Source of the DNA: a bacterium
Lineage (GTDB): Bacteria > Electryoneota > Electryoneia > Electryoneales > Electryoneaceae
DNA length: 64,000 bases
Direction: 5' to 3'
Assembly (NCBI GenBank): GCA_020444265.1
Contig: JAHLLH010000001.1
Span: 434,001-498,000 of the forward strand
Shown here: positions 1-64,000 of the stretch, one piece after another
Position numbering within the stretch: the first letter of the stretch is position 1
Layout: the number at the start of each line of letters is the position of its first letter
Notes under the pieces: model-generated
What the model saw: only the letters and a program-made list of their open reading frames with translations
The model's database searches: none
Told to the model about the DNA's origin: nothing
Position numbers and translations under genes: made by a program

Positions 1-931
1 GAAACAATCCAAGCAGCCCTTGGGGTAACACCTGCGATGCCAACAAGGGGAAAGAAAGCATTGGATCAGAATCCGGGGCGAGGACAGCCCTTGCATATAG
101 GCCACTGAAAGTGGTTAAAAAATCGAACACACCCCAGAAGAGGATCGAGATCAGAATGCCGGATCGTGCCACCTTCGCGCTCTTTGCCGCGTAACAGCGC
201 TGGTAAAAGCTCGGTTCAACCAAGGTGGCCATCGCGATGACGTACCAGACGAGAATCGATCCGACAGGCATACCGCCGTTCCAACTCAGATGTTCTGTGG
301 GCAGGTTCGCCTGGAGAAAGTCGAACCCACCATACTTGTTTGCTGTGAGCACCAACAGGAGGATGAAACTGGTGTACATCAGGATGAACTGCACGAGGTC
401 GGTACGGATCACAGAACGGAAGCCACCAAAGGCAACGTAGACCGTAGAAAAAAGTGTTCCGACAATCACCCACAAGGCCAGCGATCCGCCGAGGAAAGCT
501 TGCAGCAGCACGCCAATCATCAAGACATACGCCGCTGGGACCGTCATGATGAAAACCATGCCTGCACCAATCAACGCCGGCCCGCGTCCAAACTTCTTCT
601 CAAGCTGGTCCGGGATGGAGAGGACCATCTCGTTGCGGGCACGTTTCGCCAGAAGCAGGGCGAACAGTCCAGCCGCGAGGTAGTATGGAACGCCAAAAAC
701 CAGCCAATTGCTAATGCCGTAGGAAAAGGAATACTCACCCACACCGAGAATGCCGCCATACCAGGTGGAGACGAGGGTTGCTACGAAGGCGGGGACAGTC
801 AACGACCGCCCCGCCAACAGGTAGGACGACTCATCCCCTCGTGACTGGTGACGAGTGGCATAGGCTACCACCATCAGGTATACAAAATAGCCGCCCAGAA
901 TCACAAGGTCGATGGGATGAAGGTCGATCAT
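1..931 (-). CDS. Sodium:solute symporter family (SSS) protein, 3' end outside the window; candidate thiamin or thiamin-precursor importer
   Basis: The reading frame is open from the ATG at 931 to the window edge, giving about 310 N-terminal residues of an integral membrane protein. It starts MIDLHPIDLVILGGYF and contains DESSYLLAGRSLTVPAF followed by STWYGGILGVGEYSF, the layout of TM1-TM2 in SSS-family Na+/solute symporters. Several further hydrophobic helices and VAFGGFRSVIRTDLVQF (the TM5-6 region) follow. The start has an AAGGA ribosome site and lies 9 bp after the stop of the TonB receptor, so the two are probably co-transcribed behind the TPP riboswitch. Rodionov and colleagues named an SSS member, ThiV, as a riboswitch-linked candidate thiamin/HMP transporter. 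The substrate here is inferred only from the riboswitch and the receptor. The family is clear, the substrate is not. Confidence 0.85.
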   Translation of the reverse strand, partial: MIDLHPIDLVILGGYFVYLMVVAYATRHQSRGDESSYLLAGRSLTVPAFVATLVSTWYGGILGVGEYSFSYGISNWLVFGVPYYLAAGLFALLLAKRARNEMVLSIPDQLEKKFGRGPALIGAGMVFIMTVPAAYVLMIGVLLQAFLGGSLALWVIVGTLFSTVYVAFGGFRSVIRTDLVQFILMYTSFILLLVLTANKYGGFDFLQANLPTEHLSWNGGMPVGSILVWYVIAMATLVEPSFYQRCYAAKSAKVARSGILISILFWGVFDFLTTFSGLYARAVLAPDSDPMLSFPLLASQVLPQGLLGLF

Positions 932-940
932 CAAGGATCC

Positions 941-3409
941 TTAGAAACGGGCTGACAGGCCGAGGAACCAATTCCGTGTTGCCCCGACATAGTAAAAGTT
1001 TTCGCCCGCCCAGGCATCGTACCAACCAGCCGTTTCGTACTCCTCGTCCAGCAGGTTGTTCACATGAGCACTGAGGACCCATTCCTCGATCCCAATGGCG
1101 ACTGGTAGCTTGTACTGGGCCGAAACTCCAACCAGGCTGAAGGAATCAATGGATCGTTCATCGTTTTCAGTGTTGTCCAGGTATTGCCGTCCGACGAAAC
1201 GATGATCAACGAAGATCGACCACGACTTCATCACATAACCAATTCCCAGGTTAGACATAAATGAAGGGAATAGAGCGATCTTGTTGTCGCTCAAGTCGAC
1301 TTCAATGGTAGACCAATCCTCAGCCCAATCATACGTGGTATAATCGACAAGCCTGTCATCCGAAAGGGAGAGGTTCAGCCACCCTTGCAGGCCATGGGCG
1401 GGACGGTACCCACTGTTTAGCTCGATGCCCATATGGACAGACTGGTCAGCGTTGTCAGTGACTGGGGAACCGTCACGAACCCCACCAGCCGGTACAATTT
1501 CGTTCCTGAAGCTCATCCAGTAACCGTTCAGATTGATAAATAGATTCCCTTTGGTCCAGCGCGTCCCGAGTTCGAGATCGAGGACTTGTTCCGGGTCAAT
1601 GGTTGGGTCGGTCCAATCAAGTCGCTTAACCGAACCATCTGAATTTAAGACGGTATCGACCGTGGCGAAGAGGGGATCAACACCAAGGTCGTCCGGTCCG
1701 GTCCACTGATCCCAGTATTCATCATTTGTTGGGGAACGGTGGGACATGCCGAGGCTGGTGTAAAGGTTCAAGTCGCGAGTGACTTCGTAATGCAGCCCGA
1801 CCTTCGGGTTGAGGAAGAGATAATCGGCATCGAAGGTATTCAACTCAGCACCACGGAAATTCCCGGCTGGAAGTTGATCGAAGGCGTAGAATTGTGTTCG
1901 TGCTTCGATCTGACCTTCGATGGTGAGCCGGTCATCCAGATGACGAGTATGTTTCACGTAGGCACCACCGAAGAGGATGTTGCCATCGTAGCGATAGTAC
2001 CTAGTGCGTGGTTCAGCATCCTGAGGCAGGTTCTGGCCCCAGATCACGTGACCGTAATGACGTCCTTCATAATGCTGCAAGTCGCCACCGATCTGTGTGA
2101 CACTGTTTGAATGGACCCACTCAAAGCGTGGTAGCCACCCGACATGATCTTTCTCAACCACCTTCTGGTTGACAACATCCGATTCCAGGATGGTGGTTCC
2201 TGCCGGATCATCGAAATAGTGGTATCCGAAATCTACAAGATCACGGTCATCTTTGTACTGCTCGTAATAGCCATCCCCACGCACGTAGAAGAAGGTGTTT
2301 TCCATCAACATATTGTCGTTAATGCTGAATCGGTGATGGAGTTCGTACCGCGGTTGGCTGAAATCGTCAATCGTGTTATCGTAGCTGATCGGATTGTGTC
2401 TACGGTTGGTGCGGAGTGCGCTTTCAGGTGCCGCATCCCAGGCTGCATGGGTTACTTCTCGGCCACCATAGACATTAAGAGTGAGCTGGGAGCGCTCACC
2501 GTATCGAATTGCGGAGAGGAAGTAACTGTAAAGATTGACATCGGAGTTGTCACGGTAGCCATCGCTTCGAATCTGGGAGAACCGTCCATAAAAGCCGTAG
2601 GTGTTCTTGATGATTCCTGAATTGTAGGACAACCCCCATTTACGGGTTCCGAAACTGCCTGCACCCGTATTGACCGTCGTACGTGCCTCTTCGAAGCCGG
2701 GGGTTAATGTGACCAGGTTGATCGCGCCACCAAACCCACCTGAACCACTGGCGGAATAGCTAACCCCACGTTGGAGCTGTATGTCCTGCAAGTTTGCGGC
2801 GAGGTCGGGCGTATCCACCCAGTACACGGTCCCATCTTCAGGATCGTTCAACGGGATACCATTAACCGTTACCCCAAGGCGCTTCTGGTCAAAGCCACGG
2901 ACTTTCATGTAGCTGTAGCCGATATCATTGCCCGATTCCGAATAGGAATAGACACTGGGCAGCATCTCGAGCATCGGCGGGATGTCTTGCGCGTAGTACT
3001 GCTGGCGAATTTCTTCACCGGTCAGGTTGGTAAAGGAGGCAGGGGTTTCATCCTCTCGCGCACGATCTGCGGTGTAGACCACCTCTTCGACGGATAACAG
3101 GATCGGCTGAAGGGTGAAACGGACATTGTTCAAACGCTGCTCAAGACTGATGCGCTTCTTTTCTACTCGATACCCGACATAGCTAGCCGAAATCAGGACC
3201 CTATCACCTTCAGAAAGGTTCTGAATGATGAAGTACCCGGCAGTATCAGTGACTGCTCCACGCTCTTGGGTCTCAACCAGCACATTAGCACCTTCGAGTG
3301 GTTGTCCTGTATTTCTGTCGAGAACAATCCCCTCAAGGCTGGTCGCGTGAGCCGAAAAAGAAAAGACGAGTAAAACGTTGAAGACTGTCAGGCGTGATGC
3401 AACTTTCAT
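941..3409 (-). CDS. TonB-dependent outer-membrane receptor under a TPP riboswitch
   Basis: The 822-residue protein is a TonB-dependent receptor that moves a ligand across the outer membrane using TonB energy. A signal peptide (about 1-22) is followed by a carboxypeptidase-regulatory-like domain (about 24-105, LEGIVLDRNTGQPLEGANV). A plug domain follows at about 115-235 (IPPMLEMLPSVYSYSESG, VRGFDQKRLGVTVNGIPL, LQDIQLQRGVSYSASG). A 22-strand-type barrel ends in the aromatic C-terminus LGLSARF. The N-terminal domain is typical of FCB-group receptors. The leader carries a TPP riboswitch, and an SSS symporter follows within 9 bp. This matches the known pattern of TPP-regulated outer-membrane receptors in Bacteroidetes, so thiamin or a precursor is the likely ligand. 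The ligand itself cannot be read from the sequence. Confidence 0.93.
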   Translation of the reverse strand: MKVASRLTVFNVLLVFSFSAHATSLEGIVLDRNTGQPLEGANVLVETQERGAVTDTAGYFIIQNLSEGDRVLISASYVGYRVEKKRISLEQRLNNVRFTLQPILLSVEEVVYTADRAREDETPASFTNLTGEEIRQQYYAQDIPPMLEMLPSVYSYSESGNDIGYSYMKVRGFDQKRLGVTVNGIPLNDPEDGTVYWVDTPDLAANLQDIQLQRGVSYSASGSGGFGGAINLVTLTPGFEEARTTVNTGAGSFGTRKWGLSYNSGIIKNTYGFYGRFSQIRSDGYRDNSDVNLYSYFLSAIRYGERSQLTLNVYGGREVTHAAWDAAPESALRTNRRHNPISYDNTIDDFSQPRYELHHRFSINDNMLMENTFFYVRGDGYYEQYKDDRDLVDFGYHYFDDPAGTTILESDVVNQKVVEKDHVGWLPRFEWVHSNSVTQIGGDLQHYEGRHYGHVIWGQNLPQDAEPRTRYYRYDGNILFGGAYVKHTRHLDDRLTIEGQIEARTQFYAFDQLPAGNFRGAELNTFDADYLFLNPKVGLHYEVTRDLNLYTSLGMSHRSPTNDEYWDQWTGPDDLGVDPLFATVDTVLNSDGSVKRLDWTDPTIDPEQVLDLELGTRWTKGNLFINLNGYWMSFRNEIVPAGGVRDGSPVTDNADQSVHMGIELNSGYRPAHGLQGWLNLSLSDDRLVDYTTYDWAEDWSTIEVDLSDNKIALFPSFMSNLGIGYVMKSWSIFVDHRFVGRQYLDNTENDERSIDSFSLVGVSAQYKLPVAIGIEEWVLSAHVNNLLDEEYETAGWYDAWAGENFYYVGATRNWFLGLSARF

Positions 3410-3527
3410 GATCCCACTCCTCGTTGGACGTCTACGGATTCACCGTGCAAGGATGTGGGTAATGCGGCTGGAGAAGGACAGAAACGCGCCCATTTCGTGG
3501 ACGCGGCGAGATGTGACTCTCAACTAC

Positions 3528-3622
3528 ACTGCCGCGCTCTTCCTACGCCGGAATTACCCGGTTCAGGTTCCACGGGTGTGCTCTCAGGTCTGCTAATCTG
3601 CGGACCACCCCGGAACGGCTGC
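3528..3622 (-). promoter_or_regulatory. TPP (THI-box) riboswitch
   Basis: On the minus strand the leader contains, in order, CCGGGGTGGTCC, ACCTGAGAGCACACCCG, GAACCTGAACCGGGTAA and TTCCGGCGTAGGAAG. These correspond to the conserved THI-box segments GGGGTGCC, CTGAGA, ACCC, GAACCTGATCTGG and the GCGTAGGGA closing segment. A TTCC/GGAA pairing closes P1. The aptamer ends about 120 nt before the ATG of the TonB receptor. The segment just after it can form a CGCGGC/GCCGCG stem that might be part of the expression platform. TPP binding would be expected to lower expression of the receptor and symporter. Confidence 0.95.
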
Positions 3623-3650
3623 ACGCAAGGTACATGAGGTTGGCATATGA

Positions 3651-3687
3651 ATCAAGGGCAACCTCTATCTACGAAGTTGCCCTTGAT
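3651..3687 (-). terminator. Perfect 12-bp inverted repeat after fahA, likely transcription end
   Basis: ATCAAGGGCAAC (3651-3662) and GTTGCCCTTGAT (3676-3687) are perfectly complementary around a 13-nt loop. The hairpin lies between the fahA stop at 3711 and the TPP aptamer. No clear T-run follows on the minus strand, so terminator activity is inferred from position and stem stability. Confidence 0.5.
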
Positions 3688-3710
3688 GGTACTCGATGAA
3701 TAGTAACGGT

Positions 3711-4982
3711 TTATACCCCTTTGGACGGCAACAGTTTCGCAGCTACTTCACCGAACCCAATCCTCACGCCATCCCGTTCGCAGAAACCGCGAAGAAAGAC
3801 GGTGTCCCCATCCTGTATGAATTTCCTCGTTTCACCCCCAGGTAGTTCAACTGGTTCAGTTCCGCGCCAGGAAAGTTCGAGCATACTACCACGCTCTTCC
3901 TTTTCAGGACCACTGATTGTACCAGACGCGAGCAAATCACCCGTTTGCAGGTTACAACCGGTGATTGTGTGGTGAGCGACATGTTGGGAAGGGGTCCAAT
4001 AAAGGTGGTGGTAGTTGGAACGCGCGATGCGATGTGGTTCGTCCATTGTCTCGCTCTGTATGAGAACGTCTAACTTGATATCCAGCGTCCAATGATCCTG
4101 CGCCTTCAGGTAGGAGAAGGGCTCGGGGTCCTGATCTGGTCCAGGAACTCGGAAGGGCCTCAGTGCATCCATGGTCACCACCCATGGAGAAATGGACGTA
4201 GCGAAGTTTTTTGCGTTAAAGGGTCCAAGTGGCTGGTATTCCCAAGTCTGGATATCACGTGCAGACCAATCATTGACGAGGACGAATCCAAAGATGTGCT
4301 TCTCCGCTTCGTCCACATTGACAGGATTACCGAGTGTATTCGAGGTGCCGATGAAGAAACCCATCTCGAGTTCGAAATCAAAGAGCTTGCAAGGTCCAAA
4401 CTGGGGGACTTGTGCATCCTTCGGTTTGGTCTGACCGATGGGACGGTGGATATCCTGGCCGCTCAGAATGACCGAGCTGGCACGTCCATGGTAGGCGATG
4501 GGGACGTGCAAATAGTTGGGCATCAGGGCATTGTCCGCCCCTCGAAACATCGTGCCGACATTAAATGCATGGTGCTTGGAGGAGTAAAAATCGGTGTAGT
4601 CCCCAATTCGCACTGGCAGATGCATCACCACATCACTTTGTGCGTAGAAAGCGCGTGCCCGCAGGTCGCGATTGTCACGCAGGGTTGGTGTATCGTTGGC
4701 AAGCAAGTCTTGGAGTCTTTTTCGTACCGATGCCCATGCTTCGTGGCCCAATTCCATGAATGCATTCAGTGTCGGCTGGTCAAACACTCGTACGGAAGGC
4801 AGCTTGGTTCCTTCCAGCAGACCTTCTGCTTCGAGGACGGCCATGTCGAGCACCTGGTCGCCAAGGGCAACGCCCACTCGCGGTGCTTTGTCGGGAGTGG
4901 GGGAGAAGACACCGTACGGTAAATTTTCCAACGGAAAGTCCGACTGATCGGAAATGGGAATAAATGATTGACGCTTGGTCAT
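3711..4982 (-). CDS. fahA: Fumarylacetoacetase
   Basis: This 423-residue protein matches fumarylacetoacetase, which hydrolyses fumarylacetoacetate to fumarate and acetoacetate at the end of tyrosine/homogentisate breakdown. Its length equals that of the eukaryotic and bacterial FAH family. The N-terminal SH3-like part contains LPYGVFSP. The catalytic domain has DYTDFYSSKHHAFNVG, with D131 as a metal ligand and H137/H138 in the catalytic position. It continues with MFRGADNALMPNYLHVPIAYHGR, FELEMGFFIG (metal-binding Glu residues) and LVNDWSARDIQTWEY. It is translated ahead of an unrecognised gene on the same strand only in the sense of strand order: that gene (4999-5991) lies 16 bp upstream. 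No homogentisate dioxygenase or maleylacetoacetate isomerase is in the window. Confidence 0.95.
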   Translation of the reverse strand: MTKRQSFIPISDQSDFPLENLPYGVFSPTPDKAPRVGVALGDQVLDMAVLEAEGLLEGTKLPSVRVFDQPTLNAFMELGHEAWASVRKRLQDLLANDTPTLRDNRDLRARAFYAQSDVVMHLPVRIGDYTDFYSSKHHAFNVGTMFRGADNALMPNYLHVPIAYHGRASSVILSGQDIHRPIGQTKPKDAQVPQFGPCKLFDFELEMGFFIGTSNTLGNPVNVDEAEKHIFGFVLVNDWSARDIQTWEYQPLGPFNAKNFATSISPWVVTMDALRPFRVPGPDQDPEPFSYLKAQDHWTLDIKLDVLIQSETMDEPHRIARSNYHHLYWTPSQHVAHHTITGCNLQTGDLLASGTISGPEKEERGSMLELSWRGTEPVELPGGETRKFIQDGDTVFLRGFCERDGVRIGFGEVAAKLLPSKGV

Positions 4983-4998
4983 GTGAATCCTCTATCGT

Positions 4999-5991
4999 CT
5001 ATGTCCGTGGCAGCAGGTTCAGGTCCTGCATGTCCTCACGAGGTTCATCGAAACTGCAACTACCGTAAGAAATCATGGCTTGCTGTCGTTCTGCTTCAAA
5101 CGCATGGAGCGGAACACTCCATGCCTTGTAACCGATCTGATCTTCTTCAAACAAGAAGGCGGCTGCATTGGACTCCGAGATGATTGTTGTCAGTTCGTCG
5201 ACCGAAAGTTGATGTCGTCTGGCGAGGATACCTGCGATGAATAGATTGACAAAGCCATGCATCCAACCGCCGTACTCTTCACGGAAATGACGGATCGGAT
5301 GATGTAGGCCAGCTGTTGCTTTGAAGGGGAGGTCGTGCTGAGCTGCAAGGTAAAGAAATGACGCTACAACCTCAGGAGATGGAACATCAGCAGGATCGAC
5401 ACCACCGCACCGCAGCTTCAAACCTGCTTCCGGGTGGGCAGGGTTGCGCTGAGCGTTGAACCTCTCCAGGGCTGCAGCGCCACGCTTGCTATCTGTCGCC
5501 CAGTTTCCCTGCCAGCTTATCTCGTAGAATATCTGAAGGTGCGACAAACCTCGTTCTGCTTTGCTCCTGTCAACCCATGCGAGCAACGCTTCCAGATCCC
5601 CATCATCCTGTGTGTCTTCGACCGGCAGCCGGACTTCAAAGAGATCGGGTGAGACCAGATAGTCCAGTTCCAGCTTAAAACTGCGAATCTTCTCCAGGTC
5701 CTGCACAATATGAGCTTCAAAGGATTCGACTGTTTCGGATGGTTTGCCGGTAACGGAAAAGTGGAAAGGTTTGTTCTTCTCGAACAAGGAAGCATAAGTG
5801 TTCAGTTCCATCAGACGAGATGCCGGGATGATGAATTTGGAAAGCATCCACCGATCATCCGAATCTAGAAAAGAGGCGAAGTTTTTAATCGCCGTGTCCA
5901 GGTCGAGCTTCGCAGGTGGAAACAACCCTGCGTAGTCGATCAGTCCATGCATCAGGGCAGAGACGGTTGGGCGTGGGGCGGCTGCTGACAT
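4999..5991 (-). CDS. Conserved-looking protein of unknown function, upstream partner of fahA
   Basis: The predicted product is about 330 residues and soluble, with no signal peptide or membrane helix. I chose the ATG at 5991, behind AGAGG, because the open frame further upstream (to 6228) reads as low-quality sequence. Visible landmarks are LIDYAGLFPPAKLDLDTAI near the N-terminus, LKLRCGGVDPADVPSPEVV in the middle and KATAGLHHPIRHF near residue 245. The LRCGG and KATAGLHH segments, with a preceding strand, look like the phosphate-binding end of a TIM barrel, but this is an impression only. I recognise no named family. The stop is 16 bp before fahA, so the two are probably one operon and the protein may act near aromatic-acid breakdown. 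Confidence 0.75.
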   Translation of the reverse strand: MSAAAPRPTVSALMHGLIDYAGLFPPAKLDLDTAIKNFASFLDSDDRWMLSKFIIPASRLMELNTYASLFEKNKPFHFSVTGKPSETVESFEAHIVQDLEKIRSFKLELDYLVSPDLFEVRLPVEDTQDDGDLEALLAWVDRSKAERGLSHLQIFYEISWQGNWATDSKRGAAALERFNAQRNPAHPEAGLKLRCGGVDPADVPSPEVVASFLYLAAQHDLPFKATAGLHHPIRHFREEYGGWMHGFVNLFIAGILARRHQLSVDELTTIISESNAAAFLFEEDQIGYKAWSVPLHAFEAERQQAMISYGSCSFDEPREDMQDLNLLPRT

Positions 5992-6516
5992 TCGAGCCTC
6001 TGTTTGCTTTCTTCCAAAGATTCGGTCATCCGAACAAGCGGAAAATATTCGGAATGCGTGGTGTATGCAATGGGAGAAGCTGATGATGGACGGTACTGCG
6101 GGTCTTGATTGTCTGGCGTGACTCGTCAGGTACAGGTGTGGGATTCCTGCCACGTAACAATTCTGATTAGAAAATTCAGACTCAGGTCGTGGTCGTCTGA
6201 GAGGGTACCCATTGGGAGCAAGGAGCACGACTCATGCAGGATTAAAGAGCATTACAAATCGTTATTATTGCATGATATCCAGTAGCTTCTGCGGGTTAAC
6301 CTCGTTGGATCAAGAGGAATTCAGGGCACTTTCTGGTCCCTCCAGAAAAACTGGCAACGTTCTTGCAAATACCGATAGACGAGTGATTGGACCAAGGTCG
6401 TTAACAGGACAAAACGAAATGCTGTTATCCAGACCGGTCCTCTTTGAAGCTTGGCACAGGCGATTGAAGGACCTATTTTCTGTCTGTCCAGAGCTGATTG
6501 CACAGGAGGTGCAACG
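5992..6516. other. Divergent intergenic region, no gene seen
   Basis: About 525 bp separate the minus-strand fahA operon from the plus-strand LPP20-like gene. Open frames here (6212-6520 plus, 6310-6690 minus) have no ribosome site and no family resemblance. Promoters for both directions are expected, but I cannot place them. Confidence 0.5.
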
Positions 6517-7329
6517 ATGAAGCGCAAACTGGTGATCCTTATCGCGATAGTCGCCCTTGTAGGTGGAAGCAATGTTTCTGCTGAGGTGACTGAATCCTAC
6601 GGTGCCAATGGCGCTGTTGACTGGTCTGAACGGACCGTCCAGGCGAAAGGGATCGCTGTGCAGGGTGGGGTAGGTGGACGAGCCGGACAAATCCGTGCCG
6701 CCGAACTCGATGCTCTGCGCCAGATTCTCGAGACCGTGAAAGGGATGCGGATCTCAAGTGAAACCACCGTGGAAAACTTCATGCTTTCCTCGGATGTGAT
6801 ACGGACTCGAGTAGAAGGAGTCGCCCGCAATTTCCGTCGCGTCGGCGATCCTGTCTACATGAATGATGGCAGTATCGAGGTAACAGTTGAAATGGACCTG
6901 ACCGGTCCGGGCCGTTTCTTCGATGTGATCATTCCGAGCCAGATAGGTGGCGGTAGCCCGGTCTACACCAGCCCAATGAGTGATGCGCGTGCCTTCACTG
7001 GCCTCGTGATTGATGCTCGTGGCTTGGGCCTGCGTCCTGCGATTACACCTCGTGTATTCGATGAGACAGGCCGTGAAATTTACGGCAGCCGTTATGTTTC
7101 GCGTGACTGGGCGATCCAGTACGGTATGGCTGGCTACGCGAAAACCATTGATCAGGCGAAGTCCAATGATCGTGTCGGAGACCGTCCCATGGTCATCGAA
7201 GCGGTCAAGGCGACCGGCGCCAATAGGACGGACCTTGTGATCCGTGATGTGGATGCACACATGCTGCACGCCGTCTCGGCGAACTTCTCTTTCTTGCAGC
7301 AGTGCCGTGTGATCATACTTGTAGACTGA
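6517..7329 (+). CDS. Exported LPP20-like protein
   Basis: The product is 270 residues starting at the ATG at 6517, 7 bp after a strong AGGAGGT site. A signal peptide (MKRKLVILIAIVALVGGSNVSA) precedes a domain with QAKGIAVQGGVGGRAGQIRA, ELDALRQILETVKGMRI and SSDVIRTRVEGVARNFRR. The 'RAAxxDAxRxLxExVxGxxI...SDxIxxxVxG' layout is that of LPP20-type exported proteins and the related N-terminal domain of the flagellar protein FlgT. There is no lipobox cysteine, so it is likely periplasmic. It lies just before a lipoprotein gene with SLH repeats, so the two probably share a cell-envelope role. The precise function is unknown. Confidence 0.8.
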   Translation: MKRKLVILIAIVALVGGSNVSAEVTESYGANGAVDWSERTVQAKGIAVQGGVGGRAGQIRAAELDALRQILETVKGMRISSETTVENFMLSSDVIRTRVEGVARNFRRVGDPVYMNDGSIEVTVEMDLTGPGRFFDVIIPSQIGGGSPVYTSPMSDARAFTGLVIDARGLGLRPAITPRVFDETGREIYGSRYVSRDWAIQYGMAGYAKTIDQAKSNDRVGDRPMVIEAVKATGANRTDLVIRDVDAHMLHAVSANFSFLQQCRVIILVD

Positions 7330-7342
7330 CGTGAGGCAACTG

Positions 7343-8488
7343 ATGAATAGCAAACGTCTGCTTCCCCTGATTCTTCTGGTCGCTCTGGCCATTGGCTGCG
7401 GCCCGAAGCCGGAAACACGGCAATCGGTTCTGGATACGCCTGACTACCATGTCTCTCAGGGGATGAAGTTATTGGATCGCGGTCAGATCGATGATGCCGA
7501 ATCCTCCTTCCAGCGTGCGATGGCGCTTGATCGCGACTATGCCGAAGCCTACAGCGGTATGGCTCTTGTACAGGCTGAATGGGGCAACTGGGAAGAAGCG
7601 CGTGACATGGCCGACGAAGGTGTCGCCCGTGATAAAAAAGATCCAATCACTTGGGCGGTTCGTGGCCGTGTAAAAAGCCTCCAGATGGAAGATGATGATT
7701 GGCTCAAGCGTGCAGATCGTGACTTTTACCGGGCTACTGACCTCGATCCGGACAACGATCTTGTCTACTACTGGTGGGGGATGGCACAGGCACAGGGATA
7801 CAATTTCCGTGAAGCGTCCGACTACCTGACCCGTGCTATTGAGTTGAATGGCGAGTGGTCAAAGGAAGCAGATAACGAGCTTGAGCGGATTCAGAAGATT
7901 CTGCGCGCTGCGCCCGGAACCCGTGTCGGCAGCCGTATCGCCCTGCTGAACAAGATTGATCGTGCCGATCTCGCCGTCCTCTTCATGGAAGAGCTGAAGC
8001 TGGCGGAAGTGATCGACCGGACCCGTCCGAAAACCCCGGACACCGGTTTCGCACCGCCAAAGGATCCGACAAATGCTTACGCTGATGTAAGTAAGCAGTT
8101 TACGCTTCCCGATGATGTGCGCGACCACTATGCTCGTACCTGGATTCGCCAGATCATCGAGCTGGGTGTGATGGAAGTCAGTCCGGACAACAAGTTTTAT
8201 CCGGATGCGCAGGTGACCCGTGCTGAGTTCGCCTTGTTCCTGCAAAACATCCTGGTCGACGTGATGCACGACCCCAGCCTGGCAACACGCTACATTGGGG
8301 AGTCCCCCTCACGCTTCAGCGATATGCGCAGCGGTATGGCGACGTATAACGCCGCCGCCCTCTGTGTGGATCGTGGCATCATGGACCCCCGTCTGGACGG
8401 CACCTTTGCGCCGACCGACCCGGTCACCGGTGCCGATGCCTTGCTGATTATCCGCGCCTTCCAGCAGCATCTGGAGTACGATTTCTGA
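7343..8488 (+). CDS. Lipoprotein with TPR repeats and C-terminal SLH-like domains
   Basis: I prefer the ATG at 7343, with GTGAGG as its ribosome site, over the in-frame GTG at 7331. The signal peptide ends in a lipobox (LAIGC), so the protein should be lipid-anchored. TPR units lie at about 45-180 (AESSFQRAMALDRDYAEAYS, YRATDLDPDNDLVYYWWGM, AIELNGEWSKEADNELE). The last 130 residues hold two SLH-like segments: WIRQIIELGVMEVSPDNKFY-PDAQVTRAEFALFL and FSDMRSGMATYNAAALCVDR-GIMDPRLDGTFAPTDPVTGAD. SLH domains usually bind cell-wall polymers. In a Gram-negative lipoprotein this suggests a bridge between membrane and peptidoglycan, by inference. It is the last gene before a strong bidirectional terminator. 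Confidence 0.85.
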   Translation: MNSKRLLPLILLVALAIGCGPKPETRQSVLDTPDYHVSQGMKLLDRGQIDDAESSFQRAMALDRDYAEAYSGMALVQAEWGNWEEARDMADEGVARDKKDPITWAVRGRVKSLQMEDDDWLKRADRDFYRATDLDPDNDLVYYWWGMAQAQGYNFREASDYLTRAIELNGEWSKEADNELERIQKILRAAPGTRVGSRIALLNKIDRADLAVLFMEELKLAEVIDRTRPKTPDTGFAPPKDPTNAYADVSKQFTLPDDVRDHYARTWIRQIIELGVMEVSPDNKFYPDAQVTRAEFALFLQNILVDVMHDPSLATRYIGESPSRFSDMRSGMATYNAAALCVDRGIMDPRLDGTFAPTDPVTGADALLIIRAFQQHLEYDF

Positions 8489-8513
8489 TCGGATTCGATA
8501 CGGAATTGAATAG

Positions 8514-8543
8514 AAAAAGGCCATGCTTTCGCATGGCCTTTTT

Positions 8544-8544
<1 letters not shown>
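8514..8544. terminator. Bidirectional intrinsic terminator between the SLH lipoprotein gene and tRNA-fMet
   Basis: GGCCATGC (8519-8526), a TTTC loop and GCATGGCC (8531-8538) form a perfect 8-bp stem. It is flanked by AAAAA on the left and TTTTTT on the right, so it can stop transcription from either side. Confidence 0.95.
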
Positions 8545-8620
<76 letters not shown>

Positions 8621-8860
8621 TCGCTTGTGCACCAATGATACACGGAACCGGGGAGGATTGTCAAGTGTTGGAATTCGGTTCGGCTCTGCTCGTAACTCCA
8701 TTACATGCAGCATTCACCTACTGTTGACGGGCATGATTACTCTCGCCGAATACGTTCATCTCTGAACCAGTAACCCGGCTCGCCCCTCCGTTGTCAGAAG
8801 AGGAGGGAGGATGTACTTTGTTTCTCTTCTCAGCCAGAAACTTTCCTTTTGGAGGCGTAC

Positions 8861-10813
8861 GTGGAATTGCTCTCTCGTGGACGCGGTGTCGTTGTTTGCA
8901 TGCTCTTTGGTTTGATGCTGTTCGGTCTGGTCCCGACAGCCGGTGCTGATGTTGTCGGTGATACGGTTGTGGTGGGGTATTCTGCCCTGGATAACCAGCA
9001 TAATACAGTGATTGGACGAATGATTGCCTATGATCCAAATGGGGATGGCGGCAATGGACTTGTCCATCTGGTTTATACCAAACTTTTGCTGGATCGCTCG
9101 GATCGGTACGTCGTCTCGAACAAGGTTCACTTTGTCGATGGCATGCCGGACATGTCCAACAGCGTTCCATCTACTATCAGTGGTGGGTACTCGGGAGGGT
9201 ATGCAACTCTCGGGATGTCACCGTCGATGGAGAATCCATGGCCCGTTTATGCGTTCCATGATCGCCCCGGTGCTGGACAGGTCTACTCGGCACATGTGGC
9301 TTCCGAATCGGAGGTTGTGCCTGGCTTTTTCATCGAGCAGATCCTGAATAATCCGCTTGGTGGAAGTGTAACACAGTTCAAGATTGCCATGGATGCGGAT
9401 AGCATCGCCCACATGGTCGGTGGGTCGTCAACAGGAACAACAGGCGATCCGCGTCCCCTGATCTACTATCGTCTTGCTGCAAACCGCCTCGACAATACCT
9501 TTGAGATCACCAATCCGGCCGGGTCTCAATCCATTGTTACAGAAATCGCACCCTTCAGTGCTGCAGAGATCGCGGTCAGCCCGGATGGTCAACGTGTCGC
9601 GATTTCTCATATACTGGCACGCGAAGCGCTGGGCCAGTCCACGGTCCCATCTGGATCAGACTATGTCCTTTGGGTCAGTGATGATGGTGGCCGAAACTGG
9701 AACTTTGACGAATCCCTGGTAAATGTGACCCAGTTCGCTGGCCCGTATGGTGACCTGCTTCCGGATACAACGGCTGCAGATGGTGACACCATGCGCGTAA
9801 CCTCTGGTAGCTCGCTCTTTATTGATGACGACAACACACTTCATTTCGCATATGAAGTGTATCCCTGGTTCCACTACGAGGAGACCGGCTACATCTTTGG
9901 TCGAGTCTATTACTGGAATGATGAACATCAGGAACACATCCAGGTTGCGGATGGCAGTTTCTTCCTGAATGCAGGTGTCACCTCCTATGGTTCGATGACC
10001 GGAAAGCCCAGCCTGTACAAGGATCCGGATACCGGTTACCTGTGGTGTCTATACCAGCAATTTGGCGAGCCGGGTGATACGTTGGAGACAGGTGATGCGA
10101 TGGATGCCGGTGAGTCCACGGGCCTCCTTAACGCCGACCTTTACATTGCAGCATCCCCGCCCGGCGAGTACAACGGCCTCCTTTGGTATAAGGGTGTGAA
10201 CATCACCAATACTAAAGGGACAACAGGTAGCCTGCCAGCAGGCGAAAGCCAGCATGAGCGGGATGCATCCCTGGCTCTGAACAATGATGGCGACTACTTA
10301 AACATCCTCTATCTGAAGGATCTTGATTCAGGTAACTTCGACAACGGGAACGGCACCATCACGGAAAACCCGCTCATTTATCACCGAGTCAGCAAGCAGG
10401 AGCTGATCGACATGTACAACGATCAGCAGGAGTTTGTCCGTAACTATCCGATCCACATTGATTCCACTGGATTCTGGCAGGATGAAGAGGATTGGGCGTG
10501 GCGTGAATTGACATCAGTGGATGAGCCGGTTCAAGCAGCTCAGCCTGGCGGATTTGAGATCGAGCATGCATGGCCGAACCCGTTTAATGCGACCCTGTCC
10601 GTCAGGTTCAGTCTGGATCGCACGAGCAAGGTGCGTCTAGCGGTTTTCGATGTTTTGGGGCGCGAAGTGGCAGAATTGTCCAACCATACGTATTCCGGTG
10701 GCCGCCACACCTTGTCTTTCGATGCGCAGTCGCTCGCAAGTGGAGTTTATTTCCTGAGACTCGAGAATGGGTTCGGGGAAAACTCGATGTTAAAGGTCGC
10801 TCTTGTGAAATAA
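8861..10813 (+). CDS. Secreted beta-propeller-like protein with T9SS-type C-terminal sorting domain
   Basis: The best start is the GTG at 8861, 5 bp after GGAGG; this gives 650 residues. A signal peptide (VVVCMLFGLMLFGLVPTAGA) is followed by a repetitive beta-rich body. That body has at least one Asp-box-like motif (WVSDDGGRNWNFD, near residue 275), as found in sialidase/BNR-type propellers. Other blade-like pieces are LIYYRLAANRLDNTF and SLFIDDDNTLHFAYEVY. The last 80 residues carry AWPNPFNATLSVRFSL, FDVLGREVAEL, SGVYFLRLENGF and LKVALVK, a type-A sorting domain. The likely fate is secretion and attachment at the cell surface. No catalytic residues can be assigned, so an enzymatic role is unproven. 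Confidence 0.85.
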   Translation: MELLSRGRGVVVCMLFGLMLFGLVPTAGADVVGDTVVVGYSALDNQHNTVIGRMIAYDPNGDGGNGLVHLVYTKLLLDRSDRYVVSNKVHFVDGMPDMSNSVPSTISGGYSGGYATLGMSPSMENPWPVYAFHDRPGAGQVYSAHVASESEVVPGFFIEQILNNPLGGSVTQFKIAMDADSIAHMVGGSSTGTTGDPRPLIYYRLAANRLDNTFEITNPAGSQSIVTEIAPFSAAEIAVSPDGQRVAISHILAREALGQSTVPSGSDYVLWVSDDGGRNWNFDESLVNVTQFAGPYGDLLPDTTAADGDTMRVTSGSSLFIDDDNTLHFAYEVYPWFHYEETGYIFGRVYYWNDEHQEHIQVADGSFFLNAGVTSYGSMTGKPSLYKDPDTGYLWCLYQQFGEPGDTLETGDAMDAGESTGLLNADLYIAASPPGEYNGLLWYKGVNITNTKGTTGSLPAGESQHERDASLALNNDGDYLNILYLKDLDSGNFDNGNGTITENPLIYHRVSKQELIDMYNDQQEFVRNYPIHIDSTGFWQDEEDWAWRELTSVDEPVQAAQPGGFEIEHAWPNPFNATLSVRFSLDRTSKVRLAVFDVLGREVAELSNHTYSGGRHTLSFDAQSLASGVYFLRLENGFGENSMLKVALVK

Positions 10814-10831
10814 TGGCTCATTTGATCGTGC

Positions 10832-10865
10832 AAGCCGGGCAGGGGACACCTTGTCCGGCTTTTTG
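10832..10865 (+). terminator. Intrinsic terminator after the propeller-like gene
   Basis: AAGCCGG pairs with CCGGCTT. An inner GGACA/TGTCC stem is visible, and the hairpin is followed by TTTTGCC. Confidence 0.8.
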
Positions 10866-11355
10866 CCTCTGAGAGGAAATGCTCTCTATTTTGGGTTTTA
10901 GCTGTTTTTTGTGCGCACCATCACAGTTTTTCCGAATGCAGAAGATGTATTCTAAAGCATCAAACCTCGAACATAGCTCGCTACAGACGATCGGGGAATC
11001 GTTAATCTGGTAAGGAGTACCACAGTACTGTCACTGGTTGGCACCATAGGGAGAGTGGTGTTTCAGTAAAACAGTGCCTTGGATTAGCTCCTCTTGACGG
11101 TTTTCGGCGATTGTTGGGTTTTCAGCGAATGGTTTCGTTGAACCCGATTCGTATTACTTCCCTTTTGGTAGCTGACATCATTGGACCATGCCTACCTGTC
11201 CGACCTTTGACAGCATCAATACCGAACTACCTAAACACACACAGAAGCATAGAACCCATGGTTCTGGGATCCACGTCTCTGGACGCTCTGCCGGTTAACA
11301 CTGATCGACGGTGGCTTCTCCGAACGAAATCCTGATTTCGGAAGGGAGTGCAGCC
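10866..11355. other. Long leader or intergenic region before the giant repeat gene
   Basis: About 490 bp without a credible gene. The only open frame of note (11111-11335 plus) has no ribosome site. The region is lower in GC than its flanks and probably holds the promoter and a long 5' leader. I could not match it to a known riboswitch. Confidence 0.45.
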
Positions 11356-14300
11356 ATGAAGAAAGTGTTCGCGTTTCTTCTTTGTTTCGTCCTTGCAAGC
11401 TCGTTCCTCGTACCGTCCCTAAGCTGGGCGGATGGGGTCGTCAAGGAGGAAGCACCTTCAACAACGCCCGTGGTTACCCTTATCCCACAAGTCGTTGTTA
11501 CAACCCCCGCACCTTTTGGCCCACAGCCTTTGACAGCTCTCGCCAAAGACCGAGCCACCGTGCTGGCGGATGCAACAAATTATCTCGCCACCAGCCAGGG
11601 GGCGAGCAGGGTAGAAGCCGTCAACAAAGATGCAGGACAGGTCAATTCCGTCCAGCGTCAGGGACGAAGCTTCGACAAAAGCTCGGAGTTAAGCAGACTC
11701 CAGAGCGCTCAGCAGCAAGGTCGCACCTTCGACAAGACTCCAGGATCGTATGGATTCTTTGTTGAACAGAGGATGGGACGCGCTGCAAAGGGTGACTCGC
11801 CGATGAGCGCCATCCAGCAGCCTGGTACGGCGAAGGCAAATAATACACATCGCACATCCCGTGTAGAAGCTGGTGAGGCGGTCGAAAAGGCAAGCAATAC
11901 TGCAAATATCTCGATCGGCCAACATCAGGGACAGGCGGCGGACAAGTCCTCGCCGATGAACAAGGTTGCCTTCGAGCAGAGGCAGGGACGTGAGGTCGAA
12001 AAAGCCAATGGTCCGCTGAGCTCAACCCGCAAGATGGGCGATGCAGTTGACAAGAGCAGCGACAGGCACGCACTTCAGACCCTGCAGCAGCCGGGTCGTG
12101 AAGCGAACAAGCCTGATGCCGCAGTTTCTGTCAGCCAGGACAAAGAAACGTCCTCTGAAAAGGTTTCCAACCCGGTAAACAGTAAGCAAGGTCAGGGCCG
12201 TGAGGCTGTCAAGGATACTGAAAACAACGAACTGGATGAGATCCCAGGCTTCTACAATGTCTACGCATCTCACCAGGTTTCGCCGGACTTTGATGGCTAC
12301 CTGGAAGCCTGGTATTTCGAAGTGGATGTTGATGTGCCCAATAGTGCTACTGAAAGCACGGACATTACCATCATTGACACCCAAGGCAACAACTACGGAA
12401 CATACGGCCCGTTTGAGTTTACTGGCTACCTTACGTCAGATAACGCATTTATAGGTCCTTTCACTGATCTATTTACGTTTTGGGAGCCGCTGCCCGCAGA
12501 CGTCGCTTTCGTGCTCACGCTGTCAAACGGTGGTGATACGTTTGAGATCACTGTTCCAGTTGATGACAACTATGAAGATGCGGATACTGTGCCGTACTTC
12601 TACAGTGTGACCGTTCAAAACGCAGTCGACGATGATGTCGATGGCTACAACGAAGCGTGGGATTTTGTTGTAGACATTGATGTTTATGATGGTTCCACCC
12701 AGACGACCAACATCCGCATCTCGGATAGCAACGGTACTGACTATGGTTGGTTTGGACCCTTTGATTTTTCGGGTTCGCTTACCAGCGATAACGTTTACAT
12801 CAGTTTTGATGCTGGCGATTTAGGAGAGGCGTTTACCGGACCGGACGACGTCTTTTTCTATTTCGAACTTGAGGCGGACGGGGATGGATATGTCCGTCAG
12901 GTGATGGTAGACGAAGCACCACTGGTGGATCCGCCTTACTTCTGGGATGTCTACACAGCCTTCCCGACCGATGCGGATGATGATTCCTGGTACGAATCCT
13001 GGTGGTTCGAAATTGATGTTGACGTACCCGGTCAAAACTACGCCACTACAGGGATTTACATTACTGACTCGAACGGAAACGATTACGGTGAATTCGGTCC
13101 CTTCGAGTTCTTCAATGGTGCGACGGATGACAATGTTTTCATCGGTCCGTTCAGTTCTGACCTGATCGGTGCAACAGGCCCGCCAGATGAAGTCGTGTTC
13201 AACTTTGAACTGACGAATGGTGGGGACACCAATACTGAAGTAGTTCCCGCCGATGCACAAGAAGATGATCACCAGGATATGGGCTTCTGGTCCGTGAGCG
13301 TAATCAACGGTGTGGATTCAGACGAGAACGGTTTCCTGGAATCCTGGGACTTCGAAATTGATGTCGATGTTTCGGATGGCGGAACAGCTGAGACGTTCAT
13401 CGAGGTCGTTGATGGTGTCGGCAACAACTATGGCATCTTTGGACCCTTCGCATTCACAGGTGCCTTGACATCTGATAATGCACTCATTACGGGGTTCACC
13501 TGGGAGATGCTTGGTGATGCTGAGCTGCCAGCAGAAGTCCAATTCTACTTCGGGCTTTCCAACGGTGGTGATCAGTACAGCTTGCCTGTCCCGGTAGATG
13601 GGGAAGGACAGCAGGATCTTCCGTATTTCTACAATGTTTACACCGCTGGACCGTCAGACGTGGATGATGATGGTTATCTCGAAGCCTGGTGGTTCGAGGT
13701 GGATGCTGACGTCGATAATGGCGCCTCAGCAGAAACCACGATTGAAGTCTATGGTCCGGATGGATCGCTTGTAGGGATCTACGGACCCGCAACTTTCACC
13801 GGTTATCTCACCTCAGATAATGCTTTCATCGGCCCGTTCGATGCTACCATGTTCCCCGGTGGTCCGGCAGATATGGAGTTCAGCTTTGTTCTGACGAACG
13901 GTGGTGACACCACCTTTGGTACCGTCCCTGTGGACGCAGAAGGTGATGCGCATGGACCGATGAGTATCTACGCAGTCTCTACGATCAACGGTGTGGATGC
14001 GGACGAAAACGGGTTCCTTGAATCTTGGGACTTTGAAATCGATGCAGATGTGAGTGATGGCGGCTCGGCCGAAACCTGGATTGCTATTTGGGATGATCTG
14101 GGGAACGATTACGGTACGTACGGTCCGTTCACATTCACTGGCTTTGCGACAGATGACAACGCTTTCATTTCCGGATTCACATGGGGTCTTGTGAACCCGG
14201 AAGGTCCGCCTATGGATGTCAACTTCACATTCATGTTGACAAACGGCGAAGCGTCACAGGACGAATTGGTCCCGGTGGATGGAGAGGGATCAGCAGATAT

Positions 14301-17300
14301 TCCGTTCTTCTGGAGTGTTTACACAACTGATGTCGTTGATGGTGATGATGACGGTTGGCTGGAATCCTGGTACTACACGATTGATGTGGATGTCCCCAAC
14401 GGCTCTTCCGCCGAAACGATGGTCTACATCTTTGACGATAACGGCGCAATTGACGAGGTCTACGGTCCGTTTACCTTTACCGGTTCCTTGACCGAAGACA
14501 ACGCCGTGATCGGTCCATTCAATTCGACCGAGTTCATTGAGTTCTACGATTTACCCAACGAAATTCCCATGAACTTTGAGCTCTCCAACGGTGGCGATCT
14601 GTTTACGCACTATACGCCTGCTGATGGAGAGGGTCCGATTCTACCCCAATTCTACAATGTCTATGACAGTGGGGTAGTCGATACGGACGAAGATACTTTC
14701 GCTGAATCCTGGTACTTTGAAATTGATGTGGATGTCCCGGGAAGCATGGCGGATACCGATATTCAGATCACCAACAACGTCGGCGATGATTATGGCTGGT
14801 TCGGGACGTTCACGTTCGAGGGCTACCTCACCAGCGATAACGTCTTTATCGGTCCCTTTACCTCCGACCTGGTCAGCATCGAAACGGCCCAGGAGGTCAT
14901 GTTCACCTTCACGCTTTCAAATGGTGGAGATGTGTACGACCTGACCATGGGTGTTGATGATCCAACGGCAGGGGAAACCCCGTTCTTCTGGAGTGTCAAC
15001 CGTCAGAATGAAGTGGATGAGGACGGTGACTTCTACCTTGAGGCATGGGACTTTGTGATCGATGTTGATGTTCCGAATATGGGGACCGCATCCACTCGTG
15101 TTCACATTTCGGATAACGTGGGCAACGACTACGGCTGGTTTGGCCCATTCACCTTCTACAACGGCGCGACCGATGATAATGTCTTCATCGGTACCTTTAC
15201 GTCTGACATTGTGATGGCGCCGGATGCCCCACAGGATGTTGAATTCACATTTGAACTCGACAATGGTGGGGATGTCACTACAAACCTGACTCCAGTTGAC
15301 GAGCCGAGCGTCCAGGAAGAGTTGCCGTTCTTCTGGGGTGTCTACATCGACAGCCCGGTTGATGAAGATGAAGATGGGTATTTCGAAGCGTTTAACCTCG
15401 AAATCGACGTTGACGTTCCGAACGGTGCGACCGCCGAGACTAACATCCTGATCGTAGATGCTTTCGGCAACGATTTCGGCGAGTATGGTCCCTTTACCTT
15501 CGTCAATGGCAACACCGACGACAACATCTTCATCGGTCCATTCACGCAAGAGATGTGGTCTGATCAAGACTTCCCGGGTTGGGTGGATTTCCAACTGACG
15601 CTCACCAATGGCGGTGACGTCGCCTTCCCGGAAGTGCCTGTTGACGGTGATGGCACAGGCGAAGAGTTCCCGTTCTTCTATGATATCTACACCGTCGACG
15701 TGATTGATGCAGATGAAGATGGCTGGTTTGAAGCCTGGTATTTTGAAGTCGACGTGGACGTCCCGATGGGCGGAACCGCTGAGACCGATATTCACATCTC
15801 AGACAGCGAAGGAAACGACTATGGTTGGTATGGTCCCTTCACCTTTGTGAATGGCAATACTGATGATAACGTTTTCTTCGGACTCTTCAGTGCAGAACTG
15901 GTAGCACCAGAAGTAGCACCTGGTGATGTTGAGTTCTACTTCGAGCTGTCGAATGGAGGGGATACAGAAACCGAACTGGTTCCTGTTGATGAACCAAACG
16001 AAGGTCCAACACCTGCCTTCTGGAACACCTATATCGTCGATGCTCAGGACTTCGATGAAGATGGTTACTACGAATCCTGGAACTTTGAAGTTGATGTCGA
16101 TGTTCCGGACGGTGGAACTGCTGAAACGCTTATCCGCATTGAGGATGGCTTCGGCGGTGATTACGGATGGTTTGGTCCCTTCACCTTTACAGGTACCTTA
16201 ACATCCGACAATGCTCTGATCGGCGAGTTCTTCTCCGCCTGGTATGCTGGATTCGAGGGAATTCCGGGCAATGTCAACTTCATGTTGACCCTGTCTAATG
16301 GCGGCGATCAGATGTCGATCGAAGTTCCTGTGGATGGCATTGATCCTACCGCACCATACTTCTATGACGTCTATTTGAACGATCCGTTCGATGGCGATCA
16401 AGATGGCTACTTCGAGCAATGGGGCTTCGAGATCGATGTTGATGTTCCCGAGGGTGCCACGGCTGAAGTTGAAATCCACATGACCGATAACTTTGGCCAT
16501 GATCATGGATGGTTCGGTCCCTTTACGTTCACAGGTTACTTGACTTCGGACAACGCCTTTATCGGACCGTTCTTCGCAGACCAGTTCAACGAGACAGGCG
16601 AACCAGTTGAAGTTGAAGTCGGCTTCCAGCTCGATCCGGGCGGCGACTACATCTCAGGCATGCTGCCTGTGGACAATGAAGGTGCCGGGTTGGATATGCA
16701 TGTCCCGATTGAGGGCAATGTGTTTGAGCTGGTTTCAATCGGTCTCGTTCCTGAGAGCCCGTGGGTCGGCGATGTCTTCAGCAGCCTGGAAGACCTGGCA
16801 GTTGTATACAACCATGATGGTAACCTCTACGTTCCTGGTGTGATCGATGATATTGGCAATGTCGATCCAGGTCATGCCTACCGTGTCCTCAGCGACTTTG
16901 ATGACATGTGGGATATGATGGGTGCACCAGCTGATCCTGCGACTCTTTACGAGATGGCACCAAACACATGGAACTGGCTCGGTTATCCCTTCGGCCACAT
17001 GGAATCGGTGGAAGGCATGATGTTCGGCATGGATGAACACCTTGTCATCATCATGAACGATGAGGGTCAATTCTACATTCCCAACGTGATTAACACTCTT
17101 GGCGTCATGCGTCCGGGTGATGGTTACATGGTCTTCGCCAGTGATTGGATTGATTTCTATTATCCGCAGGGTGGACCGGTTGTAGCGTCCAACACGATGG
17201 AACTTACACGTGTTGAGACCCCGACAGATGCCCCGGCGCGTACAGGCATGCCTTACGCCGTCCTGGTGAAGCTGGAAGACAGCCTTTGGCGGTCTGCTCC

Positions 17301-17829
17301 AGGCATGGTGGAGCTCTATTCTGGTTCCGTCCTCGCTGGTAAGGCATACATTGACCCGAACAGTGACATCACTCCTGTAGTGACCTGGCAGGGTTCGGAT
17401 GCAGAAGGTCTTGAAGGTTTCACACCGGGTGCACAGATTACTCCGGTCCTGATTTCTGAGGATGGCAGCAGAATTAATCTGCGTCAAACGAGTCAGGGTG
17501 CAACATTCGGTTCCGGTGGATATGCTGTCATGACTCTTGAAGAAGCAGCGATTCCGACAGAGTTCGGCATGAAAGCTGGTTATCCGAACCCCTTTAACCC
17601 CTCAATTAATATTCCCTTCGCCCTGCCGAACGCAGGTGATGTGAAGGTTGCTGTCTACAATGTTCTGGGTCGGGAGGTCTTCGCGAAATCGACCCACTTC
17701 GAGGCTGGATACCACAATATGGTCTTCTCTAGTCATGAAGCGGGTTTTGAGCTTGTCAGCGGTGTCTATTTCTTCCGCATGAGCTTCGCTGGTCACACCG
17801 TGACTCAGAAGATCGTTTTGATGAAGTAG
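11356..17829 (+). CDS. Giant secreted repeat protein: 13 tandem ~114-residue acidic domains plus T9SS-type sorting domain
   Basis: The start is the ATG at 11356 behind GAAGGGAGTG, giving 2157 residues. A signal peptide (VFAFLLCFVLASSFLVPSLS, ending near residue 24) leads into a low-complexity region. That region has about 11 copies of a 17-20-residue unit resembling QxxGRxxDKSSxxx (about 95-289). Thirteen tandem domains follow (about 298-1778), each reading roughly [PG]-F-[YW]-x-V-Y, then DxDxDGxxE[AS]W, FE[IV]DVDVP, GPFTFTG, LTSDNxFIGPF, LSNGGD and PVD. The DxDxDG loop looks like a calcium-binding loop. Then come a two-copy 'FELVS...YVPGVI' domain (about 1785-1940), a divergent 'GLPYA' module (about 1960-2060) and the sorting domain (GYPNPFNPSINIPFALP, VYNVLGREVF, GVYFFRM, KIVLMK). 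The body is very acidic and lacks cysteine. A surface fibre, adhesin or S-layer-like role is inferred. Confidence 0.88.
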   Translation: MKKVFAFLLCFVLASSFLVPSLSWADGVVKEEAPSTTPVVTLIPQVVVTTPAPFGPQPLTALAKDRATVLADATNYLATSQGASRVEAVNKDAGQVNSVQRQGRSFDKSSELSRLQSAQQQGRTFDKTPGSYGFFVEQRMGRAAKGDSPMSAIQQPGTAKANNTHRTSRVEAGEAVEKASNTANISIGQHQGQAADKSSPMNKVAFEQRQGREVEKANGPLSSTRKMGDAVDKSSDRHALQTLQQPGREANKPDAAVSVSQDKETSSEKVSNPVNSKQGQGREAVKDTENNELDEIPGFYNVYASHQVSPDFDGYLEAWYFEVDVDVPNSATESTDITIIDTQGNNYGTYGPFEFTGYLTSDNAFIGPFTDLFTFWEPLPADVAFVLTLSNGGDTFEITVPVDDNYEDADTVPYFYSVTVQNAVDDDVDGYNEAWDFVVDIDVYDGSTQTTNIRISDSNGTDYGWFGPFDFSGSLTSDNVYISFDAGDLGEAFTGPDDVFFYFELEADGDGYVRQVMVDEAPLVDPPYFWDVYTAFPTDADDDSWYESWWFEIDVDVPGQNYATTGIYITDSNGNDYGEFGPFEFFNGATDDNVFIGPFSSDLIGATGPPDEVVFNFELTNGGDTNTEVVPADAQEDDHQDMGFWSVSVINGVDSDENGFLESWDFEIDVDVSDGGTAETFIEVVDGVGNNYGIFGPFAFTGALTSDNALITGFTWEMLGDAELPAEVQFYFGLSNGGDQYSLPVPVDGEGQQDLPYFYNVYTAGPSDVDDDGYLEAWWFEVDADVDNGASAETTIEVYGPDGSLVGIYGPATFTGYLTSDNAFIGPFDATMFPGGPADMEFSFVLTNGGDTTFGTVPVDAEGDAHGPMSIYAVSTINGVDADENGFLESWDFEIDADVSDGGSAETWIAIWDDLGNDYGTYGPFTFTGFATDDNAFISGFTWGLVNPEGPPMDVNFTFMLTNGEASQDELVPVDGEGSADIPFFWSVYTTDVVDGDDDGWLESWYYTIDVDVPNGSSAETMVYIFDDNGAIDEVYGPFTFTGSLTEDNAVIGPFNSTEFIEFYDLPNEIPMNFELSNGGDLFTHYTPADGEGPILPQFYNVYDSGVVDTDEDTFAESWYFEIDVDVPGSMADTDIQITNNVGDDYGWFGTFTFEGYLTSDNVFIGPFTSDLVSIETAQEVMFTFTLSNGGDVYDLTMGVDDPTAGETPFFWSVNRQNEVDEDGDFYLEAWDFVIDVDVPNMGTASTRVHISDNVGNDYGWFGPFTFYNGATDDNVFIGTFTSDIVMAPDAPQDVEFTFELDNGGDVTTNLTPVDEPSVQEELPFFWGVYIDSPVDEDEDGYFEAFNLEIDVDVPNGATAETNILIVDAFGNDFGEYGPFTFVNGNTDDNIFIGPFTQEMWSDQDFPGWVDFQLTLTNGGDVAFPEVPVDGDGTGEEFPFFYDIYTVDVIDADEDGWFEAWYFEVDVDVPMGGTAETDIHISDSEGNDYGWYGPFTFVNGNTDDNVFFGLFSAELVAPEVAPGDVEFYFELSNGGDTETELVPVDEPNEGPTPAFWNTYIVDAQDFDEDGYYESWNFEVDVDVPDGGTAETLIRIEDGFGGDYGWFGPFTFTGTLTSDNALIGEFFSAWYAGFEGIPGNVNFMLTLSNGGDQMSIEVPVDGIDPTAPYFYDVYLNDPFDGDQDGYFEQWGFEIDVDVPEGATAEVEIHMTDNFGHDHGWFGPFTFTGYLTSDNAFIGPFFADQFNETGEPVEVEVGFQLDPGGDYISGMLPVDNEGAGLDMHVPIEGNVFELVSIGLVPESPWVGDVFSSLEDLAVVYNHDGNLYVPGVIDDIGNVDPGHAYRVLSDFDDMWDMMGAPADPATLYEMAPNTWNWLGYPFGHMESVEGMMFGMDEHLVIIMNDEGQFYIPNVINTLGVMRPGDGYMVFASDWIDFYYPQGGPVVASNTMELTRVETPTDAPARTGMPYAVLVKLEDSLWRSAPGMVELYSGSVLAGKAYIDPNSDITPVVTWQGSDAEGLEGFTPGAQITPVLISEDGSRINLRQTSQGATFGSGGYAVMTLEEAAIPTEFGMKAGYPNPFNPSINIPFALPNAGDVKVAVYNVLGREVFAKSTHFEAGYHNMVFSSHEAGFELVSGVYFFRMSFAGHTVTQKIVLMK
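11640..12222 (+). repeat. About 11 short tandem protein repeats (17-20 residues) in the giant protein
   Basis: Successive units read QRQGRSFDKSS, QQQGRTFDKTP, EQRMGRAAKGDS, QQPGTAKANN, VEAGEAVEKAS, QHQGQAADKSS, QRQGREVEKAN, RKMGDAVDKSS, QQPGREANKPD, QDKETSSEKVS and QGQGREAVKD. The shared core is a polar turn around G-R followed by a basic D/E-K-S. The segment is rich in Q, K, S and R, unlike the acidic body that follows. It may be disordered or a short coiled segment. Confidence 0.8.
12247..16690 (+). repeat. Thirteen tandem ~114-residue domains in the giant protein
   Basis: Each unit runs about 340 nt. Unit starts can be followed by the aromatic opening: GFYNVY, PYFYSV, PYFWDV, GFWSVS, PYFYNV, SIYAVS, PFFWSV, QFYNVY, PFFWSV, PFFWGV, PFFYDI, PAFWNT, PYFYDV. 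Landmarks kept in nearly all units are DGxxE-A/S-W, DVDV, GPFTF, DN-x-FIG and NGGD. Units 3, 9, 10 and 11 share the variant NGxTDDN in place of TGxLTSDN. This suggests they descend from a sub-duplication. Confidence 0.93.
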
Positions 17830-17841
17830 GTCGCGATGGAT

Positions 17842-17870
17842 GCTTCCCCCGGTTTACGACCGGGGGAAGC
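17842..17870. terminator. Strong hairpin between the giant gene and the four-module gene
   Basis: GCTTCCCCCGGT and ACCGGGGGAAGC pair perfectly over 12 bp around a 5-nt loop. No T-run follows directly (GTTGTGACG), so it may attenuate or protect transcript ends rather than stop transcription. The next gene starts 35 bp later. Confidence 0.6.
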
Positions 17871-17904
17871 GTTGTGACGTTTTCCGGAAAAGAAAGGATG
17901 CATC

Positions 17905-19983
17905 ATGAAAATGAGAGCCTACTTGCTTGGCATCCTCCTATGCGTCGCATGGACGGCAGTCAGCTATGCTCAACCGCATTTCACCGCGGTCGATGAAACA
18001 GGGCTGCCGTACGGCATCGTGTTGGATACAGCGACATTGGACGGGGATGACCTTGTCGAAGGAGACGAGGTAGCAGTCTTCACCGGCGACTTGTGCGTTG
18101 GTGTGGCGACTGTTGATGGCGAATGGCCCCTCGCCCTGACCGCATGGGAAGGTGATCCTTCTCAAGGACTGGAAGGATTTGCAGCGGGTGATCCAATCAC
18201 ATTCCGAGTGTGGGCAGGATCACCGCGCGCTGAATGGCCCGCCACGGGAGTTTTTACCCTTGGTGATGGCACATTTGGATATGGTGCGTACAGCCGCGCG
18301 GATGTTTCAGCGTCAACCATTGGCGTGGAATACTTCGAGCCTGTTGAATCCACAGGTTTGCCGTATGCACTTGTCATTGATAACGCAACCATTGATGAAG
18401 AATCGCTGGTTGTAGGTGACGAAGTGGGTGTGTTTGATGGTTTTCTCTGCGTCGGTGCCTCTGTCTACACCGGTTCATGGCCGATGGCCCTGACCGCATG
18501 GGAAGGAGACCCCTCGCAGGAATTGCCCGGCTTCACATCCGGCAACGACATGATCTTCCGTGTCTATTCAAGTGACATGGAAGAGGAATTTGGATCGATA
18601 CCCGAATACTCGGAGGGGGATGGTACGTTCGGTTATGGCGCCTATTCACAGCTTACTCTGGCAGCCGGAACCTTCGTTCCAAACTTCTTTGATCCGGTCG
18701 AGCCTACTGGTTTGCCCTACGATTTCTCCATCACTGAGGCATCATTATTGGGAATAGACGTTGTCCCGGGAGATGAAATCGGTGTGTTCGATGGGCTTCT
18801 GTGTGTTGGTGCGATCGTCGTCACCGGCGACTGGCCATTAACGTTAACTGCCTGGCAAACCAATGTTGCGGAGGAGATGCCCGGGTTTACTCCTGGTAAT
18901 CCTGCATTCTTTGTAATGTACCAGGCAGATACCGATGAAGGATTTATCGGCTTGCCGGATTACGAAACAGGGGATGGGACGTTCGGATTTGGCGATGGCA
19001 GTACTCTTGGCTTAGATGGTGTCCCGTTCACTGCTGATCATTTTGATCCGGTTGATCCTACCATGCAGGACCCACACCTGATTTTCGTCAATGCAGCGAT
19101 GTTTGAGGGTACTCCGCTTGTTGCAGGAGACGAGGTGGCGGTGTTCGATGGTGATCTTTGTGTTGGTGCGATGGTGATGACGGGGGATTTCCCGATTCCC
19201 ATGCTTGCGTGGCAAGCAGATCCGAATGAAGGACAACCCGGTTTTGACCCAACTCACGACATGACCTTCAAGATGTGGTCCTCGGGTGACGATCTCGAAT
19301 CGCCAGCTATCACCGCCTATATACAGGGTGATGGTACGTTCGGGTTCCTGCCCTACAGTGTTGTCACCCTTGGTACACCAACAGCACCGACGGCGTTCTC
19401 GCTTGCAGCACCTGCTGATGAATCAGCGTTTCTGAGGAATGTCCAGGTGGACTTTGAGTGGCATCACAGCAGTGATGCCGATCCAGGGGATTCGTATACG
19501 TACAACTTCTACCTGACGACTGATCCGGAAGGTTTCGGCAATCCGTTCGAGGAAGAGTTGACGGACACGACATTCAGCTGGACAACCCTCGCGGTTGATA
19601 CGACCTACTACTGGACTGTGTCAGCAGTTGACAGCTACGGGCTTGAGACCTGGGCAAACGAGGTCTGGACGTTCACGGTAAGTGAAACATCCGTTGGCGA
19701 CAACCCGGTTGGATTGCCCGCTGAATGGGCGATTCATAAGGTTTATCCGAACCCGTTCAATGCAGCCACGACCATCGAGATTGCCATCCCGAACGAGAGT
19801 CATCTGACTCTTGAGGTCTTTGACATTCTCGGCCGTCGTGTAGCCTTGCTCGAATCTGGTCCTGTGTCAGCAGGGGTGGCACGGTACAGCTGGGGCGGGC
19901 ATGCAGCATCTGGTGTCTATTTCATCCGAGCCATCAACCAGGACGGGTGGAAAGCTTCGCAGCGAATTGTGAGCCTGAAGTAG
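17905..19983 (+). CDS. Secreted protein with four 'GDEIGVFDG' modules, an Fn3-like domain and T9SS-type sorting domain
   Basis: The 692-residue product starts at an ATG 6 bp after AAAGGA. A signal peptide (YLLGILLCVAWTAVSYAQ) is followed by four tandem ~117-residue modules starting near residues 24, 140, 258 and 376. Each module runs FxPVxxTGLPYxIVI, then GDEVAVFDGxLCVGA, LTAWxxDP, GFTPGNxxxF and GDGTFGxGxYS. Each copy keeps a single cysteine (DLCVGV, FLCVGA, LLCVGA, DLCVGA). A fibronectin-III-like domain (about 492-600: FSLAAPADESAFL, DTTYYWTVSAVDSYG) precedes the sorting domain (VYPNPFNAATTIEIAIP, FDILGRRVALL, SGVYFIRAI, RIVSLK). I know no named function for the module. The same module recurs in the next gene, so the two products likely belong to one surface structure. 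Confidence 0.87.
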   Translation: MKMRAYLLGILLCVAWTAVSYAQPHFTAVDETGLPYGIVLDTATLDGDDLVEGDEVAVFTGDLCVGVATVDGEWPLALTAWEGDPSQGLEGFAAGDPITFRVWAGSPRAEWPATGVFTLGDGTFGYGAYSRADVSASTIGVEYFEPVESTGLPYALVIDNATIDEESLVVGDEVGVFDGFLCVGASVYTGSWPMALTAWEGDPSQELPGFTSGNDMIFRVYSSDMEEEFGSIPEYSEGDGTFGYGAYSQLTLAAGTFVPNFFDPVEPTGLPYDFSITEASLLGIDVVPGDEIGVFDGLLCVGAIVVTGDWPLTLTAWQTNVAEEMPGFTPGNPAFFVMYQADTDEGFIGLPDYETGDGTFGFGDGSTLGLDGVPFTADHFDPVDPTMQDPHLIFVNAAMFEGTPLVAGDEVAVFDGDLCVGAMVMTGDFPIPMLAWQADPNEGQPGFDPTHDMTFKMWSSGDDLESPAITAYIQGDGTFGFLPYSVVTLGTPTAPTAFSLAAPADESAFLRNVQVDFEWHHSSDADPGDSYTYNFYLTTDPEGFGNPFEEELTDTTFSWTTLAVDTTYYWTVSAVDSYGLETWANEVWTFTVSETSVGDNPVGLPAEWAIHKVYPNPFNAATTIEIAIPNESHLTLEVFDILGRRVALLESGPVSAGVARYSWGGHAASGVYFIRAINQDGWKASQRIVSLK
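17968..19374 (+). repeat. Four tandem ~117-residue 'GDEIGVFDG...LCVGA' modules
   Basis: Copies begin near nt 17970, 18325, 18679 and 19033. Three related full copies lie at about 21742-22800 in the protease gene. Two divergent copies that have lost the cysteine lie at about 17236-17560 and 23355-23670. Confidence 0.9.
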
Positions 19984-20066
19984 ATTCGCCAGGGGATCCA
20001 ATTCGTACGCAACGATAACAATAACCAGTAACTCTACACGCTGGTTCTGATAGAGTGGGAGGCACT

Positions 20067-23000
20067 ATGCGAAGGTGGTTTCTGATCCCTCTCGCGTTGC
20101 TTATCGCAAGCTTTGCACTGGCGGTGAATCCGCCGCCGGTGCTGGTTGTCAAGCTTTCGGATGAAGCATCGCGAACGGCGAGGGATCAACAGGCAATACC
20201 ATCTGTTCTGGCATCTGTTGACCAGGAAAGCGGGCTGGCACCTGTGTTCCAGCCTCCTGGTGACCCGGAACAGCTGGCAGCCTGGCGAGAATTTGGTCTA
20301 CACCGATGGTTTACGGTTCAGTCTGCCGGTGTGGGGCCAACAGACATTGCCACTCAACTGAGCAAGAATGCTGAGGTTCTTGATTTCCAACTCCTTGAAG
20401 CGGCAAGCGCTCACTACATCCCCGATGACATGAACAATTTCAACATGTGGGGATTAACAAGAATGCAGCTCCCGATGGCCTGGGATCTGCAGACAGGTAC
20501 CGACGGCATTCTTGTCAGTACGATTGATACGGGCTGTAATCTTGGTCATGAAGACCTCTCAGCGAACATCTTTGTCAATTGGGGCGAAGATGTCAATGAG
20601 GACGGGGTCATTGATCAAGCCGACGAGAATGGTGTCGATGACGACGGCAATGGATACGCCGACGACTTTTACGGCTACGATTTCGTTTCCCACACGTACG
20701 AACCGTACGGTATGATCGAAGGGGAAGATTACGCACCTCGCGACAACCATGTCTTCCCGGACGTCCACGGCCACGGTACCCATGTTGCGGGTAGCATGGC
20801 TGCAAGTACAGACAATAACGTCGGTGTTGCTGCTGCATCCTTCAACGTTACCCAAATGCCCCTTCGCGCTGGTTTTGCTATCGAAGACGGCGGTGATATC
20901 TACGGCATTGGGTATGATGACGACTTCGCACCAGCAGTGGCCTATGCCGCTGAAATGGGTGCAAGAGTCATCTCAATTTCGTTTGGCGGAACAGGCTTTT
21001 GGCAGGGTTATCAGGATGCCATCAACTACGCCCGCTCTTTAGGATGCGTCATTTTTGCTTCGGCGGGCAACGATAACTACAGCGTTTTAACCTATCCGGC
21101 AGCGTATGAAAACGTTGTCGCCGTTGCTGCGTCAGATGTCAACGATGAACGTGCATGGTTTTCGAATTTCGGAAACTGGATAGATATCACGGCACCAGGT
21201 GTGGATATCTGGAGCACGATGTCGAATAACGTGTGGCATCCAGTGGATTATATCTCCTGGAACGGCACGTCGATGGCTTCGCCTAACGCTGCTTCAGTGG
21301 CAGCGTTGATCCTGAGTGCGAATCCTGGTTTGTCACCTTCTGAGGTTGAAACCATTCTGTTTGAATCCGCTGATAATATCGATGCGGACAATCCGGGCTA
21401 TGAAGGTCAGCTCGGTTGGGGTGTGGTAAACGCCTACAATGCGCTCATGTCGATGAGCGGTCCTCTCGAAGTACCTCAGAATCTCTGGGGTGATCTTGAT
21501 GGCGGCACAGGTGAGGTATCGCTTGGTTGGGATCCGGTTTCCGGTGATGTACTCGATGATTTTATGGGGTATGTCGTCTACCGGAATGGTGAATATGTTG
21601 GTGAAGTCCCACATGTCGGTTTCTCGGATTATCTGCCTGGATTCGGATTCTACGAGTACCAGGTGTCCGCTGTCTATGCGGAAGGCGAGAGCAATTGGTC
21701 CGATCCGTTGGTCGTTGAATGGTATGGGCACTCCGGTGATCCTGTCCACTTCATGCCAGTTGAACGCACCGGGTTACCTTATGCCATCGTGGTGGATTAC
21801 GCTGGCTTCGGTGAGGGCATGTTGATGCCCGGTGATGAGATTGGTGTCTTCGATGGCGATCTCTGTGTCGGTGCGATAAGTGTTTTCGGTGAGCCTCCCT
21901 ACGCCATCACGGCATGGCAGAGTGAGCCGGACCAGGGGATGCTTGGCTTTATTCCCGGCAACCCGATGCGATTTGAATACTTCCGCGCAATGGAAGGTCA
22001 GTTCATTCCTGCGAGCGCGAACTATACAACCGGAAACGGTTCCTTTGGTGATGGTCCCTATACGGTTGTCGAACTTCAGGATTTCGATCCGCAACCAGAA
22101 CATTTCTACCCGGTTGAGCGGACCGGACTGCCCTATGCCATTGTTGTAGACTTTGCTGGCTTTGGCGAAGGCACGCTGATGCCGGGCGATGAAATCGGCG
22201 TCTTTGACGGTGACCTTTGTGTTGGTGCGGTCAGCATCCATGGTGACGCACCTTACCCGATCACGGTTTGGCAGGGAGATGTTGAGCAGGAGTTGCCAGG
22301 ATTTACACCGGGCAACCCGATTCACTTCGAATACTTCCGTGCCATGGAAATGGACTACTATCCTGCACAGGCAACGTATACAGTCGGTGATGGCACCTTT
22401 GGCGCCGGACCTTACAGTATTGTTGAATTGGAGGATTTCGAGGTAGTTCCTGTCCATTTCTCGCCCGTGGATCGCACAGGGTTACCCTATGCTATTGTGA
22501 TCGACGAGGCTATCATGTTGGAAGAAGTTATGCTTCCGGGTGATGAAATCGCGGTCTTTGATGGCGGTCTTTGTGTCGGTGCGGCTGTTGTCCGTGATGG
22601 TTGGCCACTTGCTTTGACCGCATGGCAAAGTGATGCTGACCATGGACTTCCGGGATTTGTGCCGGGGGACGGAATGCAGTTCCATGTCTGGAGCGCATCT
22701 GAGGATCTTGAAATGCCTGCTGCCGCTGAGTATTCAGTGGGAGATGGGTTGTTCGGGTCAGGTCCTTATTCGCAAGTCGTACTGAATGCTGACCTCGCCG
22801 AACCCCAGGAAACGGTCGTCGCTGCCAATCGTTTTGAACTTGTCTCGATGTTTGTTGTCCCTCAGGACATGAGTGTTGAAGAACTGTTTGGTAGCCTGGA
22901 TGATCTGGTTGTTGTCTACCAGGACAACGGGAACTTCTATGTTCCGAACCTGATCAACACCATTGGCGCTGCAACTCCAACGGAAGGGTATCGTGTCTTT

Positions 23001-23936
23001 GTCTCGACAGCGGATACCTGGACGTTTGAAGGCGCACCGATGGATCCCGGCAGCGTCTACCCACTTGCTGCAGGTCGCTGGAACTGGATGGGATTCCCTT
23101 ACGCTGAGACCTTCGGTGTTCAAGCAGCCATGGGGGATATTGAAGAGGACCTTGTCATCGTTCAGAACGATGATGGACTTTTCTACATCCCAGGCGTCAT
23201 CAATACTCTGGGCGATCTGGTCCCAGGTGATGGCTACATGATCTTTGTCGATGAAGCGATGGACTTTATCTATCCGTCAATTCAGCAAGACATTCAAGGG
23301 CGCACAACAACCCCGTTGGTATCCCTGGCACCAGTGGATCCATCACTCGCTACCGGGCTGCCATGGAATGTGCTTGTCCATCTCGATGATCGTGCGCAGT
23401 CTCTTGCGACAACTGTCCAGTTGCTCGATGGCCAAAGAGTCGTCGGACAAGGCGTCGTACAGCATGACCTGACCTTCACACCAGTCACCGCGTGGGAAGG
23501 GGCTCCGGATGTTGGATTGTCCGGTTTCACGAGTGGTCATGCGGTTGATCTACGTTTACTTGATGCGAGTGGACAGCAGCTTCCTGTCGAATTGGTCGGT
23601 AAGGATGTGAAGTTTGGTGAAGGGGCTTACGGAGTCATGTCCGTCGCATCAACTGAGCTGCCACAATCCTTCATGGTAGGGAAGGGTTATCCCAACCCGT
23701 TCAACCCATCGATGACTGTCCCCATCCGCCTCCCTGAGGCGGGTTCAGTCGAGCTGCAGGTCGTCAACGTTCTCGGCAGGACACTCTTCAAGGAGACAGT
23801 CCACATGAAAGCTGGTGAACACAGATACCAGTTCTCGGCGAAGAGTGTTGGACAGGATATGGTCAGTGGAGTCTATTTCTTACAGGTACGCTTCCAGGGG
23901 CAGCAACAGGTGCAGAAGATCGTCCTGATGAAATAG
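20067..23936 (+). CDS. Secreted subtilisin-like serine protease (S8) with modular tail and T9SS-type sorting domain
   Basis: I chose the ATG at 20067 (GGGAGG site) over the in-frame GTG at 20055; the product is about 1289 residues. A signal peptide (about 1-20) and a propeptide-like stretch precede the S8 domain. The catalytic triad is complete: D154 (STIDTGCNLGHEDL), H236 (GHGTHVAGSMA) and S402 (NGTSMASPNAAS), with oxyanion N335 (ASAGND). An Fn3-like domain (about 470-555) follows. Next come three GDEIGVFDG modules (about 558-910), the two-copy FELVS/YVPxxI domain (about 920-1080), a divergent GLPW module (about 1096-1195) and the sorting domain (GYPNPFNPSMTVPIRLP ... KIVLMK). The tail from FELVS onward matches the tail of the giant protein. 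It probably cleaves proteins at the surface; maturation of its neighbours is a possible, unproven role. Confidence 0.93.
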   Translation: MRRWFLIPLALLIASFALAVNPPPVLVVKLSDEASRTARDQQAIPSVLASVDQESGLAPVFQPPGDPEQLAAWREFGLHRWFTVQSAGVGPTDIATQLSKNAEVLDFQLLEAASAHYIPDDMNNFNMWGLTRMQLPMAWDLQTGTDGILVSTIDTGCNLGHEDLSANIFVNWGEDVNEDGVIDQADENGVDDDGNGYADDFYGYDFVSHTYEPYGMIEGEDYAPRDNHVFPDVHGHGTHVAGSMAASTDNNVGVAAASFNVTQMPLRAGFAIEDGGDIYGIGYDDDFAPAVAYAAEMGARVISISFGGTGFWQGYQDAINYARSLGCVIFASAGNDNYSVLTYPAAYENVVAVAASDVNDERAWFSNFGNWIDITAPGVDIWSTMSNNVWHPVDYISWNGTSMASPNAASVAALILSANPGLSPSEVETILFESADNIDADNPGYEGQLGWGVVNAYNALMSMSGPLEVPQNLWGDLDGGTGEVSLGWDPVSGDVLDDFMGYVVYRNGEYVGEVPHVGFSDYLPGFGFYEYQVSAVYAEGESNWSDPLVVEWYGHSGDPVHFMPVERTGLPYAIVVDYAGFGEGMLMPGDEIGVFDGDLCVGAISVFGEPPYAITAWQSEPDQGMLGFIPGNPMRFEYFRAMEGQFIPASANYTTGNGSFGDGPYTVVELQDFDPQPEHFYPVERTGLPYAIVVDFAGFGEGTLMPGDEIGVFDGDLCVGAVSIHGDAPYPITVWQGDVEQELPGFTPGNPIHFEYFRAMEMDYYPAQATYTVGDGTFGAGPYSIVELEDFEVVPVHFSPVDRTGLPYAIVIDEAIMLEEVMLPGDEIAVFDGGLCVGAAVVRDGWPLALTAWQSDADHGLPGFVPGDGMQFHVWSASEDLEMPAAAEYSVGDGLFGSGPYSQVVLNADLAEPQETVVAANRFELVSMFVVPQDMSVEELFGSLDDLVVVYQDNGNFYVPNLINTIGAATPTEGYRVFVSTADTWTFEGAPMDPGSVYPLAAGRWNWMGFPYAETFGVQAAMGDIEEDLVIVQNDDGLFYIPGVINTLGDLVPGDGYMIFVDEAMDFIYPSIQQDIQGRTTTPLVSLAPVDPSLATGLPWNVLVHLDDRAQSLATTVQLLDGQRVVGQGVVQHDLTFTPVTAWEGAPDVGLSGFTSGHAVDLRLLDASGQQLPVELVGKDVKFGEGAYGVMSVASTELPQSFMVGKGYPNPFNPSMTVPIRLPEAGSVELQVVNVLGRTLFKETVHMKAGEHRYQFSAKSVGQDMVSGVYFLQVRFQGQQQVQKIVLMK

Positions 23937-23958
23937 GTTGCCTTATACTGAAAACTGC

Positions 23959-23990
23959 AACGCCCCCTTCCGCAAGGAAGGGGGCGTTTT
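23959..23990 (+). terminator. Intrinsic terminator after the protease gene
   Basis: CGCCCCCTTCC, a GCAA tetraloop and GGAAGGGGGCG form an 11-bp stem followed by TTTTA. It ends the surface-protein cluster. The facing tricorn gene stops at 24005. Confidence 0.95.
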
Positions 23991-24004
23991 ACTATCCAGA
24001 ACTC

Positions 24005-27000
24005 CTATTTCCAGGGTGCAGCACGTGTGGGATGTGGTTCTGGATTCGGGGTTGGTGGAGTGTATCCTTCCAGCTCTTCCAAGATCACTTCGATTGCTTT
24101 GTCGAGCTGAGGGTCACCGCCCTCGATCATTTCTTTTGGTGTCTGGTAAACTTCGATGTCCGGTGCGATGCCCTGATCCTCGACAATCCACTCACCATCC
24201 AGACTGAAGATGCCAAAACGAGGTGCAGTGACAGCGCCACCATCCACCAAACTTGGAGAACCACCGATTCCAACCAGACCGCCCCAGGTGCGACGTCCCA
24301 CCAGCTTTCCAAGGCCACGTTGGCGGAAAGCCATTGGCAACCAATCGCCGCCAGAACCGGCATTCTGATTGATGATCATCACCTTAGGGCCAGGCATCGA
24401 GGCATAGGGCGAAGCGGTATACACGCTGTCCCGGAACGCCCAGTAATTGATCAACGGCCTGCTCATCATGTCGATCATGTAGTCTGCGACCGATCCACCA
24501 CCGTTGTACCTCTCGTCAATAATGGCTGCATCTTTATCAAGCTGAGAGAAGAAGTAACGATTGAAATAGGTGTAGCCTGCACCGCCTGTGTTCGGCAGGT
24601 AGATATACGCAACTTTTCCATCTGTTGCTTCATCCACCTTCTTACGGTTGGCTTCCACCCAGTTCAAAAGGCGAAGACTGCGTTCGCTGGAGACCGGGAG
24701 AACAGTTGCCTCACGGGCGTTCTTACGGGTGGGCTTGTCATTAACAAGCAAAACCGTCTGCTGACCAGCGGTGTTCTCGAAATAGCGGAAAATGCTGGTT
24801 TCTGTAGAGATATCGGTGCCGTTCACGGCGAGCAGATAGTCGCCCTGGTGAACGTCAATTCCCGGCTCTGTCAAAGGTGCACGAAGATCCGGGTTCCAGT
24901 TCAAACCTGAATAAATCTTGCTGATACGGTAATGATCGTTCTCGATCTCGTAATCCGCACCGAGCAATCCGGTTTTCACCGAGGGGACATCAGGAGTATC
25001 GCCACCAAAGACATAAGCATGACCCACCACCAGTTCGCCGATCATATCGGAGAAGAGGTTGTTCAGGTCATCTCTCGAACCTACATGGTCGAGGAAGGGG
25101 CGGTACTTTTCTCTGATTCCCGGCCAGTCCGCGCCATGCATGTTTGGATCGTAGAAGAAGTCACGTTCAACGCGCCATGCTTCATCGTACATCTGCGCCC
25201 ACTCTTTGCGTGGGTTGAGGTACATCTCCATACCACCAACGTCGAGCTTCCCATCACCTTTGCTCGGTGATCCTTTGACCTCGACGATCCCGTAGCTGCG
25301 ACCATCGATGTAAATCAACTTTTCGCCATTGGCGCTGATTTCGAAACCGCCAATACCCGTGAGGAAGTCTTTTCCTTCTTCCTCACCCATATCGAAGCGA
25401 CGTAACGTATTGCCTGAGCCCTCTGCTTCTTTCATAAAGAAGAGGTAGCCGCCTTCAGCAGCCTGGAGGTCCCAGTAATTGGCTTCTGGTTCATCTAACG
25501 CTAGGATCCGCTGGGAAAGCCCCACGTAGTCGATAACGACGGCATCCTCATCTTCGGCTATCTCTTCGCTCTCATCTTCATCATCGCTTTCGTCCGCTGA
25601 TTTCACATCTTCTTCATCGCTCTTCGGCGCGAAGGGGGAGGGCGATTCGCTGTCCAGTACGATGCAATAGATGCTTCGTTCGACATCTCGATCGTAGGAG
25701 GACATGTCCAACCCACTGATGTTCAAGGCGTAGTTGGTGCTGGCAGCAAAAAAGAGATAGTTACCATCACGGCTAAAGGTGGGGGAGATAGCATCGCTCA
25801 TCCCATCAGTAACCTGTCGGCTGGTACCATTTTCGGTATCGTAAACAAAGATCGCACGGTAGTGATTAGGGAGCGTCTTGGCGTAGGCGATGTAACGGCT
25901 GTCCGGGGACCAATCCGCAGAAGCATTGAGAGAGCTTTCCGTATCCCGGTCGATCAGGACGGGCTTGCCCTTCTCTACATCAATGTAGAACAGGGAAACG
26001 CTGTCGTCGTTGAAGAGGATTTTGGTACCGTCTGGGGACCAGGTCGGATAGTAATAGAAGGCATTATCCGGCAGATCAATCTTTACAGGTTCAGTTTCGC
26101 CTTTCTGGTCAATCAGGTAGAGGTCGTATTCACCTGCCATATCAGACAGCCATGCAATCTTATCGCCGTTGGGCGACCAGGCGGGGTAACGATCGTGAGC
26201 ACCGCTGGACCTGGTCAAATTTCGGATTTCGCCATTCTCAGCGGGTACGGTGAAGATGTCGCCTCGCGCTTCGAAGAGGCCACGCACCCCGCTCGGTGAT
26301 AGACTAACGGTTCGAATCTGTTTGTGCACTTTCTTCCAGTGAGGTCTTGTGTAGGGCAGATCCGGGTTAATGCTCACCGTAATGGTCGAGAGTGCTTCTG
26401 TTTCAGGCGAATAAACATGAATCATGCCCGCCTGCTCAAAGGCGAGACGTTTGCCATCCGTGGTAAGGTTTTTGACGTCAAAATCTTCAAAAGTCGTCAC
26501 CTGTGTCACCACCTGCGATGCAACATCATACTCAAAAACATTCATCGTGAAGTTGCGGTCTGACAGGAAATAGACTTTGTCGCCTATGTAGCAGGGGTAG
26601 GTGTCGTTGGAATTGTCGCGAGGGATCTCGACATAGTCCATCGAGGCAAAATCATAGACCCAGATCATCGTCGTCCGACCACCACGGTACCGTTTCCAGG
26701 TATTGGTCGCATCTGCAACGGGCATGTAAGCGATCTTGCTCATGTCGGGAGAAAAAGAGCCACGTTCCGCTTTCGGTAAAATAACCGCTTCAGGAAAGCC
26801 ACCCTTCGGCGAGACGGTATAGAGACGTCCGTATCGACGGGTCTCGTTGGTGCGATAACTACGGAACAGGATGTCCCCTTCGGGTGTCCAGCCACGGATG
26901 ACATCGGGCTCGGGATGATAGGTTACCCGGCTCGGTGATCCACCCTTTGTCGACACAACATAAATGTCGGTGTTTCCATCATATTCACCGGTGAATGCGA

Positions 27001-27244
27001 CCCATTGTCCGTCGGGTGAGAGGTAGGGGTTACTCTCAGCACCCTCGTCGATTGTAAGACGACGCGGATTCGTTCCATCAGCATCAGCGATCCAGATGTC
27101 GCCGGCGTAAACGAAAACAACATGGTCATCATTTACGGATGGAGTGCGAAGTAGAAGGGTACCTTCAGCGAGAACGTTGGAAGAAATCGTGAAGCAAGCG
27201 ACAATTCCAAACAGGATTGGAAGAAGTCGTGCGCGTTGCAGCAT
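24005..27244 (-). CDS. Exported tricorn-type protease (propellers, PDZ, S41-like core)
   Basis: The 1079-residue product has a signal peptide (LLPILFGIVACFTISSNVLA). WD40-like/PD40 blades follow (IWIADADGTNPRRLTIDEGA, NPYLSPDGQWVAFTGEYDGN, PAWSPNGDKIAWLSDMAGEY, PTWSPDGTKILF), forming the 6- and 7-bladed propellers. A helical C1 region, a PDZ domain (GDYLLAVNGTDIS) and the serine-protease C2 domain (NQNAGSGGDWLP) complete it. The likely catalytic residues are S964 and H742, with D967 beside the serine and a Glu near EDQGIAPDIEV. These positions match tricorn S965, H746, D966 and E1023. Tricorn proteases degrade oligopeptides. The signal peptide implies a periplasmic or secreted location, unlike the cytosolic archaeal enzyme. 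A very acidic insert (DEEDVKSADESDDEDESEE, about 535-568) separates the second propeller from the protease half. Confidence 0.93.
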   Translation of the reverse strand: MLQRARLLPILFGIVACFTISSNVLAEGTLLLRTPSVNDDHVVFVYAGDIWIADADGTNPRRLTIDEGAESNPYLSPDGQWVAFTGEYDGNTDIYVVSTKGGSPSRVTYHPEPDVIRGWTPEGDILFRSYRTNETRRYGRLYTVSPKGGFPEAVILPKAERGSFSPDMSKIAYMPVADATNTWKRYRGGRTTMIWVYDFASMDYVEIPRDNSNDTYPCYIGDKVYFLSDRNFTMNVFEYDVASQVVTQVTTFEDFDVKNLTTDGKRLAFEQAGMIHVYSPETEALSTITVSINPDLPYTRPHWKKVHKQIRTVSLSPSGVRGLFEARGDIFTVPAENGEIRNLTRSSGAHDRYPAWSPNGDKIAWLSDMAGEYDLYLIDQKGETEPVKIDLPDNAFYYYPTWSPDGTKILFNDDSVSLFYIDVEKGKPVLIDRDTESSLNASADWSPDSRYIAYAKTLPNHYRAIFVYDTENGTSRQVTDGMSDAISPTFSRDGNYLFFAASTNYALNISGLDMSSYDRDVERSIYCIVLDSESPSPFAPKSDEEDVKSADESDDEDESEEIAEDEDAVVIDYVGLSQRILALDEPEANYWDLQAAEGGYLFFMKEAEGSGNTLRRFDMGEEEGKDFLTGIGGFEISANGEKLIYIDGRSYGIVEVKGSPSKGDGKLDVGGMEMYLNPRKEWAQMYDEAWRVERDFFYDPNMHGADWPGIREKYRPFLDHVGSRDDLNNLFSDMIGELVVGHAYVFGGDTPDVPSVKTGLLGADYEIENDHYRISKIYSGLNWNPDLRAPLTEPGIDVHQGDYLLAVNGTDISTETSIFRYFENTAGQQTVLLVNDKPTRKNAREATVLPVSSERSLRLLNWVEANRKKVDEATDGKVAYIYLPNTGGAGYTYFNRYFFSQLDKDAAIIDERYNGGGSVADYMIDMMSRPLINYWAFRDSVYTASPYASMPGPKVMIINQNAGSGGDWLPMAFRQRGLGKLVGRRTWGGLVGIGGSPSLVDGGAVTAPRFGIFSLDGEWIVEDQGIAPDIEVYQTPKEMIEGGDPQLDKAIEVILEELEGYTPPTPNPEPHPTRAAPWK

Positions 27245-27927
27245 ACCAGCCTCCAGGTGGTTTTGTATCCGACAAGAGCATCAATATAGGTTGATGAAAC
27301 AGGGAAGGGGCACGAGCAGAAGAAATGTAGAAAGAGTGTAGAACAGTGTGAAGGTCTCCACTTTAAAATCCAACTAGAAATGTAGTCGGCGTACCATCGG
27401 TATCACTTCCTCATCTGTCACAGAAAGTGTGATCGTTATTCACTTCCTATACCGTTGAATCAAAACGAGGATGAACTTCGCGAATGCGCAGAATACAAAA
27501 AGTGTCATCCCTCTTGTTGAATCCATTCAAGAGCAGTCGCTGTATCTGGGATGCAGCAAAAGCCTGTAATAAGCGGATGTCTCGAATGAGGATGCCATCT
27601 ACTGCGAAGTGACTTAACAGTGTGTTTCTTGTAGAAGACTCCAAGTTGATTCTAAGACATTGCCAAATAGCGAGAACCTAAATACTGACCATGTCAACCA
27701 ATACGCCTGTTTCTTTATAGGCAACATGATACCTGTAACACAATAATCTTATGATTGTCTTCTTTAACGAGTTCCCAGTCCAGGAATGGCCCCAAGTGAT
27801 TAAGCTCCAGAGTTGAAGACTTCTCTTGCTTCCATCGCATCGATGGATCGACTTCAAACATTCACACACCTATATTCGCGCATCCACCCTGATGCCAGTC
27901 AAAGCTACCCAAGGAGTCCCTTGTACC
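27245..27927. other. AT-richer divergent intergenic region, no gene seen
   Basis: About 680 bp lie between the divergent tricorn and Omp85-type genes. Open frames here are short and lack ribosome sites (27447-27644 minus, 27678-27869 minus). The base composition is clearly lower in GC than the genes on either side. No tRNA, riboswitch or repeat was recognised. Confidence 0.5.
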
Positions 27928-29271
27928 ATGCAGGACTATTCATCGATTACAAGGTTGATCAGGAAGTCATCCTGGTTGTGCCTCACGATGCTCCTGCTGT
28001 CGACAGGTTCATTCGCATCCGAAGCTGATACGGCAGACGTTATCTACCCGGAACGGATGAAGTCCCGTTCAACACTCGAAACAATCGCCTACATACCCGG
28101 TGCTATCGTCCATTATCCGATCCATCTCATATTTACAGGATTTGGGGGCACAGTTGGTTGGGTGGTGGACACCAAAGTCATTGAACGTGTCAACGATCTG
28201 CTAACGAGTGATGATGAATTAAGGGGCCTTCAGCCAACCTATTCAGCGAGAACGGGTGCAGGTGCCAATCTCTATCAAAAGGGTCTTCTGAGCGGTTTTG
28301 CAGCCCATAACAAGGATACTGCAACACTGACCGCGGCGTTCGGATTCCGTGGACGGCATTACTATCAGCTACTCTGGGAATCAATACCGCTGCCATTGCA
28401 CCGTACCGACGCGACCCTGACTGCACGTCAAAGGCTGTTTCCTGAAGAAGCCTTCTTCGGAGTTGGTCCGCATAGCCAGCTTGGGAACAAGACGATCCAC
28501 AGTCACCGGCGAACAAGAATTTCAGGTGATCTCGCACGTGACCTCACGAACATGGTGACTGTTAAAGTGGCTGCAGGAGCAGATTGGAACGAGATTGGCG
28601 ATGGTGCTGAGGCAAATGAGGTCGATGATGATGGTGAAATCGAAGAGCCTTCAACCAATCGTACCTACACTGAAGCGATGCTGCCTGGAGTTATTGATCC
28701 CGCGGCATTAGGATATGTTGGATTGGGGTTTGAAATAGACAGCCGAAACCGTCCCGGTGACCCAACACGCGGAGTGCATGGGCATTTGTCTAGCAAGCTG
28801 CACTCGGATCTCGAAGGAGGTCATTGGGGATTTGTTCGGTCTGAAATCGATGTGAGCTATTACAAACATTTGATCTACAAGCGAGTGTTTGTTTTCCGCG
28901 CAGCGGTCAGTTCAAATCGTACAAGTGCTTCAGGGCGCGCTATTCCTTTCTATGAGCTGGCAGAGCTGGGTGAAGACAACACCATCCGCGGTTTTGAGCG
29001 AAATCGTTTCCGTGGAAGAGACAAGGCGATTGGTTCGATCGAGTACAGGTTCCCTTTGAGAGACATCTGGGGGGAATCAGGGCTTGATTTCAGCCTCTTT
29101 GTTGATGCGGGACAAGTCAGCAGCAGAGGTTTCTTCAACGATGTCCGATGGAAGGACACGTTGATCGGCGTAGGCGGCGGGTTTCGCATCTGGAACCTCG
29201 ATGGCATGGTCGCGAAAGTTGAACTTGCCCGAAGCCGTGAAATGTGGCGTATTTACCTGGTCCTGAACTGA
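27928..29271 (+). CDS. Omp85/BamA-superfamily outer-membrane barrel (surface antigen D15-like, no POTRA seen)
   Basis: The ATG at 27928 has AAGGAG 11 bp upstream and gives 447 residues with a signal peptide (LCLTMLLLSTGSFASEA). The C-terminal half shows Omp85 barrel hallmarks. These are an IRGF motif in LGEDNTIRGFERNRFRGRD, a YRFPL strand, FSLFVDAGQV and GVGGGFRIWNLDGMVAKVEL. It ends in a hydrophobic strand (MWRIYLVLN). No POTRA domain is apparent in the roughly 100 residues after the signal peptide, so it resembles short patatin-linked or D15-only barrels. The kinase-like gene follows after 7 bp, so the two are co-transcribed. The role, whether protein/lipid export or surface display, is unknown. 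Confidence 0.85.
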   Translation: MQDYSSITRLIRKSSWLCLTMLLLSTGSFASEADTADVIYPERMKSRSTLETIAYIPGAIVHYPIHLIFTGFGGTVGWVVDTKVIERVNDLLTSDDELRGLQPTYSARTGAGANLYQKGLLSGFAAHNKDTATLTAAFGFRGRHYYQLLWESIPLPLHRTDATLTARQRLFPEEAFFGVGPHSQLGNKTIHSHRRTRISGDLARDLTNMVTVKVAAGADWNEIGDGAEANEVDDDGEIEEPSTNRTYTEAMLPGVIDPAALGYVGLGFEIDSRNRPGDPTRGVHGHLSSKLHSDLEGGHWGFVRSEIDVSYYKHLIYKRVFVFRAAVSSNRTSASGRAIPFYELAELGEDNTIRGFERNRFRGRDKAIGSIEYRFPLRDIWGESGLDFSLFVDAGQVSSRGFFNDVRWKDTLIGVGGGFRIWNLDGMVAKVELARSREMWRIYLVLN

Positions 29272-29278
29272 GATTCCG

Positions 29279-30964
29279 ATGCACAAACCACTTCTTCCAA
29301 CTATTGCATTATGCGTTTTGGGCTTGAGCATTGCTGTCGCAGCAGAACAGCCGGTACTCAATACCGCGACCATTCCGGACGACCGGAACTGCATCAGTCA
29401 GCCTCCGCCTTCGCGGAATAGTATCAACGATTTCGCCGATGCAATCGACAAGCAGTTTGCCCAGCCGATAGAATACGCATTTGACATTCCCCGTGGAATA
29501 CAGAAACTGACCGGTAACCGGAAGCAAGCCTTTAATACGGACGCTTTCGACCTGGTTCCTGCATCCTCATGGTATACACCACGGCATACTGCGAATCCAT
29601 TGAGCCTTGAAGAGTTACAGCTGGGTCCCAATCGGATTGATGGTCCGAATACCTCAGGGACATGGACCATTGTGCGGGCAAAAGCGGACGGAGTCACACC
29701 AGGTTTTGCCATCGAAGATCAGGACGGGAACAGATTTTTTATCAAATTTGATCCACCTGGTTACTCGGAGCTGGCCAGCGGTGCTGAAGTTGTTGCAACT
29801 AAGATTTTCTACGCCGCGGGCTACTTTACGCCTGAAAACTATGTCGTGACCTTCGATCCCGCTATCCTCACCATGGGGGAAGGGGTCAAGCTCATTGATG
29901 AAAAGGGACGCAAACGTTCGATGAACGACGCCGACCTCGAGGATATCCTGGAGCGGGTCGAGTACCTGCCAGATGGTCGTCTACGTGCACTCGCAAGCCG
30001 TTACATACCTGGCAAGCCTATCGGCCCCTTTCGCTTTGAGGGTACAATTGAAGAGGATCCAAATGATTTTATTCCTCACCAACATCGGCGTGAGCTGCGC
30101 GGACTCTATGTCCTTGGGTCCTGGCTGAATCACATTGACTCAAAAGCACAAAATTCACTGGATTCCTACGTTACAGACGAAAACAGCTGTTCGTATGTGC
30201 GTCACTACCTGATCGATTTCGGCACTTGCCTCGGAAGTGGAGGGCGTGGTCCGCATCCTGGATATCGCGGGCATGAAAATGAGATCGATCCAGGTTCCAT
30301 ATTTCGTAAAATTATAACATTAGGGATGTGGGTCGAGGAGTACGAAAAGCCTGATACTGTGCTTTATCCCTCGATTGGCCGGTACAGTAACCAGGGATTC
30401 CATCCTGACAGATTCCATTCCATCTTTCCGAATCCAGCATACGACAACATGACATTACGCGACGCGTATTGGGGTGCTCGACTCGTCGCATCGTTCTCTG
30501 ATCACGAGTTGGAAGCAATCGTACAAACCGGCCAATACAGCAATCCCGATGCCGAAGCATATCTCGTTCAGCAGTTGGTGAATCGACGGGACATCATCTG
30601 CAAGTACTGGTTTGAAAAAATGCCGCCGATGGATCATTTCACGTTGCATGAGGGCGAGGGTGGAAAGTATCGATTGACCTTCGATGATCTTGCCGTTACA
30701 CTTGGTCTTGAGGAATCCGTTGGGACAGACTACCTGGTCAGCATTGGGAACCAGACTGATGCAGGTCATATCCCAGATGGAGACATACTCGATTCAAATG
30801 AGTTCGATCTGCCTGAAGAATGGCTGGCAGCAGGTGGTGGGTGGGTGTCGTTGCGCATGCGTCGCCCAAACAAACGAAACTGGACGCAGGCTGTTCACCT
30901 CTTCGTTGAGGTCGACGATCGAGGCCGCGATGCTGCCTTGACAGGGCTTGTACGGGACGAGTAG
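29279..30964 (+). CDS. Exported protein with protein-kinase-like catalytic motifs
   Basis: The 561-residue product has an N-terminal hydrophobic signal (LPTIALCVLGLSIAVAAEQ), so it should leave the cytoplasm. Its middle carries an ordered set of kinase-fold signatures. K156 in RFFIKFDPPG is the candidate ATP-binding lysine, and E170 in ASGAEVVATKIF the candidate helix-C glutamate. A catalytic loop H285-I-D287-S-K289-A-Q-N292 (NHIDSKAQNS) and D313-F-G (LIDFGTCLG) follow. The loop matches HxDxKxxN of protein kinases exactly, and similar motifs occur in HipA/PI3K-like and Fam20-like kinases. I recall similar unannotated exported proteins in other phyla but know no characterised member. It sits 7 bp after an Omp85-type barrel gene. 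Function and substrate are unknown, and kinase activity is an inference. Confidence 0.8.
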   Translation: MHKPLLPTIALCVLGLSIAVAAEQPVLNTATIPDDRNCISQPPPSRNSINDFADAIDKQFAQPIEYAFDIPRGIQKLTGNRKQAFNTDAFDLVPASSWYTPRHTANPLSLEELQLGPNRIDGPNTSGTWTIVRAKADGVTPGFAIEDQDGNRFFIKFDPPGYSELASGAEVVATKIFYAAGYFTPENYVVTFDPAILTMGEGVKLIDEKGRKRSMNDADLEDILERVEYLPDGRLRALASRYIPGKPIGPFRFEGTIEEDPNDFIPHQHRRELRGLYVLGSWLNHIDSKAQNSLDSYVTDENSCSYVRHYLIDFGTCLGSGGRGPHPGYRGHENEIDPGSIFRKIITLGMWVEEYEKPDTVLYPSIGRYSNQGFHPDRFHSIFPNPAYDNMTLRDAYWGARLVASFSDHELEAIVQTGQYSNPDAEAYLVQQLVNRRDIICKYWFEKMPPMDHFTLHEGEGGKYRLTFDDLAVTLGLEESVGTDYLVSIGNQTDAGHIPDGDILDSNEFDLPEEWLAAGGGWVSLRMRRPNKRNWTQAVHLFVEVDDRGRDAALTGLVRDE

Positions 30965-30982
30965 GAAGGGGAAGGGAAGGCA

Positions 30983-32326
30983 ATGCCGAACCCATTCAAG
31001 GCTGTGATGAACATCAGACGTGACGAGCTGCCACTTTCGTTGCTCATGTTCGGGTACTTCTTCCTTGTGATTTCCAGTTTCTGGATCCTTAAGCCGCTCA
31101 AAACAGCTCTTTTCCTCCAGTATTACCAGGTATCGGGTGTTACACTTGGCGCGATCCATCTCGGTGCTGCTCAGGCCGAGTTGCTTGCCAAAGTCCTTAA
31201 TATGGGTGTGGCGTTCATCGCTGTTATCGTCTTTACCTGGTTGTCCAGACGGTTGTATCGTCAGAAACTGACGTTCGTTTTCACAGCTTTCTTCCTGGTC
31301 AGCTATCTCGTCTATTCATTTGTCCTTCAGAATCCCTCCGCACCGGGCGTTTGGACCTTCTACCTGTTTGGAGACCTGTTCAGTACCTTGATGGTGGCAA
31401 CCTTTTTCTCCTTCATGAATGACAGTGTTACGCCGGAAATGGCAAAGCGGATGTACGGTTTGGTCGGTCTGGGCGGAGTTGTCGGAGGTGTCTTCGGAAC
31501 CAGTGTATTGCGTGTCTGGATTGAGGATGTGTCAATTCAAGGTTGGATGTTTGTAAACATCGGTACGGGGCTGCTGATCCTCTTGATCGCATACGCAGCA
31601 GGCCGTATTGTAGACCGCGGCAAACTATCCAATGCTGTTCCTGATGAGAGAATCGCCGATACAAAAAGTAATGGCAGTACAAAGAATGCGGCGATCGAAG
31701 GCGCCAGTTTGGTTTTTCGCTCGCCCTACCTGCTTTCGATTGTTGCGATTGTCGGTCTCTATGAAATTGTCAGTACCATCCTCGACTTCCAGTTCAAGGC
31801 AACCATAGTCCACTATTTGTCCGGGGCGGACCTGGGTACTCATCTGTCGACCGTCTATACGATAACAAACTGGATATCGATGTTTGTCCAGTTCTTCTTG
31901 ACCAGTTTCATTATGACTCGGTTTGGACTGACCGCTGCTCTGGCAGTGCTGCCGGTCGCTGTGTTGCTTGCCTCTGCAGGGTTTGCCGCGTTCCCCGTCC
32001 TTTTAATGGGAAGCTTCCTGAATACAGCGGATAACGGTTTCAGCTACTCGATCAATCAATCGGCGAAAGAAACCTTGTATGTTCCCACCTCGAGGGAGGA
32101 AAAATACAAAGCAAAAGCCTTTATCGACATGTTTGTGCAACGGTTTGCGAAAGCGATTGCAGTGGGTATTTCTTTATTGATTACCATGTTGTTCAATGAC
32201 TTCAGCAGTCTTCGGTATCTTTCGCTTGTCACTGTTGTGATAATCGTTATCTGGTTTGTCGCGGTGCGTTATGCAGGTCGTCGATTCAGTGATCTGTCCA
32301 ACAGCACCGGCGGGAATGGGAAGTAA
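30983..32326 (+). CDS. NTT-like (ATP/ADP carrier family) transporter of unknown substrate
   Basis: The 447-residue integral membrane protein has about 12 predicted helices. It starts behind GAAGGGAAGG, 18 bp after the kinase-like gene. The opening MFGYFFLVISSFWILKPLKT resembles the first helix of the TLC/NTT family, known as ATP/ADP translocases in Rickettsia and Chlamydia. Further matches are FFSFMNDSVTPEMAKRMYGL followed by VGLGGVVGGVFG, and KETLYVPTSREEKYKAKAFI-DMFVQRFAKA. In free-living bacteria these homologues do not import ATP as far as is known, so the substrate stays open. The next gene encodes a second member of the family. Confidence 0.88.
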   Translation: MPNPFKAVMNIRRDELPLSLLMFGYFFLVISSFWILKPLKTALFLQYYQVSGVTLGAIHLGAAQAELLAKVLNMGVAFIAVIVFTWLSRRLYRQKLTFVFTAFFLVSYLVYSFVLQNPSAPGVWTFYLFGDLFSTLMVATFFSFMNDSVTPEMAKRMYGLVGLGGVVGGVFGTSVLRVWIEDVSIQGWMFVNIGTGLLILLIAYAAGRIVDRGKLSNAVPDERIADTKSNGSTKNAAIEGASLVFRSPYLLSIVAIVGLYEIVSTILDFQFKATIVHYLSGADLGTHLSTVYTITNWISMFVQFFLTSFIMTRFGLTAALAVLPVAVLLASAGFAAFPVLLMGSFLNTADNGFSYSINQSAKETLYVPTSREEKYKAKAFIDMFVQRFAKAIAVGISLLITMLFNDFSSLRYLSLVTVVIIVIWFVAVRYAGRRFSDLSNSTGGNGK

Positions 32327-32533
32327 GCTTACGTTTGTAGAGTGCGTCAATCCTAGCTATTTCTGCTTGTCTCCATATCCATATACCAGCAATACATTAG
32401 TACTCATCGCCATACTCGCCTGAAAGACTGGTTTCGTCTCCGTTCCGAATCAAGTGCACACTCTTCTTTTCTCTTGCCTGCCTCCGTATACTCCATCGTT
32501 CCATTGACGTAAACCTGAAACGTGCAGGGCGGC

Positions 32534-35338
32534 ATGACCTTCATGAGGAAGAACTGGTTTGGCATCCATGCGGGTGAGGGCCCTCGTGCATGGCGCATGT
32601 TCTTTGTCATTTTCCTTCTGATTGCATCCCTTGCAATTATCAAACCTGTTCGAAACTCCCTGTTTTTGAACGAGTACGGTGCCCAGCAACTGCCGTATGC
32701 CTTTCTCCTTGTTGCACTTGCATCAACCATTGTGGCAGTTTTCTACACACGACTTACCAAACGATTTACCCTACTCAACCTGATCCGTGCCACTCTCGCC
32801 ATCTCGGTGTTGAGTGTCATCGGTTTCTGGGCTCTTTTGGTTACCGGCACTGGCGAGACATGGCTGACCTATGCCCTGTACATCTGGGTCGCCATCTTCG
32901 GGCTGATAACCACGACTCAGTTCTGGCTGTTAGCCAACTATGTGTTTTTCCCAAGGCAGGCCAAGCGTCTCTTCAGTTTCCTGGGTGCTGGTGCGATCAG
33001 TGGGGGTATAATCGGTGGATACTTGACCCGCTTGCTGGTTGAACAGGTGGGTACCAAGCACATGTTGCTGATCTGTGTACTCTTTCTGCTGATTGCGATC
33101 TACTTGGTCACTGAGATCTGGCGACGCTCGGAACGTGAAATCGAAGAACGTTTCAAGGCACGTAACAGACAAGAACGTAAAGAGTTACGACAAACAATCT
33201 CGCCATGGAAACGCATCCAGCAAAGCAAGCACCTTACGCTTACAGCCTCACTTATCGGCGTAGGGGTCATTGTTGCCAACCTGGTAGACTTCCAATTCAG
33301 TGCCATTTCCTCTGAAGCCATTCGTGATGAAGACGAGCTGACTGCTTTCTTCGGCTTCTGGCTATCCAATCTCAGCCTGCTCTCCCTCGCGGTACAGCTA
33401 TTCGGAACGAGTCGTATCATCAAGAGGTTTGGTGTTGGGGCTTCGCTTTACCTGCTGCCGACAGGAATCATGATTGGATCTATCGTCCTTATTACCGCTC
33501 CCGTGCTGTGGGCGGCAATTCTGGTAAAGGTGAGTGATGGCAGTTTTAAACAATCGGTCAACAAGGCGGGATTGGAGCTCCTGATCCTGCCAATTCCCGC
33601 ATCCATAAAGAACCAGGTGAAAGCAATCATCGATGTATTTGTTGATCACCTGGCGACAGGGATAAGTGGACTCCTCTTAATTCTAATGACCCAGTTTTTT
33701 CCGTTTGGCTCCCGTGGAATCAGCCTGCTGATTGTCGGAATTATCCTGATCTGGTACCAGCTTATCAGGTCTGTCAAGAAAGAGTATGTCCGTTCATTCC
33801 GGCTTGCCATCGAGAAACGTACCATTGATCTGGATTCGGACAGTATCGATGTGAACGATGCTGCGGTGCACGAAAGCCTGATGAAGTCGCTTCTGGATAA
33901 AAGCCCACGCAAAGTTCTGTATGTCCTGGACCTTGTGACTGATGCTGGGATAAATGTCGATGATTTACCATTAAGCGACTTGCTGGCCAACTCGAGTCAG
34001 GCCATTCGCGCCACAGCCATGCGTCTTGCAGTCGATAGCAGCGAGGATTATTCTGCAAAAGCACGCCTTCTGCTTGAGCAGTCGACGGGTGAGCTGCGTA
34101 TTGCCTGCCTTGTCTATTTGGTCTCACGTGATACTGACGGGATAGAGCTATTAAAGGAGTGGGTGAGAGAGGGTGATACGGAACAACGGATAGATGCTAT
34201 TCATGCGACAGGCGTTCTGCTCCGTGATACTCCTGGCTTCCGTATGCAAATTGAACCGGTATCCTACTTTAGCGGATTGCTGGATTCATCTCGTCTGAAA
34301 GGAATGCCAGACAGCGATGCTGCGGCCATTCGCAAGGCGACCGCACAAGCAATTGGCGATGCAGGTCTTCCATCGCTGCACACTTACCTGCACACTCTTT
34401 TGCACGATCAGGATACCGATGTACTCATCGAAGCCGTGCGTGCTGCTGGTTGTTCCAAAGTAGTGGATTTTGCACCAGCTTTAATCAATCATCTCGACAC
34501 GAAGTTGGTACGGCGTGCGGCACGTGATGCCCTGGAGCAAATGGGGGCGCAGGTAGTACCCTATCTCGCTGAACGGATAGAGAATCGGCATGAATCCAGC
34601 AACGTTCGTCATGGCATTGCGAGGGTCTTTGGGTATATCGGTTCACAGGCGGCCGTAGATACGCTTATGCGGCTGGTAAAGACCGAACGGGAACTAGCAG
34701 TCCGCGACAGGATGATCCGCTCCCTGAACCGTTTGAAACAGCACTATCCGCGCCTGCAGTTCGGTCACGCTGCTGTTGAAGCGACACTCTATAAGCAATT
34801 GGACGACTACCACACGATTTACAAGGCGCTAAATGCGACTCGTGCCCAACATCTTGGGAGCAATCGTTCGTCCCTCAACCAAGCGCGTGCTCTGCTGGCT
34901 CGCGCACTGGAAGAACGACTTGATGCGGACCTGGAACGCATTTTCAGGCTGCTCGGGCTGCGCTATTCTGGACGACAAATGCTCGATGCCTACCAAGGCG
35001 TAACCAGCTTGCGAACGGAACTTCGTGACAGTGCGCTGGAATTTCTCGACAACCTCCTGGACAATCGATTGAAAAAAGCATTGATGCCAATTCTTGAAGA
35101 GATGACTCCTGCTGATGATGGAGAACGCAGGCGTCAGGAAATTGTCGAACGGGACTATCTCTATCAACTGGCGTCTGGCGGAGATACATGGTTGGCTGCA
35201 TGTGCACTTTTTGTGGTAGTCCAACTTGGGGATGCAGAACTCGCACGTGCTTGTTCATCTCTTGCTTCTCATCCAGATCCAGTAGTGGCAGAAACAGCAC
35301 AACTCTTGAATCAGCCCCCCAACGGGGAGGAGAACTGA
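32534..35338 (+). CDS. NTT-like transporter fused to a long HEAT-repeat domain
   Basis: I use the ATG at 32534; GTG at 32522 and ATG at 32543 are alternatives and none has a strong ribosome site. The roughly 934-residue protein starts with a 12-helix NTT-like transporter (about 1-420). Landmarks are MFFVIFLLIASLAIIKPVRN, NYVFFPRQAKRLFSFLGAGA and GLELLILPIPASIKNQVKAI. A cytoplasmic C-terminal half of alpha-helical HEAT/ARM-like repeats follows (about 430-930: AAAIRKATAQAIGDAGLPSL, DTDVLIEAVRAAGCSKV, HGIARVFGYIGSQAAVDTL). Such fusions are known only as uncharacterised proteins in free-living bacteria. The neighbour 3 bp downstream encodes a cNMP-binding fold, a domain sometimes fused to the same architecture. 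A regulated membrane complex is a reasonable inference. Confidence 0.88.
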   Translation: MTFMRKNWFGIHAGEGPRAWRMFFVIFLLIASLAIIKPVRNSLFLNEYGAQQLPYAFLLVALASTIVAVFYTRLTKRFTLLNLIRATLAISVLSVIGFWALLVTGTGETWLTYALYIWVAIFGLITTTQFWLLANYVFFPRQAKRLFSFLGAGAISGGIIGGYLTRLLVEQVGTKHMLLICVLFLLIAIYLVTEIWRRSEREIEERFKARNRQERKELRQTISPWKRIQQSKHLTLTASLIGVGVIVANLVDFQFSAISSEAIRDEDELTAFFGFWLSNLSLLSLAVQLFGTSRIIKRFGVGASLYLLPTGIMIGSIVLITAPVLWAAILVKVSDGSFKQSVNKAGLELLILPIPASIKNQVKAIIDVFVDHLATGISGLLLILMTQFFPFGSRGISLLIVGIILIWYQLIRSVKKEYVRSFRLAIEKRTIDLDSDSIDVNDAAVHESLMKSLLDKSPRKVLYVLDLVTDAGINVDDLPLSDLLANSSQAIRATAMRLAVDSSEDYSAKARLLLEQSTGELRIACLVYLVSRDTDGIELLKEWVREGDTEQRIDAIHATGVLLRDTPGFRMQIEPVSYFSGLLDSSRLKGMPDSDAAAIRKATAQAIGDAGLPSLHTYLHTLLHDQDTDVLIEAVRAAGCSKVVDFAPALINHLDTKLVRRAARDALEQMGAQVVPYLAERIENRHESSNVRHGIARVFGYIGSQAAVDTLMRLVKTERELAVRDRMIRSLNRLKQHYPRLQFGHAAVEATLYKQLDDYHTIYKALNATRAQHLGSNRSSLNQARALLARALEERLDADLERIFRLLGLRYSGRQMLDAYQGVTSLRTELRDSALEFLDNLLDNRLKKALMPILEEMTPADDGERRRQEIVERDYLYQLASGGDTWLAACALFVVVQLGDAELARACSSLASHPDPVVAETAQLLNQPPNGEEN

Positions 35339-35341
35339 CCC

Positions 35342-35770
35342 ATGTTGTCAACCGTTGAACGAGTCATCTTTCTCCAGGGGATCGACATCTTCAGCAAAGT
35401 GTCGAGCGAAGATCTCGTCCATATCGCGGCGATTACAGAACTTCATGAGGCGGAGACGGGCCATCAGCTTTACAGGGAAGGCGATTTGGCAGACTGCATG
35501 TATGTAGTCATTGATGGGGCGATTCGAGTCGAGCGAGGCGGGGAAGAGGTCATGGTCGCTAAAAATGGCGATGCCGTAGGTGCATGGGCGCTGTTCGATG
35601 ATGAACGACGAGTTGTATCAGCTACAGCTATGGAAGAATCAGAACTCCTCAGGATTGATAAAGAAGATTTTATCGACCTGCTTTCAGATCATGTTCAAAT
35701 CACCCAGGGAATTATGAAGACGATTGTGAAGCGACTTCGCAGCTTGATGGACGCGATCCAGCGCCCCTGA
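35342..35770 (+). CDS. Single-domain cyclic-nucleotide-binding-fold protein with a changed phosphate cassette
   Basis: The 142-residue product begins 3 bp after the HEAT-transporter stop, implying translational coupling. It is one CAP-like beta-roll: LQGIDIFSKVSSEDLVHIA, GHQLYREGDLADCMYVVIDG and GDAVGAWALFDDERRVVSAT, ending in a helix (GIMKTIVKRLRSLM). There is no DNA-binding HTH, so it is not a Crp-type regulator. In the phosphate-binding cassette the usual Gly-Glu is Gly-Ala, while an arginine is kept. It may therefore bind another ligand, or none. Its position points to control of, or assembly with, the transporter. Confidence 0.88.
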   Translation: MLSTVERVIFLQGIDIFSKVSSEDLVHIAAITELHEAETGHQLYREGDLADCMYVVIDGAIRVERGGEEVMVAKNGDAVGAWALFDDERRVVSATAMEESELLRIDKEDFIDLLSDHVQITQGIMKTIVKRLRSLMDAIQRP

Positions 35771-35919
35771 CCCCATTTCCATGCCCAACACAGCAGTCGC
35801 CTCCCGGAGGCGGAACGTACAAGCTCTCCTTCGGATAATCAGGCCAAGTGCCTACATTTTCAGCCATATTGATTCGAGGAGTAGGAGCCTTACCCTCTGA
35901 ACCAGACGGTGCGAAGAAG

Positions 35920-36402
35920 ATGGCAGAAAACGGAAAAATACCCACAGTCGTTCTTGTTGACGATGAAGCGATGGTGGTGGATAGCCTGAATTCCTTCTTG
36001 ACGCTCGAGACGGAATATGAGGTCGTATCCTTCACCTCGGCCAAAGAAGCTCTCGATTATGTAAGAGAGAACGAGGTCGATATCGTCGTCTCGGATTACT
36101 TGATGCCGGAAATGGATGGGATCACGTTCCTCGCAAAGGTTCGTGACCTTAAACCCGAAGTACCGCGGATTATCTTGACCGGGTATGCGGACAAAGAAAA
36201 CGCGATCAAGGCGATTAACGAGGTGGGTCTCTTCCAGTACGTTGAAAAGCCATGGAATAACGATGACCTTCTGATTATCCTGCGAAACGGAATTGAAAAG
36301 CTTCAGTTAATCAAGCGCTTGCAGGATAAAATCGGCGAAATAAATGATGCCTACGCTGAGCTTCAGGGACTTCACAGGGAGATTGTGAAGACCTTTGTCT
36401 AG
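35920..36402 (+). CDS. Response-regulator receiver protein with a short helical tail
   Basis: The ATG at 35920 (GAAG only as ribosome site) gives 160 residues; an upstream GTG at 35848 is in frame but adds sequence unlike a receiver. The CheY-like domain has acidic pocket D14/D15 (VVLVDDEAMVV), phospho-acceptor D59 (VSDYLMPEMDG), ILTGYA with the switch Thr, and K110 (YVEKPW). A helical tail follows (LQLIKRLQDKIGEINDAYAE, then LQGLHREIVKTFV). It resembles the linker that precedes HD-GYP or GGDEF domains in RpfG-type regulators, but the stop falls right there. No kinase gene is adjacent. It may be a stand-alone receiver or the remnant of a longer regulator. Confidence 0.88.
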   Translation: MAENGKIPTVVLVDDEAMVVDSLNSFLTLETEYEVVSFTSAKEALDYVRENEVDIVVSDYLMPEMDGITFLAKVRDLKPEVPRIILTGYADKENAIKAINEVGLFQYVEKPWNNDDLLIILRNGIEKLQLIKRLQDKIGEINDAYAELQGLHREIVKTFV

Positions 36403-36430
36403 TAGTGCTTCATTCCGTACGGAATAATCC

Positions 36431-36456
36431 AGCCCCGCCCTCAGGCGGGGCTTTTA
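36431..36456 (+). terminator. Intrinsic terminator after the receiver gene
   Basis: AGCCCCGCC and GGCGGGGCT pair around TCA or a similar short loop, followed by TTTAATTT. Confidence 0.93.
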
Positions 36457-36988
36457 ATTTCAGGAATAGAAGAAGGATACATGAATTGTTTCTTTGGATG
36501 AATGAACCCTCTTCTCTTTCGGCTTCTAAAAGAAGGGGGGAGGCTTTCGGGTATCGTAATCCATTTTGTCGTGAGTCTTTCTTATATCCTTGGATGATAA
36601 ACGGAAGTAGGTCTCAAGGGTGAATAGCATGACCATAATCAGTAATTGAGGCAGTATTCAATGGCTTTGAGCTAACCAAGTCGATGGATATGGACTCTCG
36701 ATCTGCAGAATTAGAGGATACTCGGGTTACTGTGTCAGGTCAGACGCAGGTCAATCCAATACAATTTTGTTCCACTCGGGATCGAAATTGATGGCAAAGA
36801 GAGCACATCGTGTGGGTGAGCGAGGTGCAACCACTTTGCTGCCCAACCATAAATCATGTGATTCCTCTAATTATACATAACGTATATTATCGGTGAAGAA
36901 TAGTCCAATGTATTTTTGTAAAATCCTATAAATAAACAACCTGATCAGTATTTGGCATGTAGTTGATTACTGGCGATACTACGAGTAT
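36457..36988. other. AT-rich intergenic region, no gene seen
   Basis: About 530 bp between two converging transcripts (the receiver gene and dinB). The sequence is clearly AT-richer than the surrounding genes, notably near 36850-36960. I see no open frame with a ribosome site and no RNA gene. Confidence 0.5.
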
Positions 36989-38272
36989 CTACCACCCTTT
37001 TCGCAGCGATTCCAAACTTGCGGCCATTCCCAATACCTTTTCTCCATACTGATCTTTCATTTGGTCCACCGCGTGCAGAAGCCTTGTTCTCCGCTCGTGT
37101 GTTGCGGCGGTAAAGAGATTGTGTTGAACGCCATGATGCTCGTCCGGCCGAACCAGCCCGGATACACTCACGCCGATCAGACGGATCGGTTTGTCACCCG
37201 GACGCCATAAATCGTTCAGCAGCTCATGCGCCAGTTCATATACCTTCAAAGGATCGTCTGTCCACTCATCAAGCTTCCGCTGGTGGTCATACGTCCTGAA
37301 ATCGTGCGTTCGAAGCTTCAGGGTCACGACTCGGCCTACATAGCCTGCTTTTCGCATCCGTCTGGTCGCTTTTTCAGACAAATACAGCAGTCTGCTGAGC
37401 AGCATGTCAAGATCTGTCACGTCAACATGAAACGTATGTTCATGCCCCATGGATTTGTCTTCAGCTCGTTCCTCCATGGCGATGATTTCCGCGCCACTCT
37501 TGCCTTTGATCGTTTCGGCCAGGTCGCGCCCATGTTTTCCCATGAATTTCTGAAGCATGGACATCGGAGCTTGAGCGAGGTCGTCTATTGTATAAATGTT
37601 CAGCTTGTTCAACGAAATCTCAGTCGATGGTCCGACCCCAGGAATGGTTCGTACGGTCATTGGCCCGAAAATCCGTCCGACATCCTCTGGCTTTACATAG
37701 GTTAATCCATCTGGTTTTTCCAGCCCTGACGCCATTTTTGCCACAATACGTGATGGCCCGATACCAACCGATGCTGTAAGGTTCAGCTCGCTGTGTATCG
37801 CCTGTTTTATCTGATTGGCGTATGCTTCAGGGCCTCCGAACAGATGACTGCATCCGGTAGCATCCAGGAACGCTTCGTCGATGCTGTAGGGTTCAACAAC
37901 CGGGCTGTATCGACGTAGTATTGCCATCAACTGTACCGATACCCAGCTGTATTTACCGCCTTTTGTGCTCACATGTATGGCGTCTGGACAGCGCCTTTCG
38001 ACTTCAGCGATGGACATGCCGGCGTGAACACCGTATTCACGAGCTACATAATTTGCCGTTGTAACCACCCCACGGCTGCCTTTCGGTCCGCCTACAACCA
38101 CCGGCTTCCCCTTCAGCGATGGGTTGTCTCGCTCCTCAATGGCAGCGAAGAAAGCATCCATATCCACATGCAGAACCAGTGCCGGATTGGATTTTGACAA
38201 AGTGCGTGGCCGACGTGGCGAATCGTCCTCCACTCCTTTCCGTATCCTGTCCCGCACTTCGGCTCGCATCAT
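36989..38272 (-). CDS. dinB: DNA polymerase IV (Y-family)
   Basis: The 427-residue protein is a complete Y-family translesion polymerase. The catalytic carboxylates are present: D37 (VLHVDMDAFFAAIE) and D132/E133 (YSIDEAFLDATG). Also seen are VVVGGPKGSRGVVTTANYVA, the helix-hairpin-helix IPGVGPSTEISLNKLNI and a little-finger domain with GRVVTLKLRTHDF. It inserts nucleotides opposite damaged bases. A small DUF6504-like gene lies 25 bp upstream and a LexA-like box lies before that, so DNA-damage induction is likely. The first 25 residues are a family-variable extension; the second Met is an equal candidate start. Confidence 0.96.
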   Translation of the reverse strand: MMRAEVRDRIRKGVEDDSPRRPRTLSKSNPALVLHVDMDAFFAAIEERDNPSLKGKPVVVGGPKGSRGVVTTANYVAREYGVHAGMSIAEVERRCPDAIHVSTKGGKYSWVSVQLMAILRRYSPVVEPYSIDEAFLDATGCSHLFGGPEAYANQIKQAIHSELNLTASVGIGPSRIVAKMASGLEKPDGLTYVKPEDVGRIFGPMTVRTIPGVGPSTEISLNKLNIYTIDDLAQAPMSMLQKFMGKHGRDLAETIKGKSGAEIIAMEERAEDKSMGHEHTFHVDVTDLDMLLSRLLYLSEKATRRMRKAGYVGRVVTLKLRTHDFRTYDHQRKLDEWTDDPLKVYELAHELLNDLWRPGDKPIRLIGVSVSGLVRPDEHHGVQHNLFTAATHERRTRLLHAVDQMKDQYGEKVLGMAASLESLRKGW

Positions 38273-38297
38273 GGTTTTGTCACCCTTCCCATCCCAT

Positions 38298-38552
38298 TCA
38301 GCCGACCAGGCAGACGCGATTCAACAGCCAGCCGCGCGAATCACTGTTGTAGGTCAGTTCGTAGACATCTGGACCGGTGGTCATGACCGAATAGTGGTAA
38401 AAACGTGTCTGGCCTTCATCTGACACCCACTCGCCATTGACCCGTTCTACACGGTAAACACGCTCCTTCCAGCGGAATTTCAACGGCCGAATACGGCCAT
38501 CCCGAAAGAGCGCAATCATCTCGATCTTGTCCTGGATGTCTTCGTACTGCAC
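38298..38552 (-). CDS. Small DUF6504-like protein upstream of dinB
   Basis: An 84-residue product starts at a GTG behind GAGGGG. It contains FRDGRIRPLKFRWKERVYRV, ERVNGEWVSDEGQTRFYHYS and YELTYNSDSRGWLLNRV. The 'G.P..F.W.G..Y.V..V...W' pattern and the position beside a Y-family polymerase match the small domain DUF6504, often found near imuB/dinB/dnaE2 genes. The beta-rich fold suggests a nucleic-acid or protein-binding accessory. It is probably transcribed with dinB (25 bp gap) from the LexA-like box at 38606-38621. Confidence 0.7.
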   Translation of the reverse strand: MQYEDIQDKIEMIALFRDGRIRPLKFRWKERVYRVERVNGEWVSDEGQTRFYHYSVMTTGPDVYELTYNSDSRGWLLNRVCLVG

Positions 38553-38605
38553 AGTACCCCTCGTGATGATGGCCAGCGGTCGTGTTCACTACTCGTTTCC
38601 TGATA

Positions 38606-38621
38606 CTAAACAAATGTTCAG
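38606..38621 (-). promoter_or_regulatory. LexA-like SOS box upstream of the DUF6504-dinB pair
   Basis: On the minus strand the 16-mer is CTGAACATTTGTTTAG, about 54 bp before the GTG. It differs in one base from CTG-N10-CAG, the proteobacterial LexA box, and also fits GAAC-N4-GTTY, the Bacillus-type box. It shares 13 of 16 bases with the box before imuB at 61623-61638. Confidence 0.7.
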
Positions 38622-38733
38622 AAGTAATGTACAGGCAACCAGCGGATACGTCAAGAGGTGCCCTCTGGTTCGTGGGGACTTCAGGGGAGTCAACCTGGGA
38701 TAAAGTGGAGCAAAATTGTTTTTTATGAAGATA

Positions 38734-40194
38734 TTAGAACGAGGGGCCAATACGTACGAGGACTCGATACCCGGAGTCTGGAAAACGGTAGCTGCGAGCG
38801 ATTTCGAAGCGGACGATATCCCTGTAGGGAACATGCAACACGAGGCCGATCCCATAGGAGACCTCCCACCCATCCGTTGCCTTTGTCTCGAATGTGGTGG
38901 TTGATGAAGCTGGTGGTGTCCCCCCTACAGCTCCCCCATCAACAAAAAGCATTCCGGACAGGCCAATCTTCAAATCGCGTGCATAGGGATCCAGAAAATC
39001 AAATGTTGGCTTGAAGGAAATATACTGGATTGGGATAATATCACCACGCAGCTCAATACTGGCAAGACCGCGCCATGTGCCCTCATAAGCTGTCTCCATT
39101 GGACTGCGAACACCATTATCCCTGTCCAGCAGTAGACGACGATACCGTAGGCTGGGACCGACAATCCATTGGGTGTCTACACTGCTGGCCAGATGAACAC
39201 GTGGGTGCGGCGATGTATATGTGGCTAAGGTGATGCCAGGCTGCAGGAAAGTACGTGAGCTGTAATTCAAACCAGTCGTACTGCTTAGATGGATTGCGGC
39301 ACGGTACCCCTGTGATGCCCAGGGCTTGTAGTGACGAGTGTCTCTTATAAACCCAACGGCAACGCCACCATTCAAGTCACCCAGGTTGCCACTGTTTTCG
39401 GTCAGGTTCAACGTTCGGTTATCGTGGGCGGAAAATCGTATCTGAGACAAGTCTACAGCAGTCCAAAGGCGATTTTCCAGCTTATACCGTCGGCCAAACC
39501 GTGCATCGAAAGATCGTTCGATCTTGTCGATCCCTTCCCAGTCCAGCAAAGATCGAGGTTCATGTTCTCGGGTTGATTTCGCTTCGAGTTTCAGGGACCA
39601 TTCGCGGTCTTCTTTACTGAGATAGGGAATATCCCAGGAAAATTCCTGTCCCTCGATGTAGCCAAAGCGGGCGCTGAGGTCGACTGTTTCGCGTCTGCCA
39701 CGAAAATTCCCATGTGAAACCAGCAGACCGAAGCCGAAACGGGATGGGTTATCCTCGTCAATCGCGAGGAAAACACTGGGCCAGACATACCAGAGCTCGG
39801 TCACCTGGACAATCAAAGCATGTTCACCCGTTTTTAGAGTATCCAGGGAAAGCTGCGCACGGCTGAAAAGGCCAAGTGATTCGAGACGTTTCCGGTCTCG
39901 TTCCAGCGCAGAACTATCCACCATCGCCCCCGGATGCGCTTCTATTTCGGTGCGAATAACAAAATCCTGGGTACTCCGGTTTCCACGGACGATAACGGTA
40001 TCAATTGCTACAGCGCTTATTGAGCCGGCACTCGCTACTGCTGCTATAGATAAGAAATAGAGTGTAGCAGTGAGGATAAGAAGGAATGTGCGAACGCGTG
40101 GAGTACCGGCAGGCTGGATCAGGATGTTACCAGTTGTAAAGTAGTGTAAGAAAGATGGAGTCATGCCGTGTCGTTTCATCCTGCGCGCTATCAT
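38734..40194 (-). CDS. Omp85-family outer-membrane protein with one POTRA domain
   Basis: Up to 486 residues; the start is uncertain (ATG at 40194, 40179 or 40164), and all overlap the end of the upstream gene. A hydrophobic export signal (FLLILTATLYFLSIAAVASA) precedes one POTRA-like domain (about 60-125: AIDTVIVRGNRSTQDFVIRT, LESLGLFSRAQLSLDTL). A 16-strand-type Omp85 barrel follows: DLNGGVAVGFIRDTRHYKPW, GLSGMLFVDGGAVG, VSYGIGLVLHVPYRDIVRFE, ending VLVRIGPSF with a C-terminal Phe. It resembles FhaC/TamA/BamA relatives but has fewer POTRA units than BamA. It ends a minus-strand run that starts with hflK. Confidence 0.85.
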   Translation of the reverse strand: MIARRMKRHGMTPSFLHYFTTGNILIQPAGTPRVRTFLLILTATLYFLSIAAVASAGSISAVAIDTVIVRGNRSTQDFVIRTEIEAHPGAMVDSSALERDRKRLESLGLFSRAQLSLDTLKTGEHALIVQVTELWYVWPSVFLAIDEDNPSRFGFGLLVSHGNFRGRRETVDLSARFGYIEGQEFSWDIPYLSKEDREWSLKLEAKSTREHEPRSLLDWEGIDKIERSFDARFGRRYKLENRLWTAVDLSQIRFSAHDNRTLNLTENSGNLGDLNGGVAVGFIRDTRHYKPWASQGYRAAIHLSSTTGLNYSSRTFLQPGITLATYTSPHPRVHLASSVDTQWIVGPSLRYRRLLLDRDNGVRSPMETAYEGTWRGLASIELRGDIIPIQYISFKPTFDFLDPYARDLKIGLSGMLFVDGGAVGGTPPASSTTTFETKATDGWEVSYGIGLVLHVPYRDIVRFEIARSYRFPDSGYRVLVRIGPSF

Positions 40195-41953
40195 CCACCG
40201 TCAGGAAGGATGCATTCATGTTTAGCTGAAGGTTGCGGTTCCGCGTGGTAGTAACCCGCACCATCGGGCCGTGGGCTCGATAATCTCTTGCCTGGCTTCG
40301 TCGTGTGGAGCCGTCCGCATTTCGATCAAGTCGATCCTCGATTCGATGCTGGAGCCGATAGCCAAGAGTTAACGTCGCACGTGTCCAAATCGTCCGTTGA
40401 AGTGCGAGGGAACCGTAGTATGCTTGTGCTTCGTCCGATAATTCCTGGACAAATTCATCCCAGCGCAGCCGTCCCCTGTCCTCCAGGTCGTATCGTGACG
40501 CTATCTCGGCACTCCAATTCGGCATCAGCGGTATGATAAGGGTATCGGACGCGGACCACCGTCGTAAAGCGTTACTTCGGAGAGACGTACTCGCTACTGC
40601 ATCCTCGAAATCATAGACATTATAGTTGGCGAGGACTTCAAAATCCGTCGTGTTTCGCCAGCCACTTCCAGGTATCCATTGAATGGCCGGATTCAGCCTG
40701 AAAACACGATTCCAGCGGTTGTCGGCTGACCGTACGCTGGAAATGTTGACCAGGTGATCGAGAACGACAAGAGCATCTACCACCAGTCGTGTGTCTGATA
40801 GTAGGTAAAAGATACTTTGATGGCGAATGCTATGGATTAGACGGTCGCGATCTGAGGTCTCGAGACTGTCGGGGGAATTAAAAGCCAGTTTCTGCGCATT
40901 GTAGCTGAAGAGAACTGAATCTCCATCACTACTCCAGCCGCCTGATAATTGGATAATTTGCCGTCTTCCCAGGATCAGACTTCCGCCATAGGTACGATCT
41001 TCAACGCCATAGCTGTAGCTGGCCATGCCAAAATAGTCGCCATGTTCACCTTGAAGCGCGAACCGATTGACAAAGTCCAGTTCCCTGCCAGCTCCGATGT
41101 CCCCTTGATCATAGTCCACATTCGTATTACGAAAACGGATGTCATACGAACCAATCATGTCATTGCCGACTGGAGAAACGAGCGAGTTAGCAAGTTGTAA
41201 TTCGTCATTCAAACGACGGACTACATTTCCTGTTGTCCCTAGAAAGAGGTCATTTCTCCGATTGATCCAGCGAAGATCAAGGATATCTGTAGCATCCCCG
41301 AAGGGTTGACGGGTGCGCATGGCAAGGATTGCTTCATGGTTTCTGCGCTCTCCGTATTGGTCAATCCATCCATCTCCTTCCATTTTGAAAGGGTTGTCCC
41401 ACTCTGGCGCATAGCTGAAGCCACCACGCCCTGACGGGCCAGCGCCTTCTCCTTGCGTCTGCTGGTCGAAGGCACCTCCGCCCAACAGATGTACTTCGAA
41501 AACGGGTCCAGCCTGCCATTTTACGCCAGATCGCACTGAACCGCGAGTAATACGTGTGTCATCGCCCGAACGCAGGGATTCTGAGACCTGATGAACGTCT
41601 TCCCGATTTGGCAGGTTGCTGACAGATCCACGTTCAACGATGAAGCGTGCAGCGCGATCCTGGTATTCCTGGCCTGCAGATTCAATTACAAGCGAAAGAT
41701 CCCGGTTGAACCTGTGCTCAGCGTTGAGACGCAGAACAAACTCGTTCTTCCATTGAGGTTTGAACCCGGGAAGGTTTCGGTTTGTAATTTCACTTGAACC
41801 CAATCCACGGACGGACCAGTCCTGCTCTTGACGGTTGAGTTGCCCCTGAAGTCGCCAGACTCGGGTGTCAAGCTCCTGGGAATACCGTGTCAGCAACGAA
41901 TCGGATCCATCGGCCTGGCCAAGGATCATGAGCGGGCAAGCGAGAACCCACAA
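40127..41953 (-). CDS. Putative outer-membrane beta-barrel protein of unknown function
   Basis: The roughly 608-residue product has an N-terminal hydrophobic segment (WVLACPLMILGQADG) and a long body of alternating strands rich in Y, W, N and R. It ends FLTLLYNW, with the aromatic C-terminus typical of outer-membrane barrels. The first usable start is a TTG at 41953. The frame is open a little further up and would add R-A-Q-R, a better signal-peptide head, but no standard start codon is there. No named family is recognised. It starts about 17 bp after a DUF502 gene and overlaps the following Omp85 gene by up to 68 bp, which suggests coordinated synthesis. Confidence 0.7.
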   Translation of the reverse strand: MWVLACPLMILGQADGSDSLLTRYSQELDTRVWRLQGQLNRQEQDWSVRGLGSSEITNRNLPGFKPQWKNEFVLRLNAEHRFNRDLSLVIESAGQEYQDRAARFIVERGSVSNLPNREDVHQVSESLRSGDDTRITRGSVRSGVKWQAGPVFEVHLLGGGAFDQQTQGEGAGPSGRGGFSYAPEWDNPFKMEGDGWIDQYGERRNHEAILAMRTRQPFGDATDILDLRWINRRNDLFLGTTGNVVRRLNDELQLANSLVSPVGNDMIGSYDIRFRNTNVDYDQGDIGAGRELDFVNRFALQGEHGDYFGMASYSYGVEDRTYGGSLILGRRQIIQLSGGWSSDGDSVLFSYNAQKLAFNSPDSLETSDRDRLIHSIRHQSIFYLLSDTRLVVDALVVLDHLVNISSVRSADNRWNRVFRLNPAIQWIPGSGWRNTTDFEVLANYNVYDFEDAVASTSLRSNALRRWSASDTLIIPLMPNWSAEIASRYDLEDRGRLRWDEFVQELSDEAQAYYGSLALQRTIWTRATLTLGYRLQHRIEDRLDRNADGSTRRSQARDYRAHGPMVRVTTTRNRNLQLNMNASFLTVDDSAQDETTRHDSIFLTLLYNW

Positions 41954-41970
41954 CCATCGTTGCGCACGAG

Positions 41971-42717
41971 TTATCCCATGGAGCTGTTGTCATCTCCCGG
42001 TGTAGGGGCCAGACGTATTCCCAGGGCGCGAGCAGCTTCGCGTGAACCACCTCCACTTTTAGGTACAATCGCACCTGCGGAAATGATCAATTTCAGTGCC
42101 TCTTCAACGGACAAATCGAGGTACGTTACATCTTGTTTCGGGACAAACAGCAGATAACCGGATGTAGGATTGGGAGTTGTTGGAACAAATATACTGATCA
42201 CATCAGATCCGATCGCCCGTTGTGCTGCCCCTCGTGTATCCTGGGTAACGAACCCGATACTATAAACATTCTCCTTTGGGTACTCCATGATCACCGCATA
42301 CTTGAACACTTCGCGCTGACCACCGAGCAACGCTTCGGAGATCTGCAAGATGGCGATATAAACCTTGTTTACCAGCGGGATACGTTCGATTATGCTATTA
42401 AGCACTTCAACAAAACGTTTCCCGAGGTACTGTTTCGCAAGCCAGCCAGCGACCAGCATCAACAGAACCAGGGCGATGAAACCGATCCCATGTACCATCT
42501 GGTTCTGGAAATACTCGATCCCCAGAAACTTCGCCAACAGGTATTGGATTGGTTTCCCAAGGAAACCATCCGCAAACAGGAAGAGGTTGATCACCAGCCA
42601 TATGGTCAGAAACAATGGGGCTATGACCACAAATCCTGCAATCAGGAGGCCCCGTATTCGCTTCAACAGCGGTTCACTTCCGCCGGAGGCGTTCGATTTG
42701 CCAGTTTCAGGAGTCAT
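41971..42717 (-). CDS. DUF502 family membrane protein
   Basis: The 248-residue protein has two transmembrane helices (GLLIAGFVVIAPLFLTIWLV and HGIGFIALVLLMLVAGWLA). A soluble domain follows with IIERIPLVNKVYIAILQIS, FKYAVIMEYPKENVYSIGFV and IFVPTTPNPTSGYLLFVPKQ. The NPTSG and IP-x-V motifs are characteristic of DUF502, a widespread inner-membrane family without established function. It follows hflC by 47 bp on the same strand. Confidence 0.93.
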   Translation of the reverse strand: MTPETGKSNASGGSEPLLKRIRGLLIAGFVVIAPLFLTIWLVINLFLFADGFLGKPIQYLLAKFLGIEYFQNQMVHGIGFIALVLLMLVAGWLAKQYLGKRFVEVLNSIIERIPLVNKVYIAILQISEALLGGQREVFKYAVIMEYPKENVYSIGFVTQDTRGAAQRAIGSDVISIFVPTTPNPTSGYLLFVPKQDVTYLDLSVEEALKLIISAGAIVPKSGGGSREAARALGIRLAPTPGDDNSSMG

Positions 42718-42764
42718 AACGAATTATATCCGTATGACAATGCTTGAGTTCCCATGCTCTCCTT

Positions 42765-43613
42765 CTACTTCAAGTACTTGAAGAGTTCCGTTTCTGGTGG
42801 CAATACAATAGTGGTGTTCTCATCCAGCGCTTTACGGTACATCTCCAAGGTGCGAGTGAAATCGTAGAAATTCGGGTCACGTTCAAACGCATTCGCGTAG
42901 ACCGCAATTGCATTTGCTTCCGCATCACCGCGAATAATCTGGGATTCGCGATAGGCATCTGCGAGAATCACCTTCACCTGACGATCCGCTTCGGCACGAA
43001 GTTTGAGAGCCTCTTCTTCCCCTTCGCTTCGGTACAGGTTAGCGATTCGTTCACGTTCTGCACGCATCCGTCGGTAGATCGCTTCCTCATTTTCTTCCGG
43101 AAGGTCAGTGCGTTTGATACGGACATCGAGGATTTCAATCCCGTAATCTATCGACTTCAGGGTCGCTTCTTTTGTCACCGCCACCATGATCCGTTCACGA
43201 TTCGCGGAGACTATTTCCTCCATCTCATGCTGACCCAGCTCACGCAGCAGGTCGGAGTATATGATGTCGTCGAGTCGTGCCTGTGCTGCAGCTTCAGTTC
43301 GAACGGTTTGGCGGAATCTCAACGGATCTGTGATACGCCAGCGAGCAAAGGCATCGACAACCAGGTTCTTCTTATCCTGGGTGACGACAATGTTTGGAGG
43401 GCTATCATAGATCAACAGCCGTTTTTCAAACCGTTCAATGGTCCGGAAAGGTGGCGGAAACTTGAAGTGAAGGCCAGGTTCGGTTACCGTATCAATCGGT
43501 TTCCCGAATTCGAGCACGATGGCCTGTTCGGTCTCAGCTACTCTGTATGTTACCAGGCTGAGGATAATTAATAGCAGAACAATCACGGAAGCGGCGAATC
43601 GAAGATTCCTCAT
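42765..43613 (-). CDS. hflC: HflC, SPFH/band-7 protease modulator
   Basis: The 282-residue protein has one N-terminal transmembrane helix (ASVIVLLLIILSLVTYRVA) and then a band-7/SPFH domain. Landmarks are EQAIVLEFGKPIDTVTEPGL, RLLIYDSPPNIVVTQDKKNL and YGIEILDVRIKRTDLPEE. A coiled-coil stretch follows (RMRAERERIANLYRSEGEEE). HflC forms a large inner-membrane complex with HflK that encloses the FtsH protease. The ATG overlaps the hflK stop by 4 bp and is preceded by GGAGG within hflK. Confidence 0.96.
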   Translation of the reverse strand: MRNLRFAASVIVLLLIILSLVTYRVAETEQAIVLEFGKPIDTVTEPGLHFKFPPPFRTIERFEKRLLIYDSPPNIVVTQDKKNLVVDAFARWRITDPLRFRQTVRTEAAAQARLDDIIYSDLLRELGQHEMEEIVSANRERIMVAVTKEATLKSIDYGIEILDVRIKRTDLPEENEEAIYRRMRAERERIANLYRSEGEEEALKLRAEADRQVKVILADAYRESQIIRGDAEANAIAVYANAFERDPNFYDFTRTLEMYRKALDENTTIVLPPETELFKYLK

Positions 43614-44629
43614 TTGCCACCTCCTTTCGTTGAGCCGGCTTGTTTACCGGCAGCACCCAACCCCGAACCGACAACATTCACAAGATCACCACCTGCCTGT
43701 GTTTTCAGGATGTACTTGGTCACGCCCGGCAGCACTTCTTCCATTGTTTCAAGAAGCATACGTTTCCGTGTGACAGTCGGCGCCTTACGATAAGCGGCAA
43801 GCACAGCTTCGAAGTTCTTTGCTTCACCCTCGGCACGTTTCACCCGTTCCTCGGCAAAACCCTGCGCTTGCAAGACCTGCTGTGCAGCTTCGCCACGTGC
43901 CTTCGGGATCAAGTCGTTCGCATACCCTTGTGCTTCGTTCACAAGGCGAGCTTTGTCCTCTTTCGCTGAGGCTACCTCACGGAAGGCATCAGCCACCTCA
44001 TCCGGCGGTAGAACATCCTTCAATTGCACCTGGGTAATGGTCACGCCACACTCGTAATTATCGAGGATGGCCTGGAGCATCTGCATGGTTTCGGCCTGAA
44101 TGGTGCCTTTTCCCGTCGTCAACGCTTCATCAATTGAATGTTGACCAACCACCTGGCGGATGACCGCTTCGGTGGCAAGCTGGATGGTGGTGGGCACATC
44201 GCGGACCACAAAGAGGTACTTGACAGGATCTTTGATCTTGTACTGGACAATTAGATCAATCGCGACGATATTCAGGCTGCCCGATAACATCAGTGACTCT
44301 TCCGGGATATCGATCACACGATTGGCACGTCGATCCTCGCGGAAGCCAACTTCGAGACGTTTCACCTCGGTCACTTTCGGCAGATTCACCGTCTCAATAG
44401 GCCAAGGCATGTGGTAGTTCAGGCCGGAAGTGTGAATGCGGGTAAACTTCCCGAATGTCCGGATGACACCCTCTTCATCGGGCCCAACCACGTAAATCCC
44501 GCTCAGAAGCCAGAGAAGGATGACGACAGCGATCAGCCCGACTCCGCTGAACCGGCCAAACATTTTGCCGAGATCAGGAACTCGAAACACATCGCCGCCA
44601 ATGTTGATATGACGGTACGGAATCTTCAT
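43610..44629 (-). CDS. hflK: HflK, SPFH/band-7 protease modulator
   Basis: The 339-residue protein starts at an ATG behind AGGAGG. A transmembrane helix (GLIAVVILLWLLSGIYVV) is followed by the band-7 domain (PDEEGVIRTFGKFTRIHTSG, LNYHMPWPIETVNLPKVTE, YLFVVRDVPTTIQLATEAVI). The coiled coil carries the HflK-typical NEAQGYANDLIPKARGEAAQ, and a glycine-rich tail ends GSTKGGGK. E. coli HflK is longer at the N-terminus; this form lacks the long Gly-rich head. Co-translated with hflC. Confidence 0.96.
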   Translation of the reverse strand: MKIPYRHINIGGDVFRVPDLGKMFGRFSGVGLIAVVILLWLLSGIYVVGPDEEGVIRTFGKFTRIHTSGLNYHMPWPIETVNLPKVTEVKRLEVGFREDRRANRVIDIPEESLMLSGSLNIVAIDLIVQYKIKDPVKYLFVVRDVPTTIQLATEAVIRQVVGQHSIDEALTTGKGTIQAETMQMLQAILDNYECGVTITQVQLKDVLPPDEVADAFREVASAKEDKARLVNEAQGYANDLIPKARGEAAQQVLQAQGFAEERVKRAEGEAKNFEAVLAAYRKAPTVTRKRMLLETMEEVLPGVTKYILKTQAGGDLVNVVGSGLGAAGKQAGSTKGGGK

Positions 44630-44654
44630 GAACGTCCTCCTTCAGGGGCCTGTG

Positions 44655-45524
44655 TCAGAACAAGAGAAAGATATACTGGACAAAGTGACGGAACCGCTTT
44701 CCCTCAGGATCAAACAAAAGTGAATACGAGAATTCGTACTGCCGGTCTCCAGTAGTCCGTAAGCCAATTCCACCCGTGGCGAACCAACGGTCCGATTCCT
44801 GGATGTATCCACCGCGAAGAGTGACCAGCTCGTTGCCGAACATCTCCACGCCCACACGATACTGCTCTTTGAAGTCGACTATGCGAGTTTTTCGATAGGA
44901 GCTCGTGGATACCATCACCATCAACGGGCCGCCTCCATAGGCGAGACCATAATCGAGTCGTTCTTTCAACACCTCAAACGGATTTGACCCGATGGTCAGG
45001 TTTCTCAGGACCAGTCCCATTACAAAACCACTCTGATGTCTTCCAAGAAACCCTAAATCGATCGGGAAACCGTAGGTCATTTCACCACTTGAATCACGTT
45101 CTGCGGCGAATTTCAATGTCGCCGCACCGGGAGTCGCAGGAGTAAAATTGAACCCGAGTGGCATTCCAACCATGTTGACGTAGTGGTCGCCTCTTCGGGT
45201 TTGCGCCCACCAGCCTTGCCCGATGAGCGAGACGGGCACATCAAAGTCCGAGTTTTTGTTGTAGAGGGCAAACCACCAGCTTCGTGGAGCTTCTGTCCAC
45301 TGGATAGGTTGAATACCGCCGCCGAATGTTAAGGTCTGCCAGACGAGCGAAGCGGGATTGTGGTAGACTGCATCGGTGCCATAGGTCATTGCCGCTGCAG
45401 GTCCACCGAGCGCCATGTGGCGAGCTCCGACCGGGTCAACAGGAATATCCTGGGCAAAAAGAGGGTGCGAACATGCCAGGAACATAATCAGGACAAAGGT
45501 TTTGAGGGATTGTGACGGCTGCAT
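44655..45524 (-). CDS. PorV/PorQ-like outer-membrane barrel protein
   Basis: I place the start at the ATG at 45524, giving 289 residues with a signal peptide (TFVLIMFLACSHPLFAQ). The segment DPVGARHMALGGPAAAMTYG followed by TDAVYHNPASLV is the N-terminal signature of PorV/PorQ-type barrels. PorV is a shuttle component of T9SS in Bacteroidetes. The rest is strand-rich (GFVMGLVLRNLTIG, RVGVEMFGNELVTLRGGYI) and ends YIFLLF. It is divergent from the M14 carboxypeptidase gene, whose product has a sorting domain, so the pairing is consistent with T9SS use. The family also includes FadL-like porins, so a direct T9SS role is not proven. Confidence 0.75.
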   Translation of the reverse strand: MQPSQSLKTFVLIMFLACSHPLFAQDIPVDPVGARHMALGGPAAAMTYGTDAVYHNPASLVWQTLTFGGGIQPIQWTEAPRSWWFALYNKNSDFDVPVSLIGQGWWAQTRRGDHYVNMVGMPLGFNFTPATPGAATLKFAAERDSSGEMTYGFPIDLGFLGRHQSGFVMGLVLRNLTIGSNPFEVLKERLDYGLAYGGGPLMVMVSTSSYRKTRIVDFKEQYRVGVEMFGNELVTLRGGYIQESDRWFATGGIGLRTTGDRQYEFSYSLLFDPEGKRFRHFVQYIFLLF

Positions 45525-45684
45525 CAGCAGAAACCTACTGCGTGAATCATCCACGTGCAAATATTGAATCGATCAAGGGAGACCAACCCTCGCTTGCTGT
45601 TGCGAGGATTTTGCCTCACCCCCAATATTGCATAGATTAAACGAAGCCCCTACTGTTTGGATCGAACTCGAGAGGAATTTACTT

Positions 45685-48024
45685 ATGCGTCCTGCACTGC
45701 TTCTGGGACTGCTGCTTGTGCTGATCAGCGCTGGTACCGCCACCGCACAGCCTGCCGATTGCTACCATAGTGTTGATGAGATCAACGCTCGCATCTTCGA
45801 ATTGCAGGACACGTACCCCGAAATGGTTCGTGTCGACTCAATTGGTCATTCCGCCCAGGAAAATCTGCCCATCTATCTGGTAAAGATTTCAGACAACGTA
45901 AATGTGGACGAGGATGAGCCTGCGAACCTCTTCATCGGCCATATCCACGGCGAGGAAATCCTCGGCATTGAAACGCTCCTCTCGGCGATGGATACCCTGC
46001 TGACCAATCCACGTCAAGCATTTGCCTATCGCCGAGCTTTTCTCGAGAATTATTTCATTATCACGATGAACCCCGAAGGACTGAATGTTGTCTTTGGGAT
46101 CGGGGATGATCTTGTGCATGGCGCCGACGAGCTGTACCGCAAGAACAAACGCGACGTTAATTCCAACGGATTACTGGATTACGTGCTTGGCTGGGGAAAT
46201 GATTTTGATGGTGTTGATCTGAACCGAAATTGGGACCTCCATTTCTACCAGGGAGACACCCTTGGGCACTATACCACTGAAACTGAGCGCTATGATTATT
46301 ACCGGGGCACGCACCCATTCAGCGAACCAGAGGCTCGGGCCGTGCGCTGGGCATTTGAAAATGTTCAGCCGATGTTCAGCACGACTTACCACTCGTCTCG
46401 TCAAGGTGGGCTCGCTGAAAAGGTTTTCTTCCCATGGGATTGGGGCTCAGGTGGTGGGGATGGCCTGAAGCTCAGCCCGGACTACACCGCAATTCAGGAC
46501 GTTTCTGACTCAGTGGCCTACCGTCTCCATAAACGCAACGGGTTAGGTACTTACCAATCTCTTCCTTCAGCTGGCCGAAAGGGAAAAATGCATGACTGGG
46601 CCTACGCTGCGGGCGGCTGGATCAACCTGGAAATCGAGCTGTCCAACGATGATATTCAGCCCAATTGCGACATCCGTGAAGAGATTGTAGTTGATGCTCT
46701 TTCCTCCATTTGGCATATGATGGATCGTTCGATCGGTAATTTACCCGGGCTGAGTGTTCGGACGGGTACGCTGAAGATGGTTGTATCCGATGATATGGGG
46801 GAGCCTCTTGTTGCGGAGGTCTTGCTTCCTGAACAGAACAACGGATACCTGCACCCGAGGATGACAGATCCTGTACATGGTGTACATCGCAGGGTGTTGA
46901 TGAGCGGTAACTATGATATCGTGACCAGACAGTTTGGCTATGCTGAAGATGAGCGCACTGTTTATGTCGGCGAAAATGGTGTCTCCACTGTGAATGTCAC
47001 TCTCGAGCCACTTCCGCGTCACGACGTCCTTATTACTGTCACAGATCCTGTTGCGAACGAGCCCCTCGATGCGACCCTGATTGTCCACCGTGCATATGGT
47101 GTTGACACGGTTGCCGTTGAGAATGGTGAGCTTCCGGTTAATTGGCCTGAAGGGTTTTATAGTATTGATTTTTATGCAGAAGGCTACATACCTCAGACCT
47201 TCTGGATGAATCTTTCCTCAGATGAACTCGTCGAAATGTTCATGGTTGAGCCTGGAATTGTCCAGCTTGATGATTTTGAAAATGGTTTACCCGAGCACTG
47301 GTCAACAGGTGGCGATGAGATATTCCAGGTGTGTGGGCTTGATCAGCATTCCGGCGATCATGCACTCAAGAGCTTCTGGGCGCCTCCACCAGTGGGCGAG
47401 TTAAATATCCCCCTTAACACAGCCATGTGGGCGCAGGCCAGCTATCAGGTCCCCTACCAGAGCACAAATTGGTGCGTCGAAGGATGGTATAAATACGAAC
47501 TCGAGCCAGATTTCGATTTCGCCTACGTCGATATTCGGATGGATAATGGCGACTGGATGGCTGTAGACACATTGAATGGCTATCGTGAGTGGTACTACTT
47601 TTTCTACGATTTGAGCGAATACAACGGAGTTGAACAGATTAACATCCGTTGGCGCGTCGAAACAGATGCGAGTGACCAGGATCGCGGGCTTTTCCTCGAT
47701 GACATTGCCCTGGTCAGCAACAGCGACCAACTCGATTCTGCGGAAAATACGGTGGTTCCTCTTGAGTGGTCGTTGGAGAAGGCCTACCCCAACCCCTTCA
47801 ACCCCTCAACAACAATCCGTTTCGAGGTGCGTGATGCTGGGATGGTGGAGCTGGCAGTTTATGATATTCTCGGACGTCAGGTTGCCCAGTTGGTAAGCGA
47901 AGAGATGACCGCGGGCCGTCATGCTCGCCTGCTGGATCTTTCAGCCAGCTCATCGGGAGTCTACTTCGTGCAGATGAATGCAGATGGATATACTGCTACA
48001 CGGAAAATTGTCCTGATAAAGTAG
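45685..48024 (+). CDS. Secreted M14 zinc carboxypeptidase with T9SS-type sorting domain
   Basis: The ATG at 45685, with AGAGG upstream, gives 779 residues and a signal peptide (LLLGLLLVLISAGTATAQ). The catalytic domain (about 25-335) has zinc ligands H88 and E91 (GHIHGEEILG) and H236 (TTYHSSRQGG). Substrate-binding N180-R181 lies in DLNRNWD, and the catalytic E318 in NLEIELS. Two carboxypeptidase-regulatory-like domains follow (LKMVVSDDMGEPLVAEVLL; VLITVTDPVANEPLDATLIV). A jelly-roll-like domain (about 525-680; DDFENGLPEHWS ... RGLFLDDIALV) and the sorting domain (AYPNPFNPSTTIRFEV ... GVYFVQM ... KIVLIK) complete it. It removes C-terminal residues from peptides at or beyond the cell surface. 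It shares a promoter region with the PorV-like gene. Confidence 0.95.
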   Translation: MRPALLLGLLLVLISAGTATAQPADCYHSVDEINARIFELQDTYPEMVRVDSIGHSAQENLPIYLVKISDNVNVDEDEPANLFIGHIHGEEILGIETLLSAMDTLLTNPRQAFAYRRAFLENYFIITMNPEGLNVVFGIGDDLVHGADELYRKNKRDVNSNGLLDYVLGWGNDFDGVDLNRNWDLHFYQGDTLGHYTTETERYDYYRGTHPFSEPEARAVRWAFENVQPMFSTTYHSSRQGGLAEKVFFPWDWGSGGGDGLKLSPDYTAIQDVSDSVAYRLHKRNGLGTYQSLPSAGRKGKMHDWAYAAGGWINLEIELSNDDIQPNCDIREEIVVDALSSIWHMMDRSIGNLPGLSVRTGTLKMVVSDDMGEPLVAEVLLPEQNNGYLHPRMTDPVHGVHRRVLMSGNYDIVTRQFGYAEDERTVYVGENGVSTVNVTLEPLPRHDVLITVTDPVANEPLDATLIVHRAYGVDTVAVENGELPVNWPEGFYSIDFYAEGYIPQTFWMNLSSDELVEMFMVEPGIVQLDDFENGLPEHWSTGGDEIFQVCGLDQHSGDHALKSFWAPPPVGELNIPLNTAMWAQASYQVPYQSTNWCVEGWYKYELEPDFDFAYVDIRMDNGDWMAVDTLNGYREWYYFFYDLSEYNGVEQINIRWRVETDASDQDRGLFLDDIALVSNSDQLDSAENTVVPLEWSLEKAYPNPFNPSTTIRFEVRDAGMVELAVYDILGRQVAQLVSEEMTAGRHARLLDLSASSSGVYFVQMNADGYTATRKIVLIK

Positions 48025-48063
48025 AGAGACGTTCACACAATTTTTTCAAGGTTTTCCTTCAAT

Positions 48064-48090
48064 GGCCTGATTTCGATCGGGCCTTTTCTT
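48064..48090 (+). terminator. Intrinsic terminator after the M14 gene
   Basis: GGCCTGAT and ATCGGGCC pair (one G-U) around a short loop, followed by TTTTCTTTT. Confidence 0.88.
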
Positions 48091-48137
48091 TTAGATTGCC
48101 GCTTGACGGGAGGGAAAGGAACGGAGATAGCTCGTAG

Positions 48138-49397
48138 ATGCGGACATCCAACCTGTGGAAAAGTATAGGACCCGGCCTGATTTGGGCAGCGGCGGCGATT
48201 GGAGTATCTCATCTCGTACAGTCCACTCGTGCCGGTGCAACATTTGGCTTCGGACTTGTCTGGGCAGTCCTGGTCGCCAACCTGCTCAAATACCCGTTCT
48301 TCGAATTTGGTCCTCGTTATGCAGCGGCGACGGGCGAAAGCTTGATCGAAGGCTATCGCAAGCTTGGTAAGTGGGCCGTTATCCTTTTCACAATTCTGAC
48401 GATCTCTACCATGTTTACGATCATGGCGGCGGTGACCATAGTAACCGGAAGCTTGAGTACCCAGCTCTTTTCGGCATCCCTCTCCCCTCTTCACTATTCA
48501 TTTATCATTGTCGCGGTCTGTATCCTGATCCTTATTCCAGGGCGTTACCCCCTGCTGGACAGGCTTGTAAAGGTCATTGTGGTCATCCTGACCATTTCAT
48601 CCATCGTAGCCGTTCTGATGGCTCTGACAGGTCAGAAGACGGTCGCGGCGGAATTCACAGCGCCTCCCCTTTGGAATGTGGCCGGAATCAGTTTTATTGT
48701 TGCGCTAATAGGCTGGATGCCATCTGCAATTGACATTTCTGTCTGGCACTCGCTATGGACGCTTGAAAGGGCGAAACAGACGGGACACAAACCAAGTGTC
48801 CATGAGGCGTTGGTTGATTTTAATATCGGCTACGTCGGGACGGCGCTTATTGCGCTCTTATTCCTTACGCTTGGTGCATTGGTGATGTATGGGACGGGAG
48901 AGTCTTTTTCCGGATCCGGTCCTTCGTTCGCCTCGCAGATCATCAACCTCTATTCACAGACCCTGGGTGAATGGTCACGACCCGTGATCATTATTGCTGC
49001 CTTTACAACCATGTTCAGTACGACCCTGACCGTACTTGATGCTTTCCCAAGAGTTATGCGTCGCTTGACAACAACCCTTTTTCCACAACTTGCGTCCAAA
49101 GAAGGTCAATCAGGAGATACCCTCTATTGGGTTTGGATGCTGATTGTTGCTGTAGGTGGTTTGCTACTACTGACCCTGTTGAGGGCTGGCCTGACGGTGA
49201 TGGTGGATATCGCAACGACTTTATCCTTCCTGACAGCACCTTTGCTTGGCTATTTGAACTACCGAGTTGTAACAGGCCCTTCCATGCCGATGGAGGCTCG
49301 TCCACGACCTTGGTTGCGTACGCTCAGCTGGCTCGGTATTCTGTTCGGGATCATCTTTGGGGCTGTTTTCCTTGCGTGGAGATTTGTTCTTGCGTAG
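48138..49397 (+). CDS. Nramp-related membrane transporter with changed metal-site motifs
   Basis: The 419-residue protein has 11 or so helices. The N-terminal GPGLIWAAAAIGVSHLVQST and EFGPRYAAATGESLIEGYRK resemble the Nramp/SLC11 family, as does the TM6-like segment SFIVALIGWMPSAIDISVW. The two metal-binding signatures are altered. The TM1 DPGN is replaced by residues around AAIGVSH, and the TM6 MPH is MPS. Distant Nramp relatives that carry other substrates, such as Mg2+, also change these sites. The substrate is therefore unknown. The GT39-like gene begins about 50 bp downstream. Confidence 0.8.
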   Translation: MRTSNLWKSIGPGLIWAAAAIGVSHLVQSTRAGATFGFGLVWAVLVANLLKYPFFEFGPRYAAATGESLIEGYRKLGKWAVILFTILTISTMFTIMAAVTIVTGSLSTQLFSASLSPLHYSFIIVAVCILILIPGRYPLLDRLVKVIVVILTISSIVAVLMALTGQKTVAAEFTAPPLWNVAGISFIVALIGWMPSAIDISVWHSLWTLERAKQTGHKPSVHEALVDFNIGYVGTALIALLFLTLGALVMYGTGESFSGSGPSFASQIINLYSQTLGEWSRPVIIIAAFTTMFSTTLTVLDAFPRVMRRLTTTLFPQLASKEGQSGDTLYWVWMLIVAVGGLLLLTLLRAGLTVMVDIATTLSFLTAPLLGYLNYRVVTGPSMPMEARPRPWLRTLSWLGILFGIIFGAVFLAWRFVLA

Positions 49398-49448
49398 GAA
49401 TAGAGTCGCTTAGTGCTTGCTGTTTCAGTGGTTACTGCTTACCGGTAT

Positions 49449-51401
49449 ATGCGTATAATGAAGCAAAAGCCCGATTTGCCGTCGTCAGGAGAGGATACGA
49501 GCGGATCACAGTTCGCATGGCGAAGGTACATTCCCGCCGGATTGGTCCTGCTAGCATTTATCCTGCGAGTCCTCTACCTGTTTACGATGCGTCATCATCC
49601 CTGGGTCGCTCTTCCCATCGTGGACGAGATCGATTATGACCGTCTCGCGAGATTAATCAGCCTCATGGGCTTCTCTGAAACCCTGCCGACATTCCGTCCG
49701 CCCCTCTGGCCTGCCCTGCTTGGGATCGTCTACAAACTGTTCGGCGAGCAATTTGTCCTGGCACGTCTACTCAGCGCCGCTCTCGGCGCATTGTCGGTCG
49801 GAAGTCTCTACCGACTGAGCATACGGCTCTTTTCACCGAGAACCAGTTTGATCGCGAGTGCTCTGGCGGCTTTTATGGGTGTCGGAATTCACCTGCAAAG
49901 CTCTGCTTTAGCGACATCTCTGCTTCTTCTACTGCTGTTCGAAGCGATGATCGCTGCGATTGATTTCAGAAGATCGCCTGAGGTAAGACGGGGTTTGTTG
50001 TTGGGCGGTCTATTTGCTTTGGCAGTACTCGCACGTCCCATCGCTCTTCTGCCTGCCTTGGTGGTGGCTGTTGATAGCCTTTACCGTCTTACGCGAAATC
50101 AGGTGAGACGTTCTCTGCTTGCCGCAGCAATCCTTTTTCTGGCTATCATCACACCCCTGGCTGCGAACAATATCCTTTCCGGAGGGAGCGCAATCGCCTC
50201 CAATACAGGCATCAACTTTTTCCTTGGTAACAGGACGGGCGCAGATGGTATTTCGCCAGTGCATCCAGTATACGGTCCTGGTTGGACCACAGAGCAGGTA
50301 CGATCCTGGGCAGAACATGATTCTGGCCAGGAAATGAATGACGCTCAGGTTTCGACGTGGTATATACGGAAAGTATTCCTGGAGTGGCTCGACCATCCCG
50401 CAGAGGCATTAAAACTGGTAGGTAAAAAGTTGCTTCTGACCTTCGGTGGCCCTGATATCAGCAACAATGGCGATCTCCACTATTTCCGCCAGACCAGGCC
50501 CCTTCTCTTTGTCACAAGCATCGTTGGAACTTGGTGGATCCTTCCCATCGGGCTCTTAGGGGCGCTTGGAGCTTGGCGACGTTCAGCGGACCATCGACTA
50601 GTCCTTATTACGGTTCTTGCAATTTTACTTGCCACAGCAGCAGTGTTTGTCACAACTCGATTTCGTCTGCCAGCCTTGTTGATGCTGCTACCATTCGCAG
50701 TCGATTATGTACGAAGAGTATTGGCCTATCCACTTAGATCGATAAGTTTTGTAAAAAGCATTCTTGTCACTCTCGTCGCACTCGCAGTCCTCAATGTCCC
50801 AGCAGGTTTGCTGGCACCGGAATCCAACCGTGCGTATGGACTACTACTTGATGGTCAGTTGTATGCTCGCGCAGGAATGACCCCTCAGGCGATCGATTCC
50901 TATAGAGCTGCCCTCAAAACAAACAGCTCCACCCCACTTGCGCACCAATCGCTCGGCTTCCTTTACCTGGAAGCGGGACAACTGGATTCTGCTTCGAATG
51001 CGTTCAGGCAGGAACTTGTATTACGAGAAAACCCGGACAGTTACCGTGGTCTAGGATTGGTAGCCCGCCAGCGAGGTGATCACCTGGGTGCTGCACACGC
51101 CTTCAAAAAAGCGTTCGAGCTACAGCCACGGAACAGCCATTTGCTCCGTTCACAGGCGGAAGAATATGGTGCTGCGGGGGCAAGTCTGCTAGAATCAGGA
51201 CAGTTGGACAGCAGTTTAGCTCTTCTCCAGCGGGCGGAAGAACTTGACACGACCAACCCTTTTTACGCCTTTGGGCGTGCCTGCATTCTCCATTTGGAAG
51301 GTGATACAAGTCGGGCAAACAGCGTCATGGATAGCCTACGTCTCCTTTACCCGAGGTATCGAGCCGTGCGAGACTGGTATGAACACGGTTGGCGCCCTTG
51401 A
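49449..51401 (+). CDS. GT39-like (PMT/ArnT-type) membrane glycosyltransferase with TPR tail
   Basis: I use the ATG at 49449; 49458 is equally possible. The roughly 650-residue protein has about 10 helices. After the first helix, VDEIDYDRLARLI contains the D-E-x-x-Y pattern of GT39/GT83 lipid-linked sugar transferases. RPPLWPALLGIVYKLFG and FVLARLLSAALGALSVGSLY are also typical. A C-terminal TPR region (about 470-640; SYRAALKTNSSTPLAHQSLG, AFKKAFELQPRNSHLL) faces the periplasm in this topology. It probably glycosylates proteins or glycolipids from a polyprenyl-phosphate sugar. Acceptor and donor are unknown. Confidence 0.87.
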   Translation: MRIMKQKPDLPSSGEDTSGSQFAWRRYIPAGLVLLAFILRVLYLFTMRHHPWVALPIVDEIDYDRLARLISLMGFSETLPTFRPPLWPALLGIVYKLFGEQFVLARLLSAALGALSVGSLYRLSIRLFSPRTSLIASALAAFMGVGIHLQSSALATSLLLLLLFEAMIAAIDFRRSPEVRRGLLLGGLFALAVLARPIALLPALVVAVDSLYRLTRNQVRRSLLAAAILFLAIITPLAANNILSGGSAIASNTGINFFLGNRTGADGISPVHPVYGPGWTTEQVRSWAEHDSGQEMNDAQVSTWYIRKVFLEWLDHPAEALKLVGKKLLLTFGGPDISNNGDLHYFRQTRPLLFVTSIVGTWWILPIGLLGALGAWRRSADHRLVLITVLAILLATAAVFVTTRFRLPALLMLLPFAVDYVRRVLAYPLRSISFVKSILVTLVALAVLNVPAGLLAPESNRAYGLLLDGQLYARAGMTPQAIDSYRAALKTNSSTPLAHQSLGFLYLEAGQLDSASNAFRQELVLRENPDSYRGLGLVARQRGDHLGAAHAFKKAFELQPRNSHLLRSQAEEYGAAGASLLESGQLDSSLALLQRAEELDTTNPFYAFGRACILHLEGDTSRANSVMDSLRLLYPRYRAVRDWYEHGWRP

Positions 51402-51414
51402 GGGATTTTACCCT

Positions 51415-51783
51415 CTAGTCCTCCTCCATAGCAATTTTAACCGCTTTCGGCTCACCTCCCTCGTTCAGCGCGACAAAGGTACACGTGGTCCGAATGACGG
51501 TCTGTTTGTTCACATCCCCTGCGAGGTCAAAGGTGATGCTGGTCCGTCCCAGTATCGGGTTGCAGGCATAAAACTGAACAATCTGACCCACTTTCACCGG
51601 GTGCTTGAATAGAATTTCGGAAAACTTCACGGTCACTACATGATGCTCGTCCGTATACCGACGAGCAAAAATGGCCCCTGCCTCATCCATCCAACCCATC
51701 ATGATTCCGCCAAAGAGGTTACCATGTGTGCCAACATCTTTCGTCATGCACATTTGCGCGGTGATCGGATATCTCTTTTCCAT
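51415..51783 (-). CDS. Hotdog-fold acyl-CoA thioesterase
   Basis: The best start is the ATG at 51783, 5 bp after GGAG; upstream in-frame ATGs exist. The 122-residue protein has VGTHGNLFGGIMMGWMDEAG, the hotdog active-site strand-helix of YciA/ACOT7-type thioesterases (the Asp of MDE is the candidate catalytic base). VTVKFSEILFKHPVKVGQIV and RTTCTFVALNEGGEPKAV follow. It hydrolyses acyl-CoA to free acid and CoA. The gene is convergent with the GT39 gene (13 bp gap). Confidence 0.93.
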   Translation of the reverse strand: MEKRYPITAQMCMTKDVGTHGNLFGGIMMGWMDEAGAIFARRYTDEHHVVTVKFSEILFKHPVKVGQIVQFYACNPILGRTSITFDLAGDVNKQTVIRTTCTFVALNEGGEPKAVKIAMEED

Positions 51784-51893
51784 CATCTCTCCGGGGTTTG
51801 GTGACAAAGGAGGCGTGGAGGTGAACTGGAGACGGGTACCTCCATCCTGCCACCCTTGAGATTACCTTGTGAAGGCCTGAGGAGCAAGATGGG

Positions 51894-53132
51894 ATGAACG
51901 AAAGCGAGAGGACCATGGCTGGCGCATTTTCTTCCGTACAGATCAGTGAACATGTGTATTGGGTCGGAGCGATCGACTGGGAACTGGCTGATTTTCATGG
52001 TTATGCAACACCAAGAGGATCAACCTACAACGCCTTCCTTATCCTGGCCGACAAGGTGACCCTCATCGATACGGTGAAAGAGAAATACACAGGCGAGCTG
52101 CTGGATCGTATCTCCAGTGTCATCGATCCTTCGAAAATCGACATCATCGTTTCGAACCATTCGGAAATGGACCACACCGGTGCATTGCCGGAGATCGTGA
52201 AAGTGGTCAAGCCCGAAAAGATTGTCGCTTCGCCAAAAGGTGTTCAGGCAATCTCACGTCATTTTCACGGAACAGGTATTGAGGTTGAAGCGGTCAAGGA
52301 AGGTGATACACTTGATCTGGGAAACATGACACTTCGTTTCATGTTGACCACCATGGTTCACTGGCCTGACAGCATGTTCAGCTACCTTGAGGGCGATGGC
52401 GTTCTCTTCAGTAACGATGCATTTGGCATGCACCTCGCTTCCACCGAACGATTTGTCGACGAGGTTGATCCCTGGGTGGTTCGCTATGAAAGTGCGAAAT
52501 ACTATGCGAACATCCTCTGGCCTACGTCGAAGGCAGTCTCTGCCGTCCTCAAAAAAGTCCACAGCCTCGGCGCTCCGATCAACCAGATCGCCCCGGACCA
52601 TGGCCCGAACTGGCGAATCAATGACGACATCCACCTGGTGATGGACTGGTACCGTGACTGGACAGAAGGCAAGTCCAACCCGGACAAGGCAGTTATCACC
52701 TTCGATACCATGTGGGGATCCACCGCCAAAATGGCACGTGCCATTGCGGAAGGTCTGGGGGCAGGTGGAATGACGGTACGGATGCTGCCGTTGCAGAAAA
52801 CGGAACGCAGCGACCTTGCCACCGAACTGCTGGATGCATCCGTCTTCGTCGCCGGCAGCCCGAGTTTAAACAGTGGTCTCTACCCTACCATCGCGGATGC
52901 GTTGACCTACATCAAGGGGCTTCGACCCTCAAAGCCGACGATCATTGGTGGCGCGTTCGGCTCCTATGGTTGGTCGCCAGCAGTCCAGAAACAACTCGGC
53001 GAGTGGCTGACTTCAATGGGTGTGGAACTTCCCCATGAGGTCCTTAACACCCAGTATGTCCCTTCCGGGGATGATCTCGAAGCAGCAGTTGAATACGGCA
53101 AGGCACTGGCAGCGGCAAGAAATGCTGACTAG
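51894..53132 (+). CDS. fprA: Flavodiiron protein (A-type flavoprotein)
   Basis: The 412-residue protein joins a metallo-beta-lactamase-like diiron domain (about 1-260) to a flavodoxin domain (about 262-412). The diiron ligands are all present: H89, E91, D93 (SNHSEMDHTG), H156 (TMVHWPDSMF), D175 (FSNDAFGMH) and H236 (APDHGPNW). The FMN loop is TFDTMWGSTAKMA. These enzymes reduce O2 to water or NO to N2O in anaerobes and microaerophiles. There is no rubredoxin domain, so a separate donor is needed. The start at 51894 has GAGGAG upstream; the ATG at 51915 with GAGAGG is an alternative. Confidence 0.96.
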   Translation: MNESERTMAGAFSSVQISEHVYWVGAIDWELADFHGYATPRGSTYNAFLILADKVTLIDTVKEKYTGELLDRISSVIDPSKIDIIVSNHSEMDHTGALPEIVKVVKPEKIVASPKGVQAISRHFHGTGIEVEAVKEGDTLDLGNMTLRFMLTTMVHWPDSMFSYLEGDGVLFSNDAFGMHLASTERFVDEVDPWVVRYESAKYYANILWPTSKAVSAVLKKVHSLGAPINQIAPDHGPNWRINDDIHLVMDWYRDWTEGKSNPDKAVITFDTMWGSTAKMARAIAEGLGAGGMTVRMLPLQKTERSDLATELLDASVFVAGSPSLNSGLYPTIADALTYIKGLRPSKPTIIGGAFGSYGWSPAVQKQLGEWLTSMGVELPHEVLNTQYVPSGDDLEAAVEYGKALAAARNAD

Positions 53133-53170
53133 ACCTTCCTGCCCAATGGTATAAACGGTATAGATGAGAA

Positions 53171-53200
53171 GCGCCCGGGCATTGCCCGGGCGTTGTTGTT
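53171..53200. terminator. Terminator between the convergent fprA and dnaK genes
   Basis: CGCCCGGGC and GCCCGGGCG pair perfectly around ATT, followed by TTGTTGTTT. It can serve both directions. Confidence 0.88.
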
Positions 53201-53222
53201 TCGATGATCTCGACTCAGACGA

Positions 53223-55151
53223 TCAGTCCTTCTTCTCGTCTTCCTCGTCGACGACTTCATAATCTGCCGTCTCAACATCCGGATCATCCGCTTTCGAACC
53301 AGCCGCGTCACCTTCAGGTGCACCTTCAGCGCCATCAGCACCAGGCTGACCGCCAGACTGCTGGTACATGCGAGTCGAAATGTCCGACCAGGTCTTGGTA
53401 AGGTCATCGTTGGCCGACTTGATCGCTTCGAGGTCGGATCCCTTCAGGGCTTCCTCGACACGTTCAATGGCCGCTTCGAGCTTCGCCTTGTCGTCCGGCT
53501 GAATCTGTTCCTTCAGCTCTTCGATTTGACGCTTGCTCTGGGTGGCATGGCCATCGGCCTCGTTGCGGATATCCACTTCTTCACGACGTTTCTGGTCTTC
53601 GTCCGCATGCTTCTTCGCTTCATCCTTCATCCGCTCGACTTCATCCTTCGACAGGCCGGAGGAAGCTTCGATCTTGATCGACTGCTCCTTGCCGGTCGCC
53701 TTGTCCTTGGCAGAAACACTGAGAATGCCGTTGGCGTCAATATCGAAGGCCACTTCGACCTGGGGGACGCCACGCGGTGCTGGCGGAATACCGGTTAGCT
53801 GGAAGCGGCCAATGGTCTTGTTATCGGACGCCATCGGACGCTCGCCCTGCAACACATGGATATCGACCGTGGTCTGGTTGTCCGCAGCAGTCGAAAAGAC
53901 TTCCTGGCGCTTGGTCGGAATGGTCGTATTCGCTTCGATCAGACGAGTCATCACGCCGCCGAGGGTCTCGATGCCGAGCGACAGCGGGGTAACGTCAAGC
54001 AGAACTACATCTTGCACATCACCAGCGAGGATGCCACCCTGAATCGCGGCGCCAACAGCGACCACCTCATCGGGGTTTACACCTTTGTGCGGCTTGCGAC
54101 CGAAGAATTTTTCGACGGCTTCCTGAATGGCTGGGATACGAGTCGAACCACCGACAAGGATAACCTCATCGATCTCGTCGATCTTCATCTTCGCATCCTT
54201 CAGCGCCACCTTGCAGGGCTCAATCGAACGCTTGATCAGGTCGGAGCAGATGTCCTCGAATTTTGAACGGGAAAGCATCATGTCGAGGTGCTTTGGTCCA
54301 TCCTGCGTAGCTGTGATGAACGGCAAGTTGATCTGGGTCTGAGTCGCAGAGGAAAGCTCAATCTTCGCCTTCTCCGCAGCTTCTTTCAATCGCTGGAGCG
54401 CCATCTTGTCCTGGCGCAGGTCAACACCCTGATCCTGCTTGAAGCCATCCGCCATCCAGTCGATGATCCGCTGGTCAAAGTCATCGCCACCCAGGTGAGT
54501 ATCGCCGCTGGTTGACTTCACCTCGAAAACGCCATCACCAATATCGAGGATGGAAATATCAAACGTACCACCGCCAAGATCATAGACAGCGACCTTCTCG
54601 TCGTTCTTCTTGTCAAGACCATAGGCCAAGGACGCTGCGGTGGGCTCGTTTATAATACGATCCACCGTCAAGCCTGCGATCTCGCCAGCATCCTTGGTCG
54701 CCTGGCGCTGCGCATCGTTGAAGTAGGCGGGCACCGTAATGACGGCACGCGTAACCTTCTCGCCCAAGTAATCTTCCGCCGCCTGCTTCAGCTTCTGCAG
54801 GGTCATCGCGCTGATTTCCGGTGGAGTATAGGTTTTGTCACCAATTTCTACCTGGGCAAGGCCATTGCTGCCGTCGACGACCTTGTAGGGGACTTCCGTG
54901 ATCTCGGTGCCCACTTCGCTGCGCTTACGGCCCATGAAGCGCTTGATAGAATAAATGGTATGTTCAGGGTTGGTGATTGCCTGACGCTTTGCAGGCGCAC
55001 CAACAAGACGTTCACCAGATTTTGCGAATGCGACGACGGAGGGTGTGGTGCGGGCACCTTCTGCGTTCTGAATGACGACCGGCTCTCCGCCTTCCATCAC
55101 CGCGACGACCGAGTTGGTTGTGCCGAGGTCAATGCCAATAATCTTGCTCAT
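53223..55151 (-). CDS. dnaK: Hsp70 chaperone DnaK
   Basis: The 642-residue protein is a full-length DnaK. It has [20 protein letters not shown], the ATPase motifs [19 protein letters not shown] and [20 protein letters not shown], the linker [19 protein letters not shown] and a substrate-binding domain. The C-terminal lid ends in a Gly/Ala/Asp-rich tail ([15 protein letters not shown] ... [10 protein letters not shown]). It refolds proteins with DnaJ and GrpE, neither of which is in the window. No CIRCE element or clear heat-shock promoter was found upstream. Confidence 0.98.
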
Positions 55152-55533
55152 CGATCCTTTCCTTCTTTCAGCTATGTATGACGTTTCTGCCGTGCCACAA
55201 GCACACGGTCTTTTCCGATCAACTTATCGATTTGCAAGGGGCGTGCCATTTGGTTGAATTACGGGATTTTAGATGCTCGTGGAGTGTGAATTAGATGTGC
55301 AGGACTCAATTCGCCCTATCCACACTTCTTGTTGACCGCCTTGTCGCGACTATAACAAGACTTCCAGCTACACTCAAGATGTTGTGTATAAGCAACAGGA
55401 TTTCGGTGGCCCATTGTATAGTGGACCATAAAGCTAAAGGAAGTCGGAAGACGTGACCCGAATTTCTTGTTTTTACAGGATGATCCCTTACGGCTGCCAT
55501 AGTGGCAGATAATGGCAGTAGATTGGCAGGTGG
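55152..55533. other. Upstream region of dnaK with three phased TGGCAG repeats
   Basis: About 380 bp, AT-richer near 55320-55400. TGGCAG occurs at 55503, 55513 and 55524, spaced 10 and 11 bp, directly after the stop of the CMD-like gene. A minus-strand open frame at 55306-55500 has no ribosome site and is not called. The dnaK promoter must lie here but is not evident. Confidence 0.4.
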
Positions 55534-56160
55534 CTAAATGGTTAACTTTTCTACGAGGTTCTTCGCGAGGTTGAGGTGTTCCCCATCCCCCAGCTCCTTC
55601 TCGATGGATTGGATGAGATTCCTCAGGGTGTTGACGTCGATCCCTACACGAATTGCACCTCGCAGGTGGCTAAAGAGCTGCTTCGGGCGGTGTTTCATTA
55701 TCAGCACAGCAACCGTGCAGAGCTCACGTGTGACAGTATCAACGCCAGGACGAGCCAGTACCTTTCCGTAACCCTCGTGAAGCATCCATGATGAAAGCTC
55801 AGGGCTTGCCTCTGCAACGCCTTCGCGAACCCGGTCCGCAACGCTCCCATAGATGGTTCGAAATAGCACTTCTCCCCTGCTGTGCCACCTTTCCCAGTCG
55901 GCATACGATTCGATGTCATGATTTGCTTCAACGGGCCAGACGTGTTGAAGCAAGTTGACTCCTTCCAGAGCGGTGGCATAGCCATCATGCAGGTAAGCTT
56001 GGAGGATGATTTCGTGCAGGACGGTACGCTTCACCCCGTCTTCACGCAGGCTGACAATCAGATTCTGGACAAGGTCGTCTCGTTGACAGACCATTGCGGC
56101 GGACAACAGGCCCAAGGCAAGCTGGTGATCGATCGAAAGAGACTGGTTCATCTGAATCAT
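55534..56160 (-). CDS. AhpD/carboxymuconolactone-decarboxylase-like protein
   Basis: I start at the ATG at 56160 (56151 also possible); the longer frame from 56202 begins inside a terminator hairpin. The roughly 208-residue product is helical. An N-terminal half reads VLHEIILQAYLHDGYATALE and the C-terminal half TRELCTVAVLIMKHRPKQLF-SHLRGAIRVGI. The second matches the CMD helix that in AhpD carries a CxxC; here one cysteine (LCTVAVL) remains and the His is kept. This suggests a CMD-fold protein without the classic peroxidase couple. Function is unknown. Confidence 0.75.
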   Translation of the reverse strand: MIQMNQSLSIDHQLALGLLSAAMVCQRDDLVQNLIVSLREDGVKRTVLHEIILQAYLHDGYATALEGVNLLQHVWPVEANHDIESYADWERWHSRGEVLFRTIYGSVADRVREGVAEASPELSSWMLHEGYGKVLARPGVDTVTRELCTVAVLIMKHRPKQLFSHLRGAIRVGIDVNTLRNLIQSIEKELGDGEHLNLAKNLVEKLTI

Positions 56161-56180
56161 CGCTGTTGGCTGGAACAATA

Positions 56181-56216
56181 CGAAAACGCGCCGGATGATC
56201 ATTCACCCGGCGCGTT
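56181..56216 (-). terminator. Intrinsic terminator after the TPR-protein gene
   Basis: On the minus strand AACGCGCCGG and CCGGCGCGTT pair perfectly over 10 bp around a 12-nt loop, and the second arm runs into TTTTCG. It separates the TPR gene from the CMD-like gene. Confidence 0.9.
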
Positions 56217-56236
56217 AATATAAGCAGTTATGGAGT

Positions 56237-57247
56237 CTAGAATTCGCCTCGGATCAACTTGATCTGGTATTCGGCCGACTGACGATAGTTGCGATCCTTC
56301 ATCGCCTTCTCGTACGCACTGATCGCTTCGTCCTTTTTGCCCATGTTTTCAAGAGCCCAACCAAGCTCGAACCATGCTGCTGCATAATTTGAATTGACAC
56401 CTGTCGCGGCCCCGGCATTGGTCGCAGCATCATTGTATTGACCGAGTCTGTTGAATTTCTCTGCGAGAGCTGTCAAGTACCTGGCGTCACGCTTCAAGTT
56501 TACGGCCTTCTGCAGAGGTTCAATCGCAGAGCTGAAATCTTTCTTCTCGCCATAGGCCTTGCCAAGATTAAACCAGGCTTCATCATTTGTTTCGTCCACC
56601 TGGGTAGCCTGCTGGTAAGCGCTTATAGCTTGATCGTAATTTTTCTGACGATAAAAAGCGAGACCAAGAGCATTGAATGCTTTTGACTTGTCGTCTGCAT
56701 CTGCATTTGGTACTGAAACGGCTTTACGCAGAACTTCGACAGCATCGTCGAACTGACGCATCCTGGTAAGGATGACACCCTGGGCGTAAAACGCTTTGAT
56801 GTAGCTCTGGTCCAGGGATGAAGCCTGCCTGAACGCTTCCAAAGCACCATCGTAGTCACGCTTCATCTGCAGCGCGATTCCGAGGGAATACTGGGCGCGA
56901 GGCTCCATCGGATTGAGCTGTGTCGACTCACGGAAATTCCTGATCGCATCATCAATTCGGCGGGCACGAAGTGCGTCGTTGCCCTTGTTGTACGAGCTGA
57001 TCGCTTTTGCTTTGGCCTCTTTATCCGCATTGAACTCGGCGACCATTGCGTCAACTTCCGCCTTCAGCGAATCAAATTCCGATTTGAACTTGTCGTAATC
57101 TTCCTGGGACGCGGTTTGCATCAAGTTGTTAAGCTCGTTCAGGCGCGCCATCTTTTCTTCGATTTCAGGCGGCATCTGGGCGAGGGCTTGGCTGGCCGAT
57201 GCAGCGACCAGAATAACGGCAAGGAGAAGAAGGACGATTCGCTTCAT
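56237..57247 (-). CDS. Exported TPR-repeat protein with N-terminal coiled coil
   Basis: About 336 residues from the ATG at 57247 (57250 and 57259 are alternatives; GGTGGA precedes). A signal peptide (RIVLLLLAVILVAASASQALA) is followed by a coiled coil (about 28-95: IEEKMARLNELNNLMQTASQ, KFKSEFDSLKAEVDAMVAEF). At least six TPR units come next, for example AIRNFRESTQLNPMEPRAQY, ALEAFRQASSLDQSYIKAFY and AISAYQQATQVDETNDEAWF. A periplasmic scaffold is likely. The exact partner is unknown. Confidence 0.9.
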   Translation of the reverse strand: MKRIVLLLLAVILVAASASQALAQMPPEIEEKMARLNELNNLMQTASQEDYDKFKSEFDSLKAEVDAMVAEFNADKEAKAKAISSYNKGNDALRARRIDDAIRNFRESTQLNPMEPRAQYSLGIALQMKRDYDGALEAFRQASSLDQSYIKAFYAQGVILTRMRQFDDAVEVLRKAVSVPNADADDKSKAFNALGLAFYRQKNYDQAISAYQQATQVDETNDEAWFNLGKAYGEKKDFSSAIEPLQKAVNLKRDARYLTALAEKFNRLGQYNDAATNAGAATGVNSNYAAAWFELGWALENMGKKDEAISAYEKAMKDRNYRQSAEYQIKLIRGEF

Positions 57248-57394
57248 CATTTCCACCATGGTTTTTCTATGTGTGCGTTAGGTCGGGGAATATAGACTGT
57301 CAGTAAAAGTACCCGCAAGGCGCACGGGAGGTTCCACAACTATATAAGGGCAAAATCTCGCGAGGTTTCTGTTGTTGTGAGTATCGTGTTCTAA

Positions 57395-60300
57395 TCAGGC
57401 TGACTTTCTGTCAAGGGATGCCAATTGTTCCACTTTTTGCGCTGTCAGAGTGACCACACCGTGATCGCTTTCCACCACTCCCCAGACCTTAAACGGCCCG
57501 TTTCCTCGCAGCATGGTGGCATAACGTCGGTAGACCCCTGGGAATAGCGTAACCTCAAACGTTCCTGTCAGGTCCTCCATTGACATAAACTCCATCGTCT
57601 CCCGTTTCTTGCGTGTCGTGATCCGCTTGTATGAATACGCCCACCCGACCATCGAGATGCGTTTTCCCTCATACTTTCTCATCTCACGGGCCGGGATCGA
57701 CCCTTGTATCGGGAGACGTAAAAGCGCGAGGGGATGTGGACCAGGCGAAAAACCAAGGATCTTCCGTTCATTCCGGTAGCGCTCCTCTGCGGTCCAGTCT
57801 TGCGATTCTGGCAGGTCTGCGAAAGGATCGTCCGCATCCAGGGCAAGGAGGCCCGGTCCTTCCAGGTAGGCATCATAGCCCACTCGCAGGTTGCGCAGCA
57901 AGGTTGGCCGATTCAATCCGAAGCCATCACACGCGCCACACATGACAAGCGCCTCAGCTTCGTCACGCGCAGGATGAACTCGTCGGATCAGATCGCCGAG
58001 TCCGCTGTACTCTCCTTCTTGTTGGCGGTTGTCGACCACTCTGGAAATGGTTGCGTCTCGCAGGGCGCCGATCCCACGCAGGCCCAATTGGATGACGCCA
58101 CTGCCCCCACTGTGTTCACGGTCGCTCCGGTTGACATCGGGAAGACGAACATCCAGCCCATATCGCTTCGCTTCCTCCACATAAGCAGCCTGGCTGTAGT
58201 ATCCTCCCCCGTTTGCCAGGACAGATGCAAAAAACTCTGCGGGGTGGTGAGTCTTAAGGTAGGCGATCTGCATCGAGAGGACGGCAAACGATGCGCTGTG
58301 GGCCTTGCAGAACGAGTAGCCAGCAAAGGATTCGATCTGACGCCAGATCTCTTTCGCGACCCTTTCTTCAATTCCACGTGCGCGGCACCCGTCGAGGAAT
58401 TGGTTGACAAGCTTTTTCATCTCGTCATGGCTTCGGCTCTTTCCACTCATCGCGCGACGCAGGAGATCGGCCCGCCCCAGCGGAAGTCCGGCGATGTGAT
58501 GCGCCACCTTGATCACATCTTCCTGGTAAATCATTACTCCATGGGTTTCGTGGAGCAGTTTCCGCATTTCAGGGTGAAGGTAAACCGCTTTAGAAGGATT
58601 ACGCACCCGCTCGATGAACTGTTGCATCATCCCTGATTCGCTGACGCCGGGACGGATCACAGAGCTTGCCGCAACCAGCAGCTCGAAATTGTCGCAATCA
58701 AGCTTCTGATTCAGAGTCAGCATCCCCGGTGATTCGACATAGAAGACCCCCATCGAATTGCCTGTGCGAAGCAGCTCTCGCGTCGGGGGGTCAGCAAAAA
58801 CACGTTCCACATCGTCCACAGGGGGCTCATCGCCGCCATTTTCGACTACCAGACGCATTGTATCCTTTAGCACGCCGAGTGCACGCTGACTTAACAAATC
58901 AATCTTGACCAGCCCCAAATCCTCGATCCCGTACATGTCATACTGGGTGATGACAAATCCTTTTGAAGCCCTCTCCAGGCCGGTCCAGCGGGTGATCTCG
59001 CGTTCGGTAATCACAATACCGCCCGCATGAATGGAAAGATGCCGTGGAAGGCCGAGTAGCGCATTGGCAGATCGTGCGATTGACTTCCAGGGATCACGAT
59101 CAAGTGGCAGGTCGGCGCATTCTGGTGACTCTTCTTTCAGTTTCTCCAGGCTTTCCGGATGTGAAAAGTGTGGAACTCGTTTGGTGATTCGTGTGATTTC
59201 CTCCTCGGGCATCCCTTGCGCCAGGGCTGCTTCATGCAGCGCAGCGCGAGCACCAAAGGTCACCGTTGTCGAGATCATCGCGACACGGTCATGCCCGTAC
59301 ATGTCGTACACCCCATGCAGAATCTCGTCACGATCCCGCCAGGAGAAATCGAGATCAATGTCCGGCGGACTGGTCCGTTCCGGGTTCAGAAAGCGCTCGA
59401 AATAGAGATCGTATTTCAAGGGACAGATGTCGGTTAGCTCAAGACAGTAGCAGACCATACTGTTTGCTGCGGACCCTCGCCCAATGGTGCGTACTCCCTT
59501 GTTCCAAGCACGCTGTGCGATATCATGGACCACCAGCATATAACCGGTGAAACCGAGGTGATCAATCACACCAAGCTCATAAGCCAACCGTTCACGCACC
59601 GCAACTGGTGGAGAGGGGCCGTAACGTTTGCGCGACCCTGCCTCCGCCCTGTCTCGTAATTCAGTGAAGGGTTTACGATCTGACGGAAGTACCGGGCTTG
59701 GAAACTTCAGGGTGCCCAGCTTGAGGTCTACCTTGCATTGTTCGCTGATCAGGCGGGTGTTCAGCAGGGCGTCACGCACTCCCCCAAATTGCTTCAGCAG
59801 CTTACCGCCATCATCAAAAGGACGTATCTGACGATCCAGCACCCCTTTTGCTTGCTGTAGCAGGACACGTTTTTCCCCTATGGCACGCAGGAGCTGTCCG
59901 AGTGGAACCTGTTTCGGGGTAACACAGGAGACGTTACCAGAAACGGTCAGGGGCAACCCGAGTTCACGGGCCCGGTCGTAGGTTTTGCGCGCTTCCGTAC
60001 GCTCTCTGTCGCATTCGAACGCCTGTAGCAGGCCGTAGACCTGTCCGGGTGTACCATGCTCGCGCAATAATCCCATCAGTTTAGAGTCACTGCTCGCAGC
60101 AATCACATTGGTGTTGAGAGTGGGAATAGCCTCTTCCAGGCTGAAACCGGAGTTGAGTTGCCGTTCTGCGGCAAGCCTGCACAGCTCCCCATAGCCGTCC
60201 AGGTTCTTCGCCCACAGCAGCATGGAGCGGCGTATGCTCGCGGGGTCATCCAGTAGTAGTCCGAGTACCGGCTGTAAGCCATAGTCATTCGCTGCTTTGT

Positions 60301-60469
60301 AGCCTCGGACCAACCCACTGACCCGGTTTCGGTCAGTAAACGAAATCGCACGCTGCCCCAGACGTGCCGCTGTTCCTGCCATCTCATCGATCTGTCCGAC
60401 ACCTTCATAGAAGGAATAGGGCGTTTGCACGTGCAGGTGCACAAAGTCTTCCCAATCTGCCCCACTCAT
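57395..60469 (-). CDS. dnaE2: Error-prone DNA polymerase III alpha-like subunit DnaE2
   Basis: The start at 60469 overlaps the imuB stop as ATGA, so the two are translationally coupled. The 1024-residue protein has an N-terminal PHP domain (VHLHVQTPYSFYEGVGQID). The C-family polymerase core has the catalytic aspartates D372 and D374 (PPDIDLDFSWRDRDEIL) and GRGSAANSMVCYCLELTD. GVMIYQEDVIKVAHHIAGL, a helix-hairpin-helix region and a C-terminal OB domain (MEFMSMEDLTGTFEVTLFPG) follow. It is shorter than replicative DnaE1 (about 1160) and matches DnaE2 in size and context. It performs damage-induced mutagenic synthesis with ImuB. Confidence 0.95.
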   Translation of the reverse strand: MSGADWEDFVHLHVQTPYSFYEGVGQIDEMAGTAARLGQRAISFTDRNRVSGLVRGYKAANDYGLQPVLGLLLDDPASIRRSMLLWAKNLDGYGELCRLAAERQLNSGFSLEEAIPTLNTNVIAASSDSKLMGLLREHGTPGQVYGLLQAFECDRERTEARKTYDRARELGLPLTVSGNVSCVTPKQVPLGQLLRAIGEKRVLLQQAKGVLDRQIRPFDDGGKLLKQFGGVRDALLNTRLISEQCKVDLKLGTLKFPSPVLPSDRKPFTELRDRAEAGSRKRYGPSPPVAVRERLAYELGVIDHLGFTGYMLVVHDIAQRAWNKGVRTIGRGSAANSMVCYCLELTDICPLKYDLYFERFLNPERTSPPDIDLDFSWRDRDEILHGVYDMYGHDRVAMISTTVTFGARAALHEAALAQGMPEEEITRITKRVPHFSHPESLEKLKEESPECADLPLDRDPWKSIARSANALLGLPRHLSIHAGGIVITEREITRWTGLERASKGFVITQYDMYGIEDLGLVKIDLLSQRALGVLKDTMRLVVENGGDEPPVDDVERVFADPPTRELLRTGNSMGVFYVESPGMLTLNQKLDCDNFELLVAASSVIRPGVSESGMMQQFIERVRNPSKAVYLHPEMRKLLHETHGVMIYQEDVIKVAHHIAGLPLGRADLLRRAMSGKSRSHDEMKKLVNQFLDGCRARGIEERVAKEIWRQIESFAGYSFCKAHSASFAVLSMQIAYLKTHHPAEFFASVLANGGGYYSQAAYVEEAKRYGLDVRLPDVNRSDREHSGGSGVIQLGLRGIGALRDATISRVVDNRQQEGEYSGLGDLIRRVHPARDEAEALVMCGACDGFGLNRPTLLRNLRVGYDAYLEGPGLLALDADDPFADLPESQDWTAEERYRNERKILGFSPGPHPLALLRLPIQGSIPAREMRKYEGKRISMVGWAYSYKRITTRKKRETMEFMSMEDLTGTFEVTLFPGVYRRYATMLRGNGPFKVWGVVESDHGVVTLTAQKVEQLASLDRKSA

Positions 60470-61611
60470 TCCCCACTCCCCGTCGCAGCGAGCCGTGCCG
60501 GGGCAAAGTGGATGATGCCGATACCCCAACGATTGCGCAAACGTCCCATGACATCGGTTAAACGGCGTTCACGTTCCTGCCGTTCAGGGGGGACAAACAG
60601 GCGAAGCTGGCCCGTATCGATTGAGCCAAAATGGATTGTGAGACGAACTGCAGCGATCCGTACCCGTCTCGTCCACAGCTTCCTTGAAAGTGCGAGCATC
60701 GCTTGCTGCCAATGCCCCTCATGTTCCTTACCGTCCGGTTGCACGACTCCGCTGACCGCGCGCTGATCCGTGTACTGGAGGGTCAGACGGAGTAAACTTG
60801 GAGAACGTCCCTGCGCTGCAGCACTGTGGTAGCCCTGAGATAGCAATTCGACAAGAGCGTCACGTATCATGGTGGGGTCGGCAGCATCCTCGGCGAGACG
60901 TTTCCGCCCTCGCCACTGACGTTGCACCTCACGTCTGCGCCCATGCAATGCGATATCCAGGAGATGCTTATCTTCCGGGCCAAAAAGACGTTTCAAGGCA
61001 TCCCCGGGTAGATTACTCAGCTCACCAAATGTATGCACCCCCATTTCGTGCAGCGTGGTGAGATGGCGCGGTCCCAGATCGTGCAACAGTCGAAGGGGTT
61101 GCGGCGCGAGGTAGTCACGTATCCCGCCTTGCGGAATCAGCTCGATAGTATTCTGTTGACCAACCATCGCCGCAATCTCTGCTGCTGCAGCTTCGGGTGC
61201 GATCCCCCAGCTTCCTTTAAAACCGAGCGAGGAAAGACGTTCGCGCGCCTCCTGCACAGCCTCGTCGATAAAACGTGTTCCCCCCTCCCATTTCGAAGCG
61301 AAGATCCCGGGTCGAAACTGTTGCACTTCCGGCAGGGACTGTCCAAGTTCATTCAGCAGAGTTGTTTCGACATCTTTGTACTTGGATGGTGTTGCCGGGA
61401 TCAGCAGAAAACGTACAGGATCAATCGTTTCGGTGCGCATACCCGGATGGACACCCGTCTGGTGCGAGCTTCGCTCGGTGGAAATGACCAGCGCACGCGT
61501 CCCGCTACCCGTACAGACTACAATCTGTCGGGCATCATCTTCGGCGAGAAACTGCCGCTCCACGGTCGCATAGAACCCGGGAATCCGTACTACAATCCAA
61601 GTGGTCACCAT
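60466..61611 (-). CDS. imuB: ImuB, catalytically dead Y-family protein of the mutagenesis cassette
   Basis: The 381-residue product has a Y-family fold outline: WIVVRIPGFYATVERQFLAE at the N-terminus, LHDLGPRHLTTLHEMGVHTF and GELSNLPGDALKRLFGPEDK as the thumb-like HhH region, and LLRLTLQYTDQRAVSGVVQP in the little-finger region. The catalytic acidic residues are missing. The first DxD is RIPGF and the SIDEA site is FRPGIFASKW. This fits ImuB, which acts as a platform linking DnaE2 to the beta clamp. The LexA-like box lies 12 bp before the ATG. No imuA is adjacent. Confidence 0.9.
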   Translation of the reverse strand: MVTTWIVVRIPGFYATVERQFLAEDDARQIVVCTGSGTRALVISTERSSHQTGVHPGMRTETIDPVRFLLIPATPSKYKDVETTLLNELGQSLPEVQQFRPGIFASKWEGGTRFIDEAVQEARERLSSLGFKGSWGIAPEAAAAEIAAMVGQQNTIELIPQGGIRDYLAPQPLRLLHDLGPRHLTTLHEMGVHTFGELSNLPGDALKRLFGPEDKHLLDIALHGRRREVQRQWRGRKRLAEDAADPTMIRDALVELLSQGYHSAAAQGRSPSLLRLTLQYTDQRAVSGVVQPDGKEHEGHWQQAMLALSRKLWTRRVRIAAVRLTIHFGSIDTGQLRLFVPPERQERERRLTDVMGRLRNRWGIGIIHFAPARLAATGSGE

Positions 61612-61622
61612 GCTTCAAGATA

Positions 61623-61638
61623 CTGTACATATGTTCAG
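61623..61638. promoter_or_regulatory. LexA-like SOS box between imuB and a divergent membrane-protein gene
   Basis: CTGTACATATGTTCAG matches CTG-N10-CAG exactly. Each half is near-palindromic (CTGTACAT/ATGTTCAG, one mismatch). On the minus strand the core GAACATATGTAC also matches the Bacillus-type box GAACRNRYGTTY at all but one base. It sits very near the imuB start and 56 bp before the GTG of the divergent gene. Confidence 0.8.
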
Positions 61639-61693
61639 TTTGCAAGCTGGAATGATGCACCCACGGGTAGAGAAGAAAGTTCGGGAGGGAAAC

Positions 61694-62335
61694 GTGTCAT
61701 CAAGGAAAACACTGTTATGGACAGCCGTTTTCGCGATTGCAATGGGTTGGTTGGAAGCGGCGGTCGTGGTGTATATGCGTGAGCTCTACTACCCGGGTGG
61801 TTTCGAGTTCCCTTTGAAAATGATCGAAATCAACATCGGGGTGATCGAAATTGCACGCGAAGTAGCGACCATCATGATGTTGATTGCAGTCGGCATGCTT
61901 GCCGGGCGAACGCGACTGGAAAGGTTTGGCTACCTGATGTACACCTTCGGAATCTGGGACATCGTGTACTACATCGGGTTGAAGCTGGCAATCGGATGGC
62001 CGGAAAGCCTGCTAACCTGGGATTTGCTATTTCTGATCCCGCTTCCCTGGATCGGACCAGTCCTTGCACCTGTACTGGTTAGTATCGCGATGATCGCAGC
62101 CTGTGTAGTCATTGTGCTCCAGAACGACCGAAAACGTCCTATGCACCCAGGCGCATGGAGCTGGGCTGGACTGATTCTCTGTGGGCTGATCATCATTGTC
62201 AGCTTCATCGTGGACTATAAGACAGCTTTCACTACCGGGGTGCCGGAACGGTATCGGTGGGAGCTCTTCCTCGTAGGGTACCTGCCGGGTCTTGCAGTAT
62301 TCTATCGAGAATGGATACGAGCAGAAAGGGTATAA
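61694..62335 (+). CDS. Small polytopic membrane protein of unknown function
   Basis: The GTG at 61694 has GGGAGG 5 bp upstream and gives 213 residues. About six helices are visible, including LLWTAVFAIAMGWLEAAVVV, ATIMMLIAVGMLAG, WIGPVLAPVLVSIAMIAACV and GLILCGLIIIVSFIVDYKTA. FGIWDIVYYIGLKLAIGWP is a distinctive segment. No named family is recognised. It is divergent from imuB, so a shared LexA box could also affect it. Confidence 0.8.
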   Translation: MSSRKTLLWTAVFAIAMGWLEAAVVVYMRELYYPGGFEFPLKMIEINIGVIEIAREVATIMMLIAVGMLAGRTRLERFGYLMYTFGIWDIVYYIGLKLAIGWPESLLTWDLLFLIPLPWIGPVLAPVLVSIAMIAACVVIVLQNDRKRPMHPGAWSWAGLILCGLIIIVSFIVDYKTAFTTGVPERYRWELFLVGYLPGLAVFYREWIRAERV

Positions 62336-62338
62336 AAA

Positions 62339-62371
62339 CACACGCGAGCAATCAAAGATTGCTCGCGTGTG
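62339..62371. terminator. Perfect 15-bp hairpin after the small membrane-protein gene
   Basis: CACACGCGAGCAATC, loop AAA and GATTGCTCGCGTGTG pair perfectly over 15 bp. No T-run follows, but position and stability suit a transcription stop or 3'-end stabiliser. Confidence 0.6.
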
Positions 62372-62633
62372 AACCAAGTGAGCACGTCCGTCGGGTCGTC
62401 AGAGAAGCGTCTCGTTCGGACGTGAAAGAAGACGGTTAAACGTTGAAACGCCGCATCCCCGCATTCATGTGTCGCTCATCGTCTAACGCGTCTTCGTATC
62501 TGTATAGGGCAACCGCCGTACCAGTTTTCATAAAAGACCTACAATATTGTTATTCAAAAGATTAGGATAATAACCATATCGCAACCGGGCGCAATTCTGT
62601 GCATCTCATTCGCAGGTAAGGTCCTCTCGTGCA

Positions 62634-62660
62634 CAAAAAAGGCCCGCAAAAGCGGGCCTT
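62634..62660 (-). terminator. Intrinsic terminator of the RND transporter gene
   Basis: On the minus strand AAGGCCCGC, TTTT and GCGGGCCTT form a 9-bp stem followed by a T-run, 22 bp after the stop. Confidence 0.93.
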
Positions 62661-62682
62661 GAACGTTTTGCAAAAGTGAATA

Positions 62683-64000
62683 TCAGGCTTCTAGACGTTT
62701 AGCCTCGCCCTTTGCTTCAAGGCTTGCAAAGAGAACCGGGATAACAAAGAGAGTCAGCGAGGTCGAAACCAGCAAGCCACCGATCGCGACAATTGCCATG
62801 GGGGCGCGGAACTCGCCACCTGCACCAAGACCCAGCGCCAGGGGAAGCATACCCAGAACGGTCGCTGTGGTTGACATGATGATTGGGCGAAGGCGCACAG
62901 GACAGGCCTCCAGAATAGCGTCCGTAAGTCCCTTCCCCTTGTTCCGAAGCTCCTGTGTATAGTCGATCAACAGAATACCGTTGTTCACCACAATCCCGAC
63001 CAGCATAACGATGGACATCAGCGAGAAGATGGAAATGGATTTTCCGGTGATTACAAGCGCCATCGAAACACCGATCAAAGCCAACGGCAGGGTCATCATG
63101 ATGATGAACGGGAAGCGGTAGCTTTCCAGAATCGCTGCCAGCAGCATGTAGGTCAGGATGATGGCCAGAATCAACGCCTGGAAAAGACTGGAGAACGATT
63201 CTGCCATGCTTTCTGCCTGTCCACCGAAGTAGGCTGTTACTCCTTCGGGAAGCAACGGACTCGGCTTCGGCGCTGCGCTGCTGGTTCCGCGAACCACGTC
63301 CATCAGAAGCTGACTCGGCGGTGGCTGCGGTAGTTGGAGAGCCTGGGTCAGGTTCCCCTGAAGTTCACCCACTGTGATGCCAACCGCATTAGCGGATACG
63401 GTAACCATACGCTGCTTGTTCTTACGCGAAATGACTGTCGGGCCCGATCCAAAGGAAATGTCCGCTACATCTTTCAATGGCACAAAACCACCCGGAGTCG
63501 GAACCAGTAGGTCCCCTACCCTGTCGATCTTGTTACGGTCATTTTCCTGCAGGCGGACCCGGACGTCGTATTCGTCGCCCTCCTCGCGGTATTTCGTGGC
63601 GATACTCCCCTCGAAGAAGGTTCGCAGGACCATCGCAACACTCTGTACTGACGCACCACGATCCGACAGGCGGATACGGTCAGGTTTGACCACGATCTCG
63701 GGCTTACCAACGACCCAATCGCTACGAACATCAACAGCCTGGCCGGTTGAGCGGACAATTTCGACTACCTTGTTTGCGGCAATCTCCAGGTTATCCATGT
63801 TTTTACCCTGGAGCTGGATCTGAATATCGGCTTCACCCCCACCGCCAAACTGGGTCGCTTCTGAGACAACAATCTTTGCAGCTGGAACATCGGCAAGGCG
63901 CGTACGCAGATCTTTTACGATTTCCGATGTCGCACGGTAATCACCTTCTTCGAGTGGGTGCAGGTTTGCCAGGACACTACCATACTGAACGCCCTGACCA
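62683..64000 (-). CDS. RND-family efflux transporter (HAE1/AcrB type), 5' end outside the window
   Basis: The frame is open from the window edge (in frame at 63999) to the stop at 62683, giving about 438 C-terminal residues. The periplasmic part contains GASVQSVAMVLRTFFEGSIA, GGFVPLKDVADISFGSGPTV and PLLPEGVTAYFGGQAESMAE. TM8-12 follow with LILAIILTYMLLAAILESYR-FPFIIMMTLPLALIG, SLMSIVMLVGIVVNNGILLI and CPVRLRPIIMSTTATVLGML-PLALG. These are strong HAE1/AcrB motifs of proton-driven tripartite efflux pumps. The short tail (LEAKGEAKRLEA) is cytoplasmic. Partner MFP and outer-membrane genes are not in the window. Confidence 0.95.
   Translation of the reverse strand, partial: GQGVQYGSVLANLHPLEEGDYRATSEIVKDLRTRLADVPAAKIVVSEATQFGGGGEADIQIQLQGKNMDNLEIAANKVVEIVRSTGQAVDVRSDWVVGKPEIVVKPDRIRLSDRGASVQSVAMVLRTFFEGSIATKYREEGDEYDVRVRLQENDRNKIDRVGDLLVPTPGGFVPLKDVADISFGSGPTVISRKNKQRMVTVSANAVGITVGELQGNLTQALQLPQPPPSQLLMDVVRGTSSAAPKPSPLLPEGVTAYFGGQAESMAESFSSLFQALILAIILTYMLLAAILESYRFPFIIMMTLPLALIGVSMALVITGKSISIFSLMSIVMLVGIVVNNGILLIDYTQELRNKGKGLTDAILEACPVRLRPIIMSTTATVLGMLPLALGLGAGGEFRAPMAIVAIGGLLVSTSLTLFVIPVLFASLEAKGEAKRLEA

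What the first reader, a model, noticed from the sequence alone, without database searches (positions are those of the whole stretch)
11356..23936. Cluster of three secreted genes sharing unnamed modules: giant repeat fibre, module protein and module-bearing protease
Three consecutive genes encode exported proteins with the same type-A sorting domain and a common stock of modules. The giant protein and the protease share one C-terminal block (two-copy FELVS/YVPxxI domain, divergent GLPx module, sorting domain). The middle protein and the protease share GDEIGVFDG modules. This looks like one multi-protein surface system built by module shuffling, with a protease that could process or remodel it. 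I know of no description of such a set.
Basis: partly seen in the sequence, partly recalled or inferred. Interest (0 to 1): 0.8.

Follow-up and report, generated by a model that had tools for sequence, protein, structure and literature searches.

The report
Modular surface-protein cluster, recurrent but variable
Three neighbouring genes make exported surface proteins (a giant acidic fibre, a linker-like protein and a subtilisin protease) that share two unnamed building blocks. The exact trio was found only here, but the same blocks sit side by side as neighbouring genes in many distantly related bacteria, so they look like a real and undescribed kind of surface gene cluster.

Summary
Three co-directional genes (11356-17829, 17905-19983, 20067-23936) encode type IX secretion (T9SS) cargo. 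They share a C-terminal cassette (FELVS double domain, GLPx, sorting domain; giant and protease, 41% identical) and ~118-aa GDEIGVFDG ("GLPY") modules (four in the middle protein, three in the protease). GLPx is a divergent GLPY.

The exact trio was not found elsewhere: the giant's 13-repeat array is absent from 38 phylum relatives. The cassette is a general C-terminal tail on unrelated N-termini (C25, S8, CBM20, beta-helix/LamG, GDSL, LRR), with over 90 copies in some genomes.

However, among 61 named loci picked only by a GLPY motif, a cassette gene is followed immediately, on the same strand, by a GLPY-only gene in 24 cases (23 genomes). The reverse order occurs once. In six genomes the only cassette copy found lies there. 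So the window is a variant of a recurrent, undescribed gene cluster.

The giant's array is extreme: 1480 aa, no lysine, five arginines, net charge about -300, Ig-like folds with DxDxDG loops. The likeliest reading is a calcium-dependent surface fibre. That the products bind each other, or that the protease trims them, is untested inference.

The parts
11356..17829 (+). Giant fibre-like T9SS cargo, 2157 aa
   Evidence: Open frame; signal peptide MKKVFAFLLCFVLASSFLVPSLSWA; sorting domain TIGR04183 37.3 bits
11431..12246 (+). N-terminal low-complexity region of the giant, about nine short Q-x-GR-type motifs at ~18-aa spacing, near-neutral charge
   Evidence: Sequence and motif scan; function unknown
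12247..16686 (+). 13 tandem ~114-aa repeats, Ig/FnIII-like, 0 Lys and 5 Arg in 1480 aa, D-x-D-x-[DN]-G-type loop in most
   Evidence: HMM 139-164 bits each; alignment A1; two-repeat model pLDDT 86 with Ig/FnIII-type PDB matches; composition
16714..17214 (+). FELVS double domain of the giant
   Evidence: HMM 294 bits; alignments A3, A4
17218..17553 (+). GLPx module of the giant (divergent GLPY)
   Evidence: GLPY HMM E=2.4e-8, own HMM 178 bits
17581..17826 (+). T9SS type A sorting domain of the giant
   Evidence: TIGR04183/PF18962
17839..17873 (+). Perfect hairpin between giant and middle gene, no T-run directly after it
   Evidence: -29.7 kcal/mol, z -4.4, no shuffle folds as well
17905..19983 (+). 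Middle module protein, 692 aa T9SS cargo
17977..19392 (+). Four tandem 118-aa GLPY modules of the middle protein
   Evidence: HMM 155-175 bits each; alignment A2
19741..19980 (+). T9SS type A sorting domain of the middle protein
   Evidence: TIGR04183 39.1 bits
20067..23936 (+). Module-bearing subtilisin-like protease, 1289 aa T9SS cargo
20502..21422 (+). Peptidase S8 catalytic domain; expected triad Asp154, His236, Ser402 present (IDTG, GHGTHVAG, GTSMASP)
   Evidence: PF00082 E=1.3e-45; motif positions
21747..22808 (+). Three tandem 118-aa GLPY modules of the protease
   Evidence: HMM 166-173 bits each
22824..23324 (+). FELVS double domain of the protease
   Evidence: HMM 288 bits
23343..23654 (+). 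GLPx module of the protease
   Evidence: GLPY HMM E=1e-11
23688..23933 (+). T9SS type A sorting domain of the protease
   Evidence: TIGR04183 35.7 bits
23959..23988 (.). Strong terminator-like hairpin closing the cluster, between convergent genes
   Evidence: -27.6 kcal/mol, z -6.7, followed by TTTT

Best explanation
The three genes are a local variant of a recurrent gene cluster of T9SS-exported surface proteins. Its core is a front gene ending in a ~375-495-aa cassette (usually GLPY, then the FELVS double domain, then GLPx, then the T9SS tail), followed on the same strand by one or more genes whose shared module is GLPY only. Proposed working: (1) each protein crosses the outer membrane by T9SS and the sorting tail is removed as the protein is attached to surface polysaccharide (established for T9SS elsewhere; here shown only as tail plus SprA). 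(2) The FELVS-GLPx block is then the membrane-proximal stalk or docking part, common to front proteins whose N-terminal business ends differ (inferred from position and conservation). (3) In this window the giant's business end is a long Ig-like fibre, nearly free of lysine and arginine, probably stiffened by calcium (inferred from fold and DxDxDG loops). (4) The GLPY protein is a partner or spacer deposited alongside (inferred from conserved adjacency). (5) The subtilisin is a second surface-held front protein that may digest outside substrates or trim the assembly (speculative). Separate likelihoods: recurrent co-inherited gene set about 0.85; products displayed together on the surface about 0.6; direct module-to-module binding about 0.25.
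For: All three carry T9SS tails, as do all 63 cassettes tested; the translocon gene SprA is in the genome. Fixed order: cassette gene then GLPY-only gene 24 times in 23 genomes, reverse once, with 19 of the 24 gaps under 110 bp, across records titled Bacteroidales, Prolixibacteraceae, Ignavibacteriae, Neomarinimicrobiota, KSB1, Cloacimonadota, Delongbacteria and Lentisphaerae. Six genomes with a single FELVS match have it in that place. This genome's three FELVS copies all sit in such clusters. The cassette has a near-constant length of 490-516 aa in most GLPY-containing copies and folds as one confident chain (pLDDT 94.7, pTM 0.79). The cassette's GLPx modules group mostly by position rather than by genome, so the arrangement is old. 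The two window cassettes are only 41% identical, so they are not recent copies. The fibre has 0 Lys and 5 Arg in 1480 aa and an Ig/FnIII-like model with matches that include the adhesin SiiE, RbmA and Bap.
Against: Cassettes occur without a GLPY partner (G014, G035) and as mass-produced tails (about 90 or more copies in G003, G033, G068), so a partner is not obligatory. No expression, binding or localisation data exist. The hairpin between the giant and the middle gene could uncouple their expression. GLPY modules of front gene and partner group together within some loci (WY4, ownC11), so part of the pattern may be local duplication. All sequences are MAGs or unnamed assemblies.
Confidence: 0.55

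Rival explanations
1. Generic tail: FELVS-GLPx plus the sorting domain is a general C-terminal stalk or sorting accessory of T9SS cargo. The three proteins act independently (adhesin, binding protein, protease) and sit together through duplication and co-regulation, not because they form a structure.
For: The cassette is found on C25 peptidases, CBM20, beta-helix/LamG, LRR/Ig, GDSL and S8 proteins; up to about 95 copies in one genome; cassettes without a partner (G014, G035); the giant's array unique in the phylum.
Against: It does not explain the one-way order of 24 to 1 across phyla, nor why single-copy cassettes sit next to GLPY-only genes in six genomes.
Confidence: 0.35
2. Nutrient-capture set: the modules bind environmental polymers and the cluster is a degradative locus in which the protease (elsewhere C25, CBM20 or GDSL proteins) digests material held by the other proteins.
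For: Catalytic triad motifs intact in the S8 domain; hydrolases and carbohydrate-binding domains among front genes.
Against: Front genes in many loci have no enzyme domain in Pfam (beta-helix/LamG, LRR/Ig); no transporter or hydrolase genes recur beside the clusters; the middle protein has no known binding domain.
Confidence: 0.25
3. The clustering is mostly recent tandem duplication and gene conversion of repetitive cargo genes and carries no functional meaning.
For: GLPY modules of one locus group together in WY4, KSB1 and ownC11; neighbouring modules of one protein are near copies.
Against: The order is conserved across phyla; GLPx and, in the Bacteroidota/Lentisphaerae group, the first GLPY of front genes are orthologous by position; the window's two cassettes share only 41% identity.
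Confidence: 0.15

Closest known systems
T9SS type A cargo (TIGR04183 / PF18962), e.g. gingipains and other modular surface proteins of Bacteroidota
   Same: Signal peptide, modular extracellular domains, C-terminal sorting domain; sorting-domain model matches the PorU tail 6za2 at Z 11.3; SprA present
   Different: Two extra unnamed domains precede the tail as a fixed cassette, with GLPY-only partner genes adjacent. Prevotella cargo described in PMC11969387 is not described with this arrangement in the passages read
Choice-of-anchor H domain (NCBIfam NF038116, Sden1266_dom)
   Same: The repeats of the giant add up to 68.8 bits over the whole protein against a cut-off of 53
   Different: No single repeat exceeds 22.5 bits; 13 tandem copies; T9SS tail as anchor
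Long Ig-like, calcium-dependent bacterial adhesins (SiiE, Bap, RbmA-type folds)
   Same: Tandem Ig/FnIII-like domains, acidic, putative calcium loops
   Different: No sequence relation in the PDB; different secretion route (T9SS, not type I)
Gingipain-type C25 protease plus adhesin proteins
   Same: In same-family genomes the cassette is the tail of C25 peptidases
   Different: The window's protease is S8; seven C25 matches in this genome but no FELVS cassette in any of them
Cohesin-dockerin (cellulosome) systems
   Same: Would work alike if shared modules dock to each other
   Different: No cohesin or dockerin domain found in the trio; docking untested

Membership tests
T9SS type A cargo | C-terminal type A sorting domain above the curated cut-off | tested here: met
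   37.3, 39.1 and 35.7 bits against 23; 63 of 63 cassettes match
T9SS type A cargo | N-terminal signal peptide | tested here: met
   Seen in sequence; no dedicated predictor was run
T9SS type A cargo | Host genome has the T9SS translocon | tested here: met
   TIGR04189 SprA 537 bits, over cut-off
Peptidase S8 (subtilase) | S8 domain with Asp/His/Ser motifs | tested here: met
   PF00082 E=1.3e-45; IDTG, GHGTHVAG, GTSMASP
Choice-of-anchor H (NF038116) | Domain match over the curated cut-off | tested here: inconclusive
   Whole protein 68.8 against 53 bits by summing repeats, best single repeat 22.5
Gingipain-type protein | C25 catalytic domain | tested here: not met
   No PF01364 in the trio; C25 plus cassette exists only in relatives
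Cohesin-dockerin system | Cohesin or dockerin domains | tested here: not met
   No such Pfam match at E up to 10
Recurrent cassette/GLPY gene cluster (defined here) | Cassette gene followed on the same strand by a GLPY-only gene | tested here: met
   Giant then middle gene, 75 bp apart; own C11 pair likewise
Recurrent cassette/GLPY gene cluster (defined here) | Products interact at the surface | not testable with these tools
   Needs experiment

The most novel reading that the evidence does not exclude
GLPY and FELVS-GLPx form a module-matched docking system on T9SS surfaces: partner GLPY proteins, deposited alongside, bind the membrane-proximal cassette of front proteins whose business ends are interchangeable. 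That would be a cohesin-dockerin-like way to build surface assemblies, used by Bacteroidota and many candidate phyla and mass-amplified in some lineages.
Probability: 0.2. Interest if true: 0.8.

Novelty: new variant of a known kind. Interest (0 to 1): 0.57.

Why it matters
Two unnamed extracellular domain families recur in many phyla and reach about a hundred copies in single genomes, yet no Pfam or NCBIfam family covers them. Their fixed gene order, with interchangeable N-termini, points to a common way of displaying proteins on T9SS surfaces in bacteria known mainly from metagenomes. If cassette and GLPY partner bind, it would be a surface-assembly system that can be tested with purified modules. 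If not, naming the families would still sharpen the annotation of many proteins now described only by their T9SS sorting domain.

Tried and rejected
Exact trio as a conserved unit: rejected, since the repeat array was found only in this genome among 39 of the phylum at E 1e-8. Recent duplication as the sole cause: rejected because the window cassettes share 41% identity and GLPx groups mostly by position. Halophile-wide acidity as the cause of the giant's composition: rejected because most other proteins in the window have ordinary K+R, about 6-14%. Pfam names for GLPY and FELVS: none (single weak WG-repeat hit, E=0.018, in one of 11 members). Literature: motif strings found nothing; searches on T9SS in candidate phyla found no description. 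The organism's own name was not established; contig coordinates match a same-family genome (G002) to a record titled Calditrichaeota bacterium SuakinDeep_MAG45_3.
Full report
OBSERVATION. Three consecutive plus-strand genes encode exported proteins with T9SS type A tails: a giant of 2157 aa (11356-17829), a middle protein of 692 aa (17905-19983) and a subtilisin-like protease of 1289 aa (20067-23936). The giant holds 13 repeats of ~114 aa. The giant and the protease end in the same FELVS-FELVS-GLPx-sorting block, about 42% identical. The middle protein has four and the protease three GLPY (GDEIGVFDG) modules of 118 aa. An HMM of GLPY finds GLPx in both long proteins, so GLPx is a divergent GLPY.

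REST OF THE GENOME. The window lies in a 4.33-Mb assembly (G000) with more than 150 T9SS-tail matches. Only three FELVS copies occur: giant, protease and a 1498-aa CBM20 protein on contig C11, whose downstream neighbour is a 1234-aa protein of three GLPY modules plus ASH/choice-of-anchor D domains. A lone 235-aa GLPY protein lies on C19. Five of the six module-bearing proteins thus form two clusters; the chance of that many adjacent pairs among six random genes of ~3600 is about 2.5e-6. The translocon gene SprA is present.

RELATIVES. The giant's repeat array was found in no other genome of the phylum (39 held, E 1e-8). The family NF038116 is a possible distant relative: 68.8 bits summed over the protein, but 22.5 for the best single repeat. 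The C-terminal cassette is in all six same-family genomes and in two of family f4, attached to C25 gingipain-like peptidases, CarboxypepD_reg repeats, beta-helix and other proteins. GLPY occurs in 27 of 39 phylum genomes, with at least 116 matches in one; FELVS in 20 of 39, with about 95 in two.

GENE ORDER. A scan of 85,000 species genomes with the motif VFDGxLCVG gave 61 loci from 41 genomes: Bacteroidota, Neomarinimicrobiota, KSB1, LCP-89, Zixibacteria, Cloacimonadota, Delongbacteria, Calditrichaeota, Lentisphaerae. 36 of the 41 genomes also have FELVS. In these loci, chosen without regard to neighbours, a cassette gene is directly followed on the same strand by a GLPY-only gene in 24 cases from 23 genomes; the reverse order occurs once, and 19 of the 24 gaps are under 110 bp. 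In several (L070, L076, L080, L082, L087, L100) the order is front gene, small ~240-265-aa GLPY protein, then a GLPY-only gene that is large wherever complete. Genomes with a single FELVS match often have it exactly there: G065, G072, G073, G074, G077 and G078, that is six of nine. Two of the other three (G066, G070) end at or near a contig edge and one (G081) has no neighbour. The N-termini of front genes vary freely: beta-helix + LamG, GDSL + GEVED, S8 + WD40-like, LRR + Ig, CBM20. In the window the order is cassette gene (giant), GLPY-only gene (middle), cassette gene (protease), so it is a variant of this pattern.

HISTORY. In a tree of 99 GLPY/GLPx modules, GLPx groups mostly by position (8 changes against 21.7 in shuffles), and the first GLPY of front genes in Bacteroidota and Lentisphaerae loci forms a supported clade (99/94), so there the arrangement is old. 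In WY4 and ownC11 the modules of front and partner genes group within the locus, so copying between neighbours also happens. The tree has few columns and many open forks. The two window cassettes are 41% identical, no closer than to some cassettes of other phyla.

STRUCTURE. The cassette of the protease folds as one confident chain (493 aa, pLDDT 94.7, pTM 0.79). PDB comparison recognises its sorting domain (PorU tail Z 11.3, rmsd 2.3 over 90); GLPY and FELVS remain untested as single domains. Sequence search of the PDB finds only the sorting domain. A two-repeat model of the giant (pLDDT 86) is an Ig/FnIII-like tandem with generic matches, among them SiiE, RbmA and Bap. The 1480-aa array has no lysine, five arginines and net charge about -300, while other proteins of the window are ordinary. 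Most repeats carry D-x-D-x-[DN]-G-[YWF]-x-E, a calcium-loop-like motif. GLPY has one nearly invariant cysteine (96% of 117 modules, though the loci were picked by a motif that contains it), which is lost in GLPx.

EXPRESSION SIGNALS. A perfect hairpin (-29.7 kcal/mol) lies between giant and middle gene without an immediate T-run, and a strong terminator-like hairpin follows the protease. Co-transcription is plausible but not shown.

INTERPRETATION. Shown: T9SS cargo, shared modules, recurrent one-way gene order, mass use of the cassette as a tail, extreme composition of the fibre. Established elsewhere: T9SS cargo is cleaved upstream of the sorting domain by PorU and attached to surface polysaccharide (abstract and passages of PMC11969387), which would leave FELVS-GLPx membrane-proximal. 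Inferred: calcium-stiffened fibre, partner role of GLPY proteins. Speculative: docking between modules, trimming by the protease. The strongest contrary fact is that cassettes exist without partners and in about a hundred copies per genome, so a generic tail remains a serious rival.

VERDICT. A new variant of a known kind (T9SS modular surface proteins) with two unnamed domain families and an undescribed recurrent gene order.

Noticed in passing
window 11431-12246: N-terminal ~270 aa of the giant carries about nine short Q-x-GR-type motifs at ~18-aa spacing, near-neutral, unlike the acidic array behind it; no known family.
   Followed up: partly
window 12247-16686: 1480-residue array with 0 Lys and 5 Arg; it should resist trypsin-like proteases and bind divalent cations.
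   Followed up: partly
window 17839-17873: Perfect hairpin (-29.7 kcal/mol) between giant and middle gene without a direct T-run; might set different expression levels.
   Followed up: partly
window 8849-10813: Another T9SS cargo protein (654 aa) just upstream of the trio without any of the shared modules.
   Followed up: no
window 24005-27244 (-): Tricorn-like protease gene (PD40, PDZ, S41) facing the cluster across a terminator-like hairpin.
   Followed up: no
G003 (records JAIOHU01, MAG_12): A same-family genome with at least 116 GLPY matches and about 95 FELVS cassettes: extreme amplification of one tail type.
   Followed up: partly
G017, G023, G026, G033 (family f2): GLPY modules in open frames of 5,000 to 10,800 aa, among the longest bacterial surface proteins.
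   Followed up: no
G005:C41 and G006:C16 (L166-L168): Shared synteny: a C25 protease with the cassette, then the same four genes, then a small GLPY protein.
   Followed up: partly
L081, L093: Front gene plus giant GLPY gene in two Lentisphaerae bins (10.6 and 14.1 Mb) with a single FELVS each: transfer between phyla or mis-binning.
   Followed up: no
L070:3114-9509: N-terminus of a front protein matches the myxobacterial gliding protein AgmC domain (NF047640, E=3.5e-23, below its cut-off).
   Followed up: no
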